Shown: piece after piece, positions 1 through 64,000 of the stretch
Layout of the letters: each line of letters opens with the position of its first letter
Numbering within the stretch: position 1 is the first letter of the stretch
Source: a virus
Virus record (IMG/VR): IMGVR_UViG_3300045978_000284
Location: 44,432-108,431 of that record
Direction: 5' to 3' (one strand)
DNA length: 64,000 nt
Program-made: the position numbers and the translations under genes
Notes under the pieces: generated by a model
Told to the model about the DNA's origin: nothing
The model's database searches: none
What the model saw: only the letters and a program-made list of their open reading frames with translations

Positions 1-1
1 C

Positions 2-1375
2 TACGATCGCGTGCTGCGCGGGGCCGGGCTCACGAACGTCCCCTATCTGAAGCAGCTTCCGCCGGTGGCCCAGGACGCGGTCCTTGAGGAGAGCGAGCCG
101 CTGGTCGAGCTGATGCTCAGCGAGTTCCTGCTCGCGGGCAACCCGTACCGGGCGGCCGATGGGACGTTCACCGACGCGGCCCACGACGTCGGCGGTGGCG
201 GTGTCGGTGGTGGTGGCGGCAAGGGCGGCGGCGCCGGGCCCGCTGCGGTCAAGGTCTCGCGCAGCGCGGCCCGGGGCGCCCAGATCGGCTGGGACCTCGG
301 GCGCCTCTTCGGCTCCACGAAGCTCTCCGGGGCAGCGGCGACCGGCATCGGGATCGCGGCCGGTCTCGGGTCGCTGGCCGCGGCGAATCCGGATGCGGCC
401 ATGAAAGTGGCGGGCCTGGCGAAGGCCCTCGGCTCGCGTGTCATGCGTCACGGGCCGGCGATCGCTGGAACCGTCCTGGCCGGCGCGGGCATGCTCGGGC
501 TGTCGCGCGTCGGCCGGCCCCCCGCGCCAGGGCGACAGTCACCGGCCGAGCTTGAAGTCGGCGCGGCCATGGCGCGGCAGGGCTTGCTCCCGCCCGCGGC
601 TCCCGGTGGCGCTCCCGCGAAGCCAGCGCTGGGAGCTCTGGCGACCGGGAAAATCCAGAACGCCAAGGCCGTGCTGCGCGAGGTGCTCTCGCGCTATCGC
701 TCGATGCCCCTCAAGCCGGAGGCGCCCGCCGCTCCAGCGGCGCCCGCCGAACCGCCCTACACGTCCTGGGTCGAGCGGCAGATCGCGTCGGGCGAGAAGG
801 GCTCGCGAGGCACGCGGCGGCTGCGCAAGGGCGGCGGCGTCGGCTACCAGGGCGGCCGCAACGTGCGCCTCGACGACGTGCTCGCCACGTTCCGGGAGTT
901 CCGCCTGGCGGATGAGGAGGACGACGCCCTGGAGGCCATCGACGTCGATGCCATCCCGGACGATCTCGCCGAGGCGATCCTGAAGATGCTGCAGGCCTAC
1001 GTGGAGCGCGAAGAGAAGGCGCTCTCCGAGCGGCTGCATCGCACGCTGACCGGCCAGGCGCTCGCCGATGGCGACCCGGAGGACGAGGACGAGGAAGAGG
1101 ACGAGGACGAGGACGAGGACGAGGATCTCGAGTCCCTGCCGAACCGGGTGCGCGCAGCCTGGAACGCGATGTACCCGATGGGCATCTCCATGAACGGCGC
1201 GCGCCATCCCTACCTCACCAAGATCTTCGAGGAGCACGTGATCGCGGAGGACGGCGAGCGGCCGAACACGTGGTGGCAGATTCCGTGGCGAGAGGTCGGC
1301 CCACAGATCGTCTTCGACATGGCGGCCCGCATCCCGGTCCACCAGGTGTGGCTGCCTGCGGGAGCGACCGCATGA
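2..1375 (+). CDS. Head-associated protein with NPYR motif, 5'-partial
   Basis: The frame is open from base 2 with no upstream stop, so the true start lies before the window; the first in-window start is the GTG at 11. Counted from that GTG: an NPYR-x3-G-x-F-T motif near residue 45, a Gly-rich linker (about 65-80), hydrophobic helices (about 90-165), Ala/Pro-rich linkers, an Arg/Gly-rich patch (about 265-285), a helix DDLAEAILKMLQAYVEREE (about 320-340) and a Glu/Asp run (about 358-375). The next gene carries the same NPYR motif, hydrophobic block and closing helix twice. It overlaps that gene by ATGA and lies upstream of the scaffold and capsid genes. It may be the tail end of a portal/minor-head-type protein or a protein packaged inside the head. 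The family is not recognised. Confidence 0.7.
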   Translation, partial: YDRVLRGAGLTNVPYLKQLPPVAQDAVLEESEPLVELMLSEFLLAGNPYRAADGTFTDAAHDVGGGGVGGGGGKGGGAGPAAVKVSRSAARGAQIGWDLGRLFGSTKLSGAAATGIGIAAGLGSLAAANPDAAMKVAGLAKALGSRVMRHGPAIAGTVLAGAGMLGLSRVGRPPAPGRQSPAELEVGAAMARQGLLPPAAPGGAPAKPALGALATGKIQNAKAVLREVLSRYRSMPLKPEAPAAPAAPAEPPYTSWVERQIASGEKGSRGTRRLRKGGGVGYQGGRNVRLDDVLATFREFRLADEEDDALEAIDVDAIPDDLAEAILKMLQAYVEREEKALSERLHRTLTGQALADGDPEDEDEEEDEDEDEDEDLESLPNRVRAAWNAMYPMGISMNGARHPYLTKIFEEHVIAEDGERPNTWWQIPWREVGPQIVFDMAARIPVHQVWLPAGATA

Positions 1376-3288
1376 GCCTCCGGACGACCCTCGCCGAGCA
1401 CACCCTGGCCAACCCCTACCGGGACGAGGGCGGTCGGTTCACGACAGAGTCACAAGACACGGGTGGACGCACTGGGGGCGCGGCGAAAGGCGAGGGGCGC
1501 CTCGCCAAGACCGCCAAGCGCGTCGCGAAGGCGGCGGGGGCAGCACTGGATCTCCCGGAGGCCGAAACCCGGACGATCAGCGCCGATAGAGCGGCGGTGG
1601 GGAAGGCGATCAAGAGAGGCATCGGGCACGGTGTGGTGACCGGCCTGGTGCTCGGTCGGCGCGCCGGGCTCGTAACTGGAGCTGCGGAGGCCGTGACGCA
1701 GCTCTCCAAAGCGCCGAAGCTCCGGCGCACCGTCGACCGCGCCCTCCGCACAGTCAGTCGGGGCGCCATCAACCTGGGGCCCAAGGGTGTCGGCCAGCTG
1801 ATCAATGGCCTGGTCCTCACGGGAAGCCTCGCGTACTCGGCCTACCAGATCTACAAGGGGCTGCAGTCGCTGCGGCCCCCCGGGCCGAGTCGTCAGCTGG
1901 CCGAACCCGATGTGGCCGATCGGGAGTCGTTCGAGGCTGTGCCGGAGGTGATCTGGAAGGCCCTCCTGTCGGCCCTCAAGGACTACACCAAGCATGGCGA
2001 TGGCGATCGCCTGCAGCGGGACCTGGCCGCCATCGCGCCGGCCCAGTCCGAGCTATCGGAGACCCTGCAGGAGTACGCGCTGGCGAACCCGTACCGAGAT
2101 CGAGAGGGCAAGTTCACCACCGAGGCCGGCGACACGGGCGGCGGCGGGCGCGGTGCAAAGACCGAGAGGCCGCGCGCGCGCAAGCGCGGCCTGGGCGGTG
2201 AATCGGTATCCGAAAGCCTGAAGGTCGGTGCCGCCACTGGCGCGACGATGGCCGTCGGCAGCGCGTTCGCCATGCCGCCGTTGCATGCGGTTGGGGCCGG
2301 CGGCCTCTCGGGGGTCGGGGCGGCGGCCTGGAATATCGGGAAGAGCCCGAAAGGCCGCGCCGCCGTCGCCAAGACCGTGCGCACGCTGAGCAACGGTGCC
2401 ATCAAGATCGGCCCCAAGGCCGTGGGCCGCATCCTGAAAGGCGTTAGCGTGGCGGCCACTCTCGGGGGCAGCGCCGTGGCCATGCACGCGCTCTACAAGG
2501 CGATGGGTGGCGGAGGGGATCTCCTCGGAACCTTCCGCGACGAGCTGGCCAAGCCGGGAGGGCCCCGGGGCGGCCCGGCCCCGTTCTCCCCCTACGGTGG
2601 GAACGTGGTGAAAGAGCCCACCTATACGGGAGGAGGTCGTCCCCCCGATCCACCCGATCCGACCATTCGCCGACCGGGCGACACGGCGGCGGTCGAGTAC
2701 CGGGGCAAGACGTTCTATGGGAAGACCGAGGACGACGCCATGAACAAGCTCAGGCGAGCCCAGCTCCCCGAGCAGGGCGCATTCGTCGGAGACACGTCGA
2801 CCATCTTCCGCGGAACCTCCGGGAAGCCACTCGCCCCCGGCCTCGGCATCGTCGGCTACCCGAAGACCAGGGAGGAAGCCGCGGCGCGCACGCAGGCATT
2901 CCGGAGCACGGTGTATGGAGGCCAGAAGTTCACATCCAAGTCGAAGCCGATCCCGACGCTCGAGCCGCCCAAGGCGCGGTTGGGTGGCCTCCTGGGTCCG
3001 CCGCGCGTGGACACGCTCGAAGACCTGCTGAAGCGCCCCGGCTTCAAGCTGGCCGAGCCGGACGCGCCGGACGATCTGCCCGAACCGCTCCTGAAGGCCA
3101 TGGTGTCGGCCCTCCAGGACTACGCGAAGCACGAGGACGCCGACCGTCTCCGGCGGGATCTCGCGGCGATCCAGGCGCGCGTGGACGCGGCCGCGGACCA
3201 GACGGAACCCGCACTGTCAGAACCTTCCATCGGCGAGGTCCTGGGCCAGCAGGCCCGGAGAAGCCTGCTCGCCGCGATCGCCCACTGA
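1372..3288 (+). CDS. Head-associated protein with two NPYRD/hydrophobic modules
   Basis: A 638-residue protein read from the ATG at 1372, which overlaps the previous stop; a longer in-frame start at 1270 would run far into the upstream gene and is rejected. It has two consecutive modules. Each starts with ANPYRD-x-x-G-(R/K)-F-T-T-E (Asn at about residues 14 and 239), continues with a Gly-rich linker and long Gly/Ala-rich hydrophobic helices, and closes with SAL(K/Q)DY-x-KH followed by DADRL-x-RDLAAI (about 201-222 and 579-600). This is an internal duplication of the arrangement in the upstream gene. The hydrophobic blocks could be membrane-active, as in ejected internal head proteins, but that is inference. 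The family is not recognised. Confidence 0.75.
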   Translation: MSLRTTLAEHTLANPYRDEGGRFTTESQDTGGRTGGAAKGEGRLAKTAKRVAKAAGAALDLPEAETRTISADRAAVGKAIKRGIGHGVVTGLVLGRRAGLVTGAAEAVTQLSKAPKLRRTVDRALRTVSRGAINLGPKGVGQLINGLVLTGSLAYSAYQIYKGLQSLRPPGPSRQLAEPDVADRESFEAVPEVIWKALLSALKDYTKHGDGDRLQRDLAAIAPAQSELSETLQEYALANPYRDREGKFTTEAGDTGGGGRGAKTERPRARKRGLGGESVSESLKVGAATGATMAVGSAFAMPPLHAVGAGGLSGVGAAAWNIGKSPKGRAAVAKTVRTLSNGAIKIGPKAVGRILKGVSVAATLGGSAVAMHALYKAMGGGGDLLGTFRDELAKPGGPRGGPAPFSPYGGNVVKEPTYTGGGRPPDPPDPTIRRPGDTAAVEYRGKTFYGKTEDDAMNKLRRAQLPEQGAFVGDTSTIFRGTSGKPLAPGLGIVGYPKTREEAAARTQAFRSTVYGGQKFTSKSKPIPTLEPPKARLGGLLGPPRVDTLEDLLKRPGFKLAEPDAPDDLPEPLLKAMVSALQDYAKHEDADRLRRDLAAIQARVDAAADQTEPALSEPSIGEVLGQQARRSLLAAIAH

Positions 3289-3304
3289 GGAGAGGAGGCC
3301 AACG

Positions 3305-4078
3305 ATGGGCAAGTTGCTCGTTCAGCTGCGCAAGGATCTCGCCCTCGCCGAGGACGCGACGGTCGTCGAGGTCATGGACCACATGGGCCGCATGCTCGCG
3401 GACGACATGACCGAGGAGGAGAAGAAGAAGGCCGAGGAAGAGGCCGCCGCCGCCAATGCGGCGAAGAGCGCCGAGGAGGAGGCCAAGAAGGAAGAGGACA
3501 AGGAGATGTCGGAGGTGCGCGCGCTGCTCAAGATCGCCAAGCCGAAGCCGGGCGCGATCCTGACGGCGGTGCGGACTCTCACGACGTCGGCCTCCGACCA
3601 CGTGCTCTCGGAGACCGCGCTGGGCCGCGAGCTTGCCGAGCTGCGCCTGTCCCACAAGGAGCTGTCAGATCAGGTCGAGGAGCTGCGCCCCGCGGCCGCG
3701 GAAGCGACGCGCCTGGCGGCCGAGGCGAAGGCCACCAAGAAGGCCACCTTCTTCGATCGCCAGCTCCACGAGGGCAAGCTGAAGCCGGCGGAGCGGTCGT
3801 TCTATGAGGCCCAGTACGACCTCAACGAGGACGCGGTGGTCAAGTTCTTCGGCGAGCGCAAGCCGGAGATCAAGCTCGGCCAGTGGCCGTCGGTCAATCG
3901 CCCGGTCGAGGAGCCCGCGGCCGGGGATCCGCGCGAGCGGGTGCTGGCCGAGGCGCAGAAGCTCGCCCTCGCCGAGAAGATTCCGCTCGACCAGGCCGTG
4001 CACCGCGTGACGGCCCAGGACCACGAGCTGGCCGAATCGGTGCGGGGCATGTACGGCCCGGCGGGCGTCCGCCGGTAA
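3305..4078 (+). CDS. Head scaffold, Mu gpI C-terminal-like
   Basis: A 257-residue, highly charged protein that probably guides assembly of the capsid shell. Residues 35-65 are a Glu/Lys/Ala coiled coil and about 110-150 a second helical stretch. The block FFDRQLHEGKLKPAERSFYE (about 155-175) matches what is expected of the C-terminal scaffold half of Mu gpI-type protease-scaffold proteins (an EGK-x-x-PA(E/Q)R pattern). The N-terminal serine protease half of that family is absent, so this looks like a scaffold-only version. It lies immediately upstream of the cement and major capsid genes, the usual position. A clear GGAGAGGAGG ribosome site precedes the ATG. Confidence 0.7.
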   Translation: MGKLLVQLRKDLALAEDATVVEVMDHMGRMLADDMTEEEKKKAEEEAAAANAAKSAEEEAKKEEDKEMSEVRALLKIAKPKPGAILTAVRTLTTSASDHVLSETALGRELAELRLSHKELSDQVEELRPAAAEATRLAAEAKATKKATFFDRQLHEGKLKPAERSFYEAQYDLNEDAVVKFFGERKPEIKLGQWPSVNRPVEEPAAGDPRERVLAEAQKLALAEKIPLDQAVHRVTAQDHELAESVRGMYGPAGVRR

Positions 4079-4111
4079 TCATCCGGCTCAGCCGGGGAAG
4101 GAGGAACCACC

Positions 4112-4516
4112 ATGACGGCAGGAATGGGCACTCTGGCGAACCCTTCGGTGGGGAACGCCAACGTCGACCTCAGCGGGTCGGTGTACCGCTTCGTCAAGCG
4201 GCTCAGCACGGGGCTCATCGACCTGACGACGGCCGCGGCCGATCTCCCGGTCGGCGTGCTGTTCAACAAGCCCAAGGCGGGTGAGGCGGTCAACTGCTTC
4301 ACGGTCGACGGGGGCATCGTCAAGATGATCTGGGACGGGGTGGCGGGCACGCCCCTGGTCCCGGGCGTCGCGTTGAAGCTCTCGGCGGCCTCGCCGGGCG
4401 CGGTGACGCCCACGGTGACGGCCACCGACAAGGTGGTGGCCGTGCTCGAGGACGCCAACGGCGCCACCGCGGTCGGTCACGTCATCACGGCTCAGCTCAA
4501 GGGCGGCACGCTGTAA
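4112..4516 (+). CDS. Capsid cement/decoration protein
   Basis: A 134-residue protein with beta-rich composition (many Val, Gly, Thr), an N-terminal sequence resembling DUF2190-type capsid cement proteins (a SGSVYRFVKR opening and PVGVLFNKPKAGE turn) and no long helices. It sits between scaffold and major capsid genes, where decoration proteins are normally encoded. GGAAGGAGG lies 9 bases before the ATG. The role on the outside of the shell is inferred from position and fold type, not from a catalytic motif. Confidence 0.65.
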   Translation: MTAGMGTLANPSVGNANVDLSGSVYRFVKRLSTGLIDLTTAAADLPVGVLFNKPKAGEAVNCFTVDGGIVKMIWDGVAGTPLVPGVALKLSAASPGAVTPTVTATDKVVAVLEDANGATAVGHVITAQLKGGTL

Positions 4517-4522
4517 CGCCCT

Positions 4523-4550
4523 CGTGCCGGCGGCCCCCGACGCCGGCACG
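4523..4550. terminator. GC-rich hairpin between cement and capsid genes
   Basis: A perfect 10-bp stem CGTGCCGGCG/CGCCGGCACG with an 8-base loop lies 7 bases after the cement stop codon. No T-run follows, so it may be a weak terminator, an mRNA-stabilising element or an expression tuner for the following capsid gene. Confidence 0.45.
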
Positions 4551-4579
4551 CACCCAGGGGAGAAAGTTGAGGCGCACGA

Positions 4580-5521
4580 ATGCCTCCGGCACGGCTCGAC
4601 CCACGTGATGTGCGTATCGACCCGCTGCTGTCGTCGATCTCGGTGGCGTATGTGAACCGGGCCTACATCGCCCCGGGGATCGCGCCGGTCATCCCGAGCG
4701 ACCTCGACGGCGGTCGGTACACGGAGTACAACCAGGCGGACTGGTTCCGGAACGAAGCGTCCAAGCGCGCGGCCGGCACGCGCTCGCGACGCGGCGAGTA
4801 CGGGATCACCTTCTCGACCTACTTCTGCGAGGAAGTGGCGTTCTCGCGGGAAATCCCGGACGAGATCCGGCAGAACGCGATGCAGCCGATCCGTCCCGAC
4901 ACCGACGCCACCAACTACGCCACGGACAAGGTCATGCTGGCGAAGGAGGTGCGGGTCGCCACCAAGATGCGGACGGCGGCCAACTGGCCCGGCTCGGTGG
5001 CCCTGACCGGCACCAACCGCTGGAACGACTACGCGAACAGCGATCCCATCTCTGACGTCGAGGCGGGGATCGACCTGATCCACGGCCGCACGGGGTACGA
5101 CGTCAACACGATGGTCCTGCCCCATCCGGTGTGGAAGAAGCTCAAGCATCACCCGGACATCATCGACCGCATCAAGTACAGCCAGCGCGGCTTCGTGAAC
5201 GTGGAGCTGCTGCAGGAGCTGTTCGAGGTCGAGCGGATCATGGTGGCCAAGCCCGTGTACACCCAGAGCAACGAAGGGCTGGCGGCCGGCGCCGAGACCT
5301 ACCAGTACGTGTGGGGCAAGGACGTCTGGCTCGGCTACATCACGGGCAATCCGGGCATCCAGGAACCGACGGCGATGTACCAGTTCGTGAGCGGCCAGCG
5401 GGCCACGCGCACCTGGCGGGAAGAGCCCGAGCACCAGGACGTGGTCGAGGCCTACGAGAAGGTGGACGAGAAGGTGATCAGCCAGCTGCTGGGCTATCTG
5501 ATCGCCACCGCGATCGACTAG
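4580..5521 (+). CDS. Major capsid protein, HK97-fold type
   Basis: A 313-residue protein and the best candidate for the shell subunit. It has the features of phage major capsid proteins annotated without a delta domain: an N-terminal segment leading into VSRE-like contacts (EVAFSREIPDEIR, about 90), a central P-domain helix with HPVWKKLKHHPDIIDRIKY (about 180-198) followed by G-FVNVELLQELFEVERIMVA, and a C-terminal beta strand ending in a conserved-looking LLGYLIATAID. Length fits the family. It follows scaffold and cement genes. GGGGAGAAAG precedes the ATG at modest distance. Confidence 0.85.
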   Translation: MPPARLDPRDVRIDPLLSSISVAYVNRAYIAPGIAPVIPSDLDGGRYTEYNQADWFRNEASKRAAGTRSRRGEYGITFSTYFCEEVAFSREIPDEIRQNAMQPIRPDTDATNYATDKVMLAKEVRVATKMRTAANWPGSVALTGTNRWNDYANSDPISDVEAGIDLIHGRTGYDVNTMVLPHPVWKKLKHHPDIIDRIKYSQRGFVNVELLQELFEVERIMVAKPVYTQSNEGLAAGAETYQYVWGKDVWLGYITGNPGIQEPTAMYQFVSGQRATRTWREEPEHQDVVEAYEKVDEKVISQLLGYLIATAID

Positions 5522-5597
5522 CAGCACCGCGCTTCAGGCGGGCGCAGGATCTGCGGACAGGGGACCGTCCGTTCCCGCCTCGCGCAGGAGAGACACG

Positions 5598-6197
5598 ATG
5601 CAGATGCTGGTGACGAAGGACATGACGGCCGCCGGGGTGCGGTACAAGGCCGGCGACCTGTTCAACGTGCTGGGGGTGCAGCATCGCCAGTTCTTCGGCG
5701 ACAGCCTGATGCCCATCACGGACCCGGATCTCATCAAGGCCGCCCGGCTCGGCCAGAACTGGTACACGGTGGTCGCCCCGTTCCGATGGGCGCGCCACGA
5801 CTACGCGGCGGGCGATCTGATGCGCGTCGAGGAGCGCTCGATGCTGCGGCGCCTGCCCAAGACCGAGGACGGCCAGTCGAGCGTGCGCCCCGCGACGGGC
5901 GACGAAGTGGTCGCGTGGTACCGTCGGATCCAGGCCACAGGAGCGCTCCCAGAGGACACGGGGGCACGGGATGCCGGATTCGACGCGACCGGCGAGGACG
6001 ACGACGAAGACGACGCGGGCCCGCCCCTCGTGGCCTCCGGGCGCATCGACGCGGAAACGCAGCCGGGTGAGCCCGACGACGACGAGGACGACGACGAGGA
6101 CGACGACGACGAGGACGAGGACGACGGGGGCACGGTGACTCAGCCGCCGCCGCCGGCCCCGGCCGGTCGTTCCAGGGGGCGACGAGGGCGCCACTGA
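5598..6197 (+). CDS. Unknown head/neck-module protein with acidic tail
   Basis: 199 residues. Residues 1-120 look folded, with a YKAGDLFNVLGVQHRQFFGD opening. Residues 125-175 are dominated by Asp/Glu runs, and the end is Pro-rich and Arg/Gly-rich. The acidic stretch is encoded by low-complexity GACGACGAGG repeats. The stop overlaps the next start as TGATG. It lies between the capsid and DUF1320 genes, so a minor capsid or connector role is likely but not shown. Confidence 0.65.
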   Translation: MQMLVTKDMTAAGVRYKAGDLFNVLGVQHRQFFGDSLMPITDPDLIKAARLGQNWYTVVAPFRWARHDYAAGDLMRVEERSMLRRLPKTEDGQSSVRPATGDEVVAWYRRIQATGALPEDTGARDAGFDATGEDDDEDDAGPPLVASGRIDAETQPGEPDDDEDDDEDDDDEDEDDGGTVTQPPPPAPAGRSRGRRGRH

Positions 6198-6700
6198 TGC
6201 GCTACTGCGAGATCCAGGACGTCCAGGCGCTGCGGACGAACCACCCCATCACCCCTTCGTCCAAGCCCTCGACCAACGACGTCCAGACGATCATCGAGAA
6301 CCTCACCTCCCGGGTGAACGGGCGGCTCTCGTCGGCGGGATACATCGTGCCGATCACCGGACCCGCGTCGCTGGAGTACCTGCGCTCGATGGTGGCGTTC
6401 GGCGCCGCCGGGATCATCCAGGACTCCCAAGCCGCCGGGATCGCGCCGGAGCTGCATGGCGTCAACGTCGAGAATCGCTACTGGAACACCTTCGAGGTCA
6501 TGCTCGAGGAGTCGGTCAGCGTCGACGGGGTGCTGTCGGACGCGCCGCGCGGCCAGGGCGAATCGAGCGCCGGCGCCAACGGGCGGCCGCTGCCAGAGAG
6601 CTTCTTCACGCGCTACCCGGACGCCAACCCGGACTCGGGCCAGTTCGGCCGCCTCTCGGGGACCGCGGTCAACCGCTTCCAGATCGGGAAGCAATACTGA
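6197..6700 (+). CDS. DUF1320-like neck protein (Mu gp36 type)
   Basis: A 167-residue protein opening MRYCEIQDVQAL and continuing with an alpha-helical body containing a long helix (SRVNGRLSSAGY and LEYLRSMVAFGAAGIIQ). This is the pattern of DUF1320 head-tail connector proteins. The N-terminal helices normally contact the portal ring. It overlaps both neighbours by TGATG-type junctions, typical of the neck operon, and the next gene is gpG-like, the same pairing as in Mu-type phages. Assignment is by pattern and gene order. Confidence 0.7.
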   Translation: MRYCEIQDVQALRTNHPITPSSKPSTNDVQTIIENLTSRVNGRLSSAGYIVPITGPASLEYLRSMVAFGAAGIIQDSQAAGIAPELHGVNVENRYWNTFEVMLEESVSVDGVLSDAPRGQGESSAGANGRPLPESFFTRYPDANPDSGQFGRLSGTAVNRFQIGKQY

Positions 6701-7152
6701 TGCTGGAGATCGCGTTCACCACCAAGGGCGAGGATCCGGCGGCGTTCGTGCTCCGCTTCGAGCGGACGACGGAGCGCGTGGTCAACTTTCGCCCGGCCTT
6801 CATGGAGATCGCCCGGGCCCACGGGCTCTACATGGACGAGGTGTTCACGACCGAGGGGCGGACCGGCCTCGGCCAGTGGCGGGAACTAACTCCGAGCTAC
6901 TCGAGGTGGAAGGAGCGGGCCTACCCGGGGATGCCGATCGGCACGCGCACGGGCGATCTGCGCCGCGACGCCGGGCGCGCGGTGATGGCGGGGTCTAACC
7001 GGATCCTCATGGGCCCCCAGGCGGTGGCCTACGCGCCCTTCTTCAACGCGGAGCGTCCCTTCCTGCCGATCAATGAGCGCCAGGAGCGCATGTACCGGGA
7101 GATCTTCCGGCGTCACGTGCTGGACGCCATCCACGGGGCCCGAGGTGCCTGA
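6700..7152 (+). CDS. Virion morphogenesis protein, Mu gpG/HK97 gp10-like
   Basis: 150 residues. The order of motifs fits the Mu gpG (tail completion/virion morphogenesis) family: GLGQWRELTPSYSRWKERAY (about 65-85), TRTGDLRRDAGRA (about 90), an I-LMGPQAVAYAPFFN segment (about 105-120) and RPFLPINERQE (about 125). Such proteins join head to tail. It follows the DUF1320-like gene and precedes a tail-terminator-like gene, with overlapping start and stop codons on both sides. Confidence 0.7.
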   Translation: MLEIAFTTKGEDPAAFVLRFERTTERVVNFRPAFMEIARAHGLYMDEVFTTEGRTGLGQWRELTPSYSRWKERAYPGMPIGTRTGDLRRDAGRAVMAGSNRILMGPQAVAYAPFFNAERPFLPINERQERMYREIFRRHVLDAIHGARGA

Positions 7153-7643
7153 TGCCGCCCCGCATGTTCGAGGCGATCGCCACGAGCCTCCGGGACCTGC
7201 TGGTGGCCGAGCTACCGGCCCAGATCGACGCGCTCAACGCGGACCGGGCCGACGACATCGTGCTCGACCACATCAAGGACGTGATCATCGGGGAGCGCCT
7301 GGCCCTCAACTGGCCGGCGCTCTGGGTGCACGTCGATCGCTCCCGGGTGCCGTCCGATCGGCCGGACATGCGCCAGCTCGGGCTGGAGGGTGTGGGGGAC
7401 TGGGTCTACATGGCGAGCGTCGCCATCGCGGTCACGGATCCCGACAACCCGGACAACCTGCGGCTGCGCCTCTACCGCTACGCCGAAGCCTTGGCCCTGA
7501 TCGTCCGGGAGCACATGTACCACCAGACCGGGTGGTACTTCGCGCTCGGCATGGACATCTCGCTGAGCACGGCCGGGTGGGTGCGCCAGTCGCTCTGGCG
7601 ACAAGACGTCCAGTTGCAGGTGGAAATCCACCGCGCTGACTAG
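7152..7643 (+). CDS. Putative tail terminator/neck protein
   Basis: 163 residues of mixed alpha/beta type, with an N-terminal helix (FEAIATSLRDLLVAELPAQI), a central WPALWVHVDRS strand, and a helix YRYAEALALIVREHM. It follows the gpG-like gene and precedes the tail tube, the slot of tail terminators that cap the tail and bind the neck. No diagnostic motif was found, so the name rests on order, size and secondary-structure pattern. Confidence 0.5.
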   Translation: MPPRMFEAIATSLRDLLVAELPAQIDALNADRADDIVLDHIKDVIIGERLALNWPALWVHVDRSRVPSDRPDMRQLGLEGVGDWVYMASVAIAVTDPDNPDNLRLRLYRYAEALALIVREHMYHQTGWYFALGMDISLSTAGWVRQSLWRQDVQLQVEIHRAD

Positions 7644-7652
7644 GAGGAGACC

Positions 7653-7856
7653 ATGCCCCCGTTCAACCCTGGCGATCAGGTGACGGTCCCGAGCGGACCC
7701 GAGGTGCTGACGGTCGTTCCCTCGAAGCCTGGTGATCCCGCGGGATACGTCCGGGTGGACGTGCGCGCGGCCGATCCGGCGTCACCGCCCTACGAAGGCC
7801 CGGACACCGGGCCGCATGCGCTCTACGCGGAAGGCGACGTCACCCCCAGCCCCTAA
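7653..7856 (+). CDS. Small unknown protein in tail operon
   Basis: 67 residues, Pro/Gly/Asp-rich, with an SH3-like beta pattern (GDQVTVPSGPEVLTVVPS). TAGGAGGAGACC gives a strong ribosome site. It sits between the terminator-like and tube genes. Its function is not recognised; it is likely structural or an assembly factor because it is locked into the tail operon. Confidence 0.6.
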   Translation: MPPFNPGDQVTVPSGPEVLTVVPSKPGDPAGYVRVDVRAADPASPPYEGPDTGPHALYAEGDVTPSP

Positions 7857-7883
7857 CGAGACGCGACCGAGGAGGAAGAACCT

Positions 7884-8858
7884 ATGGCGGCGCCTGCCGT
7901 TCCGCTAGTCGAACGAAGGACCATCGCGCTCAAGATCGAGACGGTGTACGGCACGGACGTCTTCGCGGGGACCGTGACCCTGGCGGACGTGATGGAAGCC
8001 TACGAGATCATGCCCGAGAGCGGACCGCAGAACGTCGACATCCCGACGATGGGCGGTCTTCTGACGAACCTCGGGTCGGTGCCCGGAACGCGGATCGGTC
8101 AGGTCAGCTTCGCCATGATGCTGCGCGGCGGCGGGTCGGCCTACAGCACGACCGTCAAGCCCGCGGTGGATGTCGCCCTCCGGGCGTGCGGCATGCTGGG
8201 GACGTTCTCGGCCACGCCGACCCCGAACTGGGTCTACACCCCGAAGTCCACGGGCTTCGAGGCGGTCACCTGTTACGTGATGAACGAGTACGGCCCGACC
8301 GTGAAGCTGACCGGTGCCTTCGGGAGCGGCCAGATCATGTTCTCGATGGGGCGGCCGGTCATCATGCGGGTCACCCTGCAGGGGATCTACACGACGGAAA
8401 CGGACACCCCGACCATCGTGACCAAGGCGGTGAGCACGTCGCCGGCCTGGCCGACGTTCCTGAACGCGGCCGCGGTGTGGGGGGCTTACAGCCCCGTCCT
8501 GGCGAACGCGAGCCTCAACTTCGGCAACTCGCTCGACGTCATCGAGTCGGCCAACAACGCGGCGGGCATCGCCGGCGTCATCTTCGGCACGCGTCGCCCA
8601 TCGGGCTCCATCGACCCAGCGGTGACCGTGCGGGGCGCCAGCGGCTTCGACTTCATCGCGGACTGGGAAGCGGCCACGCCGCGCCTGGTGGCCTGGGGCA
8701 CCAACGGTGTGCAGTACCAGCGCTGCAAGGTGGAAGCCCCGCGGGCCGTCATCCGGTCGCGGCCCTGGATCGCGCGAGGCACGAAGGCGGCCTGGCAGCT
8801 CGGCTTCGACTGCACGCCGAATCTCGGCGATGACGATTATAAGATCACCTTTGATTGA
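7884..8858 (+). CDS. Major tail (tube) protein
   Basis: A 324-residue protein that probably polymerises into the tail tube. It opens with RRTIALKIETVYGTD, a start typical of phage tail tube proteins, followed by beta-sandwich-rich sequence. A second half (about 200-324) includes ANASLNFGNSLDVIESANNA, and the end is GFDCTPNLGDDDYKITFD. It lies upstream of the chaperone pair and tape measure. At 324 residues it is longer than minimal tube proteins and may carry an extra surface domain. GAGGAGG precedes the ATG. Confidence 0.75.
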   Translation: MAAPAVPLVERRTIALKIETVYGTDVFAGTVTLADVMEAYEIMPESGPQNVDIPTMGGLLTNLGSVPGTRIGQVSFAMMLRGGGSAYSTTVKPAVDVALRACGMLGTFSATPTPNWVYTPKSTGFEAVTCYVMNEYGPTVKLTGAFGSGQIMFSMGRPVIMRVTLQGIYTTETDTPTIVTKAVSTSPAWPTFLNAAAVWGAYSPVLANASLNFGNSLDVIESANNAAGIAGVIFGTRRPSGSIDPAVTVRGASGFDFIADWEAATPRLVAWGTNGVQYQRCKVEAPRAVIRSRPWIARGTKAAWQLGFDCTPNLGDDDYKITFD

Positions 8859-8873
8859 CTACTGAGTACTTTT

Positions 8874-8887
8874 CGCTTGACTAAGCG
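8874..8887. other. Short hairpin before a small ORF
   Basis: CGCTT-GACT-AAGCG, a 5-bp stem with a 4-base loop, ends directly before the ATG at 8888. The surrounding bases are unusually AT-rich for this window. It could occlude initiation of the small ORF or mark the end of the tail-tube message. Confidence 0.3.
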
Positions 8888-9007
8888 ATGAGCGACAAAG
8901 AGCGCGAGGGCCCGTTCCGCCGGCTGTTCTCCGCCTGCATCCGCGGGACGGCTGCCCTCCTGCGGTGGATCGCGGGTCGGTCGGGCGAGAAGCCGAAGGA
9001 CGGCTGA
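8888..9007 (+). CDS. Small basic peptide
   Basis: 39 residues, MSDKEREGPFRRLFSACIRG and on to a KPKDG end; an amphipathic or weakly hydrophobic core with charged ends. There is no clear ribosome site. It is followed 12 bases later by a small lipoprotein gene. The pair interrupts the otherwise standard tail gene order. No function is recognised and it could be spurious. Confidence 0.4.
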   Translation: MSDKEREGPFRRLFSACIRGTAALLRWIAGRSGEKPKDG

Positions 9008-9019
9008 AATGGCCGGGCC

Positions 9020-9217
9020 ATGGTGGTGGCCTCGATCCTCGCGGCGCTGCTGCTGACGGGGTGTGGCGTACACTTGGCGAGCGACGCCGAGTCGTCGGTC
9101 GTCTCGGCGTGCGGCAACATTCACATGGCGCATCGGCTCCTGATCGAGAAGGGGACCGTCGTGCGGATCACGCAGTCGTGCTCGGTCATCATCGAGCAGC
9201 AGCGCGACGAGCCGTGA
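9020..9217 (+). CDS. Small lipoprotein
   Basis: 65 residues. MVVASILAALLLTGC is a lipoprotein signal peptide with lipobox LTGC, so the mature protein would start at Cys-15 and be anchored to the inner or outer membrane. The 51-residue mature part has two more Cys and no known domain. Its position between tail tube and chaperone genes is unusual. Candidates are a small outer-spanin-like protein or a superinfection-exclusion lipoprotein, but nothing in the sequence decides between these. Confidence 0.55.
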   Translation: MVVASILAALLLTGCGVHLASDAESSVVSACGNIHMAHRLLIEKGTVVRITQSCSVIIEQQRDEP

Positions 9218-9305
9218 CGATCAGGGGGCTCATCGTCGCCGCCGGTCTGCACAGCTGAAACTGCCAGTACCATAGGCGCGACCGAAGGGCATCTGGAGGC
9301 CATCT

Positions 9306-9971
9306 GTGAGTGATACGACGAACGGACTGCCGCCCGGCGCGGTCGTCCTCACCGAGGAGATGTTCGACAAGACCTGGCACGAGTGGGTCCGCCTGCCAGG
9401 CCTGAGCGCGCGCGTGTCCAGGATGACCACCACCCAGCTGCTGCTGCGCGGGTTCCTGCGACCGCCGCGCGAGTGGGACCCGGTCGAGGTCGAGCGCGTG
9501 AAGGTGCTCGCCCTGGCCGCCCGACCGCCGATCGAGGAGGGCGCCGAGACCGAACCGGTGGAGGAGAACGAGCTGCTGGAGGCTCGCGCCCAGGAGCTCC
9601 GCCGGGACGGCGTGCACGTCGAGATCGGCATGGTGGGCTTTGCCGAGGTCGTGTCCTTCCAGCCCGTGATCCCGGGCTCCGAGGCGTGGCCGCCAGAGCA
9701 TCGCCAGCAGCTGGCCGGCCAGTGGTTTCAGGCCCAGCCGCCCGAGGTCCAGGAGGCCCATCTGGAGGCACTCCTGCAGGCGCAGTACCGGATGGTGTCG
9801 GCGGGACTCCTGACGCCGCAACTCCGGCCCGACCAGGTGGTGCGCTACAAGGACGACGCGTTCTACCTCGCAGCGCGGATCGCCGACCTGTCGGGGGTGG
9901 GGTTCGGGGCTCCCGCGGCCGAGCCCGCCGCGCCGGCCCCCGACCCTGGACGAGACGCCCCGGACGCCTGA
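9306..9971 (+). CDS. Tail assembly chaperone, upstream frame
   Basis: 221 residues from a GTG start preceded by CTGGAGG. It is an alpha-helical, acidic protein located between tail tube and tape measure, the position of tail assembly chaperones (lambda G/T type). The last 20 residues are Pro/Ala-rich. The downstream frame (to 10482) is open across the end of this gene and looks coding before any start codon, so ribosomes probably also make a frameshifted fusion of both. The chaperone would bind the tape measure during tail assembly. Confidence 0.65.
   Translation: MSDTTNGLPPGAVVLTEEMFDKTWHEWVRLPGLSARVSRMTTTQLLLRGFLRPPREWDPVEVERVKVLALAARPPIEEGAETEPVEENELLEARAQELRRDGVHVEIGMVGFAEVVSFQPVIPGSEAWPPEHRQQLAGQWFQAQPPEVQEAHLEALLQAQYRMVSAGLLTPQLRPDQVVRYKDDAFYLAARIADLSGVGFGAPAAEPAAPAPDPGRDAPDA
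9936..9946 (+). other. Candidate +1 ribosomal frameshift site
   Basis: In the upstream frame the codons read GCC-CCC-GAC. A CCC-decoding tRNA slipping forward to CCG would continue as ACC-CTG-GAC in the frame that leads into the downstream chaperone half. The downstream frame is open from 9814 but has no ATG or GTG before 10021. The exact slip position is a guess within about 9900-9968. Confidence 0.4.
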
Positions 9972-10020
9972 CGGCTGGTACGAGCTGCCCTTCCGGTCGC
10001 GCCGGTTCGGGCAGCCCGTC

Positions 10021-10482
10021 ATGGTCCGTCTCCGCGAGGTCTCCGTCGACGAGCTGCTCGAGGCGGGGATGCCGGACCAGGTGTGCGATCCCTACGGGGT
10101 GACCTACCGGGCCATGGATGCCGACGAGCAGGTGGCGCTGCGCCTGTCCTGGGAGCACTGGATGAACCGGCTCCTGGCCACCGCCATCGAGGAACCCGCT
10201 TTCCTGCGCGACGAGCGGAAGATCAACCTGATGGGCCCGGACCGGGATCGGGTCGGCTACGCGATGCTGCGCCGCTGGGGGATCCTCTCGGACACGCCCG
10301 GGCGGCTCGATACGACGATGAAGCGCCGCCACTTCCTCGGCATGGTGCAGCGGTTCTCGCTCCGGATGCGCATGCTCCCGACGGACGTGCTCGCCATGCC
10401 GGCCAGCAAGTTCTGGCGAAACTACCTGATCCTGTTCGGCGACTTCGGGTCTCCCGACGAGGAGGTGATGCGCGGTGCCTGA
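10021..10482 (+). CDS. Tail assembly chaperone, downstream frame
   Basis: 153 residues if begun at the ATG 10021. However, the sequence just upstream in this frame reads TPDGWYELPFRSRRFGQPV, which looks like protein and lacks a start codon. A product fused to the 9306 gene by a +1 shift is therefore more likely, as in many siphovirus chaperone pairs. The body is helical and Arg/Met-rich (EQVALRLSWEHWMNRLLATA). It overlaps the tape measure start by 8 bases. Confidence 0.65.
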   Translation: MVRLREVSVDELLEAGMPDQVCDPYGVTYRAMDADEQVALRLSWEHWMNRLLATAIEEPAFLRDERKINLMGPDRDRVGYAMLRRWGILSDTPGRLDTTMKRRHFLGMVQRFSLRMRMLPTDVLAMPASKFWRNYLILFGDFGSPDEEVMRGA

Positions 10483-13400
10483 CGAACGGCTGATGTACGA
10501 GGTGCAGGCCACCTGGCGGGACAACGCCACCCAGGGCATCCGCGAGTTCCAGCAGCAGCTCGCCACCACGACGAAGAACACCGTCGACTGGATGGCGACG
10601 ACGCGAGATGCCATCCCGATCGCCGGGCAGCTCCAGCAGCGATGGAACGAGGTCGCGCTGGCGATGCGCAACGTGGCGCCGTCGATCGCCCAGACCATGA
10701 CCAACCTGACGTCGCTGCACGGCGTCATCCAGCTGGGGGCCCGGCTGATCACAGACCGGATCACCGCGACCAACAAGGCCGCGGAGAGCCAGGCTCAGTG
10801 GAACATCTCGATTCGCAGCATGACGATGGACGCGTTCGAGGCGGAGCTGGCCTCGGCCAACCGCTCACTCGAAGAGTTCACGGTCCGCAGCGAGAGCTTC
10901 CTCGGGCGCCTGGTCAACGCCTGGACCGATGCCAAGAAAAAGTTCCAGGAAGGCCAGACGACCCGCGAACAGTTCCAGGCCGCCCAGCAACAGTTCAACG
11001 AAGCGTTTACCCTACGCGAGCTACCGCAGCTGCAGATCCGCGACCAGCTGGAGATGCTCGCCATCCAGCGACGCATGGCCGAGGCCAAGCGGGACGCATC
11101 CCGGACCGAGCAGGAAGCCGCCCAGCACGAGCGGGAGCGCGTGCTCATCATGCGCCAGCAGCGCGAGCTGCAGCTCGAGCTGGAGCGGATCGAGCTGCGC
11201 CGCCAGATCGCCGCCTCCCAGGCCATGGGGCAGACGGCCCGAGCAGAGTACTACCAGGGGCGCCTGGCTCGGGTGGACCAAGCGGGGGTCGCCGCCCAGC
11301 AGATCGAGGATCTCGAACGCCAGCCGCGACGCGGCACCGTGACGGGCACGGGCACGGTCAGCTTCCGGGAAGGCCGCCAGCTGATCGCGCCGGCGGTCGC
11401 CGCGCTGGCGCCCGAGTTTGCCGGCCCGGTCTTCCAGGGCGCCCAGGCCCTGCGCCTCGGCGGCTTCGTCGCGGCCTCGGGAGCGATGGGCGCCGGCATC
11501 GCCCTCGGTGCGATCGGCGTCGGCGTGACGGCGCTCGCCGCGTACATGAACGCCGCGAACGAGGCGGCGCAGGCGCAGGCCGCGCTGAACCTCGCGGTCC
11601 GCTCCTTCGATGTGAGCGGGCTCCATTCCCAGCTGCGCTCGCTCCACGGGGACCTGGAGCTGATCGACGTCCGTGCGGAGTCGATCACCGGGCACTTCGT
11701 CAACATGAGCGCGGCGTTCTACAAGTTCCTGACCGGCATGCCCACGGAGCGCGAGCTGTTCGTCCAGCGCGCAGCCGCGCTGTCGGCGATTTTCGCCGAG
11801 ACCGAAGGAGCGGCCGCGACGGCGCGGGCCAACCAGGCGATCATCGGCGGCCAGCAGGCCGGCGTCGGGGCCCAGCTCGAGGAGGCCCGCTTCCGTCGTG
11901 GCCTGGCGGTGTCCCCGGGGGCGATCGCGGGAGCCGTCGGGGTGGAGCGCGGCCTCATGCAGCGCCAGACCGAGCTGGAGGTGCAGAGCCTCAACGAACA
12001 GCTGCGGGAGCTCGAAGCGCAGCGGCGCAGCCGCCTGAAGCCCATCGAGGATCTCATCCGTCGCTTCGAGAACATCCCGGGCGGCGACATGGGCGAGCGC
12101 GCCGGCCAGATGAGCCGCGACATCGAGGCGCGCCTCAGGTGGGAGATGCGCACCGGCTTCCGGGACCCCGCGCTCCCGCGATTGAGGGAAGAGCAGCAGA
12201 CCATGGCGCGGGCCGCCAGAGCGGGCGGGCTCGAACAGCTGCGCACATCGGCGGAGGAAGAGTTCGAGGGCCGGCGCCAGCAGCTCATCATGCAGCGCGC
12301 CGCCGTCGAAGAGCGCGGGGCGACGGCGCGGCGCGGGCTCGACATCGAGCTGCAGCTGGGCAATCTCCAGCGCATCCAGGAGGGTCTGCAAAGCATCATC
12401 TCGGCGCGCACGCTCCTGTCGCAAGGCACCATCGAGGGAGCCCGCTACGAGCGCGGCCGCGCCATCATCCCCCAGGACATCGAGCGCGCCGGGGCCATCG
12501 AACGCGCGGAGATCGTCCAGACGCTGGACCTCGAATCGTGGACGCTCAGGAATCAGCTCACCCAGCTCGACGAGGAGCGAAAACTCCGCGGCAGCGAACC
12601 CTACGGTCGCCGCGAGGCGCTCGAAACCCAGCTCGACGCCCTGGCCCGCCGCCGGCTGAACGTCCTGCAGCAGTTCGACGACCGCCTCCAGGCCGAGCGC
12701 CAGGCCATGATCGAGGCCATCCGGGTCCGGGAACAGCAAGGCGAGCTGCTGCTCGACTCCGCGCTCTACGGTGCGGTGAGCCCCCTGGCCCAGCAGCAAG
12801 CGGAGGAATACGGCCAGCGGATCATGGCCGGCCAGGAGCTGCAGCGCACCTACAACCTGCCGGCCATCATGGAGCAGCTGCAGGGGCGCATCCCGGAGGC
12901 CTTGCGCGAGCGCCTGGGGCGCGCCGCGCCGGCGATCGCCCCGATGGAGATCTCCCAGATCCAGCGCGAGATGGACTTTCGCGCCCAGCAGGAGCAGTAC
13001 CGCCTGGCGGGACGCGACCGCGAGATCCAGGCCCGTCAGGAGCAGTTCCAGGCGCTCTACCAGATGGGCCAGATCACACAGCCCGAGATGTCCCGCGCCG
13101 AGATCGCCGGCATGGCGGAGCAGGTCGACGTCCTCACCGACCGCATCCGCGAGCTGAACCGCCAGCGCGACGCGCTTGCCGACACCAGCCAGAACCAGGC
13201 CCAGCGGGAAGCGCTCGTGGAGGAGACGCGCAAGACCACCGCCGAGATCGAGCGGCTCTACCGGGACATGATCGTGTCGATCAAGGAAGTGGGGGACCAG
13301 GAGGACCCCTTCGCCGGCGTCATCAAGGGCCTCCAGGACGTGGCCTCCGGCGCCGAACAGTGGGGCACCCGGATGCGCTCGATCGTGCAGGGCACGGCGT

Positions 13401-16204
13401 CCGACCTGGGCGGCTTCATGTCGAACAGCTTCTTCACCGTGGTGGACGAGGGATTCAAGGGGCTCGGGCCGCTGGCCGAGCAGGCGGGGCGCGCCATCGT
13501 CACGCGCTTCCTCTCGGCATTCGCAGAGGCCCAGCTCTCGGATCTCGCCAAGATGTTCCTGGGCCAGGGAGCCGCCCGCGGCTTCCCGACGCTGACGAGC
13601 ATCGCCCCGTCGGGTGCCGCCGACGGCGGGGCTCCCACCACAGGCGGCATCCTCCCGGCGGCGGCGGCGATCGCGCCCTTCGTGTCGAGTGGTCCGATCG
13701 CGCATCCGGCCGAGCCCTCGAGGCCGACGGGTGTCAGCGTACCCGCTGCGGTCCCGGCCGTCCCGGCGGAGCCCGTCGAGATTCCGGAGCCCGTCGCGAT
13801 CCCCGCCGAACCCGCGGAGCCCGTCGAGATTCCGGAGCCCGTCGCGCTGCCCGCGCCGCCCATCGGCGTTGTCCAGCTTCCGCATCTTCTCGCGATTCCA
13901 GCCGATCCTCTGGCGCCCATCGACATCCCGGAGCCCATCGCCCTGCCCTCCGGCCCCCTGCTGCCGATCGAGATCCCGGAACCCATCGCGATTCCGTCGG
14001 ATCCGCTCGTGCCGATCGAGATCCCCGCGCCCATCGCGCTCCCGGCGGGCCCGCTCCTCCAGGTCGAGGTCCCGGAGCCGATTGCGCTCCCGGCGGAGCC
14101 GGTCGATCTGACCGCGATGCCATCCGTGGCCACGGTGGCGCCGCCGCTGCTGCCAGAGTTCGTGGCCTTGTCGCCCGCGCCGACCCAGACGCCGCTTGGG
14201 TTGGCGGGTCAGATTGGCCAGCTCGCCCGCATCCTCACGGGCGGCCTCGTGGGAGGTCAGCGCCAGCCGATCGCCGTCCCGCCTGACCTGATCAGCGCCT
14301 TGGTCCTGCCCGGAGCGGCCGTGCCAGGCGCGCAGGCCGTCTCCGGCCCCATGGAGCCGATGGGGCAAGGCTTCGCCTTCCCAGACGTCAGCCAGTACAG
14401 CTTCGGACTGGGCCGCGTCACGGCGCCACAGGTGGGGACCCCCGTCGTCCCTCGTGCACCGGCCACTGGGTTCTCGGGATTCGTCGAGGGGCTGGGAACG
14501 TCGGTGCGCGGGTTCCTCGGCACGCCGATCTCGCAGTTCTTCGGCGGCGGGACGTCCGCGGCCGCCCAGGCGCGGCAGCTCCAGAGCATGGACGCGTTCG
14601 CCACGTTCGACGAGATGGGCACGGCGATGCCCTCCCAGACACCTGGGTTCCAGTCCATGACGCGGTTCGGCGAGTTCGGCGAGATCACGCCTTCGGTGTC
14701 GGCCGCCGGCGCTGGGAGTGGCTTCGACCTGACCGCGGCGCTGCAGTCGCTGACCGTGGGCCAGGGGCTCGGCCTCGCGCTCTCCTCGGTGACCTTCGGT
14801 GTCGGCCTCTACTCGGCCTACCAGTCGGGATCGCCCCTGGCGGGCACGATCACGGGCGGGCTCTCTGGCGCGGCCCTGGGCGGCCAGCTGGCGGCCACGG
14901 GCCTCGTCCCGGTGGCCAGCTCGACGGCCGGCGCGATCGGGGCGGGCGTGGGCGCCGCGGCGGGGCTCGCGCTGGCGCTCGCCGGTCGGGCCAAGACGAA
15001 GCAGGAAAAGCGAACAGCTATCAACCGGACGCGGCGCATGGGGGCCTATGCCACGGGAGCCGCGCGCCTCGTCCGCCGTCTGGCGCAGGGGCTGGACGAG
15101 GCGGTCGACCGGGCGAACGAGGAGGTCCAGAACGCCGCGAAGAACGCCACCCTGGCGAAGCCGGTCGCGGTGCTCGACGAGTATCTACGGACGCACGTCG
15201 TCGGCGATCTGGGCGACCCCGGCTACACCATGACCAACGGGTGGAAGACCTTCGGCGGCACGATGAAGGGCATCACGGGCGAGATCCAGTACGGCCAGGC
15301 GATCGCTTTCAAGGACCCGCTGCCGAAGGGGTGGGGCATCCGCCCGGGCGGCCGCGTGATCGACCCGGACCCGAGGTTCGATGTCATCCTGCACGAGGCC
15401 GACCTCGGGGCCGGCACGCCCCCCACAGAGTTCTGGGGCTACGCGGACGCCGGCGACGTGGTCACGGTGCTGGCTGAATACGTCCGGGTGCGGGAGAGGT
15501 TTCAGGAGATGCAGGACCGACTCGACCTGGAAGCGGCGGGCGACCGCCTGACGGCAGCGGCGGAAGCGGCGGACGAACACGTGGCGGCCATGGCCAAGCT
15601 CGCCTATGGTCAGCCGCGCGCGGCGGCGATCTTCTTCGAGTCGCTCCGGGGCGGCCAGGTGGCCGGACTGCCCCTCGGCGGCGTGATCCGGAAGCTCGCC
15701 CAGCTCAACCTGGCCGGTCGCTTCGGGCAGGACTGGCCGGTCGATGCCGAGCTGCAGGGCCTCGCGGACGACGAGCGCCTGGGTCCCGCGGTGGATGTGC
15801 CGGACTCGTTCATCGCGGCGGACAATCTGGGGCGCCTCCGGTCGATCGTGGAGGGCGCCCGCCGCGGGCGCGAACAGCTGGACGAGGCAGACGCGGACCT
15901 GCGCGCCCAGTTCCAGGAAATCGGTGAAAAGGCCCCCATCGCCTATGATGAACGCTCGACCGTGGGGGGCGTGACCAGGCGGACGTACTTGCCGTTCCAG
16001 GCGCGGCCGGGCGGACCGGCCGACGACGTGTATGAAGCGCCCCGGGGCCAGCAGTTCCTCGTCAGCGGCCAGCAGCTCGGCTCGCTCGGACTCACGGACG
16101 ATCAGGTGTCGGATCTGATCAAGCACATCCGCGAAGTGGCAGGCCGCCGGGGCATGGTGATGGACCTCGGGTCAGATGATTTCATGATGACCGGCCTCGG
16201 CTGA
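10475..16204 (+). CDS. Tail tape measure protein
   Basis: 1909 residues from a GTG start after GACGAGGAGG. It sets tail length and is threaded through the tube. Visible in order: helical N-terminus; hydrophobic segment at about 328-362 (Gly/Ala/Val-rich); very long Glu/Gln/Arg-rich coiled coils (about 400-960); a Pro-rich repeat block at about 1092-1209; Gly/Ala-rich hydrophobic region at about 1418-1508; mixed alpha/beta C-terminus. The size and gene order leave little doubt. A conventional siphovirus rule of thumb of about 1.5 A per residue would give a long tail. The Pro-rich block is described separately. Confidence 0.9.
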   Translation: MPDERLMYEVQATWRDNATQGIREFQQQLATTTKNTVDWMATTRDAIPIAGQLQQRWNEVALAMRNVAPSIAQTMTNLTSLHGVIQLGARLITDRITATNKAAESQAQWNISIRSMTMDAFEAELASANRSLEEFTVRSESFLGRLVNAWTDAKKKFQEGQTTREQFQAAQQQFNEAFTLRELPQLQIRDQLEMLAIQRRMAEAKRDASRTEQEAAQHERERVLIMRQQRELQLELERIELRRQIAASQAMGQTARAEYYQGRLARVDQAGVAAQQIEDLERQPRRGTVTGTGTVSFREGRQLIAPAVAALAPEFAGPVFQGAQALRLGGFVAASGAMGAGIALGAIGVGVTALAAYMNAANEAAQAQAALNLAVRSFDVSGLHSQLRSLHGDLELIDVRAESITGHFVNMSAAFYKFLTGMPTERELFVQRAAALSAIFAETEGAAATARANQAIIGGQQAGVGAQLEEARFRRGLAVSPGAIAGAVGVERGLMQRQTELEVQSLNEQLRELEAQRRSRLKPIEDLIRRFENIPGGDMGERAGQMSRDIEARLRWEMRTGFRDPALPRLREEQQTMARAARAGGLEQLRTSAEEEFEGRRQQLIMQRAAVEERGATARRGLDIELQLGNLQRIQEGLQSIISARTLLSQGTIEGARYERGRAIIPQDIERAGAIERAEIVQTLDLESWTLRNQLTQLDEERKLRGSEPYGRREALETQLDALARRRLNVLQQFDDRLQAERQAMIEAIRVREQQGELLLDSALYGAVSPLAQQQAEEYGQRIMAGQELQRTYNLPAIMEQLQGRIPEALRERLGRAAPAIAPMEISQIQREMDFRAQQEQYRLAGRDREIQARQEQFQALYQMGQITQPEMSRAEIAGMAEQVDVLTDRIRELNRQRDALADTSQNQAQREALVEETRKTTAEIERLYRDMIVSIKEVGDQEDPFAGVIKGLQDVASGAEQWGTRMRSIVQGTASDLGGFMSNSFFTVVDEGFKGLGPLAEQAGRAIVTRFLSAFAEAQLSDLAKMFLGQGAARGFPTLTSIAPSGAADGGAPTTGGILPAAAAIAPFVSSGPIAHPAEPSRPTGVSVPAAVPAVPAEPVEIPEPVAIPAEPAEPVEIPEPVALPAPPIGVVQLPHLLAIPADPLAPIDIPEPIALPSGPLLPIEIPEPIAIPSDPLVPIEIPAPIALPAGPLLQVEVPEPIALPAEPVDLTAMPSVATVAPPLLPEFVALSPAPTQTPLGLAGQIGQLARILTGGLVGGQRQPIAVPPDLISALVLPGAAVPGAQAVSGPMEPMGQGFAFPDVSQYSFGLGRVTAPQVGTPVVPRAPATGFSGFVEGLGTSVRGFLGTPISQFFGGGTSAAAQARQLQSMDAFATFDEMGTAMPSQTPGFQSMTRFGEFGEITPSVSAAGAGSGFDLTAALQSLTVGQGLGLALSSVTFGVGLYSAYQSGSPLAGTITGGLSGAALGGQLAATGLVPVASSTAGAIGAGVGAAAGLALALAGRAKTKQEKRTAINRTRRMGAYATGAARLVRRLAQGLDEAVDRANEEVQNAAKNATLAKPVAVLDEYLRTHVVGDLGDPGYTMTNGWKTFGGTMKGITGEIQYGQAIAFKDPLPKGWGIRPGGRVIDPDPRFDVILHEADLGAGTPPTEFWGYADAGDVVTVLAEYVRVRERFQEMQDRLDLEAAGDRLTAAAEAADEHVAAMAKLAYGQPRAAAIFFESLRGGQVAGLPLGGVIRKLAQLNLAGRFGQDWPVDAELQGLADDERLGPAVDVPDSFIAADNLGRLRSIVEGARRGREQLDEADADLRAQFQEIGEKAPIAYDERSTVGGVTRRTYLPFQARPGGPADDVYEAPRGQQFLVSGQQLGSLGLTDDQVSDLIKHIREVAGRRGMVMDLGSDDFMMTGLG
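13750..14105 (+). repeat. In-frame Pro-Glu-Ile repeat in the tape measure
   Basis: About seven degenerate units of roughly 17 residues with core (V/I)EIPEP(I/V)A(I/L)P followed by AEP, SGP or SDP, at about residues 1092-1209. The DNA repeats GAGATCCCGGAGCCC-type words. Such a block should form an extended, non-helical rod, in contrast to the coiled coils on either side. Confidence 0.75.
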
Positions 16205-18390
16205 TGCCGGTCGCCGACGTCGAGTACTTCGGGTTCGGCGCGGTCACGCCGGGGGGCACCGGCCAGTCGGAGTTCCACGTCACGAACCTCAATTCGAGCG
16301 GTCCGGGCTCGCTGCGCGATGCGGTGTCGGCGAGCAACCGCTTCATCGTCTTCGACGTCGCGGGCGAGATCCCGGTGCTCTCGGGTCCCGGGGAGAACGA
16401 GATCCGGGTCCTGGGCGACCACATCACCATCGCGGGCGAGACCGCGCCCCAGCCTGGCATCACTATCACCGGGCGCGGCATCATCATGCGCGGTGACCTC
16501 GGAGCCCACGACGTGATCTGTCGCTACCTGCGGATCCGGAACGTCCTGTTCGACTGCATGCAGCTCTTCCGGGGGGCGTACAACATCGTCCTGGACCATC
16601 TCTCGCTCCGGCGCGCGGACGACGGCGCGTGCGACATCTCCGGGGACGCTCAGAGCAACGACCCGTCCAGGACCACCTACAACGTCACCCTGAGCAACTG
16701 CTTCCTGCACACCGGGTCGACCAGCAACAAGACCCAGCTCATCGGCTACCGGTCCAAGCGGATCTCGGTCTGGCGCAACCTCTACCGCGGCAACCAGCGG
16801 AACCCCCAGTACAAGTGGAACCCCACGGACTCGGAGTTTCTCGAGGACCCCCAGGTCGTCATGGGACCTCCGCCGGACGATACCTGCCTCGACTTCCGGA
16901 ACAACCTGATCTGGGAGTGGGTGACGCAGGGCAGCTGGCTGCACCACGAGGGGCTCGGCAACTTCGTCGGCAACTACTACAGCGCGCCCAGCCGACCCAA
17001 GAGCGACCAGGTGCACGCCCTGACCATCGGGGACCCCGACCTCATCACCGGCACGGCGACGGATCGCCGCGAGGGGTTTGCCTTCTGCTATGAGAACTTC
17101 TCGGCGGACAACCTCAGCTTCGAGCTCGACTCCCGCGGGAACAAGGCCACCCCGTACCCCACGACAGAGCTCCCGATCCTGGATCCCTGGGCCTCCGCGT
17201 CCCTGGTACGCCAGTCCGCTGGCGTGGTGCCCGTCTTTCCCCGCGATGCCGAGGAGCAGGCCATCGTCGATTCGATCGTCCTGCAGGGGCGCCCGCGCCA
17301 GCCGGTCGTCCAGATCATCCCGACCTTCGCGGCGAGCCGGGCCCGGTGGAACGGCATCACGTTCGATCTCCCGGAGCGCACGGTGGAGGCCGCGCCGGCG
17401 ATCACGGCCATCCGGGGCGTCAACGCGCTGCAGAGCGGGCATCGCGAGTACCTCTTCTCGCGTTACGACTACACGGCGCGCGTCGATCTCCTGCTGGAGA
17501 GCCCGGAGTACCAGGCGTTCCGGATGTTCTGGGAGCAGACGGCCGGACCCGGGGGCGCGTTCGAGTTCTGGCTCGATCGCTGGGTGGGCAGCGCGTGGAG
17601 CTTCGAGCGCACGCTGGCGGACCAGAACGGCCTGGTGCTGACCATGCGGAATGCCCCCAGCCGGATCCCCTACGCCGAGGTGGGCGAGGGGCGAGGCGTG
17701 GTCCTGAGCGGCAACCGAGACCTGAGCGTCTTCACGGCCCAGGCCTCTGCGCCACAGCCCACGAACTACGACGACCCGTTCGATTATCGCGAGGGCATCG
17801 TGGCGGTGCGCGTGCGACCGGCCTTCGCGGCAATGGACAGCTCCACGCGGGTCTTCGTGGACACCGAGGAGAGCCTGTCGCCGCCCGGTTCGAACCGGCT
17901 CCTGCTCTGGAAGACCGCGGACAACCACGTGCGCTTCGATGTCTGGGACGGCACAGGCCTGAACCGCCGCGTGTACCACGTCCTCACGCCCGGCGTGGAT
18001 ACGTGGGAGGCCGGCCAGGGGCTCGAGCTGGTGGCGCGCTGGGGCGCGGACGGTACCCTGACGGCGTGGTACGCGGTGGATGCCGGCACGTTCATCAAGA
18101 TGGAGCAGCTGGACGTGACGGGGAACGGCTTGATGTCGGCGCTCCCGCCACGACTCCTGATCGGGGCCCGCAACGACCAGAGCGGTCGCGCGGCCGGGAC
18201 CTACGAGAGCGTCACGTTCTGGAAGCGCGCCTGGTCGGGGGACACGCCGTGGCGCCTGTTCGCGGCGCGCCGCCCCGTGTGGCGCAACTACTACGGCCGC
18301 GGTGAGCTGCTCTCGGCGGAGTTCGAGCCCGACCGTCCCGTGCTCAGCCGCCACCTCTGGCGCGTGACCGTCAACCTGCGCTCGGTATGA
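16204..18390 (+). CDS. Pectate-lyase-like beta helix fused to tail-tip (Dit/LamG-like) protein
   Basis: 728 residues. Residues 1 to about 330 resemble the pectate lyase (PL1-type) right-handed beta helix: an FHVTNLNSSGPGSLRDAVS opening, FDVAGEI, HITIAGETAP, and NIVLDHLSL-RRADD before a row of beta turns. Residues about 400-728 align by eye along their length with the next protein, including a phrase like (F/Y)xxF-(W/F)E-T-GG-x-FE-(F/L)W-(L/V)DR, an ADQNGL motif, a LamG-like concanavalin fold (about 525-690) and a RPVWRNYYG/FPAYRNYWP end. This is therefore a tail-tip protein with a polysaccharide-degrading head, probably cutting a pectin- or capsule-like polymer. Catalytic residues were not assigned. 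Confidence 0.75.
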   Translation: MPVADVEYFGFGAVTPGGTGQSEFHVTNLNSSGPGSLRDAVSASNRFIVFDVAGEIPVLSGPGENEIRVLGDHITIAGETAPQPGITITGRGIIMRGDLGAHDVICRYLRIRNVLFDCMQLFRGAYNIVLDHLSLRRADDGACDISGDAQSNDPSRTTYNVTLSNCFLHTGSTSNKTQLIGYRSKRISVWRNLYRGNQRNPQYKWNPTDSEFLEDPQVVMGPPPDDTCLDFRNNLIWEWVTQGSWLHHEGLGNFVGNYYSAPSRPKSDQVHALTIGDPDLITGTATDRREGFAFCYENFSADNLSFELDSRGNKATPYPTTELPILDPWASASLVRQSAGVVPVFPRDAEEQAIVDSIVLQGRPRQPVVQIIPTFAASRARWNGITFDLPERTVEAAPAITAIRGVNALQSGHREYLFSRYDYTARVDLLLESPEYQAFRMFWEQTAGPGGAFEFWLDRWVGSAWSFERTLADQNGLVLTMRNAPSRIPYAEVGEGRGVVLSGNRDLSVFTAQASAPQPTNYDDPFDYREGIVAVRVRPAFAAMDSSTRVFVDTEESLSPPGSNRLLLWKTADNHVRFDVWDGTGLNRRVYHVLTPGVDTWEAGQGLELVARWGADGTLTAWYAVDAGTFIKMEQLDVTGNGLMSALPPRLLIGARNDQSGRAAGTYESVTFWKRAWSGDTPWRLFAARRPVWRNYYGRGELLSAEFEPDRPVLSRHLWRVTVNLRSV

Positions 18391-19469
18391 TTCTCCCGTT
18401 CCAGCCGACCTTCTCGTACCCGCGGATCCGCTGGACGCCCCAGGGGACCTCGACGGCGATCCTGCTCGATCTCGCCGAACAGGCCACGGAGCACTCGGCG
18501 AGCACGACCTCCCAGCGATCGACCAACATCGTCCAGGGCGGCAAGGGGGAGTACCTCTTCGCGCGGAATGAAGAGATCCAGCGCGTGGCCTTCTTCTTCG
18601 AGGATGCGGACTACATGGCCCTGCGCACATTCTTCGAGACCCATGGCGGTCTGGGGCGGCCCTTCGAGCTGTGGGTGGACCGCTATCAGGGCAGCGTCTG
18701 GCACTTCGAGTGGAGCCTGGCGGACCAGAACGGCCTCACCTGGTCGCCCGTCGGATTCACGCCGAGCGTGGCGTCCTACGAGTGGGCGTTCCGGGGCCGC
18801 GGCATTCGGCTGGCCACCTCGCAGTACCTCACGATGAACTCCGTCCAGTCGACCGCCACACCGAACCGGACGGGCTATGACGATCCCCTGATCAAAGAAG
18901 AGGGCATCGTCGTGGTCGACTGCAAGCCCTCATTCCCGTCCGGGGACGGTGTCCAGCACTCGTTCTTCCAGGCCTACACCAGCCCGGACACTGGGAAGAA
19001 CGCGATCTATTTCTTCAAGGACACGAGCAATTTCCTGAACTGGTATTTCTTCGACGCAGCCGGCGTCGACAAGCGCCGCTTTGCCGCGGCCGTGTGGAAT
19101 ACCAACGAACGGCTGACGCTCGTCGGACGCTGGACCGCAACGGGCGATCTCTCGGCCTGGTTCTCGGTCAACGGGGCGTCGTTCCAGGAGTTCACGGGCG
19201 CGGCCGGAGCGGGCACGGGGATCCTGTCGACGCAGCCGGCGACCCTCGACGTCGGCGGCACGGCCGAGGGCCTCTATGACTCGCTGGCGATCTTCAAGTT
19301 CGCCTGGCCCAACGATGCGCCGTACCGGGTCCTGGCCAACCACTTCCCGGCGTACCGCAACTACTGGCCCTATGCCGAGCTGGTGACTAACGAGTTCAAC
19401 CCGCAGCGCGTGTACAAGACGCGGCACCTGTGGTCCTGGTCGCCGCTCATCCGCAACGGCGCGGCCTGA
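18387..19469 (+). CDS. Distal-tail-like protein with LamG-type domain
   Basis: 360 residues. Residues 1-125 have the look of a distal-tail (Dit-like) N-terminal domain: IVQGGKGEYLFARNEEIQ, ALRTFFETHGGLGRPFELWVDRY. Residues about 150-330 form a LamG/concanavalin-like beta sandwich (GIVVVDCKPSF, VDKRRFAAAVWNTNERLTLV, GLYDSLAIFKFAWP). It is a paralogue of the C-terminal half of the preceding gene, with which it overlaps by ATGA, and would sit where tube meets tip. The exact tail-tip role is inferred from order. Confidence 0.65.
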   Translation: MILPFQPTFSYPRIRWTPQGTSTAILLDLAEQATEHSASTTSQRSTNIVQGGKGEYLFARNEEIQRVAFFFEDADYMALRTFFETHGGLGRPFELWVDRYQGSVWHFEWSLADQNGLTWSPVGFTPSVASYEWAFRGRGIRLATSQYLTMNSVQSTATPNRTGYDDPLIKEEGIVVVDCKPSFPSGDGVQHSFFQAYTSPDTGKNAIYFFKDTSNFLNWYFFDAAGVDKRRFAAAVWNTNERLTLVGRWTATGDLSAWFSVNGASFQEFTGAAGAGTGILSTQPATLDVGGTAEGLYDSLAIFKFAWPNDAPYRVLANHFPAYRNYWPYAELVTNEFNPQRVYKTRHLWSWSPLIRNGAA

Positions 19470-20725
19470 TGCGGCGCGAATCCTCACGGTACCGCCTGGA
19501 GCGCCAGCGGATGGCCACCCGCCCGGTGGCCTTCGTCGTCTTCAGCGTGGTCCCGAACATGCTCGACCAGTCGCGCGTGTGGGACTTCTCGAGGGACTTC
19601 GCCACGGCGGACGTCCGGTCTCGGCTCCGCGACAAGCTGGTGTGCATCCGCCACCTGAGCGGCATCGCCCAGTCGGTTGACCTGATTACCGGGGTCTCCT
19701 CGGTCGGGGCCCTGACCATCGAAATGGTGGACGTGGGCGGGATGATCACGCGCTATGTCTCGGACCCGGCGCGGCCGCTCATCCACGACCTGGGCTCCTC
19801 ACTTCCCGTGGACCCGAACCTCGGCCTGGGTCGCCACAACCGCGTGGACGTGGTGTCCGACGCCGACGCGGAGATCCGCATCGGCGGCGACATCTCGGCC
19901 TACCCCGATCTCGGCTTCATCCGCATCGACGACGAGGACATCGGCTACCGCGCGACCTACCAGGACGGTCCGGATGGGGTGTTCCGGTCGATCTCGCGCG
20001 GCATGCGCGGCACGCTGCCGGACGTTCACGATGCCGGCGCGCTCGTCCACAATGGCGAGCAGATCCGCCGCAATACCCGCGTCCGCCTGGAGCTGGGCTA
20101 CGACGCCCTGGACGAGTCGGACTACGGGCCCGGACCGGGCTACGCCCTGATGAACGTGACCCAGATCCAGTCGACCCCGGGCGGGTGGACCATCACCGCG
20201 CACGACGTCCAGGTCTTCACGCGAAAGAAGATCTTCACCAAGTCGACGACCAACAACCCGTTCACGATCAAGGGCAACCCGCTGCGCCTGGCGCTGCGCA
20301 TCCTCCTGTCGACTGGCAACGGGTCGAACAGCGCCAACGACGTGTATGAGTACGAGAACGGCGCGGGGGTCCCGAAGGACTTCGTGGACATCTCGATGTT
20401 CCGCTACTTCCAGCGCCAGTTCCCGCTCACGGAAATGCGCTTCCGGGAGCCCGGGCCGGTCGATGCCAAGACCTTCGTCGAGACCCAGCTGCTGCGTCCG
20501 CTCGGCCTGATCCCGATCATCAACCAGCGTGGCCAATACAGCGTGCGCCGGGTGACCAGCCCCACGCCGCTCCTGACGGGCATCTCCTCGGCGACGATGA
20601 CCTACCCGGAGATCATCCCGCCCGAGCCGCCCGAGCCGCCCGAGGACTCGTTCTACATCCTGCTGGAGGACGGCGGCCGGATCATGCTCGAGGACCTCAG
20701 CGGGGCCATCGAGCTGGAGCACTGA
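19469..20725 (+). CDS. Tail-tip hub-like protein, copy 1
   Basis: 418 residues from the ATG at 19469, which overlaps the previous stop. A longer in-frame GTG at 19430 lies in the upstream gene and is rejected. Marks shared with the protein at 21302 are ITRYV(S/A)DPAR, IDDEDI-x-Y, LVHNGE, YGPGPG, LALxxLLSTGNGSN, and NQRGQYS near the end. It ends in a Glu/Pro-rich linker and an acidic tail that copy 2 lacks. It probably forms part of the hub that holds the tail spike; this is inferred from the position after the Dit-like genes. Confidence 0.6.
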   Translation: MRRESSRYRLERQRMATRPVAFVVFSVVPNMLDQSRVWDFSRDFATADVRSRLRDKLVCIRHLSGIAQSVDLITGVSSVGALTIEMVDVGGMITRYVSDPARPLIHDLGSSLPVDPNLGLGRHNRVDVVSDADAEIRIGGDISAYPDLGFIRIDDEDIGYRATYQDGPDGVFRSISRGMRGTLPDVHDAGALVHNGEQIRRNTRVRLELGYDALDESDYGPGPGYALMNVTQIQSTPGGWTITAHDVQVFTRKKIFTKSTTNNPFTIKGNPLRLALRILLSTGNGSNSANDVYEYENGAGVPKDFVDISMFRYFQRQFPLTEMRFREPGPVDAKTFVETQLLRPLGLIPIINQRGQYSVRRVTSPTPLLTGISSATMTYPEIIPPEPPEPPEDSFYILLEDGGRIMLEDLSGAIELEH

Positions 20726-20726
20726 G

Positions 20727-21302
20727 ATGGCCGACACCCCGATCAGCCTGATCGCCTCGGCGGCCGCCGCGCTGACCTCGCACCGCTACGTGGTGCAGGA
20801 GGGTTCGGCCAACAAGGCGGTGAGCGGGACCCAGCTCTCCGCCCTGATCGGCTCGCTCCTCGGCCAGACGGGGTTCGTCGAGAAGAGCGCGGACCAGGCG
20901 GGCATCGTCTCGACCAGCTTCACGGACATCACGGGCATGGGGATCCCGGTCGCGGCCGGCAAGCGCTACAGCGGCCGCTTCGTGTTCATGGTGGACGCCG
21001 GGGCGACGTCGGAGGGCATCCGCATCACGCTGAGCGGGCCGGCCACGCCGACGCGTGTGTCCTGGCTTCTGACGCGGAGCACCTCGGCGACGATCGTCGC
21101 CCTGGACGCCTTCAGCGCGTACGACGTGGACCCAGGCGATACGGGCAGCGCGGGCCCGGCGCAGCGGTTGACCGTCCTCGAGTGGGTGCTCCAGAACGGC
21201 GGCACCGCCGGGACGGTGATTCCTCGGGTGCGCGCTGAGACGGGCGCCCAGGCGGTGAACATCCGCGCGGGCAGCTACGGCACGTATCGGGAGGCTGGCT
21301 GA
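20727..21302 (+). CDS. Putative tail-tip or fibre accessory protein
   Basis: 191 residues with a short helical start (ISLIASAAAALTSHRYVVQEG) followed by a beta-rich jelly-roll-like body (VEKSADQAGIVSTSFTDITG, GRFVFMVDAG, FSAYDVDPGD). The body resembles the head domains found in tail-fibre-associated structural proteins. It sits between the two hub-like paralogues, with 1-base spacing on one side and overlap on the other, so it is surely part of the tail-tip operon. Confidence 0.55.
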   Translation: MADTPISLIASAAAALTSHRYVVQEGSANKAVSGTQLSALIGSLLGQTGFVEKSADQAGIVSTSFTDITGMGIPVAAGKRYSGRFVFMVDAGATSEGIRITLSGPATPTRVSWLLTRSTSATIVALDAFSAYDVDPGDTGSAGPAQRLTVLEWVLQNGGTAGTVIPRVRAETGAQAVNIRAGSYGTYREAG

Positions 21303-22399
21303 TGCCGCGCGACGAAACCTTTGCCTATGGCGTGGAGCGCCGCCGCTGGTCGACCCAGCCGGCGCTCTTCATCCGCGCGTCGCACGTCCCGAACTGGCTC
21401 AACCGCGGCACGGAGTACCCGTTCTCGGTCGACTTCGCCACGCTCCAGGTCAAGAACCCCACGGTCCCCAAGATCGTGTGTCTGCGGCGCGTGGGCGGTC
21501 AGAGCCAGTCCGTCGATCCGGTCTCCGGGACGTCGACGGTGGGGGCCACGACGGTCGAGCTGGTCGACGTCGGCGGCGAGATCACGCGCTACGTGGCGGA
21601 CCCAGCGCGCCGCCTGTTCCTGGCCATGGACACCAGCACCACCACCGTCCAGGTGGACGCGAACATCAGCAGCTACCCGTCGCGCGGCCACATCATCATC
21701 GACAACGAGGACATCAAGTACACCGGCCTCAACACGGTGTCCCAGACCTTCACCGGCGTCGTCCGGGCCCAGCGCGGCTCGTCCCTCGAGGCACACGCGG
21801 CCCAAGCCCTGGTGCACAACGGCGAGCGCCTGTCGCGCGGCACCCGCATGACGCTCTACCTGGGGTACGCGCCGCTGAACGAGGCGGACTACGGGCCGGG
21901 CCCGGGCTTCGCCAACATGGACATCCTATCGGTGCAGACCTCGGAGAATGGCACCGCGTGGGTGCTGCAGGCCACGGACATTCAGCGCTTCGCGCGCCGG
22001 CAGATCTTCCGCGGCGCCACGACGGATGCGCCCTTCGAGACCGGCGTGGTCCACCCGATCAACCTGGCGCTCCAGGTCCTGCTCAGCACCGGGAACGGGT
22101 CGAACACGGCCTACGATAATCTATCGTTCGATGACGGCGGCGCCATCCCGAAAGGCCTGGTGGACATCGTGAGGTTCGAGACCTACCGCGACTACTTCTT
22201 CCCGTGGGCCCAGATGCGGTTCCGAGAATCGGCCCCGACCGAGCTCAAGAGCTTCGTCGAGAACCAGTGTCTGCGCCCGCTCAACATCTTTCCGCTCGTG
22301 AACCAGCGCGGCCAGTACAGCTGCAAGCTTCTCCGCACGCCCGAGTTCCTCCGATCGGCCCTCGGCATGGGCCGGATCTCCGTCGAGGAGGTGCTCTGA
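21302..22399 (+). CDS. Tail-tip hub-like protein, copy 2
   Basis: 365 residues, clearly paralogous over nearly the whole length to the protein at 19469: ITRYVADPARRLF, IIIDNEDIKYTG, ALVHNGERL, ADYGPGPGF, LALQVLLSTGNGSNTA, FVENQCLRPLNIFPLVNQRG. It lacks the Glu/Pro linker of copy 1 and stops soon after NQRGQYSCKLL. Related hub proteins usually continue past this point. The protein encoded at 23570 looks like such a continuation, so the hub may be assembled from separate chains. Confidence 0.6.
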   Translation: MPRDETFAYGVERRRWSTQPALFIRASHVPNWLNRGTEYPFSVDFATLQVKNPTVPKIVCLRRVGGQSQSVDPVSGTSTVGATTVELVDVGGEITRYVADPARRLFLAMDTSTTTVQVDANISSYPSRGHIIIDNEDIKYTGLNTVSQTFTGVVRAQRGSSLEAHAAQALVHNGERLSRGTRMTLYLGYAPLNEADYGPGPGFANMDILSVQTSENGTAWVLQATDIQRFARRQIFRGATTDAPFETGVVHPINLALQVLLSTGNGSNTAYDNLSFDDGGAIPKGLVDIVRFETYRDYFFPWAQMRFRESAPTELKSFVENQCLRPLNIFPLVNQRGQYSCKLLRTPEFLRSALGMGRISVEEVL

Positions 22400-22400
22400 G

Positions 22401-22670
22401 GTGGAGAAGTGCACGGGCGTCGTCCTGGACTCGGGTGGCAACCCGCTCTCGGGCGTCACCGTCACCGTGCGCCTCGCGGGGACCGCCACCATCGCCGCCA
22501 TCTACTCGGCGAACACGACCGGCGCCCCGATGGGCAACCCCTTCACCAACGCCGCGAACGGGGCCTACGCGTTTTACGCAGCGAACGGGCGGTACGACAT
22601 CTTCTTCTTCAAGGTGGGAGTGACCTTCGTGAACGAAGACACGACTGACATCCTCCTGCACGACCACTGA
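22401..22670 (+). CDS. Small carboxypeptidase-regulatory-like domain protein, copy 1
   Basis: 89 residues from a GTG start one base after the previous stop. The whole chain is one domain: VVLDSGGNPLSGVTVTVRLA at the N-terminus, then NPFTNAANGAYAFYAANGRYDIFF. This is the prealbumin/carboxypeptidase-regulatory-like (Ig-like) pattern frequent in phage tail proteins for surface contact. A second copy forms the N-terminus of the next gene. A removable tip or adhesin-adaptor role is inferred. Confidence 0.6.
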   Translation: MEKCTGVVLDSGGNPLSGVTVTVRLAGTATIAAIYSANTTGAPMGNPFTNAANGAYAFYAANGRYDIFFFKVGVTFVNEDTTDILLHDH

Positions 22671-22673
22671 GCG

Positions 22674-23570
22674 ATGCAGGCGATCCACGGCGTCCTGTTC
22701 GATAGCGGCGGCAACCCGATGTCCAGCGTCAGCGTCTCGGTCCGCCTGGCCGGCACCGCCACCATGGCCGAGATCTTCTCGGACGACCGCCAGACGCCCA
22801 AGGCCAACCCGTTCCTGAACGATCCGAACGGGAGCTACGATTTCTATGTCACCAGCGGCCGGTACGACATCTCCTTCTCCAAGGCGGGCGTGACCTTCGT
22901 CACCGCCGATAGCACCGATGTCCTCTTCGAGGATCCGGCGGACCGCCGCACGAGCTACACGCGCTTTGACCTGGAGGGCTACTCCTGCTGGTATCCCGCC
23001 GCCGATCGCTTCGTTGTCGACGGCCACTACTTCACCACCGCAGGCAGCGTCGGGTACGATGCCTCGGCTCTGGGAGGCTGTGTTGTGCTGGCGGCCGCCG
23101 GGGGCGTCGCCGGTCGCGCCGATCTGGCCCAGCCCGGCGGCGGTATGGCCGTCCCGTGGCGCCTCAGCTCCAAGCCCCTGACCTTCTTCATGGAAATCCA
23201 GCGATACAACTTCGGCGTCGCCGGAGCCGCTCGGGTTGGGTTGACGGAGGTGTCCTTCAGCGCGGGCGACCCGGCGAACGGCGCGTATATTCGACAGATC
23301 GACTCGGCCTCGGCGTTCCTGGTGTGCCGCAAATCCGGCATCGAGTCGGCCATGGACCTCGGCTCCGGATTCGCGTCGCCGCGGAAGGTCATGTTCCGGG
23401 CCCGCTCGAACGAGGTGAAGGCCTGGATGGACGGCAACTACATGGGCGCGATCACCACGAATGTCCCCGACAGCCTGCTGGGACTGTCGATCTCCGGTGG
23501 CGCCACGACGGACAGCGGCGGTATCCTGCTCGGCGCGATCTCGATTTACTACCAGCCGCAGGTCTTCTGA
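22674..23570 (+). CDS. Tail-tip protein with regulatory-like and receptor-binding-like domains
   Basis: 298 residues. Residues 1-85 repeat the domain of the previous gene (VLFDSGGNPMSSVSVSVRLA; NPFLNDPNGSYDFYVTSGRY). Residues about 95-298 form a beta-sandwich-like region (PLTFFMEIQRYNFGVAG, VKAWMDGNYMGAI, ISGGATTDSGGILLGAISI) that suggests a lectin-type receptor- or sugar-binding domain. It lies in the tail-tip cluster; the stop overlaps the next start as TGATG. Confidence 0.55.
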   Translation: MQAIHGVLFDSGGNPMSSVSVSVRLAGTATMAEIFSDDRQTPKANPFLNDPNGSYDFYVTSGRYDISFSKAGVTFVTADSTDVLFEDPADRRTSYTRFDLEGYSCWYPAADRFVVDGHYFTTAGSVGYDASALGGCVVLAAAGGVAGRADLAQPGGGMAVPWRLSSKPLTFFMEIQRYNFGVAGAARVGLTEVSFSAGDPANGAYIRQIDSASAFLVCRKSGIESAMDLGSGFASPRKVMFRARSNEVKAWMDGNYMGAITTNVPDSLLGLSISGGATTDSGGILLGAISIYYQPQVF

Positions 23571-24343
23571 TGTTCCTGACGACGGTCGCGCTCGACGACA
23601 TCTTCCAGCTCGGCGAGGACGCGATTATCATCGACCCGGGCACCGGGCGTCCGCTCCACCAGTGGGTGATCCAGAGCACGGTCAAAAACGCCATCGATGT
23701 CCGGTACGACTACAACCGGATCAACGCCGACGGCACGCCCCTCGCGCGGGACGCCTTCGGCCGCCGGCAGGTCTACCAGGCCGAGGCCAGCGTGGAGAAG
23801 TACGGGCCCGAGCCGACGATCGTGATGGAGTTCCGCGGGATCGACACGAACCTGGGCGGCCAGACGATCATGGACAACCTGTCGCTGGCCTTCCTGCAGC
23901 GCTGGGCCTATCCACCGCCCTTCCTGCGCTTGAGCGTGGTCTACCAGAAGCACCCGCTCGAGATCCTCGACTCGGTGCGGGTCACGCACAGCAAGATCCA
24001 GAACCCGATCACCGGCCTCATCGGCATCAAGGGCGAGCGATTCGAGATCATCGACATCGCGCCCCAGTTCCAGACGGCCGGCCGGCTCGACCTGCTGCTC
24101 CTGTGGGTGGGGGCGATCGAGACGTCGGCCGCCCCGGTCAGCGGCGGCGAGTTCACCCTGGTCCCGGGAATCCAGGTGAGCTACACGGAGCCCAACACGG
24201 CGGTCCCACTGGGCTCGTTCGTCCAGTTCGACCTGCCGGCCTCCGGGACGTCCAACGCGGCCGGCGTGCGGATCGGTCTGGCGCATCGCAGCTACCGGAT
24301 CTGGCAATGCGTCTTCGAAGTCGAAAACTACGGGGAGCTGTAG
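23570..24343 (+). CDS. Hub C-terminal-half-like tail-tip protein
   Basis: 257 residues from the ATG at 23570; open frame upstream belongs to an out-of-frame overlap and is rejected. The sequence VALDDIFQLGEDAIIIDPGT, YDYNRINADG, FLRLSVVYQKHPLEILDSVR and GIKGERFEIIDIAPQFQTAG reads like the last third of a phage hub/baseplate-type protein rather than a free-standing family. With copies 1 and 2 of the hub truncated after NQRGQYS, this may be the missing part supplied in trans. That link is inference. Confidence 0.5.
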   Translation: MFLTTVALDDIFQLGEDAIIIDPGTGRPLHQWVIQSTVKNAIDVRYDYNRINADGTPLARDAFGRRQVYQAEASVEKYGPEPTIVMEFRGIDTNLGGQTIMDNLSLAFLQRWAYPPPFLRLSVVYQKHPLEILDSVRVTHSKIQNPITGLIGIKGERFEIIDIAPQFQTAGRLDLLLLWVGAIETSAAPVSGGEFTLVPGIQVSYTEPNTAVPLGSFVQFDLPASGTSNAAGVRIGLAHRSYRIWQCVFEVENYGEL

Positions 24344-24904
24344 GTGGGCTGGAACCCACCGGACGAGAACTGGGAGGAGCAGTTCCCTCCCTACGAGAAC
24401 CCGAACCCGCCGCCTCCGCCGCCACCTCCACCGCCACCGGGCCCGGTGTACGGCTGCCGTGTCACCGGTTCGGCCTACACGCGCCGGAGCTACTCCAGCT
24501 CGGTCACCTACCGCATCCGGTACAAGACCCAGACGGCCCCCGACGTCGAGGGCTCGTCCCTGAATCCCACCACGGGCTGGGTCACCCTCAAGACGGCCAC
24601 GCGTGGCCAGCGAGCGAACTACGACCAGATCAGCTGCACACCGGACCCTGTGAATCCCTCCACGCCCCTGGAGGACAACTGGGTGGAGTACATCCCGCTC
24701 CTGGGTGCGGCGCCGAACAAGTACAACATGCGCGTCCACTTCGACACGGTGAACACGCGGGAGGACCCCTGCAGCGCGCTTCCGGCCGAAATGTGCTCCG
24801 GTCGAGACCCAGCCGGCAGCCGCTGTCCGGGAGGGCTCCTGAGTTCGACCCTCGTTGACGATCACGCCGAAATGACCCTCGAGTTCGTGCAGGGCCTCAC
24901 GTGA
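24344..24904 (+). CDS. Unknown tail-tip protein with polyproline stretch
   Basis: 186 residues from a GTG directly after the previous stop. Trp/Asn/Glu-rich start, then a run of 11 prolines (about residues 22-32), then a domain with six Cys, several likely to form disulfides (YGCRVTGS, ISCTPDP, EDPCSALPAEMCSGRD, SRCPGG). The polyproline may act as a rigid spacer. Family not recognised. Confidence 0.55.
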   Translation: MGWNPPDENWEEQFPPYENPNPPPPPPPPPPPGPVYGCRVTGSAYTRRSYSSSVTYRIRYKTQTAPDVEGSSLNPTTGWVTLKTATRGQRANYDQISCTPDPVNPSTPLEDNWVEYIPLLGAAPNKYNMRVHFDTVNTREDPCSALPAEMCSGRDPAGSRCPGGLLSSTLVDDHAEMTLEFVQGLT

Positions 24905-25125
24905 TCGCGCCCACGGACGCTCCCGGGATCCTGATCGCCGAGCCCGAGGATCCCCAGGGCCGGAAGCTCTGGGAGCTGGCCATCAGGAAGTGGAGGCGCG
25001 CGGGCCCCCGCGGGCCCGAAACCCATGCCGAGTGGGGCCAGGTGGTGGCGGAGTACAACGCGCTGCGCCGCAAGCTCTACGGCCCGCTCGCGACGGTCGT
25101 CTCCCAGGTCCGGGAGCATGGCTGA
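24901..25125 (+). CDS. Small unknown helical protein
   Basis: 74 residues from a GTG overlapping the previous stop (GTGA). Mostly helical and basic: GRKLWELAIRKWRRAGPRGP then HAEWGQVVAEYNALRRKLYG. No motif recognised. It closes the tail-tip cluster together with the next gene. Confidence 0.5.
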   Translation: MIAPTDAPGILIAEPEDPQGRKLWELAIRKWRRAGPRGPETHAEWGQVVAEYNALRRKLYGPLATVVSQVREHG

Positions 25126-25143
25126 CCGGACAAGACGCGGCCC

Positions 25144-25749
25144 GTGGGGCCGGCGCCCGTGGACCTGAGCCTGATGCCCGCCTTCGGCCTGGAGCTGGAA
25201 CGCGTGCTCCCGACGATCGACCCGGTGAACGGCGATCGGCTCACGGTGGTGACGCCGGCGATGGCCGGAGCTGCCCTGGTGGCCTACTGGACGGTGAACC
25301 CGCCCCGGATCATCCGCCGCTGGTTCGACTACCCGAACGACAGCTGGCGGGGATACGTCCGGGAACGCCTGGCGACCCGGTGGACCCAGTGCGCGATCGT
25401 GGTCATCGAGGCCAACCCGGAGCCCGAGGACCCGCGCGACCTCGAGGAGCTGCCGGCCCGCGGGAGCCTCCTGCGCACGATCCGGTGCTACCAGCCCGAG
25501 GCGCCTGGCCAAGTCATGGTCCAAGACGTCTGGGGTGGGCACTTCGTGACGACCACGGTGACCCGCGCCCTCTGGGACCTCGGGATCCGTGCGACGGTGG
25601 GCAACATCATGCGGACGAACTGGGACTGGAAGCGCCGGCTCATCCGGGCTGGGATCCAGATCCAGGACTGGAACGGCCGGCGGAACATGGTCCAGTGGGT
25701 GATCCCCGAGCGGCCGCCGGCCGGCCGGCCCAGCTGGTGGGGCGAGTGA
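25144..25749 (+). CDS. Unknown late-cluster protein
   Basis: 201 residues from GTG 25144; an ATG at 25174 in the same frame is an alternative start. Contains AYWTVNPPRIIRRWFDYPND, a strand/helix alternation and DVWGGHFVTTTVTRALWDLG; C-terminus is Arg/Trp/Pro-rich. No recognised domain. The stop overlaps the GTG start of the ferritin-like gene that follows. Confidence 0.5.
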   Translation: MGPAPVDLSLMPAFGLELERVLPTIDPVNGDRLTVVTPAMAGAALVAYWTVNPPRIIRRWFDYPNDSWRGYVRERLATRWTQCAIVVIEANPEPEDPRDLEELPARGSLLRTIRCYQPEAPGQVMVQDVWGGHFVTTTVTRALWDLGIRATVGNIMRTNWDWKRRLIRAGIQIQDWNGRRNMVQWVIPERPPAGRPSWWGE

Positions 25750-26360
25750 TCCCCGCGGCGGAGGCCGCGGTGGTGGCCCGGCTCCTGCTGCGCGGGTCGG
25801 CGCTGGACGCCTACGCGGCCCACGCGAGCGGCTGGCTCGCGGATCGGCTGCCGGCCTTCGAGGCGGAACTGCGGTCCAACCAGGAGGACGAGCGCCGCCA
25901 TGCAGCCATCCAGGCCGAGCTGGCGGTCAGGCTCGACCCGGAGTGCCGCCCGGACGGTCAGGCCAGGCTTCTATTCGCCTCGTGGCGGGCCTGGGAGGCT
26001 CCAGGACGGCTCCTGATGCTGCACCTGGTTGAACGCATCGCCATGCTCTCGTTCGAGGTCCTGGGGCGGCGCCTGCGCCAGCTGGGGGCGCTGGACGAGG
26101 CACTCGCGGTCCTCGACATCGCCCGGGACGAGCGTCGGCACGTGCGGACCGGGCGGGACGCCCTCCTGGCAATCGGGCCGGTCCCCGCGGCCGCCGGCGT
26201 GTACCAGGCCATCCGGTCGGTGTACGCGGCGGATCCGCTCCTGGAGGTGGAGGCTCCGCGGGTCCTGGGAATCGGCCGGCTCACGGAGCTGGGTGACAGG
26301 GTGTGGGCCCGGTGGCAGAATGCTCGCGCGGGGAGTCTGGGAGACCACGGTGGCCCATAA
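25746..26360 (+). CDS. Ferritin-like four-helix diiron protein, copy 1
   Basis: 204 residues from the GTG at 25746, overlapping the previous stop; a longer upstream opening is out-of-frame overlap. Four long helices carry ferritin-like metal motifs: E49-D-E-R-R-H52 in helix 2, E96 (LVERIAML) in helix 3 and E129-R-R-H132 (IARDERRHVR) in helix 4. In helix 1 the expected Glu is Ser-18 (RGSALDAY), whereas the paralogue at 26729 has Glu-18 at the same spacing. It could therefore bind metal asymmetrically or be a partner subunit. The last codons overlap the tRNA-Met-like gene. Role unknown: iron storage, oxygenase/hydroxylase chemistry or a virion component are possible. Confidence 0.65.
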   Translation: MIPAAEAAVVARLLLRGSALDAYAAHASGWLADRLPAFEAELRSNQEDERRHAAIQAELAVRLDPECRPDGQARLLFASWRAWEAPGRLLMLHLVERIAMLSFEVLGRRLRQLGALDEALAVLDIARDERRHVRTGRDALLAIGPVPAAAGVYQAIRSVYAADPLLEVEAPRVLGIGRLTELGDRVWARWQNARAGSLGDHGGP

Positions 26361-26398
26361 CCATCGAGAAGCGGGTTCGACTCCCGCCCCCGTAACCA
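26327..26398 (+). tRNA. tRNA-Met-like (CAU), short D arm
   Basis: Anticodon arm GGTGG-CCCATAA-CCATC (26349-26365) gives anticodon CAU. Variable loop GAGAA, T arm GCGGG-TTCGACT-CCCGC (26371-26387), 3' acceptor strand CCCCGTA, discriminator A and encoded CCA (26396-26398). The 5' strand CGCGGGG (26327-26333) pairs with about six of seven acceptor bases. The D arm between them is too short for a standard cloverleaf, and position 33 is C instead of U. It overlaps the end of the upstream CDS. It may be degenerate or unusual. Confidence 0.5.
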
Positions 26399-26401
26399 GC
26401 T

Positions 26402-26476
26402 CGGGGCGTGGCGCAGAGGGAGCGCGCCTGGCCTGGGACCAGGAGGTCGCCGGTTCGAGTCCGGCCGCCCCGACCA
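26402..26476 (+). tRNA. tRNA-Pro (UGG)
   Basis: Full cloverleaf: acceptor CGGGGCG/CGCCCCG, D stem GCGC/GCGC, anticodon stem CCTGG/CCAGG with loop CCTGGGA (anticodon UGG), variable AGGTC, T arm GCCGG-TTCGAGT-CCGGC, discriminator A and encoded CCA at 26474-26476. Position 33 is C rather than the near-universal U, as in its neighbour. The next ORF starts one base after the CCA. Confidence 0.85.
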
Positions 26477-26477
26477 C

Positions 26478-26690
26478 ATGAAGGTCACCCAGTTCACGGC
26501 GGACCGCTCGGTCGAGGGCCAGATCACCTACCGGATCGACCTGGACGACGCCACCTTCCGCGAGCTGGTGTCCCTGAACCTGGACCAGCGCCCGATGGTG
26601 GCCGAGCTCTGGCGGGACTACGAGACCGACCAGGTGGAGATCTACACCGAGGACCAGCTCTGGGGCCGCCTGTCGGCGGTGCCTGTCTGA
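26478..26690 (+). CDS. Small unknown acidic protein
   Basis: 70 residues, ATG directly after the tRNA CCA end and no ribosome site, so initiation would depend on processing or leaderless-type translation. MKVTQFTADRSVEGQITYRI, then FRELVSLNLDQRPMVAEL. Acidic, mixed alpha/beta. No family recognised. Lies between the two ferritin-like genes. Confidence 0.5.
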   Translation: MKVTQFTADRSVEGQITYRIDLDDATFRELVSLNLDQRPMVAELWRDYETDQVEIYTEDQLWGRLSAVPV

Positions 26691-26728
26691 GGAACCCTCA
26701 AAACCCTCGAAACCATCCGGAGGCTCCC

Positions 26729-27298
26729 ATGCTGACTGACCAGATCCTCCACGGCTTCCTCTGGGACCAGGCGCGCGGCGAAGCCATCGGCCTTGGGCGG
26801 TTCGTGTACCTGCGGCGGAGCACCCGGCTCGGCGTCGAGGACCGGCAGCTCCTTGAGCGGCGGCTCGTAGACGAGGTGAACCACGGGGCCTGGCTCACGG
26901 CCCGGGCGCGGCACTACGGCCCGCGTCCTGTCCAGGGCGGCCCGGTCTGGGACACCTGCGAGCGGGACTACCACGGCCAGGTCGCCGGCGCGATCAGCCC
27001 GGAGGAGATGCTGGTGTACGCATACCTCCCGGAGCGCTTCGCCACCAGGGTCCTGCAGCGGGCCGCCGGCGACGTCCGGGTGCACGGCGACCGGGAGACG
27101 GCCGACCTCCTGGACCAGCTCGTCCTGGACGAGCAGCGCCACGTCCGGGAGAACGGCGCCCTCCTGCAGCGCTGGGTGGCCGACCCGGAGATCGGCCCCG
27201 GGATCCGGGCCGCCTGGCACGCAGCACTCCGGGGGAACTACCACAAGTCCCTGTTCTCGGCGCCCCTGCCCGTCGGCCAGCTCCCAGCCCAGCCATAG
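26729..27298 (+). CDS. Ferritin-like four-helix diiron protein, copy 2
   Basis: 189 residues from the ATG at 26729 after CCGGAGG; an upstream in-frame opening overlaps the tRNA and is rejected. It has a complete carboxylate diiron set: E18 in helix 1 (RGEAIGLGRF), E49-V-N-H52 in helix 2, E102 in helix 3 (LPERFATRVL) and E135-Q-R-H138 in helix 4 (LDEQRH). Spacing of E49/H52 is identical to copy 1. The architecture fits the ferritin-like superfamily (ferritin, rubrerythrin, MiaE-type hydroxylases). Its place beside tRNA genes makes tRNA hydroxylation one option; nothing fixes the substrate. Confidence 0.7.
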   Translation: MLTDQILHGFLWDQARGEAIGLGRFVYLRRSTRLGVEDRQLLERRLVDEVNHGAWLTARARHYGPRPVQGGPVWDTCERDYHGQVAGAISPEEMLVYAYLPERFATRVLQRAAGDVRVHGDRETADLLDQLVLDEQRHVRENGALLQRWVADPEIGPGIRAAWHAALRGNYHKSLFSAPLPVGQLPAQP

Positions 27299-27342
27299 CA
27301 GTCGGACCCAGTCGTACCCAGTCGGACCGGGTCCGACTGGGT
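27299..27342. repeat. Tandem decamers ending in a perfect palindrome
   Basis: Directly after the ferritin-like stop codon: CAGTCGGACC, CAGTCGTACC, CAGTCGGACC in tandem, then one G and the inverted copy. ACCCAGTCGGACC-G-GGTCCGACTGGGT is a perfect inverted repeat (27316-27342). It could be a terminator-like hairpin (no T tract) or a protein-binding site. Confidence 0.7.
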
Positions 27343-27600
27343 CTCGGCAAGCCAAGCCAAGCCAAGCCAAAGCCATAGCGTAGACGTAGGCGGCGCGAAA
27401 ACTGGAAGGTGGCGCCGCGTCCGCGTCCGCTCCGCTCCGCGCGCGCAAGGCGCCCGGAGCTTCGCGGGCGGAGCCCGGTCGGCCGCTGGCGCGGCGTAGA
27501 CGTAGGCGGCGGGCGGGCGGCGGGCTGGCGCCTGGACCGCGGCCCGCGGCCGCCGGTGCCCGGACCGCGGCGAAAAAACGTCGCGCCGTCGGTTCACCCC
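27343..27600. repeat. Repeat-rich non-coding region 1
   Basis: No convincing gene. Contains five near-tandem AGCCA words (27350-27376), then CGTAGGCGG at 27385 and 27501, each preceded by GTAGA. The first is followed by GGCGC...GGTGGCGCC, matching the shell of the promoter cassettes at 35077 and 39445 but without a good -35 box, so it looks like a decayed cassette. The remainder is CG-rich with several short palindromes. Confidence 0.6.
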
Positions 27601-27638
27601 TTGACACCTGTATCTCCCCGTGCGACATTGAACACATG
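27601..27638 (+). promoter_or_regulatory. Promoter with start codon at +1 (copy J)
   Basis: TTGACA (27601-27606), 17-base spacer, GACATT (27624-27629); the ATG of the next gene begins 7 bases after the -10 box, at the predicted transcription start. This is the closest to consensus -35 in the set. Confidence 0.65.
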
Positions 27639-28196
27639 CCGCACATGACGCGAATCGCCACTAACGCCCATGTGACGCGCGCGCCGTTCCCCGCGCGCAC
27701 TCCGCGCGCTACCGACTGCGAAATGACAATGCCGCGACTGAACCCGACCGCCGCCGCTCCCACGTCCGCCGCTCCCACGTCCGCCGCTCCCACGTCCGCC
27801 GCCGCCGTTGCCGCCGCAACGATCTGGCGCGAGCGGATGGAGCGGTACCTCGCCTCCGCCCGCGCCGATGCTGATCTGATCGCGGCGCGCCTCGGCGCCG
27901 AGCGCGCGATTCTCAAGTCCCTGCCCGCGACCTCGCCCGCACGCGACGATGTTGACCTCCGCGTGCGACGCCTCGCCGTTCGCCATGCCCGCGCTACCGA
28001 CCTCGTTTCGCGCCGCGTCGGCTGGCTTGAGCGCGCGACCGACGCGCTCAATCGCCTCGCGCCTCCGCCTCCGCCCGCGCGCCGCTCGCGTCCCACGTCC
28101 GCCAAACCCCGCCGCTCGCGCCCGACCTCCGCGCCCGCGCCCGCGCCCGACACCGCGCCCGCGCCCGCGCCCGCGCCCGAACCCGCCACCGTCTAA
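27636..28196 (+). CDS. Unknown Ala/Pro-rich helical protein
   Basis: 186 residues from the ATG at 27636, located at the predicted transcription start; a second in-frame ATG is at 27726. N-terminus low-complexity with three APTSA units encoded by CCCACGTCCGCCGCT-type repeats. Core about 63-140: TIWRERMERYLASARADADL and RRVGWLERATDALNRLA, helical. C-terminus is an Ala-Pro array. The core matches, by eye, the protein at 35236 (W-R-x-RM-x-x-Y ... WL-x-RA), which is also driven by a cassette promoter. Function unknown; nucleic-acid binding is possible given the Arg/Lys/Pro tail. Confidence 0.6.
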   Translation: MPHMTRIATNAHVTRAPFPARTPRATDCEMTMPRLNPTAAAPTSAAPTSAAPTSAAAVAAATIWRERMERYLASARADADLIAARLGAERAILKSLPATSPARDDVDLRVRRLAVRHARATDLVSRRVGWLERATDALNRLAPPPPPARRSRPTSAKPRRSRPTSAPAPAPDTAPAPAPAPEPATV

Positions 28197-28531
28197 CCCG
28201 CCTCACCGGGGGCGCGCGCGCGGAGTGCGCGCGCCCCTCCACTACTCGCCGCGTGACGACTACCCGGTAGACGTAGGAGTACTTCGTAGACATTCGTAGG
28301 CGGCTGGCGGCTGGCGGCTCGGCCCGGCAGCGCTGGCGGCAGCCCAGGACCTGGCCCAGGCCAAGGACCTCGGCGCCCAGCTCCCGCGCTCCGGCCGGCG
28401 TAGAAACCGTAGAAGCACGTAGGAGTACTTCGTAGACATTCGTAGGCGGCTGGCGGCTGGCGGCTCGGCCCCTGGCGGCTGGCCATCGGCCAAGCGGCCA
28501 AGCCCCGCCCCCAGCCCGGCCCCGGCCCCGC
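28197..28531. repeat. Repeat-rich non-coding region 2 with 55-bp direct repeat
   Basis: Contains a perfect 55-bp direct repeat at 28271-28325 and 28417-28471, starting ACGTAGGAGTACTTCGTAGA and including CGTAGGCGG and three GGCTGGC units. Around it are further GTAGA and GGCCAAG words. No gene seen on either strand; the reverse frames are open only because of composition. Confidence 0.75.
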
Positions 28532-28569
28532 TCGCAACCCGGCGGTGACACCGATACCTTATCACCATG
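28532..28569 (+). promoter_or_regulatory. Cassette promoter with GATA-N3-TATC operator (copy A)
   Basis: TCGCAA (28532-28537), 17-base spacer containing GGCGGTG, TACCTT (28555-28560). The palindrome GATACCTTATC (28553-28563) covers the -10 box. ATG at 28567 falls exactly 7 bases after the -10 box and is in frame with the gene at 28648. Confidence 0.7.
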
Positions 28570-28575
28570 CGCCCG

Positions 28576-28620
28576 CGTGCCGACCGTGCCGACCGTGCCG
28601 ACCGTGCCGACCGTGCCGAG
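28576..28620 (+). repeat. Tandem 9-bp repeat in leader
   Basis: Five tandem copies of CGTGCCGAC (last ends in G), between the cassette promoter and the ribosome site at 28634. If translated from the ATG at 28567 it would encode a repeated Arg-Ala-Asp tripeptide. Confidence 0.8.
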
Positions 28621-28647
28621 GCCGCAAGTCCACAGGAGGAGGCGACG

Positions 28648-28929
28648 ATGCCGATGACGGCGACTGACCTGGAAAACCTGGAGACCAACGTGGCGGAGCG
28701 ACGGAAGGTGGCCCAGTCCCAATTCAACAGGCTGTGGGAGGCGCTCGAGGAGGCAGCGACCGCGCCCCAGGCGCTGGTGTCGGGCCGGCTCGAAGCGGTG
28801 GCGCGCGCGCAGGAGGTGCTCAAGGACAGCCTGAACGCGGCGCAGGGCAAGGTCGCCGGCGTCCGGCTCCACGGCCAGCCGGTGCTCCGCAGGCCCCAGC
28901 GGGTGTACGACGCCGAGCGGTTCGCCTAA
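28648..28929 (+). CDS. Small unknown helical protein
   Basis: 93 residues from the ATG at 28648 after CAGGAGGAGG. An alternative in-frame start at 28567, at the predicted transcription start, would add a 27-residue repetitive leader. Helical: NLETNVAERRKVAQSQFNRL and RLEAVARAQEVLKDSLNAAQ, basic end RRPQRVYDAERFA. No family recognised. It is the only gene between two repeat-rich regions. Confidence 0.6.
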   Translation: MPMTATDLENLETNVAERRKVAQSQFNRLWEALEEAATAPQALVSGRLEAVARAQEVLKDSLNAAQGKVAGVRLHGQPVLRRPQRVYDAERFA

Positions 28930-29200
28930 GGCGGCTGGCGGCTGGCGGCGCGCGGGCCGGCTCTCGGCCCGCGGCGCCTACGAGCCAAGCAGGCGGCAGG
29001 CGGGCAGCGGGCGGCTGTCGGATCTCAGCTCGGACAGCTCTCCCGGGCTCGCCGAAATTCCAGGCGCCGGCCAAGCCATTCGGGCAGAGCCAACGGCGCG
29101 GTCGCGGCAGGACGAGACCAGTCGAGCGGCGTAGGCGGCGCCGAAATTCCAGGCGCCGGCCAAAGCCATCAGCACCCAATCAGCTCGGCGCCGGCCTCGC
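28930..29200. repeat. Repeat-rich non-coding region 3
   Basis: No gene seen. Starts with GGCGGCTGGC units, has a 24-bp direct repeat GCCGAAATTCCAGGCGCCGG-CCAA at 29051-29074 and 29140-29163, and CGTAGGCGG at 29130. The second repeat copy sits inside a GGCGCC...GGCGCC inverted repeat. Confidence 0.7.
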
Positions 29201-29238
29201 TCGCAACCTGGTGGTGACACCGATACCTTGTCACCATG
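29201..29238 (+). promoter_or_regulatory. Cassette promoter (copy B)
   Basis: TCGCAA (29201-29206), 17-base spacer with CTGGTGGTGACACC, TACCTT (29224-29229), degenerate palindrome GATACCTTGTC (29222-29232). ATG at 29236, exactly 7 bases after the -10 box and in frame with the gene at 29323. Confidence 0.7.
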
Positions 29239-29322
29239 TCGCCATGTCTCTACCTCGCCACGACGCCACGACGCGCGACCACCGCGCGCGAGCTGGCGAC
29301 AAATCCCCGAGTGGAGGCGCCA

Positions 29323-30015
29323 ATGTCCGACACGTTTCTCGAACAGCACTTCACACCCACCGAGCGGCGCTCGATCCGTGCCGCGGCGCGCGAGGTGGCC
29401 CAGCGCCAGCTGCAGGCGCAACGCCACCTGGCGCGCAACCGCTACCGGGCGGGCACGAAGCAGGTTGCCGGGATCTCGGAACTCGGGCTCACGGAGCTCG
29501 AGGTGCGGGCCGGTGTCCAGCGTCTCGACCTCGAACACGCCGCCATCAACTCCGCGCTGGAGGCGGGTGGCGACGTGCGCGCGACGGTGCGCGCGACCAA
29601 GGCGAAAGCGATCGTCACCCACGACCCGAAAGGTGAGGCGGCGGTGATCGACCGCCTCGCCGAGATGGCGGCGGCGCTGCCGCCGACGCTGATCGGCAAG
29701 CTCGCCGCCGAATTGAAGGAGGCCCGTCAGCGTGCCGCCAGGCGGGAGGCCGACATCTTCACCGTGGGGATGATCGTGGTGGTGCCCACCCTGACCATCC
29801 CCTATCCGCCGCGCGCGGGGATCGCGATGGTCGTCGCCAGGAACAAGGCGACCGTCACGATCGAGTACCAGGACGGCGCGCGCGAACGGCGCCGCGTCTC
29901 CCCCGCGTACCTGGAGGCGCCGAAGCAGACGGTGATGCCCCGCAACGCAATCGACGAGCAGGCGCTGATCGCGCACCGGCGCCGCCAACTCTTCCCGACG
30001 GAGGGTGCCCGATGA
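29323..30015 (+). CDS. Unknown protein with C-terminal SH3-like region
   Basis: 230 residues from the ATG at 29323 after TGGAGG; in-frame ATG at 29236 at the promoter +1 is an alternative. Residues 1-165 are helical and rich in Arg/Ala (TPTERRSIRAAAREVAQRQL). Residues about 170-215 form a small beta barrel-like segment: FTVGMIVVVPTLTIPYPPRA, VARNKATVTIEYQDG, VSPAYLEAP. That segment resembles the end of the protein at 39878. No known family. First gene of a run of ATGA-linked genes up to 31382. Confidence 0.6.
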   Translation: MSDTFLEQHFTPTERRSIRAAAREVAQRQLQAQRHLARNRYRAGTKQVAGISELGLTELEVRAGVQRLDLEHAAINSALEAGGDVRATVRATKAKAIVTHDPKGEAAVIDRLAEMAAALPPTLIGKLAAELKEARQRAARREADIFTVGMIVVVPTLTIPYPPRAGIAMVVARNKATVTIEYQDGARERRRVSPAYLEAPKQTVMPRNAIDEQALIAHRRRQLFPTEGAR

Positions 30016-30416
30016 TCAGCTACAACCTCCCCGACGCCGAACGCCAGGCGATCTTCGCCCGGCTCGGCGACATCCGCCGCGACCTCGACCTCATCATGAA
30101 GCGCAAGGACGAGAGCAAGGACCGCGCGTACTGGGCGGCGCGCGACGCGCTGATCGCCGAGCGCGACACCCTGGGCGCCCGGCTCGATGCCTGCGCCGTG
30201 AAGGTGGCCGATCCGCCGCGGCCCACGCCCGCGGCGCAGGCGAAGGCGGCGCTCGCCGACCGCGCGGCCCAGAACGCCGCACGCTGGGCGGTGCCGACCA
30301 AGGCCGCCAGAGCTGCCGCCAGCGAGCAGGCGCTGTTCCACGCCATCGTCGCCGGGGCCGAACGCGAGCTGACGGCGGCGGGCATCCGAAAACTGATCGA
30401 GCGGCTGGCGCAATGA
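30012..30416 (+). CDS. Unknown coiled-coil protein
   Basis: 134 residues overlapping the previous stop by ATGA. N-terminal coiled coil (ERQAIFARLGDIRRDLDLIM, then RDALIAERDTLGARLDACAV), Ala-rich linker, C-terminal helix AAGIRKLIERLAQ. No family recognised; translationally coupled to both neighbours. Confidence 0.6.
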   Translation: MISYNLPDAERQAIFARLGDIRRDLDLIMKRKDESKDRAYWAARDALIAERDTLGARLDACAVKVADPPRPTPAAQAKAALADRAAQNAARWAVPTKAARAAASEQALFHAIVAGAERELTAAGIRKLIERLAQ

Positions 30417-30604
30417 TCGACAAGCCTCCGGTCTGCTCATCCTGCGGCACGCCTGGCGGGATCCGTCGCGCGTACGGAGTGCCCTACGCGGTGTCGCCGT
30501 GCGGAGCGGTGTGGAAATACAACCATCGGTGGGTTCTCGTTCACCAGCACAAAGACTCGCAGCCGAGTGGCGTAGGCGAGCAACGAAAGGTGGTGCGGCC
30601 ATGA
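30413..30604 (+). CDS. Small zinc-knuckle-like protein
   Basis: 63 residues, ATGA-coupled on both sides. Starts MIDKPPVCSSCGTPGGIRRA with a CxxC and a further Cys at about residue 29 (AVSPCGAVWKYNHRW). A three-cysteine pattern plus His suggests a structural zinc site. Unknown function; one of many tiny CxxC proteins in this region. Confidence 0.55.
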   Translation: MIDKPPVCSSCGTPGGIRRAYGVPYAVSPCGAVWKYNHRWVLVHQHKDSQPSGVGEQRKVVRP

Positions 30605-30984
30605 TGATCGTGGACGTTCGGAATCACCTCAAGGCCAAGTGGCCCGACACGCGGTTCTACATCTCGGTGAAGCACCGCGGATCGGCGAACGGCTCGGACC
30701 AGCTGTGCGTGGCCTGGAAGACCGGGCCCGACTGGGTCCAGGTCGAGCGGCACCTGCTCATGATCCTGGCCGGCGACACCAAGTGGGACGAGTTCATCCT
30801 GAGGTCCTGCGACACGGAGGACGTCGAGGCGTACTGGGCGACGATCTGCCTCCGGCACCGCAAGACCATGCTCCAGTGCGAGACCTGCCGCTATGACGAG
30901 CTGTACGACCGGGAGCCGACCGACGACGAGAAGCTGGCGGCCATCATCTTCCCGGACCGGTTCGGTCCTGGAGCGATGCGATGA
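30601..30984 (+). CDS. Unknown protein, possibly LPD29-related
   Basis: 127 residues from ATG 30601 overlapping the previous stop; a longer opening from 30499 overlaps the previous gene and is rejected. MMIVDVRNHLKAKWPDTRFY, then WKTGPDWVQVERHLLMILAG parallels the start of the LPD29-type protein at 47234 (short helix, TRFYISVKHRG strand, W-x-GP, V-x-V). The C-terminus has a CETCRYDELY zinc-like pair. Relationship to LPD29 is tentative. Confidence 0.55.
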   Translation: MMIVDVRNHLKAKWPDTRFYISVKHRGSANGSDQLCVAWKTGPDWVQVERHLLMILAGDTKWDEFILRSCDTEDVEAYWATICLRHRKTMLQCETCRYDELYDREPTDDEKLAAIIFPDRFGPGAMR

Positions 30985-31382
30985 GCGACCCGATCGTGGT
31001 CCGCGCCCGCTCCCAGAAGGTGCGCTGCCGGCGGGTCAAGATCACGCGCGTCAAGGTGGACGGCGCTACGGTCCCGGGCGGCAAGGTGCAGCTGGCCGAC
31101 GGCCGGTGGGTCGAGCACAAGACGGTGGCCCAGGTCGTCGCCGAGCTGGCGGCCGAGCAAGGCCACGCGCCCTGGCAGCCGACGATGCGCCAGAAGAAGC
31201 CCAAGGCGGCGGCGCCCGCCCCGCCGCCGGCGCCGCCGACCTGGCGCCAGGAGATCAGGAAGGCGTCCAGCGGGCGGACGACGGCGTTCGCGGCGGCGTT
31301 CGTGCTGGCGAGCGGCGTAGGCGGTGCCGCGCGTCGTGGTAGCAGTCCCGCTCCGCCGGCGCCGCTTGCGACCCGGTGGTGA
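30981..31382 (+). CDS. Unknown basic protein
   Basis: 133 residues, ATGA-coupled to the previous gene. Residues 1-50 are a Lys/Arg-rich beta region (VVRARSQKVRCRRVKITRVK, GKVQLADGRWVEHKTVAQVV); then Ala/Pro-rich linker. The last 25 residues are encoded by the CGTAGGCGG cassette edge and the -35 region of promoter C. In the neighbouring frame the cassette TAG would have ended the protein earlier, so a recent frameshift near 31300 is possible. Confidence 0.5.
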   Translation: MSDPIVVRARSQKVRCRRVKITRVKVDGATVPGGKVQLADGRWVEHKTVAQVVAELAAEQGHAPWQPTMRQKKPKAAAPAPPPAPPTWRQEIRKASSGRTTAFAAAFVLASGVGGAARRGSSPAPPAPLATRW

Positions 31383-31403
31383 CACCGATACGTTATCACC
31401 ATG
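31366..31403 (+). promoter_or_regulatory. Cassette promoter with operator (copy C)
   Basis: TTGCGA (31366-31371), 17-base spacer with CCGGTGGTGACACC, TACGTT (31389-31394), palindrome GATACGTTATC (31387-31397). An ATG starts at 31401, exactly 7 bases after the -10 box; the next ATG at 31409 is in frame with the gene at 31481. Confidence 0.75.
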
Positions 31404-31480
31404 TCGCCATGCTCTGTCCGCGCGCACCAATGCCATCCCGCCCCGGGCCATGGCGACAACTCTCCCAGGAGGAGGTGCCG

Positions 31481-31687
31481 ATGTACGTCGAGCCGAACTA
31501 CCCCACCAAGAAGGCCCTGAAGACGGCGGTGGCCGCCGGCAAGGAGGTCTTGGTCTTTCACCCCGGGATCGGGCGGGAAATCCGCGACGGCGAGCACGCC
31601 GTCGAGGGGCCGCACTACCCGAAGCCGCACACCTGGTACGCCAGGGTGCGGGTGAAGGACTGCCGGGTCGAGAAGGTCATCAGCTGA
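31481..31687 (+). CDS. Small unknown protein
   Basis: 68 residues from the ATG at 31481 after CAGGAGGAGG. EPNYPTKKALKTAVAAGKEV then HPGIGREIRDGEHAVEGPHY and a short beta end. The phrase around GPHYPKPHTWYA is the kind seen in small phage proteins of unknown role. Promoter C drives it. No motif. Confidence 0.6.
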   Translation: MYVEPNYPTKKALKTAVAAGKEVLVFHPGIGREIRDGEHAVEGPHYPKPHTWYARVRVKDCRVEKVIS

Positions 31688-31700
31688 TTGGAGACTTCAG

Positions 31701-31728
31701 GCCGGCCCCTCTGCAGTCCGGGGCCGGC
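31701..31728. terminator. Hairpin between small genes
   Basis: Perfect 9-bp stem GCCGGCCCC/GGGGCCGGC with 10-base loop, 13 bases after the previous stop and 38 before the next start. No T tract. Possible terminator or attenuator. Confidence 0.45.
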
Positions 31729-31766
31729 ATGGTCCGCTGTGCCAGACACAGCCATAGGAGGAGCAC

Positions 31767-31883
31767 ATGAGGAACGGAGACGGGCTCAGGAAGCGGAAGT
31801 CGGGAACGTTCGCGGTGGCGTTCGGGCGCGCGCTGGATGCGATGGCGCTGGCCATCTGGTCCGAGCTGATCGACAGGTCATAG
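31767..31883 (+). CDS. Small peptide, 38 residues
   Basis: MRNGDGLRKRKSGTFAVAFG then a helix ALDAMALAIWSELIDRS. Strong TAGGAGGAG ribosome site and an equally strong TAGGAGG directly after its stop for the next gene support translation. Function unknown; a basic N-terminus and an amphipathic helix. Confidence 0.5.
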   Translation: MRNGDGLRKRKSGTFAVAFGRALDAMALAIWSELIDRS

Positions 31884-31893
31884 GAGGACACCA

Positions 31894-32217
31894 ATGGCGG
31901 AGAAGAAGCGGAGCCTCGAGCAGGTGCGCAAGGCGGGGCCGGAGGCGTTCGTCATGGACGCCATCGTCCGGCTCCGGACCGGCAACTACACCGGCATCCA
32001 CACGGTGTACAGCGGCTTCAACGCCGCGTTCCGGGAGGTGTTCCCGGACGTGGACCCCGTGCAGTTCACCCGCGAGCTGTCGGAGGCCGGGAAGCTGGTG
32101 ATCAAGCCGATCCGTGGCGGGGCGCTCATCACGCGACGGCAGGACTGGAAGGGCGAGCTGCCGGTCAGCACGGTCGAGCGGCAGAAGCGCGCCCTGTCGG
32201 CGCTCAACATCGGGTAG
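31894..32217 (+). CDS. Unknown protein, possible winged-helix fold
   Basis: 107 residues. Pattern helix-helix-helix-beta hairpin: LEQVRKAGPEAFVMDAIVRL, AAFREVFPDVDPVQFTREL, then EAGKLVIKPIRGGALITRRQ, which looks like the wing of a winged-helix protein. A DNA-binding role is possible but not established. TAGGAGG precedes the ATG. Confidence 0.55.
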   Translation: MAEKKRSLEQVRKAGPEAFVMDAIVRLRTGNYTGIHTVYSGFNAAFREVFPDVDPVQFTRELSEAGKLVIKPIRGGALITRRQDWKGELPVSTVERQKRALSALNIG

Positions 32218-32227
32218 GAGGAAGGAC

Positions 32228-32743
32228 ATGAACACGGTGACTGTCATGCCATGCCGCCGCGCTCTGGCTGGGCTACAGAGCCTCGCCGAGCGGGCGAGGC
32301 TCGATCTGCAGGTCCTCGGGGTGCATCGCCCCGAGGTGAAGTCCGAGTTCGGCGACACGGATCGGATCATCCGCGTCGCCATCGGGGGCCTCGACGGGCC
32401 GCAACGCCGGGCGCTCCTGGCCGCGACCCTGATCCTCCACCGCACGGTGGGCGGCCGGGCGGAGTGGCGGATCGACCCCGCCACGTCCGCTCTGACGGTC
32501 CTGTCGTCGGACCCCGACCGCCAGAGCGAGGGATCCGTGGCGTCGCTCTCGGAGGTCGAGGAGTCCCTCGACCTCGAGCCCCGGGTGACCCCCGAGGGGG
32601 TCACCGTCATGTCGCAGCGCCGGGAGGGGGCGTTGCTGCGGGACCAGATCGTGGCCCGCGTGCTGGGCGAGTTGGCGGCCCAGTATGTGGAGAGCTGGGC
32701 CAGTGAGGAGGAGCACGAGGAAGCGCCGAATCATGGCTCGTAG
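32228..32743 (+). CDS. Unknown protein
   Basis: 171 residues from ATG 32228 after TAGGAGGAAGG. Mixed alpha/beta: LAGLQSLAERARLDLQVLGV, VAIGGLDGPQRRALLAATLI, GRAEWRIDPATSALTVLSSD, then a Ser/Glu-rich linker and a C-terminal helix (LLRDQIVARVLGELAAQYVE). No family recognised. Confidence 0.55.
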   Translation: MNTVTVMPCRRALAGLQSLAERARLDLQVLGVHRPEVKSEFGDTDRIIRVAIGGLDGPQRRALLAATLILHRTVGGRAEWRIDPATSALTVLSSDPDRQSEGSVASLSEVEESLDLEPRVTPEGVTVMSQRREGALLRDQIVARVLGELAAQYVESWASEEEHEEAPNHGS

Positions 32744-32933
32744 GCTCCGTCCGATCGCAGCGCCGGAACCGTACCGCACCGCCCTGGTGCCGGCCAGTCC
32801 CGTGAAGGTGGTGCACCTGCGGGTCGAGCGGTCGTCCCAGGCGCTCTGCGGCGTCGTCGTGCGGCCGGCGGCCCCGATGGTCCGCGGCCGCCTGGCGTGC
32901 CCGCGATGCTTCCGGGCTGCGGAGGGAGGGTGA
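32733..32933 (+). CDS. Small CxxC protein
   Basis: 66 residues from the ATG at 32733 overlapping the previous stop by 11 bases. PYRTALVPASPVKVVHLRVE, a lone Cys in ALCGVVV and a C-terminal LACPRCFRAAEGG. Likely one zinc-binding pair with a distant Cys; unknown role. Confidence 0.5.
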   Translation: MARRLRPIAAPEPYRTALVPASPVKVVHLRVERSSQALCGVVVRPAAPMVRGRLACPRCFRAAEGG

Positions 32934-33088
32934 TGGACGACCCGCGAGTCCTCGTCTTGGTGATCGGCGCGACGAACGATCGGCCAGTCCCCCGCTTCGT
33001 GGCGGGCGTGGTCGTAGGCGCGCTGATTTGTGGCGCCGGTCTTCTGATCCTGCGCCTGGCGATCCTCATGATGCCGTGCGCGCACTAG
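32933..33088 (+). CDS. Small single-pass membrane protein
   Basis: 51 residues from ATG 32933 (TGATG overlap). One long hydrophobic segment FVAGVVVGALICGAGLLILR to LAILMM. No charged soluble domain. Could be an inner membrane phage protein, but it lacks lysis-gene neighbours. Confidence 0.55.
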   Translation: MDDPRVLVLVIGATNDRPVPRFVAGVVVGALICGAGLLILRLAILMMPCAH

Positions 33089-33104
33089 GAGGCAGGAGGC
33101 TTAG

Positions 33105-33188
33105 GTGAGACAGCACTGTCCCTGGCGCCGCGTCGACAACGGAAAGCGCACCACGCTCAGGACCCACAGGCTGGGTCGGAAAGGATAG
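33105..33188 (+). CDS. Possible basic micropeptide
   Basis: 27 residues from a GTG: MRQHCPWRRVDNGKRTTLRT and onward, strongly basic. GCAGGAGG lies upstream at good spacing, and its stop is 2 bases before the next ATG. Could be a leader ORF or spurious. Confidence 0.35.
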   Translation: MRQHCPWRRVDNGKRTTLRTHRLGRKG

Positions 33189-33190
33189 CG

Positions 33191-33667
33191 ATGAAAACAC
33201 AGATTGCGTGCCCCCTGCCGATGCCCTACCCGCTCGACTGGATGCCCTGCGGCCAACCCATGGTCCTGGCCATCGACACCGGCGATCCCTCGGTCGGCAT
33301 CTTCGGCTCGTATCTGGAGGAGGTGGACGGCGAGTGCCCGCACGTGGGCGCGGTCAACATGTGCATCGCCACGAGCGAGGACTGCGCGGCCCAGGAGGCG
33401 ACGGACTGGTCCGAGAAGCTGCAGGCCCAGGAGCGGATGGTCATGCGCGCCATGTGGGAGGAGCTGTCCGTCGAGCTGGACCGCGAGAACCAGCCGAGCG
33501 CCGAGGAGCTGGCCATGCTCGCCATGTACGAGGGGTCACCAGCCGGCGGCTGGTTTGACGAGGCCGGCAACCCGGTCAACGTCGGCGAGTCCGCCGGCCG
33601 TTGCCTGGACTGCGGCGGCCCGCTCGGCGACTACGACCAGTGCCTGAACAACTGCGAGCGGTCGTAG
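33191..33667 (+). CDS. Unknown protein with C-terminal zinc-like motif
   Basis: 158 residues. N-terminal half with several Cys (CPLPMP, MPCGQPM, GECPHVGAVNMCIATSEDCA), central acidic helix (ERMVMRAMWEELSVELDREN), end CLDCGGPLGDYDQCLNNCE. The C-terminal CxxCG and C-x4-C pairs look zinc-binding. No family recognised. Confidence 0.55.
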   Translation: MKTQIACPLPMPYPLDWMPCGQPMVLAIDTGDPSVGIFGSYLEEVDGECPHVGAVNMCIATSEDCAAQEATDWSEKLQAQERMVMRAMWEELSVELDRENQPSAEELAMLAMYEGSPAGGWFDEAGNPVNVGESAGRCLDCGGPLGDYDQCLNNCERS

Positions 33668-33669
33668 CC

Positions 33670-33897
33670 ATGGCGGTCCAGTTCTGGCTGATGGACGGGA
33701 GAGCGCCTCGGTGGGACGGCGCGACCATCGACCCCTACGACGTCCCGGACGGCCTCGGGCTGCTGACGGTCTCGGAGTCGTTGCTGGAAGCCAAGGGCGA
33801 TCGCGACAGCGGCGCCTTCGGCGATGGCCTGTTCATCGCGGAGGCCACATTCGACGAGCGCAGCTGGCGGCTGCGCCTGCTGTGGAACGAGCGATAG
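33670..33897 (+). CDS. Small unknown protein
   Basis: 75 residues from ATG 33670, 2 bases after the previous stop. Beta-rich: AVQFWLMDGRAPRWDGATID, FIAEATFDERSWRLRLLWNE. No motif. Ends with a TAGGAGGAG ribosome site for the next gene. Confidence 0.5.
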   Translation: MAVQFWLMDGRAPRWDGATIDPYDVPDGLGLLTVSESLLEAKGDRDSGAFGDGLFIAEATFDERSWRLRLLWNER

Positions 33898-33907
33898 GAG
33901 GAGATAC

Positions 33908-34405
33908 ATGAACCAGGCAGCCATGCTCAGGGTCGCCGGGGAGATCCCGGCACAGTTCTCTCGTCGTCTGGAGCGGCTCCACCCGACCGCCACGCCGGTG
34001 CTGCGCGACGGGATCAGAGAAGTCACGATGGAGAGCGGCGTCGACGACGACATCAGCGCCGCGCTCTTCGAGCTGATGGCGGAGCTCGAGGACAAGAAGG
34101 TGTCGTTCGACTGCTACTTCGGCGCGAGCCTGTACTTCCAGGAGGGCGTGCCCACGCCGATCGCCGAGTGCATGGGCGGTCTGCGGTGCTCGCGCGGCGG
34201 TCAGTCCTCCTACTTCGTCTCCGGCGGAATCCCCTGCACCGCGGTCGGCGAGCTGCCGGTGCGCGACGTCCCGGAGATCAGCGGCGTGTTCCTGTCGTGG
34301 GCGGACCTGAAATTCGTGGAAGACGCGATCAGCGCCGGACGTCCGGGTGCGGCGCTTCAGCGGCTCGATCTCCTGGCGGGCCGTCACGTCCAGCCGTTGG
34401 CGTAG
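33908..34405 (+). CDS. Unknown protein
   Basis: 165 residues from ATG 33908 after GAGGAG. EIPAQFSRRLERLHPTATPV, FELMAELEDKKVSFDCYFGA, FVSGGIPCTAVGELPVRDVP. Mixed fold with an internal CSRGGQSSYF turn. No family recognised. Confidence 0.5.
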   Translation: MNQAAMLRVAGEIPAQFSRRLERLHPTATPVLRDGIREVTMESGVDDDISAALFELMAELEDKKVSFDCYFGASLYFQEGVPTPIAECMGGLRCSRGGQSSYFVSGGIPCTAVGELPVRDVPEISGVFLSWADLKFVEDAISAGRPGAALQRLDLLAGRHVQPLA

Positions 34406-34409
34406 AGCC

Positions 34410-34652
34410 ATGGGCACGATCCTGACCGGAGAAGGCATCTACCTGTTCCGGATCCTCGCGCTGCGCGGCGCCGTCCAGCTGGAGGCCAAGGGCATCCGGT
34501 TCAAGCGCAGCATGACGGCGCAGGCCAAGCGGGAACTCGGCCTGCCGAAAGGAACCAAACGCGAGAAGGTGCTGGCGGCGCTCGACGTGGCGGTCGAGGC
34601 CCAGAAGCAGGTGACCAGGCCCGGGATCGACGTCCGCAGCACCGAGGCATAG
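34410..34652 (+). CDS. Small protein of a common phage unknown type
   Basis: 80 residues. TGEGIYLFRILALRGAVQLE followed by GIRFKRSMTAQAKRELGLPK: a hydrophobic helix then a basic helix. This resembles a small protein I recall seeing in many phages, with no described function. It is coupled to the gene before by a 4-base gap. Confidence 0.55.
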   Translation: MGTILTGEGIYLFRILALRGAVQLEAKGIRFKRSMTAQAKRELGLPKGTKREKVLAALDVAVEAQKQVTRPGIDVRSTEA

Positions 34653-34661
34653 GAGGAGCAC

Positions 34662-35081
34662 ATGGGAGCGGACTTCATCATCCGAGCGGTCAGCGTCGCC
34701 CCGCCAGGTCGGCCGCTGGACTGGGAGGCCGGGACGGCACTACTGCAGACGCTGCGCAACCTCCCGATCTCTCAGTGGCCGGAATCCCTCACGGACTGCG
34801 AGGCCGGCACGTCGCCGGCCGACGGCCAGGAAGACGACGTCGACCGCAAGCAGATCTTCGGGTCGGTCGAGGCCATGATGGCCACCATCCGCAGCATCCA
34901 CGAGACCGTGGCCGGTGACTTCGAGTTCGACCGTGAGCTGGTCTGTCTGCAATACCCGGATCGCCACATCTACATCGTCGGCGGCATGTCCTGGGGGGAC
35001 GATCCCACCGAGGCGTACCGCGCGATGGCGCGCTTCATCGACTCGGGCATCGCCGACGCGATCGGCTTCGATTCGGCGTAG
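34662..35081 (+). CDS. Unknown protein
   Basis: 139 residues after TAGGAGGAG. FIIRAVSVAPPGRPLDWEAG, an acidic segment, then VEAMMATIRSIHETVAGDFE and RHIYIVGGMSWGDDPTEAYR. The latter half resembles small phage proteins that start with a W-G-D-D-P-x-(D/E)-x-Y pattern. The stop TAG is part of a CGTAGGCGG cassette element. Confidence 0.55.
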   Translation: MGADFIIRAVSVAPPGRPLDWEAGTALLQTLRNLPISQWPESLTDCEAGTSPADGQEDDVDRKQIFGSVEAMMATIRSIHETVAGDFEFDRELVCLQYPDRHIYIVGGMSWGDDPTEAYRAMARFIDSGIADAIGFDSA

Positions 35082-35170
35082 GCGGCACGCCAATGCGCGG
35101 CGGCGCCGACGCCCGGCGCGCCTTGCAACATGGTGGCGCCCCGCGCACACTGTCACCATGACGATATATC
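35077..35170 (+). promoter_or_regulatory. Cassette promoter with GATATATC element (copy D)
   Basis: CGTAGGCGG at 35077 overlaps the upstream stop. TTGCAA (35123-35128), 17-base spacer with TGGTGGCGCC, CACACT (35146-35151), then GTCACCATG with the ATG at 35158, 7 bases after the -10 box and in frame with the gene at 35236. GATATATC at 35163-35170. GGCGC...GGCGCC flanks the -35 box. Confidence 0.65.
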
Positions 35171-35235
35171 CATACCGCGCCGCGATCGCCGCGGCGCCCT
35201 GTGCAGCGCACCCCACACCAGAAGGAGACAGCTTC

Positions 35236-35709
35236 ATGGCCACGAAGACGAAGGCGACCAAGACGCAGGCACCCGAGCCCGAGGCGGTGCTCAAGGCGCG
35301 GTCCTGGAGGACCCGGATGGTTCTGTACCGCGACGCCTCGAAGAACAAGATCGCGGAGATCGAGGCGGCCCTGGTGGCGATGCGGCAGGAGCCCAAGACG
35401 CCCGAGCAGGGCGTCCGGGTGGCCACCGCCGAGCTGCGCCTCAAGAAGCAGCGGGAGCACCTCGCCCGCCGCGAGGACTGGCTGAAGCGCGCCGACACGT
35501 CCCTGGCCGGCGCCATCGCCAAGGGCGCGACGCCCAAGGCGCCGGGCAAGGCGGTGGCGGTGGCTGCGCCGCCGGCGCCGATCGAGAAGAAGAAGCCGCG
35601 CAAGCCCAAGGCGAAGGCGCCGGTCGTGGAGCCGCCGGCCGGGCCGGTGGAGACGCTCGAGGTCCCGCCGGTCGAGCCGACCCAGCCCGCCGAGGAGGTG
35701 GCCGCCTAG
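35236..35709 (+). CDS. Unknown Lys/Pro-rich helical protein
   Basis: 157 residues from ATG 35236 after AAGGAGA; in-frame ATG at 35158 is possible. Core about 20-100 (RSWRTRMVLYRDASKNKIAE, REHLARREDWLKRADTSLAG) matches the core of the protein at 27636. C-terminus Lys/Pro/Ala-rich (KKKPRKPKAKAPVVEPPAGP). Both paralogues lie directly behind cassette promoters. Possibly nucleic-acid associated, judged only from composition. Confidence 0.6.
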   Translation: MATKTKATKTQAPEPEAVLKARSWRTRMVLYRDASKNKIAEIEAALVAMRQEPKTPEQGVRVATAELRLKKQREHLARREDWLKRADTSLAGAIAKGATPKAPGKAVAVAAPPAPIEKKKPRKPKAKAPVVEPPAGPVETLEVPPVEPTQPAEEVAA

Positions 35710-35752
35710 CACCCCCGGCGCGGCCGGTTCTTGTCAGCCACAGCCCAACAGC

Positions 35753-35776
35753 GCCGGGGGCCCCAGCGCCCCCGGC
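35753..35776. terminator. Hairpin between genes
   Basis: Stem GCCGGGGG/CCCCCGGC with 8-base loop, located between the stop at 35709 and the ATG at 35793. No T-run. The ribosome site GAGGAGG follows immediately, so it may also modulate initiation. Confidence 0.4.
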
Positions 35777-35792
35777 AGAGGAGGAACCGCCA

Positions 35793-36377
35793 ATGGTCAT
35801 CCGATCCCAGTTCCCCAGCCAGTGCACCCTTTGCCATAACCCCGTGGTTGTCGGTGCCCAGGTCGACTGGACCAATGGCGTCGGCGTCACCCACCATCCG
35901 GCCGGTAGCTGCCCGCCGCCCGCCGAGCCTGCGCCGGAGCGCACCCAGGACGCCAGCGGGATCGTCGCGTTCCTGACCGCGGCCCAGTCCCGCGGCCTGA
36001 AGTTCCCCAAGGTCCGGTTCCTGGCGCCTGACCGCCGCCGCGAGCTGCGTCTCTCGGTCTCCGGCGCCCAGAGCCGCGTCCCGGGCTCGGTGCAGGTCAC
36101 CCTCGGTCGGGAGTGGATCGGTCGGATCGAGCCCACCGGCGCGATCCGCGGCCGCCTCGCCAACGAGAAGGCGGTGCTCGACGAGCTGGAGGCCATAGCC
36201 GCGGATCCTGCCGCCAAGGCCGCGGAGTACGGCGCCCTGATGTCCCGGTGCTCGTTCTGCGGCCTCGCCCTGACGGACCAGGGCAGCATCGAGGTCGGGT
36301 ACGGTCCGGTGTGCGCCCAGAAGTACGATCTGCCCCACCGCTCCCTCGGGACGCGCGTGGTGCGGGTGGCCAGCTGA
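35793..36377 (+). CDS. DUF6011-like zinc protein
   Basis: 194 residues from ATG 35793. N-terminal CTLCHNP with a further CPPP. Middle part is a beta domain (RRELRLSVSGAQSRVPGSVQ, GREWIGRIEPTGAIRGRL). C-terminal CSFCGLALTD-x-x-S-x-x-x-GYGPVCAQKY is the four-residue zinc pattern of DUF6011 domains, in which a CxxC pair and a later GYGPxC complete the site. Such proteins are common in phages and helicase-like proteins; the role is unknown. Confidence 0.65.
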   Translation: MVIRSQFPSQCTLCHNPVVVGAQVDWTNGVGVTHHPAGSCPPPAEPAPERTQDASGIVAFLTAAQSRGLKFPKVRFLAPDRRRELRLSVSGAQSRVPGSVQVTLGREWIGRIEPTGAIRGRLANEKAVLDELEAIAADPAAKAAEYGALMSRCSFCGLALTDQGSIEVGYGPVCAQKYDLPHRSLGTRVVRVAS

Positions 36378-36904
36378 TGGCCCGCCGGGAACAGGTCTTG
36401 TTGTCGGCCGGCCCGAACAACGCTCGGGTCCATGCGTCCGTGGTCCGGGTCAGGTTCACCGTGGATCGCGGCGTAGGCGGCCCGCACGTCGGCCACCTCC
36501 TGTCAGATGCGTCCCTGGCGTCGAACCTGTCGCGCCAGCTGATCCCGGACGACGGGCGGGAGCACTTCGGCGTGTTCCTGCTCGGCGCCACCAACAGCCT
36601 GATCCGCTGGCACGAGGTGGCGATCGGCACGACGGGGGCCTCGCTCGTCGAGCCGTCGTGCGTGTTCGGGCCGGCGCTTCGACTGCTGGGCGTGCGCTCC
36701 CTCATCATGGTGCATTCCCACCCGAGCGGCGACACGGACCCGAGCCGTGAAGACATCGAGCTGACCCAACGGCTCATCAAGGTCGGCGACCTGGTCGACA
36801 TCAAGGTCCTGGACCACGTCATCATCGGGTTCCCGGATCGCTACACGTCCCTGCTGCAGGACGGCCGAGCCTTCTTCGGCCGGAACGGGAACCGTCATGC
36901 CTAA
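36377..36904 (+). CDS. RadC-like JAB/MPN domain protein
   Basis: 175 residues from ATG 36377 (TGATG overlap). The motif HSHPSGDTDPSREDIELTQR (about 115-134) is the JAB/MPN+ metal-binding signature (H-x-H, downstream S and D) as in RadC. GVFLLGATNSLIRWHEVAIG precedes it, as in RadC-like proteins. A zinc-dependent hydrolase fold is expected; the substrate is unknown, possibly DNA-related as for RadC paralogues carried by mobile elements. Confidence 0.75.
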   Translation: MARREQVLLSAGPNNARVHASVVRVRFTVDRGVGGPHVGHLLSDASLASNLSRQLIPDDGREHFGVFLLGATNSLIRWHEVAIGTTGASLVEPSCVFGPALRLLGVRSLIMVHSHPSGDTDPSREDIELTQRLIKVGDLVDIKVLDHVIIGFPDRYTSLLQDGRAFFGRNGNRHA

Positions 36905-37241
36905 GCCGAGATCGAAGGACGAGGTTCACCGCCAGGGCCCCGGCCTCAGGTTCCTGGGCGAGCCCACCACCTGGTATGGCGGCGGCTACTGCGGCATCTG
37001 CGGCGACCGCTCCGAGTCCCTGGTTCCCCGCGCAGTCCGCTGGTGGGACCCGGACGACGGCTGGCGGACCGGCGTGCTCTGCGTCAGCTGCGGCAGAGAC
37101 GCCTCGGCCCGCGGGCCCCGCCCGGATGACTACGCGACGCACCAGCAGGAGCGCCAGGCCCTCATGGCGGACACCCTGGCGGAGCTGGGCGACATGGACT
37201 CCGCACACACCGACTACGAGGACTTGAGGGGAGGGCTGTAA
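36897..37241 (+). CDS. Zinc-finger-like protein
   Basis: 114 residues overlapping the JAB gene by 8 bases. CGICGDRSES near residue 32 and VLCVSCGRDA near residue 62 form a CxxC/CxxC zinc site. The acidic C-terminal tail is QERQALMADTLAELGDMDSA. Probably co-translated with the JAB protein; role unknown. Confidence 0.6.
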   Translation: MPKPRSKDEVHRQGPGLRFLGEPTTWYGGGYCGICGDRSESLVPRAVRWWDPDDGWRTGVLCVSCGRDASARGPRPDDYATHQQERQALMADTLAELGDMDSAHTDYEDLRGGL

Positions 37242-37567
37242 TGCCACATCAGACGTGGGTGGTCAGGGTGGTCATGATGGAGCCCACCAAGGATCCGACC
37301 GGCACGGCGATGTTCGCCGTGAACCAGCTCGTCGAGCAGCTGCGCTATGCCGGCCTCTCCTGGGTCCACACGCTTGGCGAGGTCAGGACCGGACCGCTGG
37401 GAGAGGTCTGCACCAAGACGATCTTCGACCTGCTCCCGCCGGCCGGAACCGGCGACTCGCGCGTGTGGGCCAAGCAGAACGCGGAGCGGATGACGAGCTA
37501 CGGCTACAACGCGGTGGTCGCTCCCAAGTGGCACACGGGCGACGCGCGGCCCACCGGCGAAGGGTAG
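37241..37567 (+). CDS. Unknown protein
   Basis: 108 residues with start overlapping the previous stop (TAATG). HQTWVVRVVMMEPTKDPTGT, FAVNQLVEQLRYAGLSWVHT, WAKQNAERMTSYGYNAVVAP. Mixed alpha/beta. No family recognised. Confidence 0.5.
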   Translation: MPHQTWVVRVVMMEPTKDPTGTAMFAVNQLVEQLRYAGLSWVHTLGEVRTGPLGEVCTKTIFDLLPPAGTGDSRVWAKQNAERMTSYGYNAVVAPKWHTGDARPTGEG

Positions 37568-37576
37568 GACTGAGCG

Positions 37577-37789
37577 ATGTGCTGGGAGTGCGCGCCAATG
37601 ATCCTCGAGGAGGAGGAGGACGCCATGAAACTTCACGTGTCGAAGGACGAGCAAGGCCGTCTCGTGATTCAGCCCGTGCGCCCGACAAAGCCAGTCCGGC
37701 TGTGGCTCCGGGAGGTCGGCCGGCTCCTGGCCATGCTCGCCGCGCTGGCGGCCGTGGCGGTGATCGCGGCGTTCGTCGCGGCCGGGTAG
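37577..37789 (+). CDS. Small membrane protein
   Basis: 70 residues from 37577, or 54 from the better-placed ATG at 37625 after GAGGAGGAGG. The soluble N-terminal part is KLHVSKDEQGRLVIQPVRPT; a single C-terminal transmembrane helix (LLAMLAALAAVAVIAAFVAA) ends the protein. A membrane-anchored small phage protein of unknown role. Confidence 0.55.
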   Translation: MCWECAPMILEEEEDAMKLHVSKDEQGRLVIQPVRPTKPVRLWLREVGRLLAMLAALAAVAVIAAFVAAG

Positions 37790-37791
37790 CC

Positions 37792-38007
37792 ATGGCCACC
37801 GAGATCTGGGGCGACGGAAAGCCCCTCACCGGCTACTGCCACAACCCGCGCCACGGGATCCCGTGCCCACAGCCGTGCGAGGCCTGCGCGATCGAGTGCA
37901 GGCCGGACGATGTGCGGCCGACCATCGAGAGACAGGAGTACAGCGATGAAGAAGAGCGGAGTGCAGATCGAGCGCCCCGCGCGGCAAGGATTCGCGTCCC
38001 GCGGTAG
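37792..38007 (+). CDS. Small Cys/His-rich protein
   Basis: 71 residues. The N-terminal GYCHNPRHGIPCPQPCEACA has a CxH and CxxCxxC arrangement suggesting metal binding; an Arg/Glu-rich tail follows. The last 62 bases overlap the start of the next gene in another frame. Confidence 0.5.
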   Translation: MATEIWGDGKPLTGYCHNPRHGIPCPQPCEACAIECRPDDVRPTIERQEYSDEEERSADRAPRAARIRVPR

Positions 38008-38218
38008 CAAGCTCGCAGGGTATCGGCATAGACGGCGCGCCGTCAGGGTACGGCGCCTGGTGGAGGAGTACTCGGGAGAAAAGGCTGACCTTCAGACCGA
38101 CATCGTGGACGTGCTCGCCGACCTGCGACACCTGTGCGACGTGAAGGGCTGGGAGTATCACCTGCTTGACGGGCGCGGCCAGCGGCACTACCTGGCCGAG
38201 AAATGGGGGGAGGACTGA
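37946..38218 (+). CDS. Small basic protein
   Basis: 90 residues from ATG 37946 after CAGGAG, overlapping the previous gene by 62 bases. Arg/Lys-rich N-terminus (ERPARQGFASRGSKLAGYRH), then SGEKADLQTDIVDVLADLRH and WEYHLLDGRGQRHYL. The second half resembles short phage proteins that pair LxDLRH with a W-x-Y-x-x-x-L end. Unknown role. Confidence 0.55.
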   Translation: MKKSGVQIERPARQGFASRGSKLAGYRHRRRAVRVRRLVEEYSGEKADLQTDIVDVLADLRHLCDVKGWEYHLLDGRGQRHYLAEKWGED

Positions 38219-38685
38219 TGGGCTGGGATGCCTATGCCTTCGACGGGGACGACGGGTCGACCGTCTTCAGCTGGAACCGAGAGAAAGAGGAGATGCAGAT
38301 CGTCCATCCCGGGCTTCGGGCAGCGTTTGCGGTCGCCAGCGAGACGGTCAAGAGGCGCGCCATGTACGTGGACGCGCTGCTCCAGTACGGCGGTCTCGAC
38401 GTCAGCTGGAGTGGTGAGGCGATGGCCGCTGCGACCGGGGAGAGCGTCTATGGAGACCCCTGGTCGCCCAAGCAGGTGCGCGAGCTTCACGCCTCGGCGG
38501 ACTGGTCGAAGGCGAGCGTCGGTCATGGCGGGCGAGCCTGCCAGTACGCCGTCTCGGCACGCCTGCCGACAGCCATGGGCCCCATGGAGATCGTGGGCAC
38601 CGAGACGTGCCTTCATATCGAGTCGGCGAAGGAGTTCCTTCGCGTGTGCGCCGAGCAGGGTCTCGGCATTCGCTTCAGCTGGTAG
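38218..38685 (+). CDS. Unknown protein
   Basis: 155 residues from ATG 38218, overlapping the previous stop. MGWDAYAFDGDDGSTVFSWN start and FAVASETVKRRAMYVDALLQ, YGDPWSPKQVRELHASADWS. A MGWDA(Y/F) start is common in small phage proteins of unknown function. No catalytic motif recognised. Confidence 0.5.
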   Translation: MGWDAYAFDGDDGSTVFSWNREKEEMQIVHPGLRAAFAVASETVKRRAMYVDALLQYGGLDVSWSGEAMAAATGESVYGDPWSPKQVRELHASADWSKASVGHGGRACQYAVSARLPTAMGPMEIVGTETCLHIESAKEFLRVCAEQGLGIRFSW

Positions 38686-38694
38686 GAGGACCCA

Positions 38695-39069
38695 ATGAGG
38701 AGGCTCCTGATGTGCCTGGTCGTGGGGCTGGTGCTCTGGCCGGGCGTGGCGGCCGCCCAGAATCCCTCGAACGACGTGGCGGACATGATGGTGGGCGAGA
38801 TTCGGCGCGGCCTGCAGATGTACGGCAGCCGGATCACCCACGACTACGCGATCGGCGTGATGGTGGGCTTTCTGGTCTGGAACGACATGGTCGCCGTCTG
38901 CCAGCAGTCCTTGACCGCGGGCGAGATGCTGGCGCGCTTGCGCTACAGCGACGACATCCCGGCTCACTGGACGCTGCAGCGGTTCATCCTGGACGACTTC
39001 CGTCGGCGCGGCTGCCGCTGGCGGGAAGAGCTGATCAAGGCCATCGGAGGCATGAAAGGCGGGGCGTGA
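38695..39069 (+). CDS. Secreted Rap1a-like protein, copy 1
   Basis: 124 residues with a Sec signal peptide (MRRLLMCLVVGLVLWPGVAA-AQ, cleavage near residue 22). The mature part has two Cys framing a helical core: HDYAIGVMVGFLVWNDMVAV-C and W-x-x-QRFILDDFRRRGC. This layout resembles the Rap1a/Tai immunity-like fold (periplasmic, one disulfide). It is paired with a second similar gene. Exported phage proteins of this type could block envelope-targeting effectors or superinfection; that is inference. Confidence 0.5.
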   Translation: MRRLLMCLVVGLVLWPGVAAAQNPSNDVADMMVGEIRRGLQMYGSRITHDYAIGVMVGFLVWNDMVAVCQQSLTAGEMLARLRYSDDIPAHWTLQRFILDDFRRRGCRWREELIKAIGGMKGGA

Positions 39070-39440
39070 TGGGAACAGGACGGACGATGCGAAGCATCCT
39101 GATCGTGGCGCTGCTCGTGTGCCACCCGTCGGTGGTTGCCGCCCAGAAGTCGTATGTCGCCGACTCCACGGTGGCGGACTTGCGGCGCGAGGTCCGCCAG
39201 ATGAACGGCGCGATCCCCGAGGCTGGGGATGCCTATCTGGTGGGCGTCGCCAGGGGCGCGATGATCTACGCGAGCGGATTCTTCACCTGCTCGAACCCTG
39301 GCACGGTCGCCGAGCTCGCGTACTACCTCATGGTGTTGGCCGAACCCACCTGGACGGTTCAGAAGGCCATGTACCGCGAGCACACGCTCCGAGGATGCAC
39401 GCTCAGTCCCGGCATCATCGAGTACCTGCGCCGTCAGTGA
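39069..39440 (+). CDS. Secreted Rap1a-like protein, copy 2
   Basis: 123 residues from ATG 39069 overlapping the previous stop, or from 39087. Signal peptide MRSILIVALLVCHPSVVAAQ. Mature core YLVGVARGAMIYASGFFTCS, then WTVQKAMYREHTLRGC, parallels copy 1. Paralogous pair; periplasmic location predicted. Confidence 0.5.
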   Translation: MGTGRTMRSILIVALLVCHPSVVAAQKSYVADSTVADLRREVRQMNGAIPEAGDAYLVGVARGAMIYASGFFTCSNPGTVAELAYYLMVLAEPTWTVQKAMYREHTLRGCTLSPGIIEYLRRQ

Positions 39441-39444
39441 GCGG

Positions 39445-39507
39445 CGTAGGCGGCGCGCCTTGCAATCCGGTGGCGCCGCCCGCACACTGTCTCCGTGATG
39501 ATATATC
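39445..39507 (+). promoter_or_regulatory. Cassette promoter with GATATATC element (copy E)
   Basis: CGTAGGCGG at 39445, TTGCAA (39460-39465), 17-base spacer with CCGGTGGCGCC, CACACT (39483-39488); a GTG begins at 39495, 7 bases after the -10 box. GATATATC at 39500-39507. Nearly the same sequence as copy D over the core. The SD-led gene starts at 39539. Confidence 0.65.
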
Positions 39508-39538
39508 CGTGTCACCAACCCAACCATAGGAGGCGCCA

Positions 39539-39877
39539 ATGCTGCACTTCGACGTGAAGATCCCGGCCAGTCTCACCCTCGCCGCCACGGACGAGGAGGA
39601 CGCGCGGCGCAAGCTGCGTGACCACCGATACGCCCTTGCGAGCACCCTGGGTGACCGCGGACCCGAGGTGTCGGCCATCGCCCTCGACGTCGACCAGGCG
39701 ACCATCGCCGAGCACGTCCACCAGTACGAGTTCCAGCGCTACTGCGGCGCCCGGGTCTGCTCGGTCTGCGAGGACCACAAGGGTCTCGCGCGCTGCTTCT
39801 GCGGCTGGGCCGAGTCGGGCGGCGATGGGCGACGCGAGCTGGAAGAGATGGGCGAGACCATCGACGAGGAGGCGTAG
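39539..39877 (+). CDS. Unknown Cys-rich protein
   Basis: 112 residues after TAGGAGG. N-terminal LHFDVKIPASLTLAATDEED and CGARVCSVCEDHKGLARCFC gives a cluster of five Cys with CxxC spacing, suggesting a zinc site. Acidic tail ELEEMGETIDEEA. The phrase RYCGARVCSVC...CxC-G-W is met in small actinophage-type proteins of unknown function. Confidence 0.55.
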   Translation: MLHFDVKIPASLTLAATDEEDARRKLRDHRYALASTLGDRGPEVSAIALDVDQATIAEHVHQYEFQRYCGARVCSVCEDHKGLARCFCGWAESGGDGRRELEEMGETIDEEA

Positions 39878-40219
39878 ATGCGAAGGGGAATCCGGCCCGT
39901 CGACGGAACAGGGGGCCCTCGCTCGCGCGAGATCGTGGCCTTCTGCCAGACCATCGCCACCAAGGAAGAGCTCAGCTTCACCTACGACATGCTCAAGCTC
40001 AGATCGCGAGCCCTGGAGGCCCAGCTCGGGGCGTCGTTCAACATCGGAGACGTCGTCGCGTTCCGTGGCCGCCGGAGCCAGGGCATGGTGACGGGCACCG
40101 TCGTCGGCTTGGGCGCCCGGATCAAGGTGCGCGCCGACTCGTACAGCTTCTTCGGGAAGCCCGGACCGAATGAGGTCTGGCGCGTGCCCCCGAGCCTGCT
40201 ATCCCCGGCCAAGACCTGA
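39878..40219 (+). CDS. Unknown protein with SH3-like end
   Basis: 113 residues starting right after the previous stop. Short N-terminal helix (EELSFTYDMLKLRSRALEAQ), then FNIGDVVAFRGRRSQGMVTG, RIKVRADSYSFFGKPGPNEV-WRVPPSLLSP: a compact beta barrel such as seen in KOW/SH3-like proteins. Similar in layout to the end of the protein at 29323. Directly precedes the Ku gene. Confidence 0.55.
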   Translation: MRRGIRPVDGTGGPRSREIVAFCQTIATKEELSFTYDMLKLRSRALEAQLGASFNIGDVVAFRGRRSQGMVTGTVVGLGARIKVRADSYSFFGKPGPNEVWRVPPSLLSPAKT

Positions 40220-40235
40220 GACCAAGGAGGAGCCA

Positions 40236-41102
40236 ATGACCCCGAGTCACTACATCGTGTGGGGACTCCTGTCCCTGCCGGTCAAGGCGAACCTCGCCGC
40301 GGCCGACGAGCGCCTGGAGCTCCGCAACCTGCACCGGCCCTGCCGGTCCCTGCTCAAGCAGACGCCGAACGTGTGCGCGGCGTGCGCCAAGCCGGTCCCT
40401 CCCACCATCGACGAGAAGCCGAACCCTGATCTCGTGAAGGGGTACGAGCAGGGCAAGGGCTCGTGGGTGATCCTCACCACGGAGGAGATCGCGGCGCTGG
40501 CCGATGAGAAGGACAAGACGGCCGAGGTCGTGGCCTTCATCCCGGCGGCGTCCATCGACCCGGTGTACTTCGCGAAGTCGTACAACCTGGAGCCGGCGGA
40601 CGCCCCGACGTCGAAGCCGTTCTCGCTGCTGCGGGCCACCATGGAGCGCGAGTCGATGGTGGCGATCATCGAGTACAAGGGCTCGGGCCGCGACAAGCTG
40701 GGGGCCATCCGCGTCACCCCGGCGGGCCTGATGCTCCACGAGCTGTACTACGCGGCCGAGGTCCGCGCCTTCTCGTCGAAGACCTGGAAGCCGGACATCC
40801 AGCTGTCCGAGGCCGAGCACCGTGCCGCCGCGGCGCTCCTGCAGCAGTTCAGGACGGAGTGGACCCCCGAGGCCTATGTGAACAAGTACAACGCCCGGGC
40901 CGCGGCTCTCATCCAGTCGAAGCAAGACGGCCAGGTCATCGAGGTCCAGGCGCCGACCCGACCGACCGCCAAGGTGGTCGATCTGGCGGATGCCCTCACC
41001 CAGTCCCTCGCGCTTCGGTCCGCGAAGGCGGCGGACGTAGACGCGCCGAAGCCGGCGGTGCCGGTCAAGGCGGGAAAGACGAAGAAAGGCCGTGCCGCGT
41101 AG
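40236..41102 (+). CDS. ku: Ku DNA-end-binding protein
   Basis: 288 residues from ATG 40236 after AAGGAGG; the in-frame start at 40170 lies in the previous gene. Ku-core landmarks: IVWGLLSLPVKANLA start, CxxC-containing insert, DLVKGYEQGKGSWVILTTEE, IDPVYFAKSYNLEPAD, PFSLLRATMERESMVAIIEY and a LGAIRVTPAGLMLHELYYAAEV block, all in bacterial-Ku order. The length matches bacterial Ku. Lys/Ala-rich tail at the end. Ku homodimers hold broken or terminal DNA ends for non-homologous end joining. The ligase at 49785 is the probable partner. Phage Ku has precedent (Omega and Corndog mycobacteriophages). Confidence 0.9.
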   Translation: MTPSHYIVWGLLSLPVKANLAAADERLELRNLHRPCRSLLKQTPNVCAACAKPVPPTIDEKPNPDLVKGYEQGKGSWVILTTEEIAALADEKDKTAEVVAFIPAASIDPVYFAKSYNLEPADAPTSKPFSLLRATMERESMVAIIEYKGSGRDKLGAIRVTPAGLMLHELYYAAEVRAFSSKTWKPDIQLSEAEHRAAAALLQQFRTEWTPEAYVNKYNARAAALIQSKQDGQVIEVQAPTRPTAKVVDLADALTQSLALRSAKAADVDAPKPAVPVKAGKTKKGRAA

Positions 41103-41337
41103 ACCAATCATCGCGCTCGTCATCCTCGCAGCCGTGGTGCTCACCGGCTGCGCCCGCGTCGTCTGGGTTCGCTCGGGCCTGACCGCGGCCGAGTGGAACC
41201 AGGACAGCTACCAGTGCGAGAAGGATGCCCGGCAGAGCGGGTATTTCGGCACGGGCTGGGTGGCTCAGATCGAGATGGAGCGCTTCATGGAGCGATGCCT
41301 GCTGTCGAAGGGCTACAGCAAGCAGATCGTCCAGTGA
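41092..41337 (+). CDS. Small lipoprotein
   Basis: 81 residues from a GTG inside the Ku 3' end. PIIALVILAAVVLTGC is a lipoprotein signal with lipobox VLTGC. The mature part (about 62 residues) contains two more Cys in YQCEKDARQ and ERCLLSKGY. Cell-envelope protein of unknown role; size is compatible with an outer-membrane lipoprotein such as a lysis accessory. Confidence 0.6.
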   Translation: MPRRPIIALVILAAVVLTGCARVVWVRSGLTAAEWNQDSYQCEKDARQSGYFGTGWVAQIEMERFMERCLLSKGYSKQIVQ

Positions 41338-41642
41338 AGACCCAGGGCAGCATCTCGCTCTCGAAGATCCGAGGACTGCAGCGGGCGCTCCGGATCCGGT
41401 CGGGCGCGTTGAACCCGACGGAGCGCCTGATGCTCACCGCGATCGCGGACGGGAAGGTGCTCTGTCTCGGCATCGACCCGCTCTGCATGGCCGCCCCCGT
41501 CGGGATCGGCTTCGCGGTCGCCGGCGTCGGTGAGGGCACCGTGGTCGCGGTCCATGTGCTCGCGGACCTGGTGCGCGCCGGCCTCGTGGTGGCGGAGGCC
41601 AACCAGCCGATGCGCTTGGTTGTCCCACCCGAATGGTCCTGA
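41334..41642 (+). CDS. Unknown protein
   Basis: 102 residues from a GTG overlapping the previous stop by GTGA. KIRGLQRALRIRSGALNPTE then GIGFAVAGVGEGTVVAVHVL. Ala/Val/Gly-rich with a possible hydrophobic helix. No family recognised and no strong ribosome site. Confidence 0.5.
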   Translation: MKTQGSISLSKIRGLQRALRIRSGALNPTERLMLTAIADGKVLCLGIDPLCMAAPVGIGFAVAGVGEGTVVAVHVLADLVRAGLVVAEANQPMRLVVPPEWS

Positions 41643-41653
41643 AAGGAGGCCCT

Positions 41654-41908
41654 ATGACCCGCCCGCGAACCCGAAGGGCTGGAAGGCACGAGTACGACCC
41701 CGACTTCGACCCCGGCGATGCCGGCGACGGCACCCGCTTCGCCGACCCGGGCGGCCGCTCGGCGCTGCGGGCTGCTGGCAGGGGCAACCCGCGCAACAGG
41801 CCATGCCCGTCCTGCGGCAGAAGAAACATGCTGACCCCGGCGGACGTCGCGCGGGGCTACCAGTGTGATCGCTGCTCGGACCGAACGGAGATGGGGCTCG
41901 ATCCGTGA
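41654..41908 (+). CDS. Zinc-ribbon protein
   Basis: 84 residues from ATG 41654 after AAAGGAGG. Acidic, Gly-rich N-terminus; CPSCGRRNMLTP then YQCDRCSDRTE is a CxxC-x18-CxxC zinc ribbon. Overlaps the next GTG start by GTGA. Possible nucleic-acid or protein adaptor. Confidence 0.6.
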   Translation: MTRPRTRRAGRHEYDPDFDPGDAGDGTRFADPGGRSALRAAGRGNPRNRPCPSCGRRNMLTPADVARGYQCDRCSDRTEMGLDP

Positions 41909-42297
41909 CGCTTGCAGAGCGCAAGGCCAGGGCACGGGCCTTCATATCTGAGCTGAGGAGCCGGACGGTCTGTAAACGCTGCGGTCGCCAGCCTATCGAC
42001 TGGCACCGCGAGGAGCATGCACTGAACCATAACTGGCGTGTCTCTGGTAGGGCGGCACGCGGCAACTCCCCTCGTGTTCTGCAGGAGGAGGTGGATAAAT
42101 GCGAGCCGCTCTGTCGTCGCTGCCACATGCTCGCCGACGGTCGGCTGGCGGCTCTTGTGGCGAATCGTCCGTGGAAGCCCGGTATGAGGATCGCACCGCG
42201 TCCATGCGCGAGGTGCGGACAGGAGGTCAACCCAATGCGCAAAGGTTTGTGTCGCCGTTGTTACGACAGGGTCCGCCGAGCACAGGGCGGGCCATGA
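41905..42297 (+). CDS. HNH-like nuclease with extra zinc ribbon
   Basis: 130 residues from a GTG. The first half has CKRCGRQPIDWHREEH, then PRVLQEEVDKCEPLCRRCHM: a Cys-scaffolded HNH/treble-clef pattern where the last His of CRRCH is in place. The second half adds CARCGQEV and GLCRRCYDR. Homing-type or packaging-type nucleases in phages use this fold; the active His in the middle (DWHREEH) looks intact, but activity is not certain. Confidence 0.6.
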   Translation: MTLAERKARARAFISELRSRTVCKRCGRQPIDWHREEHALNHNWRVSGRAARGNSPRVLQEEVDKCEPLCRRCHMLADGRLAALVANRPWKPGMRIAPRPCARCGQEVNPMRKGLCRRCYDRVRRAQGGP

Positions 42298-42707
42298 AAG
42301 CGGTCGAGCCGCTCCGCCTGCGGGACAGTGACGCCGGCCGTCTCTACGATCTCGGGATCGAGGCCAGGCGCCTCTATCTCGCGGACTACCTGGCCCGCCA
42401 CCACGGCAACCGGAGCGCGGCCGCGCGGGCTCTCGGGATGCAGCGAGCCTACCTCTGCAGGCTGGCGAAAGAGCTGGGCCTGAACGACTCGTCGCGGCCG
42501 ACCGCGGGCCGCCATCCAGACACGCCCCACGACCTGGGGCGGCTGCCGGGACCGATCGACCTGGTCGCGCTGCTGGCGGAAGGGATGCAGCTGGTATACG
42601 CCCTTGGCCGGTCGTCGCCAGCCCTGACCGCCTGGGCCGACAAGGTGTCGATGGCCACGCAGCCATTCGACGCCACCACACTCAAGAAACTGAGGAGGGG
42701 ACGATGA
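42294..42707 (+). CDS. Fis-type helix-turn-helix protein
   Basis: 137 residues from ATG 42294 (ATGA overlap). Residues about 22-58: YLADYLARHHGNRSAAARAL, then GMQRAYLCRLAKELGLND, which matches the Fis-family HTH (GN-x-SxAAxxLG-x-x-R-x-x-LxxxLxxLGL). A Pro/Arg-rich linker and a C-terminal helical part (LVALLAEGMQLVYALGRSSP) follow. Likely a small DNA-binding regulator or DNA-organising protein. Confidence 0.65.
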   Translation: MKAVEPLRLRDSDAGRLYDLGIEARRLYLADYLARHHGNRSAAARALGMQRAYLCRLAKELGLNDSSRPTAGRHPDTPHDLGRLPGPIDLVALLAEGMQLVYALGRSSPALTAWADKVSMATQPFDATTLKKLRRGR

Positions 42708-43342
42708 GCGACACCGAGAGCAGGCCGATCACGGACGAGCGCATCCTGGAGCTGGTCCAGCGCGAGCGTTCCATCGAGGGCACCGAGCGCGAGATCTCCT
42801 TCGAGTGGGACTTCGGGGGCAGCGTCGAGGACTACGACGCGGCCATCAGCGAGATGCGGGCCCGGATCGCCAGGATCTTCCGCGCGTGGCTGGTGGAGAG
42901 CGTAGACGATCCCGAGCGCTACACCAAGGCGTGGACCCAGGCTGACATCGTGTATGACGGCTGGGGCACCCGGACGCTGCGCGAGATCACCATCCCGGTC
43001 CGGCGCGGCACCGAGACCTGGCGCCTCGTCGCCACGCCCAACGACGCGGTCACCTGGCAGCACTGCCGCTACTCCTCCGGGCTGCGCCCGGCCTTCTCGC
43101 CCCTGGACTTCGCGCGCCTCCGGTTCTTCACCGATCTCACCGAGAAGCTCTGTCCGGTCTGCGGCGTGCTCGTCAAGCTGCAGGACCACACCAAGGACGG
43201 CCGGTTGGTCGGGACTTGCGGCGACGCCTTCACCATGAACCAGTGGGACGCCTGCCCGGACTGCGGCGCCAGCGACGTGCTCGAGGGCTGCGAGCCCGCC
43301 TGCTCCGGGCAGAAGTACCCGATCGCGCCGCTCGGGCGCTGA
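42704..43342 (+). CDS. Unknown protein with C-terminal zinc ribbons
   Basis: 212 residues overlapping the Fis-like gene by ATGA. N-terminal ILELVQRERSIEGTEREISF, central IRAL-type helices and W-rich beta region, then EKLCPVCGVLV and DACPDCGASDV with CEPACSG: two or three CxxC sites at the end. No family recognised. Confidence 0.55.
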   Translation: MSDTESRPITDERILELVQRERSIEGTEREISFEWDFGGSVEDYDAAISEMRARIARIFRAWLVESVDDPERYTKAWTQADIVYDGWGTRTLREITIPVRRGTETWRLVATPNDAVTWQHCRYSSGLRPAFSPLDFARLRFFTDLTEKLCPVCGVLVKLQDHTKDGRLVGTCGDAFTMNQWDACPDCGASDVLEGCEPACSGQKYPIAPLGR

Positions 43343-43351
43343 AAGGCAGCC

Positions 43352-43888
43352 ATGTCGTCCTACGCCTCGATGCGCCTGATGATCGGCGGGAACCTGACCG
43401 CCGCGATCGCCGGCGAGCTGGTCGCGCGACTCGCCTTGACCCCGCTGCCCACGGACTGGGGCGACGCCCCGTGGACGCCCTCGGAGCCGTCCGACCTGCT
43501 TCGAGTGGCGGCGTTCGACGAGGGGATCCTCACGTTCCGAGACGACAGCGCCTCGTGGACGAACTGGACCGAGGAGGGGAGCCTCGACAAGTGGCTCGTC
43601 GACCACCAGGTGGCCCATGACCGGCTGATCTCCGATGCGGAGGGCGCATCGCTCCGCCTGTACCGCCCTGGCATGGAGCACCCCCTGGAGTTCCAGGCTG
43701 ACAACGACGGGGACATCGTGCTCGCAGAGAGCTACGTCCGGGCGGCCATCGCGCTGCTCGACGAAGGCGAGATCGAGAAGGCTCGCGCCATGCTGAGCGA
43801 GAACATCGCGGCCGGTATCCCCAATCTGGAGCGGCTCACCATCGAGGGCCTGGAGGCCGTGGCGCGAGCCTGGGCCGCCAAGTCATGA
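43352..43888 (+). CDS. Unknown acidic protein
   Basis: 178 residues. MSSYASMRLMIGGNLTAAIA, FDEGILTFRDDSASWTNWTE, then YVRAAIALLDEGEIEKARAM and AGIPNLERLTIEGLEAVARA. Helical C-terminus. No family recognised. The stop overlaps the ATG of a frameshifted small gene. Confidence 0.55.
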   Translation: MSSYASMRLMIGGNLTAAIAGELVARLALTPLPTDWGDAPWTPSEPSDLLRVAAFDEGILTFRDDSASWTNWTEEGSLDKWLVDHQVAHDRLISDAEGASLRLYRPGMEHPLEFQADNDGDIVLAESYVRAAIALLDEGEIEKARAMLSENIAAGIPNLERLTIEGLEAVARAWAAKS

Positions 43889-44129
43889 GGGGGCGCCGGG
43901 CTGGACGCGCACCGACGCCTTCATCGGTGGCAAGACGCGCGGCGTCGCCTGGACCCACCGATCCGGATTCGTGGTCCGGCACTGTGGACACCCGACAGCG
44001 AACTACCCGTACTACATCGAGACACCGGAGGGCGAGATGCTCGTCGCACCGAATGGCCGTGGCTTCCGCAGGCTCAAGGAGGCCCAGGCCGCGGTCGAGC
44101 TGCTCGCCCTGAAGAGGAGGAGCCAATGA
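43885..44129 (+). pseudogene. Frameshifted small gene (or -1 frameshift product)
   Basis: From the ATG at 43885 the frame turns into Arg/Ser-rich nonsense, but one base back the reading GWTRTDAFIGGKTRGVAWTH and HRSGFVVRHCGHPTANYPYY-IETP continues as good protein to the TGA at 44127-44129. The change falls in a run of five G (43889-43893). Adding one G restores ATG-AGG-GGG-GCG. Either a sequencing or true indel, or -1 frameshifting on the G run. The HCGHPTA-x-x-PYY pattern recalls small phage proteins of unknown function. Confidence 0.6.
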
Positions 44130-44605
44130 GTGCCATCATCGACCTGGCGCGCTGCGCCCGGGCCAGGACAATCCTCGTGGTGAAGGGATCCCCGCACGGT
44201 GAGGTCCGCGCCAAGGCCATCGAGGACGCGATCACCGCGTTCCAGCTGGAGGGCGCGCAGGCGCTTCGCGAGGGGTTCATCGGCGTCAAGAACTACGCTC
44301 ACTTCGGCGACCAGCGCTCCGACCATCGGTATGGGTATGGTCCGGCACACGGCGTCCTCGTCTTTACGATCACGCGGCACGACACGGGCGAAGAGTGTGC
44401 GACCTCCGACGCCGTGTACTTCCTCGAAGCGGTCCGCGACTTCGGAACGGTCATGCGTCCCCGGCCCGACCGCCCCAGTCTCGTGGAGCCCTGGAATCTC
44501 TGCGATGTGCTGGATCGCCTCCAGAAGATCGACCATGAGCGCGCGGAGCTGTGCCAGGTCCTCGCCGCGGTCGAGATCGAATCCAGTGAAGTGCCCTCAG
44601 CGTGA
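44126..44605 (+). CDS. Unknown protein
   Basis: 159 residues from ATG 44126 after GAGGAGG. RAKAIEDAITAFQLEGAQAL, HFGDQRSDHRYGYGPAHGVL, VFTITRHDTGEE, ending NLCDVLDRLQKIDHERAELC. The central GYGPAHGxLVF is a common small phage protein phrase. No function known. Confidence 0.5.
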   Translation: MSAIIDLARCARARTILVVKGSPHGEVRAKAIEDAITAFQLEGAQALREGFIGVKNYAHFGDQRSDHRYGYGPAHGVLVFTITRHDTGEECATSDAVYFLEAVRDFGTVMRPRPDRPSLVEPWNLCDVLDRLQKIDHERAELCQVLAAVEIESSEVPSA

Positions 44606-44688
44606 GCCCGCGGCGGGCGTGGCCCATCGCTCTCCTGGCCGGGTTCACGATCGGTGTCCTCGCATCGCTCATCGGCCCGGTCCCGTGA
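44602..44688 (+). CDS. Tiny membrane peptide
   Basis: 28 residues from a GTG overlapping the previous stop: MSPRRAWPIALLAGFTIGVL, one transmembrane helix. After its TGA the same frame continues for 23 codons as another hydrophobic helix (PVLALLAVAWGAVGILGLLG) to a TGA at 44758. Readthrough or a non-standard start would give a second segment; neither is shown. Confidence 0.4.
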   Translation: MSPRRAWPIALLAGFTIGVLASLIGPVP

Positions 44689-44816
44689 CCTGTCCTGGCC
44701 CTCCTCGCGGTGGCGTGGGGGGCGGTCGGCATCCTGGGCCTGCTCGGACACTGGTCGTGAGCCGTCCCCTCCCGACAGCCGTCCTTCGCTAACCGACCGG
44801 CCCGCGGCCGCTGCGC

Positions 44817-44854
44817 TTGAACCGTGGCGGCCGTAATGATACGTTATCACCATG
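44817..44854 (+). promoter_or_regulatory. Cassette promoter with perfect operator (copy F)
   Basis: TTGAAC (44817-44822), 17-base spacer with CGTGGCGG, TACGTT (44840-44845). Perfect inverted repeat TGATACGTTATCA at 44837-44849 covers the -10 box. The gene starts at the ATG 44852, exactly 7 bases after the -10 box, with no room for a ribosome site: a leaderless message. Confidence 0.75.
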
Positions 44855-45088
44855 CGACGATACCGCTATGCCATCGTGAACCAGCACGGCGACACCGTTG
44901 CCCGCACCGACGCCAGGATGTGGGCCGAGACGCTCTTCGAGCGCGAAAAGCGCAACTGGCGCAGCGTCGAGCTGCGGGACGTGCTCTACGATCGCGTCGT
45001 GCTCGCCTGGGAACAGCCCCGCAGTCCGCTCGAAGGTGACCCGTTCTTTGATCCGCAGGAGGAACCCCAAGGAGACCCTCCCCCATGA
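44852..45088 (+). CDS. Small unknown protein, leaderless start
   Basis: 78 residues from ATG 44852, which is at the predicted +1 of the promoter. RRYRYAIVNQHGDTVARTDA then AETLFEREKRNWRSVELRDV; acidic Pro-rich tail. No family recognised. First gene of a coupled run (ATGA with the next). Confidence 0.55.
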   Translation: MRRYRYAIVNQHGDTVARTDARMWAETLFEREKRNWRSVELRDVLYDRVVLAWEQPRSPLEGDPFFDPQEEPQGDPPP

Positions 45089-45390
45089 GACACACCCCGG
45101 GGCCGTACTGGTCGACCGCGACCGCGACCGACACCGGCTGGACGATCTGGAAGGATGGCGAACGGCTGGCGGCCGTAGACGCCAGGCCGACCGAGACGGA
45201 GGGCGAGGCCAATCGCCTCCTCTTCGAGAAAGCGCCCGCGATGCGGGCCATGCTCGACAGGGTCCACGCCATGACGCTGCACGCCCTGGAAGGGGACGTG
45301 CCGGTGGCCGATGAGTGGACCGAGCTGCAAGCTGACCTCGCCGAGCTGCTGTCCGCACTCGATGGACTCGCAGCTGGGGAGAAACGATGA
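45085..45390 (+). CDS. Small protein of the HTPGP phage type
   Basis: 101 residues. Starts MRHTPGPYWSTATATDTGWT and contains EGEANRLLFEKAPAMRAMLD. The order HTPGP(W/Y)...A-x-A-N-x-x-L-x-x-x-AP-x-(M/L) is very common among small phage proteins of unknown role. ATGA coupling on both sides. Confidence 0.6.
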   Translation: MRHTPGPYWSTATATDTGWTIWKDGERLAAVDARPTETEGEANRLLFEKAPAMRAMLDRVHAMTLHALEGDVPVADEWTELQADLAELLSALDGLAAGEKR

Positions 45391-46049
45391 CGATAGACGA
45401 GTCGGACGCCAGCCGTATCGCCGAGGCAATCCGTGACGAGCTGGGGTGGACTGCCATCGAGGAACCAGCGAAGTGGTGTCGGACCATCACCCGGGAGGAC
45501 GGCGCCGGGATCTACCTGCACTTCCAGTGGAACGGGGAGCGGGTGGAGGTGACGGGCCGCTGGCCCCGCGGCCCCGCCGGATCCTACGCCCCGCGCGGCA
45601 CTCCGAAGATCTCGTTCTCGATCACCCGCTCCACCCACTCGATGGCGGCCGACATCAAGCGCCGGTTTCTGCCGGAGTACATCCGGTTGTACCTCGACGC
45701 GCTGGACTCCGCCCAGCGAGACCAGGCTGACCACGACCGGGCCGTGAAGCGCATCGAGGAGCTGGGGATGAGGCGCGCCAAGCATGAGAACGGGTCGAAG
45801 CTCACCGGGTACTTCTCAGCCGGACGGGCTGAGACTTACCGCGGCGAGACCTGGCACGTCACCCTGGACAGCGTCCCGGACGCCACCATGGACGAGCTGA
45901 TGGCCGTAATCAGCCGTAAGAAACCGGCATCCCTGGATGGCCTCGAGGTGGCTGCGCGCATCGCCGAGACCTGGTGCGACGAGGGCCACACCCAGCTGCA
46001 GCGGGACACCGCGAAGACCATCGCGGCCGCGATCCGGGCAGCCCGATGA
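45387..46049 (+). CDS. Unknown protein
   Basis: 220 residues. ASRIAEAIRDELGWTAIEEP, a beta region (AGIYLHFQWNGERVEVTGRW), SFSITRSTHSMAADIKRRFL, a second beta segment (GETWHVTLDSVPDATMDELM), helical end. No catalytic motif recognised. Confidence 0.5.
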   Translation: MTIDESDASRIAEAIRDELGWTAIEEPAKWCRTITREDGAGIYLHFQWNGERVEVTGRWPRGPAGSYAPRGTPKISFSITRSTHSMAADIKRRFLPEYIRLYLDALDSAQRDQADHDRAVKRIEELGMRRAKHENGSKLTGYFSAGRAETYRGETWHVTLDSVPDATMDELMAVISRKKPASLDGLEVAARIAETWCDEGHTQLQRDTAKTIAAAIRAAR

Positions 46050-46486
46050 CACCTGGCGAGGCCTTCAGCAATCTCCTCTCGGCGGTGGACGTCCTGCGCA
46101 GCCACGCGCGCAGCAAGAACCCCAATCTCCGACGTGGTGCGCTCGACAACCTGTATGCCCATGCCGATGCCGCCAGGCTGGCGCTGGGCGAGGCCCGCGG
46201 GACCAAGGTGGAGTTCTTCCTGTGCCCGGATGACATCACCTGGGAAGACTCCGACCCCGACGATGGCCGTGGGCTCGTGCGCGTCGAGATCTTCGGCGTC
46301 GCTCACCACCTGTGCCTGGTCCCGGTGACGACGGACGCGGAGGGTGTCCAGCGTGGCCGGACGACATACGCGGACTCCGACCTGGACGCGCTCCAGGCGC
46401 TCTATGAGGTCTCGGCCTATACAACCGTCGAAGTGCCCGGGCGTGAGGGCGAGTACGTGGTCTACCTGCATCCGGCGGAGGACTGA
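46046..46486 (+). CDS. Unknown protein
   Basis: 146 residues from ATG 46046 (ATGA). Helical start GEAFSNLLSAVDVLRSHARS, then a beta domain with EFFLCPDDITWEDSDPDDGR and EVSAYTTVEVPGREGEYVVY. No family recognised. Confidence 0.5.
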   Translation: MTPGEAFSNLLSAVDVLRSHARSKNPNLRRGALDNLYAHADAARLALGEARGTKVEFFLCPDDITWEDSDPDDGRGLVRVEIFGVAHHLCLVPVTTDAEGVQRGRTTYADSDLDALQALYEVSAYTTVEVPGREGEYVVYLHPAED

Positions 46487-46487
46487 T

Positions 46488-47039
46488 ATGGCCATCTCGC
46501 CGAGAGCCCTCAACAAGTGGTACGACGCGCAGCCGGACACCCAGACGTGCTCCGACTGCGGGATGGTCGGGCACAAGATGCACATTTCTCCGCAGCATCC
46601 GTCGTGGACCGGCGGGAAGGAGGGGATGGCCTACTGCACGGACTGTCACAATCGCCGCTACTACGAGCGCCGCGCCGCCCGCAAGGCCCAGCTCGCGGCG
46701 CGCCCCAAGGACTGCGTCCGGTGCGGGAAGCGCCCGCATACCTGGACGCTCGCCGGCTGGAAGCTCTGCGGTCCGTGCAAGACCGCGACGCTGCGCGAGC
46801 ACCATGTCGCCGCGTCGGGCGCCGGCTTCCTGGGCCTGCTCGCAACGTCCCCGATGGTAGACACGTCTGGCTGGGCCGGCCGCCAGGCACCGCTCACGGC
46901 GTCCGACGAGCCGGTGGCGGTCGTGACCGTGACGCGCCGGCTCCGCAAAGACGAGGCCCAGACGCTGATGTACGAGGTTCGCGCAACAGACGGATGGATC
47001 GGCCATGCGTGGCCTGATGAGCTGAAGCCGGTCCGATGA
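46488..47039 (+). CDS. Multi zinc-finger protein
   Basis: 183 residues. Four CxxC pairs: CSDCGMVGH (about 20), YCTDCHNRRYYERRAARKA (about 50), CVRCGKRP (about 75) and LCGPCKTATL (about 95). The C-terminus is VVTVTRRLRKDEAQTLMYEV. Looks like an HNH-less phage zinc protein with a YERRAARKAQ basic helix. The start follows TGAT directly. Confidence 0.6.
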   Translation: MAISPRALNKWYDAQPDTQTCSDCGMVGHKMHISPQHPSWTGGKEGMAYCTDCHNRRYYERRAARKAQLAARPKDCVRCGKRPHTWTLAGWKLCGPCKTATLREHHVAASGAGFLGLLATSPMVDTSGWAGRQAPLTASDEPVAVVTVTRRLRKDEAQTLMYEVRATDGWIGHAWPDELKPVR

Positions 47040-47212
47040 TCGACGAGGCTCCCGCTCGAGAGACTCCCCGCGCGCGCACCTGCGCCGACTGCGGGGAGCG
47101 GGCCGTGGTGCCCCCCGGGGAGGAGCTGGGCGGCATCTGCCTGATGTGCGGCGCCGACAACACCTGCTCGTCCTGCGGTGAGCTGCGGCTCGGCCACCGC
47201 TGCGAGTTCTAA
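47036..47212 (+). CDS. Small triple-CxxC zinc-ribbon protein
   Basis: 58 residues from ATG 47036 (ATGA overlap). TCADCGERAVV, GICLMCGADNTCSSCG and a final HRC give a dense set of CxxC pairs. Compact zinc-binding adaptor; function unknown. Followed by AGAGAGGAG before the next start. Confidence 0.6.
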   Translation: MIDEAPARETPRARTCADCGERAVVPPGEELGGICLMCGADNTCSSCGELRLGHRCEF

Positions 47213-47233
47213 CCAAAGAGAGGAGACCAACCA

Positions 47234-47737
47234 ATGGCGACAGCACGCTACATCCCGATCACCGAGGTTGCGGTGATGGTCCGCACCGCGTTGAAGAAGG
47301 CCTTCCCGACCACCAAGTTCAGCGTGCGCTCCAAGTCCTATTCCGGCGGCTGCCACATCGACGTCCGCTGGGACGACGGTCCGCCGCCGCGCCGCGTCCA
47401 CAAGGTCACCGACTACTTCAGCGGGACCGGGTTCGACGGCATGACGGACAGCACCACGCACCATGATCGCGTGCTGAACGGCGAGCCCGTCCACTTCGCC
47501 GGCAGCAGCCCGAGCTGCCAGCGCCACATCACGGACTGGAAGGCACGCGAGGCCGCGTCCTTGGCCATGCTCAAGGAGCGGCTCCACCTGGACGAGCACG
47601 GGCGCTTCGGCGAGTACCACGTCGACATGCTGGCTGGCTCCATGGCCAACTCCGGCGACTACCGCCGAGCGGACTGGCTGGAGGACGCCTATCGCTTCGT
47701 GATCCTGCACGAGGAGGACCAGGAGGAGAGCAAGTGA
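47234..47737 (+). CDS. LPD29-domain protein
   Basis: 167 residues. AVMVRTALKKAFPTTKFSVR, SKSYSGGCHIDVRWDDGPPP, FSGTGFDGMTDSTTHH is the pattern of the LPD29 domain, otherwise part of large polyvalent proteins injected or spread by phages and plasmids. Here it stands nearly alone. Overlaps the DUF3560 gene; such a pairing fits the polyvalent-protein repertoire. Molecular role unknown. Confidence 0.7.
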   Translation: MATARYIPITEVAVMVRTALKKAFPTTKFSVRSKSYSGGCHIDVRWDDGPPPRRVHKVTDYFSGTGFDGMTDSTTHHDRVLNGEPVHFAGSSPSCQRHITDWKAREAASLAMLKERLHLDEHGRFGEYHVDMLAGSMANSGDYRRADWLEDAYRFVILHEEDQEESK

Positions 47738-48471
47738 CGCGCCGCGAGCGGCTCGAAGCGAAGGTCGAGAAGCGGCGCGGCTGGGCGGGCACCCGCCGCG
47801 CCAAGGCGGAAACGCTCGCCAAGCGGGCGGAGCCGTACCGCGGGGACGTGGCCTTCAACACCCAGCCCGGACACATCCCGGAGCGGGCGCGGGTCATCCG
47901 GGCCCTGGACAAGTCGTTCGAGCACCAGAACATGGCGAACCACCACGAGGCCAAAGCGGCCGGGCTGGAGCACCAGCTTGAGCGCTCGGTCTTCTCGGAC
48001 GACCCGGACGCGCTCGAGGCCCTGGCCGCGCGCATCGCGGAGCTGGAGGCCAAGCGCGAGGAGATGAAGGCGTCCAACGCGGCGTTCCGCAAGGGCGATG
48101 CGGTCTGGGCGGCGCACCTCGGGATCACCGTGGAGCAGGCTGCGGCCAGGCGGGCGACGGTCATGGAGGGGTACTCGTGGTGCCGCCAGCCCTACCCGGC
48201 CTATCAGCTGTCCAATCTGGGGAACAACATCAAGCGGCTCCGGGATCGGGTGACCGTCATCACGGCGCGCCAGCAACGGACGGCGCGCGCGGAGGCCTCG
48301 GGGGGCATCACGATCGAAGGCGAGGAGTGGGTGCGCATCACCTTCGCGGAGAAGCCGTCCCGGTCTGTGCTGGCGGAGCTGAGACAGGACTTCCGCTGGT
48401 CGGGAGGGTCATGGATCGGCCAGCGCGCCAAGATCCCGGCCTGCGTGCTCGAGCTCCTGCCGCCAGCCTGA
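47734..48471 (+). CDS. DUF3560-like protein
   Basis: 245 residues with GTG start in a GTGA overlap. N-terminal RERLEAKVEKRRGWAGTRRA, GHIPERARVIRALDKSFEHQ and MANHHEAKAAGLEHQLERSV match the DUF3560 layout (coiled coil, H-x-x-x-R). Second part YQLSNLGNNIKRLRDRVTVI, C-terminal GEEWVRITFAEKPSRSVLAE-LRQ with WSGGSWIG. Often found in phages and polyvalent proteins next to LPD29-type domains, as here. Confidence 0.7.
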   Translation: MTRRERLEAKVEKRRGWAGTRRAKAETLAKRAEPYRGDVAFNTQPGHIPERARVIRALDKSFEHQNMANHHEAKAAGLEHQLERSVFSDDPDALEALAARIAELEAKREEMKASNAAFRKGDAVWAAHLGITVEQAAARRATVMEGYSWCRQPYPAYQLSNLGNNIKRLRDRVTVITARQQRTARAEASGGITIEGEEWVRITFAEKPSRSVLAELRQDFRWSGGSWIGQRAKIPACVLELLPPA

Positions 48472-48486
48472 AGTAGCCGGCCACCG

Positions 48487-48524
48487 TTGAAACGCGGTGG
48501 TCCGAATGCGATGATACGTTATCA
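48487..48524 (+). promoter_or_regulatory. Cassette promoter with perfect operator (copy G)
   Basis: TTGAAA (48487-48492) in the loop of a CCACCG/CGGTGG hairpin, GGTGG, then the perfect palindrome TGATACGTTATCA (48512-48524) containing TACGTT (48515-48520). Spacing between boxes is 22, not 17, so the promoter may use another -35. First ATG at 48533. Confidence 0.6.
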
Positions 48525-48532
48525 CTCACACC

Positions 48533-49081
48533 ATGGAGGCGCCGATGCCACGAACCACGTCACCCGAGTTCCCCGTCTGTCTGCTGCTCTTCACGGAGCT
48601 GGACGGGCAGTACTACCGGATCACCCTCCGCGTCCAGAAGCTGGAGGCCGGCCGCCGGATCCGCAACGGGATCGACACCTGGATTGACGATCTCGTCATC
48701 GTCGGCCAGGGCGACGAGCACCAGCGCCGCATCTACAGCTGGTGCGTCGAGTACCGCGACGTCTCGTTCGTCGGCGCCCGCCGCGCCGAGCGGATGCACC
48801 AGACGTTCAAGCGGATCGAGCGCGGACTGGCGCGCATGAGCGAACGCCGCGGCGAGGTGGCCACCTTCCCCGAGTACGTCGGCCGCATCTGCGAGGTCCT
48901 GGGGATCGAGACCATCGTGCGGAAGATTGGCGGCAACTCCTCGTCCTTCGACGAGAACGAGTACCTGCTCATGTCGGCCAGTGGCGGCGTGCACCATCTG
49001 CGCGCGCTGGAACGGGAGTGGGTCGACCGCCTGCAGCAGCTGGACGACGTGCGGGCCGCTTCGCAGGCCGCTGGAGGTTGA
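48533..49081 (+). CDS. Unknown protein
   Basis: 182 residues from ATG 48533, or 178 from the ATG at 48545 behind TGGAGG. PEFPVCLLLFTELDGQYYRI, VQKLEAGRRIRNGIDTWIDD, ERMHQTFKRIERGLARMSER. Resembles phage proteins of unknown role with a WCVEYRD segment. No catalytic signature. Confidence 0.55.
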   Translation: MEAPMPRTTSPEFPVCLLLFTELDGQYYRITLRVQKLEAGRRIRNGIDTWIDDLVIVGQGDEHQRRIYSWCVEYRDVSFVGARRAERMHQTFKRIERGLARMSERRGEVATFPEYVGRICEVLGIETIVRKIGGNSSSFDENEYLLMSASGGVHHLRALEREWVDRLQQLDDVRAASQAAGG

Positions 49082-49082
49082 G

Positions 49083-49481
49083 ATGGCAGTCCCGCCCATG
49101 ACGGAGTGGGTCAAGCGGAAGGTTATCCACGTGGTCCCGGCCCGCAAAGGCGGGCCGGTCCTGGTGCTCGAGTGCGGGCACACGCGCCGCCACCGTGCCG
49201 ACCATCGGCATTTCCGGTGTTGGCGCTGCACGCGGCGTCATCCCGCCGTGCCGATCGACGAGGCGATCCGGCACGCTCATGAGCTGGCCAAGACGGAGGA
49301 GATCCGCGCGGAATGGGACAACGGCCTCCTTCGATGCGGCCGCTGCCACCGGAGACTTCGATTCGCCGCCGTCGGCAAGGAGCCGATGAAGCGCAAGCGG
49401 CACACGCGGACCGGCAACAAGCGACGCCTCATGGCGTACTGCCAGTGTGGAGCTGTCGTCCCGATCCACCGAGGGACCTGA
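49083..49481 (+). CDS. Zinc-ribbon protein
   Basis: 132 residues from ATG 49083. LECGHTRRHRADHRHFRCWR-C, a CGH...CxxC arrangement, then LLRCGRCHRRLRF and a basic end with YCQCGAVV. Likely two metal sites. No family recognised. Confidence 0.55.
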   Translation: MAVPPMTEWVKRKVIHVVPARKGGPVLVLECGHTRRHRADHRHFRCWRCTRRHPAVPIDEAIRHAHELAKTEEIRAEWDNGLLRCGRCHRRLRFAAVGKEPMKRKRHTRTGNKRRLMAYCQCGAVVPIHRGT

Positions 49482-49483
49482 CC

Positions 49484-49804
49484 ATGCGGTGGCTGGCCGA
49501 GATCTACGCGCACCTTCGGGCCCGCCTTCTCGGTCCCGACCCATGGGCGCCGCGCGCGTGGCGTCGAGTCGACGATAGCGCTGGCTGCACCTGGGAGCCC
49601 TGGTCCGATGGGTGGGCGGTGGGGTTCAAGGCCACCTACCGGGGCGAGGTGCGCTACGTGGTCCTGAATCCCTCGTCGCACCCGGAGACCCCGAACGTCT
49701 TTCTCTACGAAGGCAGCGGCGACAACCCGATGGAACAGCCAGTGATTTACCTGGAGCCGTTCGCTCCGAGAAAGGAAGAGGCCAATGATCCTCAAGAGCA
49801 TTGA
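49484..49804 (+). CDS. Small unknown protein
   Basis: 106 residues from ATG 49484. RWLAEIYAHLRARLLGPDPW, GWAVGFKATYRGEVRYVVLN; the 3' end overlaps the ligase gene by 20 bases. No motif. Confidence 0.5.
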   Translation: MRWLAEIYAHLRARLLGPDPWAPRAWRRVDDSAGCTWEPWSDGWAVGFKATYRGEVRYVVLNPSSHPETPNVFLYEGSGDNPMEQPVIYLEPFAPRKEEANDPQEH

Positions 49805-50969
49805 GCTGGGCTACACGGCCGGGACCTCGGACAAGGTCTACCACCTGCGCCTCGAACAGGAGGGCGTCGAGTACGCCGTCAACGCGCTGTGGGGCCGCCG
49901 CGGATCGCTGCTGCGCGTCACGCCCAAGTACTCGGGTCGGGACGGCGACGTCGCCCGGGCCATGTGGGACCGGGTCCGCAACGAGAAGCTGTCCGAAGGC
50001 TATGTCGTCGAGCGTGATGACGCCGCGCCGGGCCCGTCCGCAGCGGTGGCCGTAGAAGGCCACCATCGGGTGGCAGCCCGGGCCATGCCTGCCGCCCACG
50101 CCAAGGCCGAGCTCGAGGAGAACGACACGCGGATGCTGATCGAGGGACGTGTTCTCCCCTGGCTCCCGTCGGACGTCGAGCCGTCCCAGCTGGAGCAGCT
50201 GATCGTCGATCCGGCCTGGATGCTCCAGGAGAAGGTCGATGGGATTCACCTGATCCTGGACGTCCGCAACCACGTGGTGACGGCCACCAACAAGAAGGGG
50301 ATGCCCTACGCCATCCCGGAGGTCCTCGGCCGCCACGTCATCACCACCATGCCGGACGGGCTGTGGGACGGCGAGTGGCTCGCCAGGCCCCAGCAGTTCG
50401 TCGTGTTCGACCTACTGCGCGGGCCCGCCGGTGATCTGCGGGGTGAACCCTGCGAGGAGCGCTGGCGCTCCCTGACCAACCTGCTCATCAAGGCGCCGGC
50501 GTGCCTGGGTCCGCGCGTCTCCATCGTGTCCAGCCCCGGGCGCCTGGAGAAACACAAGCGCGGCTTCCTGGCCGAGCTGCACCGCCAGGCCGCGGAGGGC
50601 GCCATCTTCAAGCGCGCGCTGGCGCCCTACCGTCCTGGCGCCGCGGGCGACATGCTCCGTCTCAAGTTCCGGAAGCGAGCCGACGTCATCCTCCAGCTGC
50701 GGACGGGCGACACCAAGGCGAGCGCCGAGATGTTCGTCATGCACGAGGGCAAGCCGTTCCACGTCGGGACGGTCGCGGCCCGCACGTTCTTCCGGCGCTT
50801 GCAGGTCGGATCGGTCCACGTGGCCGAGGTGGAGTACCTGAGCGCCAGCGATAGCTACGCCTTGGCCCAGGTCGTGATCCTGCGGCTGCGCACCGACAAG
50901 GCGCCCGAACAGTGCACGCGCGACCAGATCGTGATCGGCAAGCGCTACCGGACCGCGGGTGGCCAATGA
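49785..50969 (+). CDS. WGR-domain ATP-dependent DNA ligase
   Basis: 394 residues. Residues 1-70: WGR domain with W36-G37-R38 (DNA or nucleotide-end binding fold). Residues about 125-390: nucleotidyltransferase ligase with motif I EKVDG (Lys-150 nucleophile), LWDGEW (motif III type), EGAIFKR (motif IV) and LRLKFRKRAD (motif V). All main catalytic residues appear present. It seals DNA nicks or ends with ATP. With the Ku protein at 40236 it would make a two-gene NHEJ system. WGR fused to a ligase is unusual, since the domain is best known from PARPs and some repair proteins. Confidence 0.85.
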   Translation: MILKSIELGYTAGTSDKVYHLRLEQEGVEYAVNALWGRRGSLLRVTPKYSGRDGDVARAMWDRVRNEKLSEGYVVERDDAAPGPSAAVAVEGHHRVAARAMPAAHAKAELEENDTRMLIEGRVLPWLPSDVEPSQLEQLIVDPAWMLQEKVDGIHLILDVRNHVVTATNKKGMPYAIPEVLGRHVITTMPDGLWDGEWLARPQQFVVFDLLRGPAGDLRGEPCEERWRSLTNLLIKAPACLGPRVSIVSSPGRLEKHKRGFLAELHRQAAEGAIFKRALAPYRPGAAGDMLRLKFRKRADVILQLRTGDTKASAEMFVMHEGKPFHVGTVAARTFFRRLQVGSVHVAEVEYLSASDSYALAQVVILRLRTDKAPEQCTRDQIVIGKRYRTAGGQ

Positions 50970-51409
50970 GCAGCGTCGCCGCGTGGACGCGCCTCTACAC
51001 GGTGGGCCTCTATTCCATGTATGGCCCGATCAAGCCGCAGTACGCGGCGCGCCTTGCGCGGCTCCTGGAGCGGCCATCGGACGAGACCTGGGACGCCTGC
51101 CACGGCATCATCGTCTCCCGCCAGTCAGCCCTCCGCGTCGAAGGCTGTCGACCGACGCCGAGCACCATCTGGCAATGGGTGCTGTTCGTCGATCCGACCT
51201 TCACGCGGTTCGGACCGACGACGGTGGGGAACAAGCCCCGCCCCCCATGGCCACAGGTGCCGGACGAAGCCATGCTCCGCGAGGCGCTGCGGTGCGCGCA
51301 GGAATACAACCGGGCGGCGAATGCGGGCGCGTCCGGCGTTCTCAGGCTGGACTCGTTCTCGATCACGAGTGGACAGCCACGTCGTCCCCGCTCGACAGGG
51401 GCTCAATGA
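50966..51409 (+). CDS. Unknown protein
   Basis: 147 residues from ATG 50966 (ATGA overlap with the ligase). RLYTVGLYSMYGPIKPQYAA, WDACHGIIVSRQSALRVEGC, STIWQWVLFVDPTFTRFGPT. Hydrophobic and Trp-rich middle; no domain recognised. Coupled to the ligase, so a role in the same process is possible. Confidence 0.5.
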   Translation: MSSVAAWTRLYTVGLYSMYGPIKPQYAARLARLLERPSDETWDACHGIIVSRQSALRVEGCRPTPSTIWQWVLFVDPTFTRFGPTTVGNKPRPPWPQVPDEAMLREALRCAQEYNRAANAGASGVLRLDSFSITSGQPRRPRSTGAQ

Positions 51410-51651
51410 GCCGTCGCAGGCGGGTGCCAGGCACGCCCTACGAGCTTCTGCGAAAGGGGGTCTGCGAGTGCTGCAACGTCACGTCGGTGACGGCTCAGAT
51501 CTGGGAGCGCAAGGGGGTGCAGCGCTGCCAGGCCTGTCGGCACCACGTCTCCCGATGCCGCCCGGGGCCGCCGCTCGTTCTGGAACCGACGCCACGGCAG
51601 CTGGCGCTCGACGACGACATTCGTGACGCGCTGGACCAAGGAGGAGACTGA
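51406..51651 (+). CDS. Small zinc-finger protein
   Basis: 81 residues from ATG 51406 (ATGA). VCECCNVTSVTAQIWERKGV then QRCQACRHHVSRC: a CxxC/CxxC zinc site within 30 residues. Acidic tail DDDIRDALDQGGD. Unknown adaptor. Confidence 0.6.
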   Translation: MSRRRRVPGTPYELLRKGVCECCNVTSVTAQIWERKGVQRCQACRHHVSRCRPGPPLVLEPTPRQLALDDDIRDALDQGGD

Positions 51652-51689
51652 TGTTCGACTGTTCCTCCCACCGGCGCTGGAGGATAACC

Positions 51690-52529
51690 ATGGGAGCTGA
51701 GACAGCCATCTCCTGGGCGCACGCGACGTTCAACCCCTGGTGGGGCTGCGTCGAGGTCTCCCCGGAGTGCGATGCCTGCTATGCCCGCTCCTGGGCGCGC
51801 CGCACCGGGCACGACGTGTGGGGGGCCAAGTCGCCGCGGCGGATGTTCAGCGACAACCATTGGCGCGAACCGGTGCGGTGGAACGCCAAGGCGCGGTCGG
51901 AGGGCCAGCGCCGGCGCGTGTTCTGCGCCTCGATGGCCGACATCGGCGAGCGCCGCACGGGGTCCGTGGGGCGCGCCCTCGACGATGCGCGCGCCCGGTT
52001 GTGGGATCTGATCGACGCCACGCCGGCGCTCGACTGGCTCCTGCTGACCAAGCGACCGGACCTGTACCAGCGGATGCCGATGGACATCCTGAATCTCCCG
52101 AACGTATGGCCCGGGGTCACGTGCGGCGTCGAGTCGTCCCTCTGGCGCGTGGCCGAGCTGCTGCGCGTCACCGCGACCGGCCCCAAGTGGATCTCGGCGG
52201 AGCCCCTGCTCTCGCACCTGGACCTTCGGCGGGTCCCCTGGGGCCGCCGCGAGCCCGGTGCCGGCCATGCCGCCGAGTACGTGGACGCCCTCTGGGGGCA
52301 CATCGACAACATCAAGTGGGTGGTGGTCGGCTGCGAAAGCTCTCCCGGCGGCCGCCCGGGCCGGCCCCTCGATCTCTGCTGGGTCCGTGGCCTGCGCGAC
52401 CAGTGCCGATCGGCCGGCCTGGCGTTCTACCTGAAGCAGCTCGCCGTCGATGGCCGTCTCGTCATCACCCCGACGCTCGACGGCCGTAGCTGGACGGAGT
52501 TTCCCGGGACGGGGAGGAGGAGCCAATGA
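51690..52529 (+). CDS. Phage Gp37/Gp68 family (DUF5131) protein
   Basis: 279 residues from ATG 51690 after TGGAGG; an in-frame ATG at 51651 would add 13 residues. AISWAHATFNPWWGCVEVSP, then ECDACYARSWA gives the conserved three-Cys cluster C-x6-C-x2-C with CYA. Further family marks: VFCASMADIG, DWLLLTKRPD, KWISAEPLLSHLDL, IKWVVVGCES, CRSAGLAFYLKQL. The three-Cys cluster suggests a radical-SAM-like iron-sulfur site. Reaction unknown. Confidence 0.85.
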   Translation: MGAETAISWAHATFNPWWGCVEVSPECDACYARSWARRTGHDVWGAKSPRRMFSDNHWREPVRWNAKARSEGQRRRVFCASMADIGERRTGSVGRALDDARARLWDLIDATPALDWLLLTKRPDLYQRMPMDILNLPNVWPGVTCGVESSLWRVAELLRVTATGPKWISAEPLLSHLDLRRVPWGRREPGAGHAAEYVDALWGHIDNIKWVVVGCESSPGGRPGRPLDLCWVRGLRDQCRSAGLAFYLKQLAVDGRLVITPTLDGRSWTEFPGTGRRSQ

Positions 52530-52762
52530 CAGACAGTGAAGCGATGCTCGCCATCCAGGAGCTACTCGATGGTGTTGCGTGGACGGCCGATCTCGGGCCA
52601 GAGATTGCCGCGATCATGGTCCAGGCCGGCTACCGCATCAGGGACCGGGACGACCGGGATGACCCCGTGATCCCCCAGGCGTGCCCGGCGACGCTCTCGG
52701 ACGGCTCGCGCCTCTCGTCGAAGGGGGCGCTCAAGCGGAGCAGGGCCAATGGTCGCACGTGA
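52526..52762 (+). CDS. Small unknown protein
   Basis: 78 residues. EAMLAIQELLDGVAWTADLG, EIAAIMVQAGYRIRDRDD. Helical start and acidic turn. Lies between DUF5131 and PP-loop genes with overlaps on both sides (ATGA before and 14 bases after). Confidence 0.55.
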   Translation: MTDSEAMLAIQELLDGVAWTADLGPEIAAIMVQAGYRIRDRDDRDDPVIPQACPATLSDGSRLSSKGALKRSRANGRT

Positions 52763-53540
52763 CCCGGTCGACCTGGACCGCTACGCGCTCATCCTGGTCA
52801 ACACCTCGGGCGGGAAGGACTCGGCGCTGACCGCCTGGTACGTCACCCAGCTGGCCGAGGCCTTCGGGGTCAAGCATCGCGTGCTGGCCGTCCACGCGAC
52901 GTTCCGGGAGGAGTGGCCTGGGACGGTCGAGCTGGTGCGCCGCCAGTGCGCGGCCCTCGAGATCCCCGTGGAGATCGTCTCCCGCGGGGAGGGCCTGCTC
53001 GACTACGTGCGCCGCCGCGGCCGCTGGCCATCGAGCCAGCAGCGCTACTGCACGTCGGACTTCAAGCGGGCGCCCATCGACAAGGTCATTACCCGCGTCG
53101 GGCGCCGAGCTGGCCTGTGGCGGTACACCCGCGTCCTCAACGTTATGGGTCTGCGGGCGTCCGAGTCGCCGGCCCGGGCCAAGCGCCAGCCGTTCGAGAT
53201 CGACCGCCGGCGCTCGAACAGCCGCCGCCGCGTCGAGACGTGGCTCCCGATCTTCCGGCTGTCGACCAGCCAGGTGTGGGCGCTGATCAGGCAGCACGGT
53301 CTCGAAATGCACCCGGCGTACACGGCAGGCATGCCCAGACTGAGCTGCCGCTTCTGCATCTTCTCGCCGCGCGAGGCGCTGCTCCGGGCCGGCGCGATGA
53401 ACCCGGAGCTGCTCGAGGAGTACGTGACGGTCGAACGCGAGACCGGCCATTCGTTCCGCGCCGATCTCAGGCTCGCGGACATCCAGGCGGCCCTCGCCCG
53501 CGGTGTCCGCGCAACGTCCATTCAAGACTGGAGGATGTGA
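52749..53540 (+). CDS. PP-loop ATPase, PAPS-reductase-like
   Basis: 263 residues. P-loop-like S20-G-G-K-D-S25 (SGGKDSALTAW) of the adenine-nucleotide alpha hydrolase/PAPS reductase superfamily, HATFREEWPGT, a W-P-S-S-Q-Q-R-YCTSDFKRAPI block common in phage members, MGLRASESPARAK and C-terminal LSCRFCIFSPRE with CxxC. These enzymes adenylate a substrate before sulfur transfer or reduction; phage homologues include DNA-sulfur or base-modification-type enzymes. The exact reaction cannot be named. Confidence 0.8.
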   Translation: MVARDPVDLDRYALILVNTSGGKDSALTAWYVTQLAEAFGVKHRVLAVHATFREEWPGTVELVRRQCAALEIPVEIVSRGEGLLDYVRRRGRWPSSQQRYCTSDFKRAPIDKVITRVGRRAGLWRYTRVLNVMGLRASESPARAKRQPFEIDRRRSNSRRRVETWLPIFRLSTSQVWALIRQHGLEMHPAYTAGMPRLSCRFCIFSPREALLRAGAMNPELLEEYVTVERETGHSFRADLRLADIQAALARGVRATSIQDWRM

Positions 53541-53729
53541 ATGGCGCAGAACCACGAGGCATACCGAAAAGCCCTCCACCGATGGAAGCTGCTGGAGACC
53601 CAGTACGACGACGCCATCGAGAAGCTGGAGCCGCTGCGCCGCCGAGCCGCTGCGGCCCTGGAAGAGGTCCGACGTCTCCGCCCGACCATCGGCCAGATCG
53701 CCGAGGAGGCCGCCCATGCCCAAAGGTGA
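53541..53729 (+). CDS. Small coiled-coil protein, copy 1
   Basis: 62 residues beginning right after the previous stop. WKLLETQYDDAIEKLEPLRR, then AALEEVRRLRPTIGQ. Paralogous to the next protein (YD-x-A-x-EKLEPLRR). Function unknown, possibly a small scaffold for protein-protein contacts. Confidence 0.55.
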   Translation: MAQNHEAYRKALHRWKLLETQYDDAIEKLEPLRRRAAAALEEVRRLRPTIGQIAEEAAHAQR

Positions 53730-53934
53730 CCGGCGGATCGCCTCCTACCTGAAGGCTAACCGCCAGCTGCAGCGGTTGAAGCTCAGGTACGACACCGCGA
53801 TGGAGAAGCTGGAGCCGCTCCGCCGGAAGGTCATCCTCGCGGAGAAGGAGGCCAAGCGTCGCTGGGAGCGCCTGAGCGGCGGAGAGATGGCTCGCGCGGA
53901 GCGCGTGAAGAGAGCGGAGGAGGCCACTCGATGA
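53716..53934 (+). CDS. Small coiled-coil protein, copy 2
   Basis: 72 residues from ATG 53716, overlapping copy 1 by 14 bases. LQRLKLRYDTAMEKLEPLRR, then KVILAEKEAKRRWERLSGGE. Tandem duplicate of copy 1. Rich in charged helix residues; unknown role. Confidence 0.55.
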   Translation: MPKGDRRIASYLKANRQLQRLKLRYDTAMEKLEPLRRKVILAEKEAKRRWERLSGGEMARAERVKRAEEATR

Positions 53935-54083
53935 AGGACTGGATCCGCGATCTGTGGTCCCGCCTCTCCATGACGGTCACGGTGGAGCGCGGTCGGGTCC
54001 TGATCTCCCTGCCGCCGCCGCGCCCTCGTCGCAAGCCACCGGCCCGCCGCGCCCTCAAGGCCCGCGCCCGGCGTGAGCCATGA
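53931..54083 (+). CDS. Small basic protein
   Basis: 50 residues from ATG 53931 (ATGA). MKDWIRDLWSRLSMTVTVER, then LPPPRPRRKPPARRALKARA: half folded, half Arg/Pro-rich. Unknown; basic tail suggests nucleic-acid or acidic partner contacts. Confidence 0.5.
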   Translation: MKDWIRDLWSRLSMTVTVERGRVLISLPPPRPRRKPPARRALKARARREP

Positions 54084-54229
54084 AGTCCCGCGAGGTCCAG
54101 AAGAGGCTCGGCCTGACCAAAACCCAGGTCCTCCACTGGTCCCGGGAGTGCCTCATCGTGGTGAATCTCTCGGTCATCCGTCGCGTCGCCGGTGATCCTG
54201 ACGAGCAGGCGATGATACACTATCAATGA
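54080..54229 (+). CDS. Tiny MerR-like HTH protein
   Basis: 49 residues from ATG 54080 (ATGA). SREVQKRLGLTKTQVLHWSR reads as a MerR-type helix-turn-helix, followed by ECLIVVNLSVIRRV. Too short for an effector domain. Its last codons contain the operator-like palindrome for the XRE gene. Confidence 0.5.
   Translation: MKSREVQKRLGLTKTQVLHWSRECLIVVNLSVIRRVAGDPDEQAMIHYQ
54213..54225 (+). promoter_or_regulatory. Operator palindrome before the XRE gene (copy H)
   Basis: TGATACACTATCA, a perfect TGATA-N3-TATCA inverted repeat, 17 bases before the XRE start. It contains a TACACT -10-like box; no good -35 box is seen. Same sequence as the palindromes in promoters F and G apart from the central three bases. 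Confidence 0.7.
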
Positions 54230-54241
54230 GGAGGATATACC

Positions 54242-54502
54242 ATGACCGCGACCCGACGAAGGAAGCGTGCTGGCGGCTCCAAGACCAGCTGGCGCTTCAA
54301 CCACGATCTGATCAAGACCCGCCGCGAGGAGCTGGGGCTCACCGTGACGGCATTCGGCCGGCTCTTTACCCCGCCCATGGGCGGGGCCCAGATCCGCGAC
54401 CTGGAGGAAGGCAAGCGCGATCTCATGGTCGGCACACTCCTGCGGATGGCGTCCTTCCTGGACATCAAGCCCGGCGACTTCTTCGCGGAGCAGGAGCCAT
54501 GA
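54242..54502 (+). CDS. XRE-family transcription regulator
   Basis: 86 residues from ATG 54242 after AGGAGGA. Helix-turn-helix: LIKTRREELGLTVTAFGRLF, PPMGGAQIRDLEEGKRDLMV, GTLLRMASFLDIKPGDFF, the Cro/CI-type layout with the usual closing LxIxPxDFF. The site TGATACACTATCA directly upstream matches sites in several other promoters, so it is the best candidate for an autoregulated phage repressor or activator. Confidence 0.75.
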   Translation: MTATRRRKRAGGSKTSWRFNHDLIKTRREELGLTVTAFGRLFTPPMGGAQIRDLEEGKRDLMVGTLLRMASFLDIKPGDFFAEQEP

Positions 54503-54732
54503 CCATCAGGATCATGGTTCAGGACGGCGACGGCTATGTGAACGCCGGCACCATGAGCGACGACGGCGGGAAACTCGTCACTGTCCCGTCATCGGAGAAG
54601 TGGAAGAGTCTCCTGGAGCGGGTGTCGACCAGGCCGATCGGTTCCGCGCAGTCGACCGATCCGGAGTTCGTCGAGGCGGCGCTCAGATACTACCAGGGGC
54701 AAGCCCTCTGGGCGGAGGAGGTGAAGCCATGA
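54499..54732 (+). CDS. Small unknown protein
   Basis: 77 residues from ATG 54499 (ATGA). IRIMVQDGDGYVNAGTMSDD, then LVTVPSSEKWKSLLERVSTR and FVEAALRYYQGQALW. Mixed fold, no motif. Coupled to RecT by ATGA, so probably an early recombination-operon protein. Confidence 0.55.
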   Translation: MTIRIMVQDGDGYVNAGTMSDDGGKLVTVPSSEKWKSLLERVSTRPIGSAQSTDPEFVEAALRYYQGQALWAEEVKP

Positions 54733-55808
54733 CGCAAGCGCTGGCCACGATCCCGGTGCTGACCGGCATCCCGGATGTCCGGGCCCTGTTGACCCGCAAC
54801 CAGCAGTCCATCGCGTCGAGCCTCTCGAAAGCGATGCGGCCCGATCGCTTCATTCGGGTGGTGACGAACGCGGTGATGCGGAATCCGGAGCTCCTGGGGT
54901 GCACGGCCCGCTCGTTTTACGGCGCCGTACTCCAGTGTGCCCAGCTATCCCTGGAGCCCGATGGGCTCACGGCGCGCGCCTACCTGATCCCGCGCGTGAA
55001 CCGGCAGAAGAAGGGCGAGCCCAAAGAGGTCAACTTCCAGATCGGCTATCAGGGTCTGATCGACCTGGTGCGCCGCTCGCGCCAGGTCCTCACGATCGAG
55101 GCGCGGGAGGTGTACGACGGCGACGTGTTCGACTTCCGCTACGGGTCGAAGCGCTTCCTCTCGCATCGCCCGATGGGCACCAGCACCAAGATCGTGGCGG
55201 TCTACGCCCTGGCCACTCTTGTGGGCGGCGTCACGCAATTCGAGGTCATGACCTACGACCAGGTCGAGGCCCATCGCCTCAAGTACTCCACCAACGAGAA
55301 GGCATGGAAGGTCAGCTGGCGCGGGATGGGTCTCAAGACGGCGGCCATACGCCTGTGCAAGTTCCTCCCGCAAAGCGTGGAATTGGCGACGGCCATCGCG
55401 CTCGACGAGCGGGACGAGCTGGGTCTCTCGCAGAACCTGGAGGCGAACATCCCGGGCGCCGAGGAGCCCTTCGACGCTGACAGCGAGCTGCCGCCATTGA
55501 CGGACGAGCAGAAGGGCAAGCTTGACAGCCTCAACTCCATGCTCGCTCAGGCCGGAAAGGGTCTGAACCGCGGCCAGCTTGATGATCTCCTGGGGCGCCT
55601 GGGCTACGATGGCGCGGCGGAGGAGCTGGACGATCGTGTCCGCGAGCTGCGCGCCTCACTGGAGAAGGGCGACAAGCCGGACAAGGCCGAGAAGGGGCGG
55701 CGTCGTCAGGCCGAGCCCGAGTCCAAGACGGAGGCGAAGGTCGAGCCGAAGGCCGAGTCCAAGCCCGAACCGAAGGGCGATCCGCCGGCGACCTTGTTCA
55801 CGCTGTGA
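54729..55808 (+). CDS. recT: RecT-family single-strand annealing protein
   Basis: 359 residues from ATG 54729 (ATGA). The N-terminal 240 residues match RecT: NPELLGCTARSFYGAVLQCA, QLSLEPDGLTARAYLIPRVN, FQIGYQGLIDLVRRSRQV, VYDGDVFDFRYGS, WRGMGLKTAAIRLCKFLP. It anneals complementary ssDNA made by a partner nuclease. Beyond about 280 the chain is a charged Lys/Glu/Pro linker with LFTL at the extreme end, a likely SSB-tail-like or partner-binding tip. The nuclease gene follows after one small ORF. Confidence 0.9.
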   Translation: MTQALATIPVLTGIPDVRALLTRNQQSIASSLSKAMRPDRFIRVVTNAVMRNPELLGCTARSFYGAVLQCAQLSLEPDGLTARAYLIPRVNRQKKGEPKEVNFQIGYQGLIDLVRRSRQVLTIEAREVYDGDVFDFRYGSKRFLSHRPMGTSTKIVAVYALATLVGGVTQFEVMTYDQVEAHRLKYSTNEKAWKVSWRGMGLKTAAIRLCKFLPQSVELATAIALDERDELGLSQNLEANIPGAEEPFDADSELPPLTDEQKGKLDSLNSMLAQAGKGLNRGQLDDLLGRLGYDGAAEELDDRVRELRASLEKGDKPDKAEKGRRRQAEPESKTEAKVEPKAESKPEPKGDPPATLFTL

Positions 55809-56011
55809 GAATCGCGCTGCGTGAGCTGGTGCAGCGGGCCCAGGACGTGAGCGACATGCTCGCCGACCGCAACGGGACCACCGAGCACGATCTGGACGGC
55901 GCGCTGCACTGGCTGGACGTCGCTCTCACCGCTGCCAGAAAGGCGCTCGAAAAGCCGATCACGCCCGAGGAGATCCTGGAGGCTCTCGATGAGACCCGAC
56001 TTCGACGATGA
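55805..56011 (+). CDS. Small unknown recombination-operon protein
   Basis: 68 residues from a GTG overlapping the RecT stop. LVQRAQDVSDMLADRNGTTE, LHWLDVALTAARKALEKPIT: all-helical. It lies between RecT and the nuclease and overlaps both, suggesting a small partner or assembly factor. Confidence 0.55.
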   Translation: MRIALRELVQRAQDVSDMLADRNGTTEHDLDGALHWLDVALTAARKALEKPITPEEILEALDETRLRR

Positions 56012-57212
56012 CGATGAGGAGCTGGACGAGGAGGAGCCCGAGGTCGACGCGATCGACGATGACGTTACGGGGCCGGCCATGGCCTACTCGGCGTCACGCC
56101 TGGAGACGCTCCGGTGCCTCTTCCGCTTCCGCGCGCGATACCTGCTCCATCTGCCGGAGGTGCAGACGCCGGAAGCCCGGTTCGGCAGCTTCATTCACCG
56201 CGTGACGGATCGCTATGTGAGGCTGTGCTGTCGCGCCGGCGTCGACGCGGATCCTCACCTGGCTGTGCAGGCTCTCGAAACGGAGTGGGCGCTGCCGCGG
56301 ACGGGCGAGCCCGTTGTGGACCCGGAGCTGTACGACGAGGCGCTCGCGGGCATGCAGCGCTTCGCCGAGCGCTACCGGCTCCGCTACAACAACGTGCTCG
56401 ACAGCGAGATGTCGCTGTCCATGGACGCGAGCTGGAAGCCCGTGGCCTGGGACGCGCCCACCGTCCGAGTCAGGGGTAGGGTTGACCTGCTGGAGGTGAG
56501 TGGTAGGTCCGCGATAGTTTCAGATTGGAAAACCCAGCGCCAGATCCCCTCGCAGGCGGCGGTGGAGCGGATGATCTCGCCCCGGATGTACGCCGCCCTG
56601 GTCTCCGCGCACAATCCGGGCATCACGCAGATCACCGTCGAGTTCTGGTTCTGGCGACACGGTGTCGCGCGCCGGGTCAGCTTCTCGCTCCCCGAGCTGG
56701 ACGAGGCCAAGCGATTCGTGGAGCGTCAGGCCCAGCGCGCCGACCAGCTGATCGCCAACAGCCAGGACGCCTCGGCCTTCCCGGCCACGCCCTCGACGGC
56801 GTGCGTACATTGTTCTTATCAAACCGTGTGCCCGGCTAAAGATCAACTGTCCGCGGTCTCGCTCTCCACGCTCGATGAGGCCGAGGCGGGGGCCCGCCGT
56901 CTGATCTATCGTCGGATCGCCCAGGCCGGCGAGCGCGCCAGGCTCAAGGAGTGGGTTGCCGCGGCCGGGCCGATCCATGTGGACGACCAGGTCCTGGACT
57001 TCCACCGCGTGACGCAGCCGAGCTACGACATGGCGGCCATCGAGGCAGCGTGCCGCCGCCATGGGATACCTCTTCGTGAATTGGTCCGCCCCGACCGGCG
57101 CCTGATCGAGCAGCTGAGCCGGGCGTATCCGGCCTGGGGCGACGAGATCCGACAGGCCACCACCGACGTCGGAGCGACGCGCTTCGGCTTCCAGAAAGAG
57201 GATGCTCAATGA
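55989..57212 (+). CDS. Cas4/RecB-like PD-(D/E)XK nuclease
   Basis: 407 residues. An acidic N-terminus precedes YSASRLETLRCLFRFRARYL. Nuclease core: FGSFIHRVTD (H), VRGRVDLLE (Asp-166) and IVSDWKTQR (Asp-179, Lys-181). Four Cys at 43, 272, 275 and 281 (CVHCSYQTVC) match the 4Fe-4S arrangement of Cas4, AddB and RecB-like phage exonucleases. With RecT it should make the resection-annealing pair. A patch around 56795-56850 is noticeably less GC-rich than neighbours. Confidence 0.85.
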   Translation: MRPDFDDDDEELDEEEPEVDAIDDDVTGPAMAYSASRLETLRCLFRFRARYLLHLPEVQTPEARFGSFIHRVTDRYVRLCCRAGVDADPHLAVQALETEWALPRTGEPVVDPELYDEALAGMQRFAERYRLRYNNVLDSEMSLSMDASWKPVAWDAPTVRVRGRVDLLEVSGRSAIVSDWKTQRQIPSQAAVERMISPRMYAALVSAHNPGITQITVEFWFWRHGVARRVSFSLPELDEAKRFVERQAQRADQLIANSQDASAFPATPSTACVHCSYQTVCPAKDQLSAVSLSTLDEAEAGARRLIYRRIAQAGERARLKEWVAAAGPIHVDDQVLDFHRVTQPSYDMAAIEAACRRHGIPLRELVRPDRRLIEQLSRAYPAWGDEIRQATTDVGATRFGFQKEDAQ

Positions 57213-59077
57213 GACTGCAGGCGCTCCGTATCACCAATGTCGCCCACTACGACGACGTGATCTGGCGTCTGGCCGGCGAGCCCATCGTCCTGCTCTATGG
57301 CGCGAACTGGGGCGGTAAGAGCGTGGTGGCCGACTCGATCCAGTGGCTCCTGTCGGCCACGGTCCCGGGCCTGCCGGCCCGGATCGAGCAGCACACCCCG
57401 CTCATCCGCCCGGCGGCAGACACCATGACGGTCGAGGCCTCGTGGGTCGACCGACACGGCGAGATCGTGCGGATGCGGCGGAACCTCGGGCCCCAGGGGC
57501 ACGGGTACATGGGGCACTCGCTGCCGGAGGATCTGCGAGTCCCGGTCTCCTTTCTCTGCCATGGAGAATCTCTCGTGGCCAAAGACGCCACGATCCAGCG
57601 GGAGATCCTGTTTGCGGCGGCGGACCCCCGCATTCGCCTGGAGGACCTCGTGAAGGTGCTGCCGCTCACCGAGCTGCCGGAGAGCAAGCGCCCGCCATCG
57701 ACCGACCCGGACTTCGCGTTGAACCGGGCCCAGGTCGAGTCGATCTACCAGTGGGCCTATGACACCCGTCGCGACGTCCGGCGTGACCTGAACGCCGTGC
57801 GCCCGGTGGAGCCCGTGTCGTGGGGTCCGGGCGGTCGTCCCGATCTGGCCAAGCTGAGCAAGGACCTCGAAACGCAGAAGGCGCGCCATACCGAGCTGAC
57901 GCTGCAAGAGGGCCAGCAGGGCGGCGCCATGGTCGAGAAGGCGCGCCAGTACGGCGAGATCGCCAAGGAGCTGTCGGAACTCGACGGGAAACTCGACGGG
58001 GCGCCCACCGACGATGCGACCCTGGAGGAGATCGCCGCGGATGGCCGCCGCGCCGCGGCCTCCCGTGCCGAGCAGGAGGCGTGGGCCAAGGAGTACGGAG
58101 CCTGGGAGCGCCATCGACGGGAGCGCGAGGGCCTGCTCGCTGGCCTGCGGGCGAGCTACGCCATGCTCCAGAACGCCGAGGCGTGCCCGACGTGCCTGCA
58201 GAAGTTCCCCTCGGCGCAGGAGCGCTCGGTCGTACTCCTGAATATCTCCAAGCGGATGGCCGAGCTGGAGGAGGATGCGCCCGGGGAGGCGCCCCCGCAG
58301 CCGGCGGTCTACGAGCCCCGGACCGCGAAGCTGGAGGCCGAGCTGACCGCCCGACGGGCTCAGACGGCCCGTCGAGCCAAGCTGCTGTCCGAGGCCGAGA
58401 CCCTCCGTGCCCAGGGGGTCAAGCCGTCCGCGGCGGCCCAGCCCGTGTCATCCGCCGCCGCGGCGCGCACCAAGGCCCTCACCGAGCTCGAGGCCAAGGT
58501 CACCGCGGCGCGCGATGCGCTCGGCCGGGAGAGTGCCTACCAGGAGTCGATCCTGGCTCGCGACCGGCTCAGCCGGCGCCTCGAAGCGCTCCAGGCCGCC
58601 TGCGAGTTCCTCGCGCCGAAGGGGGGTGCCCTGGACCAGGCGCTGGGGCGCGCCATGGACGGCATCCTCTCGGACGCCAACGAGCTGCTCCAGGGCTGGG
58701 GCATGTCGCTCCGGCTGCAGGAGGACCCGTTCGGCCTCTACCTGCGAGACCATGACGTCAACCTGCCGCTGACCCGGGCGTCGTCGTCCCAGCAGTGGCT
58801 CATCAGCGCCGTCCTGGCCATCGCCATCGCCGTGCCGCTGGGATGGCGTACCATCGTGCTCGACGGCGCGGACATTCTGCGAGGCCCAGAGAACAAGTCG
58901 AGGCTCCCGTCCCTCCTCTCCGAGGCCGCGCGCCGGGAGCTCATGCTCATCGTGACCACCGCCGATCCGCCCCCGACCGAGATCGCGCGTGTCGCCGGGG
59001 TGGAGCGCTGGCAGATCGTCGCGGGAGAGCGCGGGCCAGCCTTCGTGCCGATCGACCGAGAGAAGGAGGTGCCATAG
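57209..59077 (+). CDS. Rad50/SMC-like ATPase with zinc-hook motif
   Basis: 622 residues, ATGA-coupled to the nuclease. Walker A GANWGGKS (G31-S38), long coiled coils (about 200-480) with CPTC at 326-329 in the middle, the position of a Rad50 zinc hook. C-terminal ASSSQQWLISAVLAIAIAVP is at the signature-motif position and TIVLDGADIL (Asp-552) is a Walker B variant with Gly instead of Glu. Likely a DNA-end-handling ATPase of the SbcC/Rad50 kind, but with no SbcD/Mre11 nuclease next to it; the Cas4-like nuclease upstream may take that place. Confidence 0.8.
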   Translation: MRLQALRITNVAHYDDVIWRLAGEPIVLLYGANWGGKSVVADSIQWLLSATVPGLPARIEQHTPLIRPAADTMTVEASWVDRHGEIVRMRRNLGPQGHGYMGHSLPEDLRVPVSFLCHGESLVAKDATIQREILFAAADPRIRLEDLVKVLPLTELPESKRPPSTDPDFALNRAQVESIYQWAYDTRRDVRRDLNAVRPVEPVSWGPGGRPDLAKLSKDLETQKARHTELTLQEGQQGGAMVEKARQYGEIAKELSELDGKLDGAPTDDATLEEIAADGRRAAASRAEQEAWAKEYGAWERHRREREGLLAGLRASYAMLQNAEACPTCLQKFPSAQERSVVLLNISKRMAELEEDAPGEAPPQPAVYEPRTAKLEAELTARRAQTARRAKLLSEAETLRAQGVKPSAAAQPVSSAAAARTKALTELEAKVTAARDALGRESAYQESILARDRLSRRLEALQAACEFLAPKGGALDQALGRAMDGILSDANELLQGWGMSLRLQEDPFGLYLRDHDVNLPLTRASSSQQWLISAVLAIAIAVPLGWRTIVLDGADILRGPENKSRLPSLLSEAARRELMLIVTTADPPPTEIARVAGVERWQIVAGERGPAFVPIDREKEVP

Positions 59078-59137
59078 AGGCTGTAACGCGCGCTGTGCCT
59101 GGACTCCGGTCCCCCGTCACACAGGAGGAGATACCGT

Positions 59138-60145
59138 ATGAGACTAGCCCTGGCTGTTAGCGTGCTGCTACTCGCCGCGCCCGCGTGGGCCGGCACGTTC
59201 TGTGTCCCGGATGCCAGCATTCGCGACACCTGTCCCTCCGTGGCGCCCACGCTGCAGGAGGCCATCAACGCGGCGACGCCGGGCAGCGTGATCTATGTCG
59301 GGCCGGGCACCCCGAGCCAGCGGATCGTAATCGACCGGCGACTGACGATCCGGTGCATCAACGGGGGCGAAATCACCGACGAGGGGCTCGCCAAGGTGTT
59401 CGGGGCGAACGTCGTCCACATGGTGGGGACGGGGACCCCGCCCAGGCCGGTGATCAGCACGAGGATCGAGGCCTGCACCATCCGTGTCACCGCCAGTACG
59501 GCGGGCGCCGTGCTGCTGGAGCCCCAGCAGATCTTCACGCAATTCAAGGGCGTGAGCCTGATCGCCGACATGGGTGGGCAAAAGCCGATCTACGGGTTGC
59601 GGGCCTATGACAACGGCCGATACTTCTTCATCGGCGGACCCAAGGGCACCCCACGCCCGACCGTCTCTGGCTTCGGCATTGGAATCGACAGCAAGAACAC
59701 GGGCTGGGCCAACGTCGAGGCTGGCCACCAAGGCGGCGTGCTCTTCACCGAGAACGGGATCGGCATGCGTTCGATCTCGGACAAGGGCCAGCTGTTTTAC
59801 AACGTGTTCGACGGCAACGAGGATGTGGGCCTGATCATCAGAGGCAACTTTCACCAAGACGTCAATGCGAACGAGTTTTACAACAACGGCGTGGGCCTCG
59901 TGTGGGGCTTGAGCTTGACGCCGAACATCTGGAACGGGTGCACGGCGCAGACGATGATGGAGTTCAACCACGCCATCTTCGAGGGCAACGGGATCTCGAT
60001 CTTGGTGGACACCGCGCCGTTCGTGAATACCCAGGACTACACCCAGGACCCCGGCCGAGGCACCCAGTGGCAGAACATGACCATTGACGGGGTCAAGGTG
60101 CCGAACCACAAGACGACCTATCGTGATGGCCAGTGCCAGCCATGA
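59138..60145 (+). CDS. Secreted parallel beta-helix protein, copy 1
   Basis: 335 residues with a Sec signal peptide (MRLALAVSVLLLAAPAWA, cleavage before GTFCV). The start TLQEAINAATPGSVIYVGPG is the classic opening of right-handed beta-helix proteins, and later segments (GVLFTENGIGMRSISDKGQL, VFDGNEDVGLIIRGNF, EFYNNGVGLVWG, FEGNGISIL) continue the coils. No catalytic site evident. Secreted beta-helix proteins from phages are uncommon outside virions. AGGAGGAG lies upstream of the ATG. Confidence 0.65.
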   Translation: MRLALAVSVLLLAAPAWAGTFCVPDASIRDTCPSVAPTLQEAINAATPGSVIYVGPGTPSQRIVIDRRLTIRCINGGEITDEGLAKVFGANVVHMVGTGTPPRPVISTRIEACTIRVTASTAGAVLLEPQQIFTQFKGVSLIADMGGQKPIYGLRAYDNGRYFFIGGPKGTPRPTVSGFGIGIDSKNTGWANVEAGHQGGVLFTENGIGMRSISDKGQLFYNVFDGNEDVGLIIRGNFHQDVNANEFYNNGVGLVWGLSLTPNIWNGCTAQTMMEFNHAIFEGNGISILVDTAPFVNTQDYTQDPGRGTQWQNMTIDGVKVPNHKTTYRDGQCQP

Positions 60146-60261
60146 GCCGCTGGTACGCCATCCAGCTCGCTCGGCGCCGCTACCGCCGCTGGGTGCGAGC
60201 GATGCAAACCGTGTCCGCGGCGGGGCTCGTGGTCGTGTTCATGCTGTTCATGCAGCTCTAA
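60142..60261 (+). CDS. Small membrane protein
   Basis: 39 residues from ATG 60142 (ATGA). A basic N-terminus (RRRYRRWVRAM) and one transmembrane helix (TVSAAGLVVVFMLFMQL). Between two secreted beta-helix genes; may anchor or regulate them. No known family. Confidence 0.55.
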   Translation: MSRWYAIQLARRRYRRWVRAMQTVSAAGLVVVFMLFMQL

Positions 60262-60277
60262 CCAGGGGAGACTCATC

Positions 60278-61462
60278 ATGAAGCCGAAGATCGCTGTGCT
60301 TGCTGCTCTGCTGACCGCCGCGCTGCTCGGGTGGACCGCGCCCGCGCAGGCGGCCTCCTCCAACCTCTGTCCCGACACCGGGGGAACCCAGTACCTGGTC
60401 GACACCGCGCTCGACGCGGCCGACGTCGCCGCCGGGTACAACAACACGGCCTGCGAGCTGGTCATCAGCGTGCCGGTCACGCCGACGCTCCAGGACTGGG
60501 ATGTCTTTGCCAAGTCGTTTCGGACCTCGGCTGCGGTCATCAACACCGCGGGCCAGTCGGGGATCCATATCACCACGAGCGGGAACATCGTGATTGCGGC
60601 GACCGGTGAGCTCCGGGCGCGCTCGGAGGTGCATCTGCGCTGCACGGCGCTCGGGTGCAACGTGCTCGGCACGAGCGGGGTGCTGCTGGCCTCGGAGAGC
60701 CTGGACGTGTTCGCGATCCCGGGCGACCCGCTGAGCGGGCCCGCGACCAAGGGGAACCTGACGATCGTGAGCGTGGGGGACACGATCCTCAACAACACGC
60801 TGGTCTACGGGGGCTCGCGCGTGCATATCATCGCGACCCAGGGCGCGGTGACGTGGGCCTGCCCGCGGGCCGGGGGCGACGTGTGCGCCGACCCGACCAT
60901 TGCCTGCCCGGGTGGGTTCCCGTGCACGCTCAACTTCACGAGCGCGGCCCAGGTGCTCCAGACGTTCTGCACCCCGTCGAGCGGGCCGAAGTGCGGGGGC
61001 GGATCGAACGAGATCCGGGTGACGGCGCTGCTGGACATCGATATCACGGGCAGTATCATCTCGTCCCTGAGCCACATGACGTTCGAGAGCAAGCAGGGCC
61101 GCGTGCTGGCCGCGAACACGCAGTTGACGGCGGCCACGGACTTGCAGGTGATCGCGTTCATCCACATCAACGCGGAGAGTGCGCGGTGGGTGAGCGGGCA
61201 GACCCTCCGGGCACAGACCAAGGTGGGGTGTCTGGCGGGGACGCTCTGTATCAATGCCAAGCTGGCGGACTTCGCGGGGTTCAAGGACGTGATCGGGTCG
61301 ACCGCGGGGAACAACGGCGACGTCGATCTGTGCGGCGGGATCTTCGATCGCGGGGTCCCAGGCCTGCCGCGGTTCAACGGGGTGGCCAGCTTCCCGTATC
61401 CGCTCACGGTGATCCTGAGCGCGCTCGCGTGCGCGCCGCTCCCGCCGGCCATCATCCAGTAA
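60278..61462 (+). CDS. Secreted parallel beta-helix protein, copy 2
   Basis: 394 residues with signal peptide MKPKIAVLAALLTAALLGWT-APAQA, cleavage near residue 25. Repeated short beta strands (SGIHITTSGNIVIAATGEL, GNLTIVSVGDTILNNTLVYG, LSHMTFESKQGRVLAANTQL, LQVIAFIHINAESARWVSGQ) and numerous Cys pairs. Resembles cell-surface beta-solenoid proteins; no enzymatic motif. Preceded by GGGGAG; followed by a hairpin and a promoter. Confidence 0.6.
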   Translation: MKPKIAVLAALLTAALLGWTAPAQAASSNLCPDTGGTQYLVDTALDAADVAAGYNNTACELVISVPVTPTLQDWDVFAKSFRTSAAVINTAGQSGIHITTSGNIVIAATGELRARSEVHLRCTALGCNVLGTSGVLLASESLDVFAIPGDPLSGPATKGNLTIVSVGDTILNNTLVYGGSRVHIIATQGAVTWACPRAGGDVCADPTIACPGGFPCTLNFTSAAQVLQTFCTPSSGPKCGGGSNEIRVTALLDIDITGSIISSLSHMTFESKQGRVLAANTQLTAATDLQVIAFIHINAESARWVSGQTLRAQTKVGCLAGTLCINAKLADFAGFKDVIGSTAGNNGDVDLCGGIFDRGVPGLPRFNGVASFPYPLTVILSALACAPLPPAIIQ

Positions 61463-61477
61463 CTGGCGTAGGCGAGA

Positions 61478-61505
61478 GGCCAGCACGGTTCCCGCCGTGC
61501 TGGCC
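61478..61505. terminator. Terminator-like hairpin
   Basis: Perfect 11-bp stem GGCCAGCACGG/CCGTGCTGGCC with loop TTCCCG, 15 bases after the stop and just before the DUF488 promoter. It is followed by GTCAATACTGAT rather than a T run. Best terminator candidate in the window. Confidence 0.6.
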
Positions 61506-61514
61506 GTCAATACT

Positions 61515-61573
61515 GATATATCCTCAGCGATTCCCCTTGCGTCCTGGTGGTGCCCGACTGATAATAAATCATG
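61515..61573 (+). promoter_or_regulatory. Cassette-like promoter before DUF488 gene (copy I)
   Basis: GATATATC (61515-61522), TTGCGT (61537-61542), 17-base spacer with CCTGGTGGTG, GATAAT (61560-61565). ATG at 61571, 6 bases after the -10 box, followed 31 bases later by the ribosome site of the DUF488-like gene. Best -10 box of the set. Confidence 0.7.
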
Positions 61574-61604
61574 CACCAACGTCTGTCCCGTGGAGGCGCC
61601 GACG

Positions 61605-62027
61605 ATGCGCGTCTGGACCAGCCGATACTCCAACCCTCAGCTCGCGGTCGACAAGGACATCACACCGATCGGTATCACGCGCTACCCGCCCCGGTTCCCG
61701 CTCCGCTACGAGCTGGCGGGCAACATCAGCCTGCTCTCGCCGACGCCGGCGATGCTGTCCATCACCCGAAATGATCCGAGTCAGGCAGCGCGCGAGGCCT
61801 TCACGGACGCCTATCTGGCCTCGCTGCGGGCGCTCGGCCTGCCCCGCGCGCTGCGGATGCTGGAGGGGCTGTCACATACCGAGAACGTCGTCGTGCTCTG
61901 CTTCGAGGACATCCGGATGCCCGGCGAGTGGTGCCATCGCCAGCTCTTCGCCGGCTGGCTGATCGAAGAGACGGGCTGGGCCGTCGACGAGCTATTCGAC
62001 CCGAGCGATCCACGGCGACGGAGGTGA
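61605..62027 (+). CDS. DUF488-family protein
   Basis: 140 residues from ATG 61605 after TGGAGG; an earlier in-frame GTG at 61497 lies in the terminator and is rejected. WTSRYSNPQLAVDKDITPIG, GITRYPPRFPLRYELAG-NISLLSP, and NVVVLCFEDIRMPGEWCHRQ match DUF488, whose members have a conserved LCxE...CHR pair. Often found near DNA-processing genes; no settled activity. Drives from its own promoter. Confidence 0.75.
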   Translation: MRVWTSRYSNPQLAVDKDITPIGITRYPPRFPLRYELAGNISLLSPTPAMLSITRNDPSQAAREAFTDAYLASLRALGLPRALRMLEGLSHTENVVVLCFEDIRMPGEWCHRQLFAGWLIEETGWAVDELFDPSDPRRRR

Positions 62028-62073
62028 TGCCCATGATCGTGCGCTAATCCGTGTCCATCCATCTGTCCACCCA

Positions 62074-62097
62074 CCGGCGCCCCCAAGCGGGCGCCGG
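62074..62097. terminator. Hairpin before ParB-like gene
   Basis: Stem CCGGCGCCC/GGGCGCCGG with 6-base loop, followed by CTCAATTTCC. Separates the DUF488 gene from the ParB-like gene, or acts in the leader of the latter. Confidence 0.45.
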
Positions 62098-62123
62098 CTC
62101 AATTTCCAGCGAAAGGAACCGAC

Positions 62124-63971
62124 ATGGCCAAGAAGAAGGCGGACCTCGAACCCGAAGTGACCCGTGGCCCCGTGTGTTTTGACGGCCTGGGCGAGCCCAT
62201 GCCCCCGGCGGTTGTCCCGATCTCTCAGGTCCATGCGATCCCGCGGGCGGTGATCGACGCGGACGCCGACGCCCAGCTGGCGGCCAGCATCCGCGACCAT
62301 GGCCTGTTTCACCCCATCACGCTCCGGCTCCGCGGCGACAACGAGTACGAGGTGGTGGCGGGCGCCCGGCGCTTCCGGGCCATGACGCTGCTCGGCCTCG
62401 AGGAGATCCCGGCGCACTGGTCGGTCATCCGCGCCCTGACCGATCAGGACACGCTGATGATCCGCCATCTGGAGAACCTCAACCGGATGGCGCTGCACCC
62501 CATCGAGGCGCTGCGGGACTACGAGGCGCTGATCGAGAGCGGCATGACGATCGCCGACGTGTCGCAGCGGACAGGCCAGCCGGTCCGCACCATCGAGCGC
62601 ACCCTGCGACTGGCCACCCTGACCCCGACGTCGCGCCAGGCCTTCATCGAGCGCCGCATCGTGCCCGAGGTGGCCTCCCAGCTGGCCCGGATCGTCGATC
62701 CGGTCGGCCAGGCGGCGACCCTCAAGTACGCCCTGACCGGCACCTATCTCTTCGCCGGGCAGGAGCGGCGCGACTTCATCGCCCACCAGATCCCGACGCC
62801 GTGGGACGTGGCGCGCCACATCCGGGAGCGTGTCCTGCTCTCGCTGGGCGTCGCCCCCTTCGACACCGGCATCGAGATCGCCGGCGTCGGTCCGTGCACG
62901 GTCTGCCCGAAGCGCTCCGGGAACCAGGCGGCGCTCTTCGATTTCAAGCAGGAGGAGCTGACGGAGAACCTGTGCCTGGACGCGCCGTGCTATGCCCGGA
63001 AGGCCGCCGCGGCCGCCGAGGCGCGGGCCGAAGCGCTCAAGGCCGAGGGCACCAAGGTCATCACGCCGGCCCAGCTGAAGAAGGCCGAGCGCCAGGCGGT
63101 CGACGAGAAGAAGATCGGGTACACGGGGACGCCCCTCGACGCGCACCGCGGCGGGTCGGGCGGCAACACCTACATCGAGGACCTGGGCGAGTTCCACACC
63201 ACCAAGTGCCTGGCGGCGTGCCCGGACCATCGCTTCGTCAACCAGGGCGACAAGGTCCAGGAGATCTGCCTGAACCAGAAGTGCCTCGCGACCCTGCTGC
63301 GCCTGTCCGCCAAGCGCGCGGCCGCCCCCGCGTCCGCCGCGGCCCATGATGACGTCTCCGAGGAGGAGCGCCGCAAGCAGGCCAAGGCGCGCCGTGACCA
63401 GCGCAAGGAAACGCTCCAGGGCTACGCCGCGGGAGCGCTCGACAAGTGGCTCGTCCCGACGGTGGGTGCTGCGCTGCGCTCGAAGGCCAAGGTGCCGACC
63501 GACAAGCCGATGCTCGCCATCTTGAAGCTGGCCCTACTGATCTCCCTGGAGAACTGGCACGCGGGCGCTGCCGCCACCATCACGGCGGACGACCTCAAGG
63601 CCGCGCTCGGGTGGGCCCCCAAGCACGGCTGGGGCGCGTCGCTGCCGGGCGAGCTGTGGGAGCGCCTGGACTCGATGTCGCCGGCCAAGCTCGTGGCCGG
63701 GCTCGCCGTGGTCCTGCCGGCCCTGATGCCGAGCCGCGACAGCGCCATCCTCCGTGCGGTCGGCGCGGTGGTCGGCGTCGACGCCATGAAGCAGTACCGG
63801 CTCTCGTCGGACGACCTGCACCCCTACCAGAAGCCCGAGCTGACGGCCCTGGCCAAGTCCTTCAAGATCGAGCTGCCCGAGGAGGCCGACAAGGGCGCGA
63901 TGATCGACGCCATCGCCAAGGCCCTCAAGCCCGGGATGTTGCCGGTGGAGTGGGAGAAGGTGATCGACTGA
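62124..63971 (+). CDS. ParB-like nuclease/partition-domain protein
   Basis: 615 residues from ATG 62124 after GAAAGGA. ParB N-terminal domain with IPRAVIDADADAQLAASIRD, ITLRLRGDNEYEVVAGARRF-RA and a helix-turn-helix like KorB/ParB (IADVSQRTGQPVRTIERTLR). Residues about 240-300 have CTVCPKRSGNQA and a further Cys pair typical of long phage ParB-like proteins; a Lys/Glu-rich middle and a helical C-terminus follow. Such long versions occur in phages and may regulate transcription or act on DNA rather than partition. No ParA seen here. Confidence 0.8.
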   Translation: MAKKKADLEPEVTRGPVCFDGLGEPMPPAVVPISQVHAIPRAVIDADADAQLAASIRDHGLFHPITLRLRGDNEYEVVAGARRFRAMTLLGLEEIPAHWSVIRALTDQDTLMIRHLENLNRMALHPIEALRDYEALIESGMTIADVSQRTGQPVRTIERTLRLATLTPTSRQAFIERRIVPEVASQLARIVDPVGQAATLKYALTGTYLFAGQERRDFIAHQIPTPWDVARHIRERVLLSLGVAPFDTGIEIAGVGPCTVCPKRSGNQAALFDFKQEELTENLCLDAPCYARKAAAAAEARAEALKAEGTKVITPAQLKKAERQAVDEKKIGYTGTPLDAHRGGSGGNTYIEDLGEFHTTKCLAACPDHRFVNQGDKVQEICLNQKCLATLLRLSAKRAAAPASAAAHDDVSEEERRKQAKARRDQRKETLQGYAAGALDKWLVPTVGAALRSKAKVPTDKPMLAILKLALLISLENWHAGAAATITADDLKAALGWAPKHGWGASLPGELWERLDSMSPAKLVAGLAVVLPALMPSRDSAILRAVGAVVGVDAMKQYRLSSDDLHPYQKPELTALAKSFKIELPEEADKGAMIDAIAKALKPGMLPVEWEKVID

Positions 63972-64000
63972 TGACGCGCGAGGAGATCCGCGCGCGCATT
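63971..64000 (+). CDS. Start of next gene, 3'-partial
   Basis: ATG at 63971 overlaps the ParB-like stop as TGATG and reads MTREEIRARI before the window ends. Only ten residues are visible, so nothing can be said on function. Confidence 0.5.
   Translation, partial: MTREEIRARI

What the first reader, a model, noticed from the sequence alone, without database searches (positions are those of the whole stretch)
25746..27298. Pair of phage ferritin-like diiron proteins flanking tRNA genes
Two adjacent proteins share a four-helix layout with E49-x-x-H52 at identical positions, a helix-3 Glu (E96/E102) and a second ExxH (E129/H132 and E135/H138). Copy 2 keeps Glu-18 for a full six-ligand site; copy 1 has Ser-18. 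I know of no standard phage gene of this kind. Possibilities: iron handling in the virion or cell, an oxygenase, or a MiaE-like tRNA hydroxylase, given the two tRNA genes between them.
Basis: partly seen in the sequence, partly recalled or inferred. Interest (0 to 1): 0.85.

Follow-up and report, generated by a model that had tools for sequence, protein, structure and literature searches.

The report
Two divergent ferritin-like proteins in phage
A little-known bacteriophage carries two neighbouring genes for proteins built like iron-binding, oxygen-activating enzymes (the ferritin-like family); the resemblance is real, but the pair has no close relatives and its exact job is unknown.

Summary
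Copy 2 has the full E18 / E49xxH52 / E102 / E135xxH138 set; copy 1 has the same pattern with Ser at 18.

Ferritin-like membership is supported by three lines. Copy 2 matches Pfam Ferritin (E=2.7e-4) and NCBIfam COQ7 (E=1.8e-4), both below curated cut-offs. Weak PDB sequence hits are mostly diiron helix-bundle proteins in the right register; reversed sequences hit none of these. A two-row AlphaFold model of copy 1 (pLDDT 73, pTM 0.70) is a four-helix bundle whose 50 listed structural neighbours are essentially all ferritin-like, led by aldehyde-deformylating oxygenase.

No named family is met. Both copies lack the E-x6-Y tyrosines of bacterioferritin, rubrerythrin and COQ7. No relative was found in the collections searched. 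The MiaE idea is not supported: no profile match, and the phage tRNAs lack A36-A37. One "tRNA" is doubtful and overlaps copy 1.

Best guess: a pair of O2-activating diiron proteins acting in the infected cell, copy 2 having the complete site. The substrate is unknown. Phages are already known to encode ferritin-like proteins.

The parts
25746..26360 (+). Copy 1: ferritin-like protein, 204 aa, GTG start; predicted helices 4-34 (S18), 36-63 (E49,H52), 85-112 (E96), 116-143 (E129,H132), plus C-terminal helices 149-194
26729..27298 (+). Copy 2: ferritin-like protein, 189 aa, full six-ligand set E18, E49, H52, E102, E135, H138; ATG start with GGAGG upstream
26478..26690 (+). 70-aa gene between the copies, starting 1 nt after the CCA end of tRNA-Pro; no family match, no cysteine (so not a ferredoxin or rubredoxin)
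26402..26476 (+). tRNA-Pro(UGG), CCA encoded; anticodon loop reads CCUGGGA
26325..26398 (+). doubtful tRNA-Met(CAU)-like element, overlapping the 3' end of copy 1; found by ARAGORN only
25159..25749 (+). preceding gene (unknown function, 196 aa), stop overlaps the start of copy 1 (GTGA), suggesting translational coupling
27299..27339 (+). strong hairpin immediately after copy 2 (z = -4.8 for 27290-27370), no T tract; possible end of the transcription unit

Best explanation
The two genes encode divergent members of the ferritin-like (carboxylate diiron, four-helix bundle) superfamily, placed at the end of the phage's structural-gene block. Copy 2 binds two metal ions, most likely iron, through E18, E49, H52, E102, E135 and H138 and uses O2 (or peroxide) to carry out an oxidation in the infected cell, more like a small diiron oxidase/oxygenase than a storage cage. 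Copy 1 has the same fold with one ligand replaced by serine, and may act as a partner or altered-site subunit. Shown by computation: the genes, the residues, superfamily membership, the predicted fold of copy 1. Inferred: metal binding, redox activity, partnership of the two. Unknown: substrate and electron donor. The confidence given is for the whole statement including the oxidase/oxygenase reading; superfamily membership alone I put at about 0.93.
For: Pfam Ferritin E=2.7e-4 and NCBIfam COQ7 E=1.8e-4 for copy 2. Copy 2 spacings E-31-E-53-E-33-E resemble human COQ7 E60/E90/E142/E178, i.e. 30/52/36 (PMC9774615). PDB hits of copy 2: toluene-4-monooxygenase and designed diiron bundles, with ExxH matched to ExxH. 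Profile of both copies: acyl-ACP desaturases, the 'ER.A ... GD ... DE.RH' stretch in register. Copy 1: EncC (ferritin-like encapsulin cargo) over helices A-B and phage RNR beta over the two ExxH motifs, E=0.14. Reversed sequences give no such hits. Model of copy 1: pLDDT 73, pTM 0.70, four long helices each holding the expected site residue. Its top PDB neighbours are ADO (TM up to 0.65), R2lox, desaturase, toluene/o-xylene monooxygenase, PaaA/PaaC and bacterioferritin. A double ExxH, with His in both helices B and D, is the oxygenase/bacterioferritin pattern rather than that of classical ferritin (established knowledge). A hairpin after copy 2 suggests the pair closes a transcription unit.
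Against: No relatives were found, so conservation of the ligands could not be tested. Foldseek E-values do not fall below 0.001, only one of five AlphaFold models of copy 1 is confident, and copy 2 alone folds poorly (pLDDT 43). The buried tyrosines (E-x6-Y) found in bacterioferritin, rubrerythrin and COQ7 are absent from both copies. No ferredoxin or reductase partner gene was recognised among the proteins scanned or the Cys-rich ORFs read by eye. Copy 1 lacks one ligand, so its metal site may be impaired. Ferroxidase/ROS roles fit almost equally well.
Confidence: 0.5

Rival explanations
1. Iron or reactive-oxygen handling: the pair works like rubrerythrin, Dps or bacterioferritin, oxidising Fe(II) with O2 or peroxide to protect phage DNA or the infected cell.
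For: The same ligand set occurs in bacterioferritin and rubrerythrin (PMC3401498); copy 2 hits Pfam Ferritin; weak structural neighbours of copy 2 are bacterioferritin and sulerythrin; phages carry Dps and Mn-catalase with this proposed role (PMC8008677).
Against: E-x6-Y tyrosines absent; no rubrerythrin, Dps or bacterioferritin model matched; the structural neighbours of copy 1 are mainly oxygenases; two unequal copies are not needed for simple detoxification.
Confidence: 0.28
2. Virion-associated or structural role: helical bundle proteins built into the particle or tail, with metal only for stability.
For: Position directly after the tail and tail-fibre-like genes, on the same strand.
Against: Nearly all genes of this phage lie on this strand, so position says little; the complete ligand set of copy 2 argues for redox chemistry.
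Confidence: 0.12
3. MiaE-like tRNA hydroxylase acting on tRNA position 37.
For: tRNA genes lie between the two copies; MiaE is a member of the superfamily (PMC3401498).
Against: No MiaE model matched; MiaE structures are absent from the 50 best matches; the phage tRNAs have U36-A37 and G36-G37, not A36-A37; one of the tRNAs is doubtful.
Confidence: 0.03
4. Chance resemblance of helical, Arg/Glu-rich proteins to diiron motifs.
For: Antisense frames also match the bare regex; shuffles match in 0.2-0.7% of cases.
Against: Two adjacent genes both match; two independent profile libraries hit the same superfamily; decoys are clean; predicted fold and structural neighbours agree.
Confidence: 0.05

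Closest known systems
COQ7 (demethoxyubiquinone hydroxylase)
   Same: E...ExxH...E...ExxH with similar spacings; the only NCBIfam hit of copy 2
   Different: 21 bits against a cut-off of 180; no E-x6-Y tyrosines
Cyanobacterial aldehyde-deformylating oxygenase (ADO)
   Same: closest structural neighbour of the copy 1 model (TM up to 0.65); ligands E32, E60, H63, E115, E144, H147 (PMC4286721)
   Different: about 20% identity, no profile hit; copy 1 has Ser where the helix-A Glu would be; phage, not cyanobacterial
Acyl-ACP desaturase / toluene monooxygenase hydroxylase
   Same: helix C-D stretch 'ER.A...GD...DE.RH' matches in register
   Different: much larger proteins; E-values 0.04-0.7 only
Bacterioferritin, rubrerythrin, archaeoferritin
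   Same: Glu in helices A and C, ExxH in B and D
   Different: E-x6-Y missing in both copies; no profile of these matched
Phage-borne ferritin-like proteins (Dps, Mn-catalase, rubrerythrin-like, RNR beta)
   Same: precedent for the superfamily in phages (PMC8008677; BFVD hits)
   Different: none is detectably similar to this pair in sequence

Membership tests
Ferritin-like (diiron four-helix) superfamily | four-helix bundle with site residues in helices A-D | tested here: met
   copy 1 model H4-34, 36-63, 85-112, 116-143, structural neighbours; for copy 2 only helices B-D appear, in a poor model
Ferritin-like (diiron four-helix) superfamily | E / ExxH / E / ExxH ligand set | tested here: met
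   copy 2 complete; copy 1 five of six, with S18
Ferritin-like (diiron four-helix) superfamily | significant similarity to a family profile | tested here: inconclusive
   copy 2 Pfam Ferritin 21.3 bits (cut-off 24.5), E=2.7e-4; NCBIfam COQ7 E=1.8e-4; copy 1 none
Ferritin-like (diiron four-helix) superfamily | binds two metal ions | not testable with these tools
   needs purified protein
Bacterioferritin/rubrerythrin/archaeoferritin | E-x6-Y in helices A and C | tested here: not met
   copy 2 has F25 and L109, copy 1 has A25 and F103 (sequences); motif from PMC3401498
COQ7 | E-X6-Y-X22-ExxH-X48-E-X6-Y-X28-ExxH and NCBIfam cut-off of 180 bits | tested here: not met
   no tyrosines at those places; 21.2 bits
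MiaE | MiaE profile match | tested here: not met
   no MiaE model among Pfam or NCBIfam hits up to E=10
ADO | profile match and six ligands | tested here: not met
   structural neighbour only, no profile hit; S18 in copy 1
RNR beta subunit | profile match, and an RNR alpha gene | tested here: not met
   PHROG 6799 E=0.14 only; no RNR gene among the proteins scanned with Pfam, which is not all of them

The most novel reading that the evidence does not exclude
The two proteins form a heteromeric diiron oxygenase of a new family, one complete and one altered subunit, which modifies a host or phage molecule (for instance a lipid, DNA base or cofactor) during infection.
Probability: 0.2. Interest if true: 0.7.

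Novelty: new variant of a known kind. Interest (0 to 1): 0.42.

Why it matters
Phage-borne diiron proteins are known mainly as Dps, Mn-catalase and RNR beta. A neighbouring pair outside all named families, with one complete and one altered site and no detectable relatives, would add a new branch to a superfamily whose members do very different chemistry. Its activity is directly testable by metal analysis and oxygen-consumption assays.

Tried and rejected
Relatives of either protein: single-sequence scans of IMG/VR with each copy and of GTDB genomes with copy 2, scans of both with a two-row alignment, tblastn of phages (both copies) and plasmids (copy 2), a degenerate DNA motif scan for DE[Q/R/H]RHVR (45 hits, inspected by eye, none ferritin-like), and 22 records sharing the capsid gene: nothing. 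These scans rely on short exact peptide patterns and tblastn, so distant relatives can be missed. Of 30 genes at window 11-31382, compared with fetched pieces of capsid-related records, only the capsid and two nearby genes had relatives other than the near-identical record L003, so synteny could not help; L003 ends inside the tape-measure gene. A search with a tail protein also gave nothing. The hydrophobic-face test was only partly supportive: most ligands face the apolar side, but E96 of copy 1 and H52 of copy 2 do not. The MiaE/tRNA link was considered and rejected. The bare-regex argument was rejected as evidence because antisense frames match too.

Full report
What is there. The window is bases 44432-108431 of a 108,431-base virus record. 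The phage has 69% GC, a Phage_cap_E capsid gene at 4580-5521 (36% identical to Arthrobacter phage capsids), Mu-like portal and protease genes, RecT, Ku and ParB genes. After the tape-measure and tail-fibre-like genes, on the same strand, come an unknown gene (25159-25749), copy 1 (25746-26360), a doubtful tRNA-Met, a sound tRNA-Pro, a 70-aa gene and copy 2 (26729-27298), followed by a strong hairpin (z=-4.8).

The observation. Codon usage supports both frames. The pattern on its own is not conclusive in such a GC-rich genome, because antisense frames also produce it, but among 149 called genes only copy 2 has all six ligands and only copies 1, 2 and one unrelated protein have five.

Superfamily. 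Copy 2 matches Pfam Ferritin at E=2.7e-4 (21.3 bits, curated cut-off 24.5) and NCBIfam COQ7 at E=1.8e-4 (21.2 bits, cut-off 180). These are superfamily signals, not family membership. PDB sequence hits for copy 2 are mostly toluene-4-monooxygenase and designed diiron proteins, with the ExxH motifs aligned to ExxH; all have E-values of 0.1 or more, apart from one at 0.097. The two-row profile finds acyl-ACP desaturases, in which Glu of 'ERA' and of 'DEKRH' fall on E102/E96 and E135/E129 (E=0.04-0.7). Copy 1 matches EncC, a ferritin-like encapsulin cargo, in helices A-B (E=0.09) and a phage RNR beta family across both ExxH motifs (E=0.14). Reversed sequences give no PDB hit for copy 2, one unrelated hit for copy 1, and no diiron family in Pfam.

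Structure. AlphaFold with a two-row alignment gives copy 1 a four-helix bundle (pLDDT 73, pTM 0.70); only the best of five models is confident. The helices carry S18, E49/H52, E96 and E129/H132. The 50 matches listed in the PDB are essentially all ferritin-like proteins: aldehyde-deformylating oxygenase first (best TM 0.65), then R2-like oxidase, desaturase, toluene/o-xylene monooxygenase, PaaA/PaaC, ferritin and bacterioferritin. Foldseek E-values are only 0.04-0.7, so this supports the fold, not a family. Copy 2 on its own folds poorly, with helices B, C and D visible.

Family tests. Copy 2 spacings (31, 53, 33) are close to human COQ7 (30, 52, 36; PMC9774615), but the tyrosines of the E-x6-Y motifs that mark COQ7, bacterioferritin, rubrerythrin and archaeoferritin (PMC3401498) are missing in both copies. 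MiaE has no profile or listed structural match. tRNAs modified by MiaE carry A36-A37 (established knowledge), whereas these have U36-A37 and G36-G37. Rfam recognises only the tRNA-Pro.

Function. The double ExxH set and the structural neighbours favour an O2-activating diiron protein. A role in iron or peroxide handling fits almost as well, and is the role proposed for Dps and Mn-catalase of gut phages (PMC8008677). The close packing of the genes and the hairpin suggest that the two proteins are made together; whether they form one complex is inference. Copy-to-copy similarity is marginal, so recent duplication is not shown.

Relatives. None were found in the collections searched (and the motif scan). 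Verdict: a genuine, divergent, paired phage member of a known superfamily; function open.

Noticed in passing
26325-26476: Both tRNA-like genes read C at position 33 of the anticodon loop (CCCAUAA, CCUGGGA) where U is nearly universal; anticodon-loop changes in phage tRNAs have been linked to escape from host anticodon nucleases (PMC10264068). The Met-like one has a C1:A72 end like an initiator tRNA but a stunted D arm.
   Followed up: partly
27378-29260: Repeat-rich stretch after copy 2, e.g. two perfect 55-nt copies at 28271 and 28417, 'GCGTAGACGTAGGCGGCG' copies at 27378 and 27494, and 79-nt repeats at 28512 and 29181.
   Followed up: no
40236-41102: Ku-family gene, with a weak ATP-dependent ligase match at 49785-50969.
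   Followed up: no
L028:10598-12847: Protein with a phage DAM-like domain and a GNAT-like domain and a weak LAGLIDADG match between them; possible DNA modification gene carrying an intein or homing element.
   Followed up: no
L029:532-2934: 800-aa gene with a LAGLIDADG endonuclease domain in its middle.
   Followed up: no
L030:1451-4594: 1047-aa protein with a short PI3/PI4-kinase-like match near its C-terminus.
   Followed up: no
62124-63971 and L028:272-1174: At least two ParB-like genes in one phage, plus a weak third (L028:12902-13639).
   Followed up: no

What the first reader, a model, noticed from the sequence alone, without database searches (positions are those of the whole stretch)
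27299..29322. Two kilobases of repeat-laden intergenic DNA around two small genes
Includes tandem decamers with a 27-bp palindrome (27299-27342), AGCCA repeats, a perfect 55-bp direct repeat (28271/28417), a 24-bp direct repeat (29051/29140) and four or five CGTAGGCGG elements, several in decayed promoter shells. This is the only such region in an otherwise packed genome; it may be a replication origin, recombination hot spot or promoter nursery.
Basis: seen in the sequence. Interest (0 to 1): 0.55.

Follow-up and report, generated by a model that had tools for sequence, protein, structure and literature searches.

The report
Cluster of repeated phage early promoters
The repeat-rich stretch is most likely the control region at the start of a bacterial virus's non-structural gene block, where the same promoter cassette with its control boxes has been copied several times; the kind of thing is known, though these exact motifs look new.

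Summary
The repeats are real. The window is bases 44432-108431 of a 108,431-base phage contig, and 27299-29322 is its most repeat-dense 2 kb (100 repeated 14-mers; shuffles mean 0.19, maximum 5). The repeats are mostly control elements. Three copies of a promoter-like cassette lie here, and five more lie downstream, all on the + strand. The cassette is TTGCRA-N17 (with GGYGG in the spacer)-NAnnnT-N6-ATG. Six of the eight rank first of all positions when left out of the matrix; the other two rank 3 and 16. CGTAGG lies within 120 bases upstream of 7 of 8. GC-rich hairpins follow the upstream genes. The stretch lies between the structural genes and a block coding Ku, RadC, ligase, RecT, exonuclease and ParB-like proteins. 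I read it as a cluster of early or middle promoters, with CGTAGGCGG as a probable regulator site (inferred). The origin reading has little support: a window-local skew minimum nearby, but no contig-wide extreme, AT-rich element or DnaA box. 'Decayed promoter shells' were not found. The first 'small gene' codes weakly. No relative covering the region was found. Repeated oriented intergenic motifs are known in actinobacterial phages; this is a new member of that kind.

The parts
27299..27350 (+). tandem decamers and GC-rich hairpin (27-base palindrome 27316-27342) directly after the stop codon of gene 26729-27298; likely transcription terminator without U tail
   Evidence: -33.2 kcal/mol over 27299-27350
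27348..27375 (+). CAAGC/AGCCA short tandem repeat
27378..27393 (+). GCGTAGACGTAGGCGG box pair (CGTAG at 27379 and 27385)
27494..27509 (+). GCGTAGACGTAGGCGG box pair (CGTAG at 27495 and 27501), 100 bases upstream of the next -35
27601..27638 (+). promoter cassette 1: TTGACA-N17-GACATT-N6-ATG (most diverged copy in the stretch; no GGYGG)
   Evidence: left-out score 9.0, rank 3
27636..28196 (+). open frame of 186 aa starting at the predicted +1; Ala/Pro-rich; coding status doubtful
   Evidence: no phage match
28208..28238 (+). GC-rich hairpin after that frame
   Evidence: -31.4
28271..28325 (+). first copy of the 55-base direct repeat, with CGTAG at 28272, 28285, 28295
28399..28449 (+). array of five CGTAG (28399, 28408, 28418, 28431, 28441; spacing 9, 10, 13, 10) ending in CGTAGGCGG
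28417..28471 (+). second copy of the 55-base direct repeat
28532..28569 (+). promoter cassette 2: TCGCAA-N17-TACCTT-ATCACC-ATG
   Evidence: left-out score 43.4, rank 1
28648..28929 (+). small gene (93 aa) with AGGAGGAGG ribosome site, 81 bases after the predicted +1
   Evidence: no phage match
28947..28978 (+). GC-rich hairpin after that gene
29050..29074 (+). first copy of the 25-base direct repeat
29130..29138 (+). CGTAGGCGG box, 71 bases upstream of the next -35
29139..29163 (+). second copy of the 25-base direct repeat
29201..29238 (+). promoter cassette 3: TCGCAA-N17-TACCTT-GTCACC-ATG
   Evidence: left-out score 46.9, rank 1
29323..30015 (+). gene (230 aa) downstream of cassette 3, 87-base leader
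   Evidence: no phage match
31316..31403 (+). CGTAGGCGG box and promoter cassette 4 (-35 at 31366)
   Evidence: rank 1
35077..35160 (+). CGTAGGCGG box (its TAG is the stop codon of gene 34662-35081) and promoter cassette 5 (-35 at 35123)
   Evidence: rank 1
39445..39497 (+). CGTAGGCGG box and promoter cassette 6 (-35 at 39460), GTG at +1
   Evidence: rank 1
44817..44854 (+). promoter cassette 7 without a box; the ATG at +1 is the start of gene 44852-45088 (leaderless)
   Evidence: (rank 1)
61467..61573 (+). CGTAGGCGA box, perfect terminator-like hairpin 61478-61505, promoter cassette 8 (TTGCGT-N17-GATAAT)
   Evidence: (left-out score 3.5, rank 16)

Best explanation
The stretch is the transcription control region at the boundary between the phage's structural gene block and its rightward non-structural (early or middle) block. 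Each small unit has the same plan. A GC-rich hairpin ends the upstream transcript. One or more CGTAGGCGG/CGTAG boxes follow, in one orientation. Then comes a promoter of the host housekeeping type, with an extra conserved GGYGG in the spacer and a start codon at the predicted +1. A short leader with a ribosome site leads into a small gene. The visible repeats are the copied parts: the promoter cassette (about 60-90 bases), the boxes, and local duplications of 55 and 25 bases. Host RNA polymerase most likely starts at these promoters, and a phage or host DNA-binding protein reading the boxes, the spacer motif or both switches the set together. Shown: the repeats, cassette conservation, single orientation, box-promoter association, hairpins. 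Inferred: promoter activity, timing, the binding protein, terminator activity.
For: A matrix from six seeds finds 7 sites on the + strand at 30-56 bits, with the next site in either strand of 108 kb at 8.5 bits. When left out, 6 of 8 cassettes rank first; 27601 ranks 3 and 61537 ranks 16. All eight carry A and T at positions 2 and 6 of the -10 with a 17-base spacer; ATG or GTG follows after 6 bases in seven and 5 in the eighth. CGTAGG lies within 120 bases upstream of 7 of 8, against a mean of 0.13 and maximum of 3 in 20,000 random placements. BLAST joins cassette 3 to cassette 2 (89% over 63) and to cassette 4 (87% over 63), and weakly to cassette 5 (70% over 91, E 0.004). Several of the contig's strongest hairpins lie right after stop codons in these gaps. 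Genes 28648 and 29323 have leaders of 81 and 87 bases and ribosome sites. The left neighbour block is structural and the right one codes Ku, RadC, ligase, RecT, exonuclease and ParB-like proteins. No sigma factor (PF04542) was found in the contig.
Against: A strict sigma-70 consensus scan of 26400-45200 finds none of these sites (0 found; shuffles mean 0.6) and no U-tailed terminators at the hairpins; the -35 and -10 hexamers match the E. coli consensus only partly. Cassette 8 was picked by eye and its box took part in recognising it. Cassette 7 has no box. Five of 16 CGTAGG sites lie away from any cassette. The box-to-promoter distance varies from 15 to 100 bases, which does not fit a simple contact activator. 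The 120-base limit was set after seeing the data, and the control placed promoters anywhere, not only in gaps. Hairpin z-scores are weak for several gaps. No relative of the region was found, so conservation between phages is untested.
Confidence: 0.72

Rival explanations
1. It is a replication origin: CGTAG repeats act as iterons for an initiator and the hairpins take part in strand opening.
For: Five CGTAG in 47 bases with 9-13 base spacing; non-coding, repeat-rich; the cumulative GC skew of the window is lowest near 29-31 kb.
Against: Contig-wide skew extremes lie elsewhere and third-position skew does not turn here. Most GC-rich part of the window, no AT-rich element, no DnaA-type box. The same boxes recur singly at promoters 2-32 kb away. 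No polymerase A or DnaB-type helicase was found in the contig, so the replication system is unknown.
Confidence: 0.08
2. The boxes are stoperator-like or operator sites of a repressor: one protein bound at oriented sites between genes shuts off transcription.
For: Asymmetric 9-mer, 10 of 10 in transcription direction, in or at the edge of intergenic gaps in most cases.
Against: Sites lie upstream of promoters rather than within transcribed units; no integrase (PF00589) in the contig; no repressor recognised. The contig may be incomplete.
Confidence: 0.1
3. The repeats are only debris of gene and promoter duplication (local slippage and recombination), with the boxes as hitch-hiking flank and no function of their own.
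For: Perfect 55-base and 25-base duplications at short distance; cassettes are clear duplicates of each other; in cassette 5 the box overlaps a stop codon; box distance varies.
Against: CGTAGG keeps its sequence while the bases between box and promoter differ in sequence and length, and it is found at 7 of 8 cassettes.
Confidence: 0.2
4. Assembly artefact: repeat copies were multiplied or misjoined in assembling the metagenome.
For: No second contig covers the stretch.
Against: The copies are not identical apart from the 55- and 25-base pairs; other parts of the contig are matched at 99.99-100% by two other contigs; the same cassette recurs far away in the contig.
Confidence: 0.04

Closest known systems
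Cluster O mycobacteriophage promoters and 17-base repeats (Corndog group; PMC4351075, passages read)
   Same: 8-9 predicted SigA-type promoters, some predicted to start exactly at the start codon (leaderless); repeated short motif concentrated in the non-structural right part; also a Ku-like and a ParB-like gene
   Different: Their repeat is a 17-base palindrome without meaningful orientation and not tied to promoters; ours is an asymmetric 9-mer, all one way, upstream of promoters. Sequences differ.
Start-associated sequences and their extended form in Cluster K mycobacteriophages and Cluster EF Microbacterium phages (PMC3203893, PMC7302621, passages read)
   Same: Short oriented motif repeated in intergenic gaps upstream of small genes; in Cluster EF the extended part is centred on GTAGAG, near our CGTAGA/CGTAGG
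   Different: Theirs sit at the ribosome site next to the start codon; ours sit 15-100 bases upstream of a promoter. Only four or five shared bases, which may be chance.
Promoter-early stem-loop (PeSL) cassettes of T4-like phages (Arbiol 2010, Comeau 2014: not read; seen only as described and cited in PMC4503421, passages)
   Same: Repeated units of early promoter plus stem-loop terminator between small genes (details recalled), in a region rich in genes without relatives
   Different: No homology claimed; gene shuffling by these cassettes cannot be tested here without related genomes.
Stoperators of Cluster A mycobacteriophages (PMC9283540, start of abstract in listing; passage in PMC4351075)
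   Same: Asymmetric, oriented along transcription, scattered through the genome
   Different: Ours lie upstream of promoters; no repressor or integrase recognised; the stoperator sequence was not compared.

Membership tests
Repeated promoter cassettes of a phage (sigma-70 type) | same promoter sequence with fixed spacer at several places, one orientation, upstream of genes | tested here: met
   8 sites, 17-base spacer in all, + strand only
Repeated promoter cassettes of a phage (sigma-70 type) | match to sigma-70 consensus | tested here: inconclusive
   A and T at -10 positions 2 and 6 in 8 of 8, but the strict 9-of-12 scan finds none in 26400-45200
Repeated promoter cassettes of a phage (sigma-70 type) | transcription starts there | not testable with these tools
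   needs RNA
T4 PeSL cassettes | promoter plus stem-loop terminator in the same gap | tested here: inconclusive
   hairpins in the gaps of cassettes 1, 3 and 8 (z -2.3, -3.1, -4.9) and after the 27636 frame; weak for cassette 2 (z -0.9), not for cassettes 4 and 7 (z near 0), gaps of 5 and 6 too short to test; no U tails
T4 PeSL cassettes | cassettes flank genes that are swapped between related phages | not testable with these tools
   no related contig covers the region
Stoperators | asymmetric site, one orientation | tested here: met
   10 forward, 0 reverse
Stoperators | bound by an immunity repressor of a temperate phage | not testable with these tools
   no integrase PF00589 in the contig; repressor not identified; binding needs experiment
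Start-associated sequences | motif directly before the start codon at the ribosome site | tested here: not met
   the nearest boxes lie 15-100 bases upstream of the -35
Replication origin | skew extreme of the replicon | tested here: not met
   extremes at contig 7295 and 105816; only a window-local minimum here; contig may be incomplete
Replication origin | AT-rich unwinding element and initiator boxes | tested here: not met
   lowest 100-base GC 0.59 in region, no DnaA-type box; a phage-specific initiator site is not excluded

The most novel reading that the evidence does not exclude
Every one of these promoters places a start codon at its +1, so each transcript can be read first as a leaderless message and, in most units, again from a ribosome site about 45-90 bases on.
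Probability: 0.1. Interest if true: 0.5.

Novelty: new member of a known kind. Interest (0 to 1): 0.27.

Why it matters
It turns an odd-looking repeat patch into a readable control map: eight predicted transcript starts, one recurring box and one spacer motif in a phage for whose control region no relative turned up in the collections searched. That gives precise positions to test by RNA mapping. If the boxes prove to be bound by a ParB-like protein, it would link a common but poorly understood phage protein family to transcription control.

Tried and rejected
Origin of replication: skew, AT-rich element and DnaA boxes were looked for; only a window-local skew minimum and the CGTAG spacing speak for it.

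Decayed promoters behind the extra boxes at 27385 and 28295: best matrix scores are background-like.

N-terminal extensions from the +1 ATG: in frame with the gene in 5 of 8 cassettes (27636, 28567, 29236, 35158, 44852, with gene starts). The extensions tested at 28567, 29236 and 35158 have non-coding codon scores, so they are read as leaders; only 44852 is convincingly leaderless.

A common leader structure: RNAalifold on five of the eight leaders gives only 4 pairs, -1.8 kcal/mol. The leaders at 29236 and 31401 share an outer stem (TGTCGCCA/TGGCGACA) with diverged loops, but their fold z-scores are modest.

Known RNA families: only tRNAs (on the window, L009 and L010; L011, contig 40001-46000, was left out, so contig 40001-44431 was not searched).

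Relatives: the flanking genes 29323 and 24990 (the latter as a long open frame that my gene calling later split), Ku, ParB and RecT gave none in viral contigs. The capsid gene gave 25 loci: two are the same phage but end before the region. I searched 8 of those 25 records for CGTAGGCGG and none has it. Exact 17- and 20-base promoter cores gave 4 viral and 2 bacterial hits, about what chance gives by my own rough estimate; I did not read their contexts. Phage WXIN, best Ku match, shares only Ku with our 154 called proteins at E 1e-5.

Papers: searches. No title or abstract listed there names this motif; this is not proof that it is unpublished.

Full report
What the window is. It is bases 44432-108431 of a 108,431-base virus record from IMG/VR. 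My own codon-based gene calling gives 154 genes, all on the + strand, covering 88.7%. Left of the finding are structural genes: a portal at contig 27222-30995 and a capsid protein at 4580-5521, with tRNA-Met and tRNA-Pro at 26325-26476. Right of it are many small genes without recognised families, then Ku, RadC, ATP-dependent ligase, RecT, exonuclease, SbcC-like and ParB-like genes. The capsid matches phages of many hosts at up to 36%. Ku matches Mycobacterium phages in 80 of 81 records. The portal's best listed matches are Arthrobacter and Gordonia phages. An actinobacterial host is likely but not shown.

The observation. The stretch holds 100 repeated 14-mers, more than any other 2,024-base window of the contig taken every 250 bases; 500 shuffles average 0.19 and never exceed 5. 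CGTAGGCGG is found 10 times on + and never on - in the contig.

What the repeats are. BLAST of the stretch against the contig shows that the longest imperfect repeat is a promoter-like block: 29181-29243 matches 28512-28573 (89%), 29189-29251 matches 31354-31415 (87%), and 29186-29274 weakly matches 35107-35197 (70%, E 0.004). Aligned, the cassettes read TTGCRA, 17 bases with GGYGG near the start (not in 27601), NAnnnT, six bases, ATG. A matrix from six seeds finds seven sites at 30-56 bits, all +, with nothing else above 8.5 bits in 108 kb on either strand after iteration. An eighth, at 61537, was found by eye. In leave-one-out scoring six rank first of all positions; 27601 ranks 3 and 61537 ranks 16, so these two rest on their position, spacing and, for 61537, a near-consensus -10.

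Boxes. CGTAGG occurs 16 times forward in the contig. Eight of the 16 lie within 120 bases upstream of a cassette, serving 7 of 8 cassettes; three more lie further up in the stretch; five lie elsewhere. Random placement of eight promoters gives a mean of 0.13 and a maximum of 3 in 20,000 trials. The limit of 120 was set after seeing the distances, the control was not restricted to gaps, and the 61537 cassette was partly recognised by its box; without it the count is 6 of 7. In the stretch CGTAG also forms arrays with 6, 9-10 and 13-base steps.

Hairpins. Strong GC-rich hairpins follow the stop codons at 27298, 28196, 28929 and 61462. The scan for U-tailed terminators over 26400-45200 names none of those it covers, and the one at 61478-61505 is followed by GTCAATACTG, so terminator activity is inferred. 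The gaps of cassettes 4 and 7 have no special hairpin.

Genes. 28648-28929 (93 aa) and 29323-30015 (230 aa) score as coding and have ribosome sites; they start 81 and 87 bases after the predicted +1. 27636-28196 starts exactly at the predicted +1, is Ala/Pro-rich and scores -0.035 per codon, below the 5th percentile (0.111) of called genes; its frame is nevertheless the best of six over its whole length. None of the three has a match in 50,697 phage records at E 0.1. A start codon at +1 is present in all eight cassettes (one base nearer in the eighth). It serves as the gene start at 44852, where the frame codes and gives a sub-threshold domain match from residue 4.

Mechanism. The most likely reading is a cluster of three out of eight early or middle promoters for host RNA polymerase, at the entry to the non-structural block, controlled as a set by a factor that reads the boxes or the GGYGG spacer motif. 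The duplications are the result of copying these units. No sigma factor was found in the contig; the single-subunit polymerase search had no working control and says nothing.

Against the other readings. The origin reading has a window-local skew minimum in its favour, but the contig's extremes are elsewhere, the DNA is very GC-rich, and no AT-rich element or DnaA-type box is present. Length variation between isolates could not be tested: two near-identical contigs exist but end before the region.

Known context. Repeated, often oriented, short motifs in the gaps of non-structural genes are known in Cluster O, K, EC, EF and EG actinobacterial phages, with predicted leaderless SigA-type promoters in Cluster O (PMC4351075, PMC3203893, PMC7302621; passages read). 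Promoter plus stem-loop cassettes are known in T4-like phages (as described in PMC4503421; originals not read). This is therefore a new member of a known kind, with its own sequences. The most unusual feature is the tie between one oriented 9-mer and nearly every cassette at variable distance.

Noticed in passing
40236-41102 and 49785-50969: The phage codes a Ku-like end-binding protein and an ATP-dependent DNA ligase, a possible phage-owned end-joining pair; the Ku matches in phage records are nearly all from Mycobacterium phages.
   Followed up: partly
contig 10598-12847 (L009): A 749-aa protein with DAM-like, LAGLIDADG and GNAT-like domain matches: possibly an intein or a fused homing endonuclease in a methyltransferase-acetyltransferase protein.
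   Followed up: no
contig 27222-30995 (L010:7222-10995): A 1257-aa protein matching portal, RNA ligase and head maturation protease families along its length; an unusual fusion.
   Followed up: no
62124-63971; L009:272-1174; L009:12902-13639: Three ParB-like proteins in one phage contig.
   Followed up: partly
35164, 39501, 61516: ATATATCC occurs three times on + in this GC-rich contig: just after +1 in cassettes 5 and 6, and upstream of cassette 8; meaning unknown.
   Followed up: no
contig 1144-1940 (L009): Another CGTAGGCGG lies near the end of a ParB-like gene, followed by a gap of about 765 bases before a helicase gene; no cassette was found there.
   Followed up: partly
26729-27298: Gene next to the tRNAs with a sub-threshold ferritin-like match.
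   Followed up: no
29237-29301 and 31402-31458: Leaders of cassettes 3 and 4 keep the same outer stem (TGTCGCCA/TGGCGACA) with different loops, perhaps a 5' stabilising stem.
   Followed up: partly
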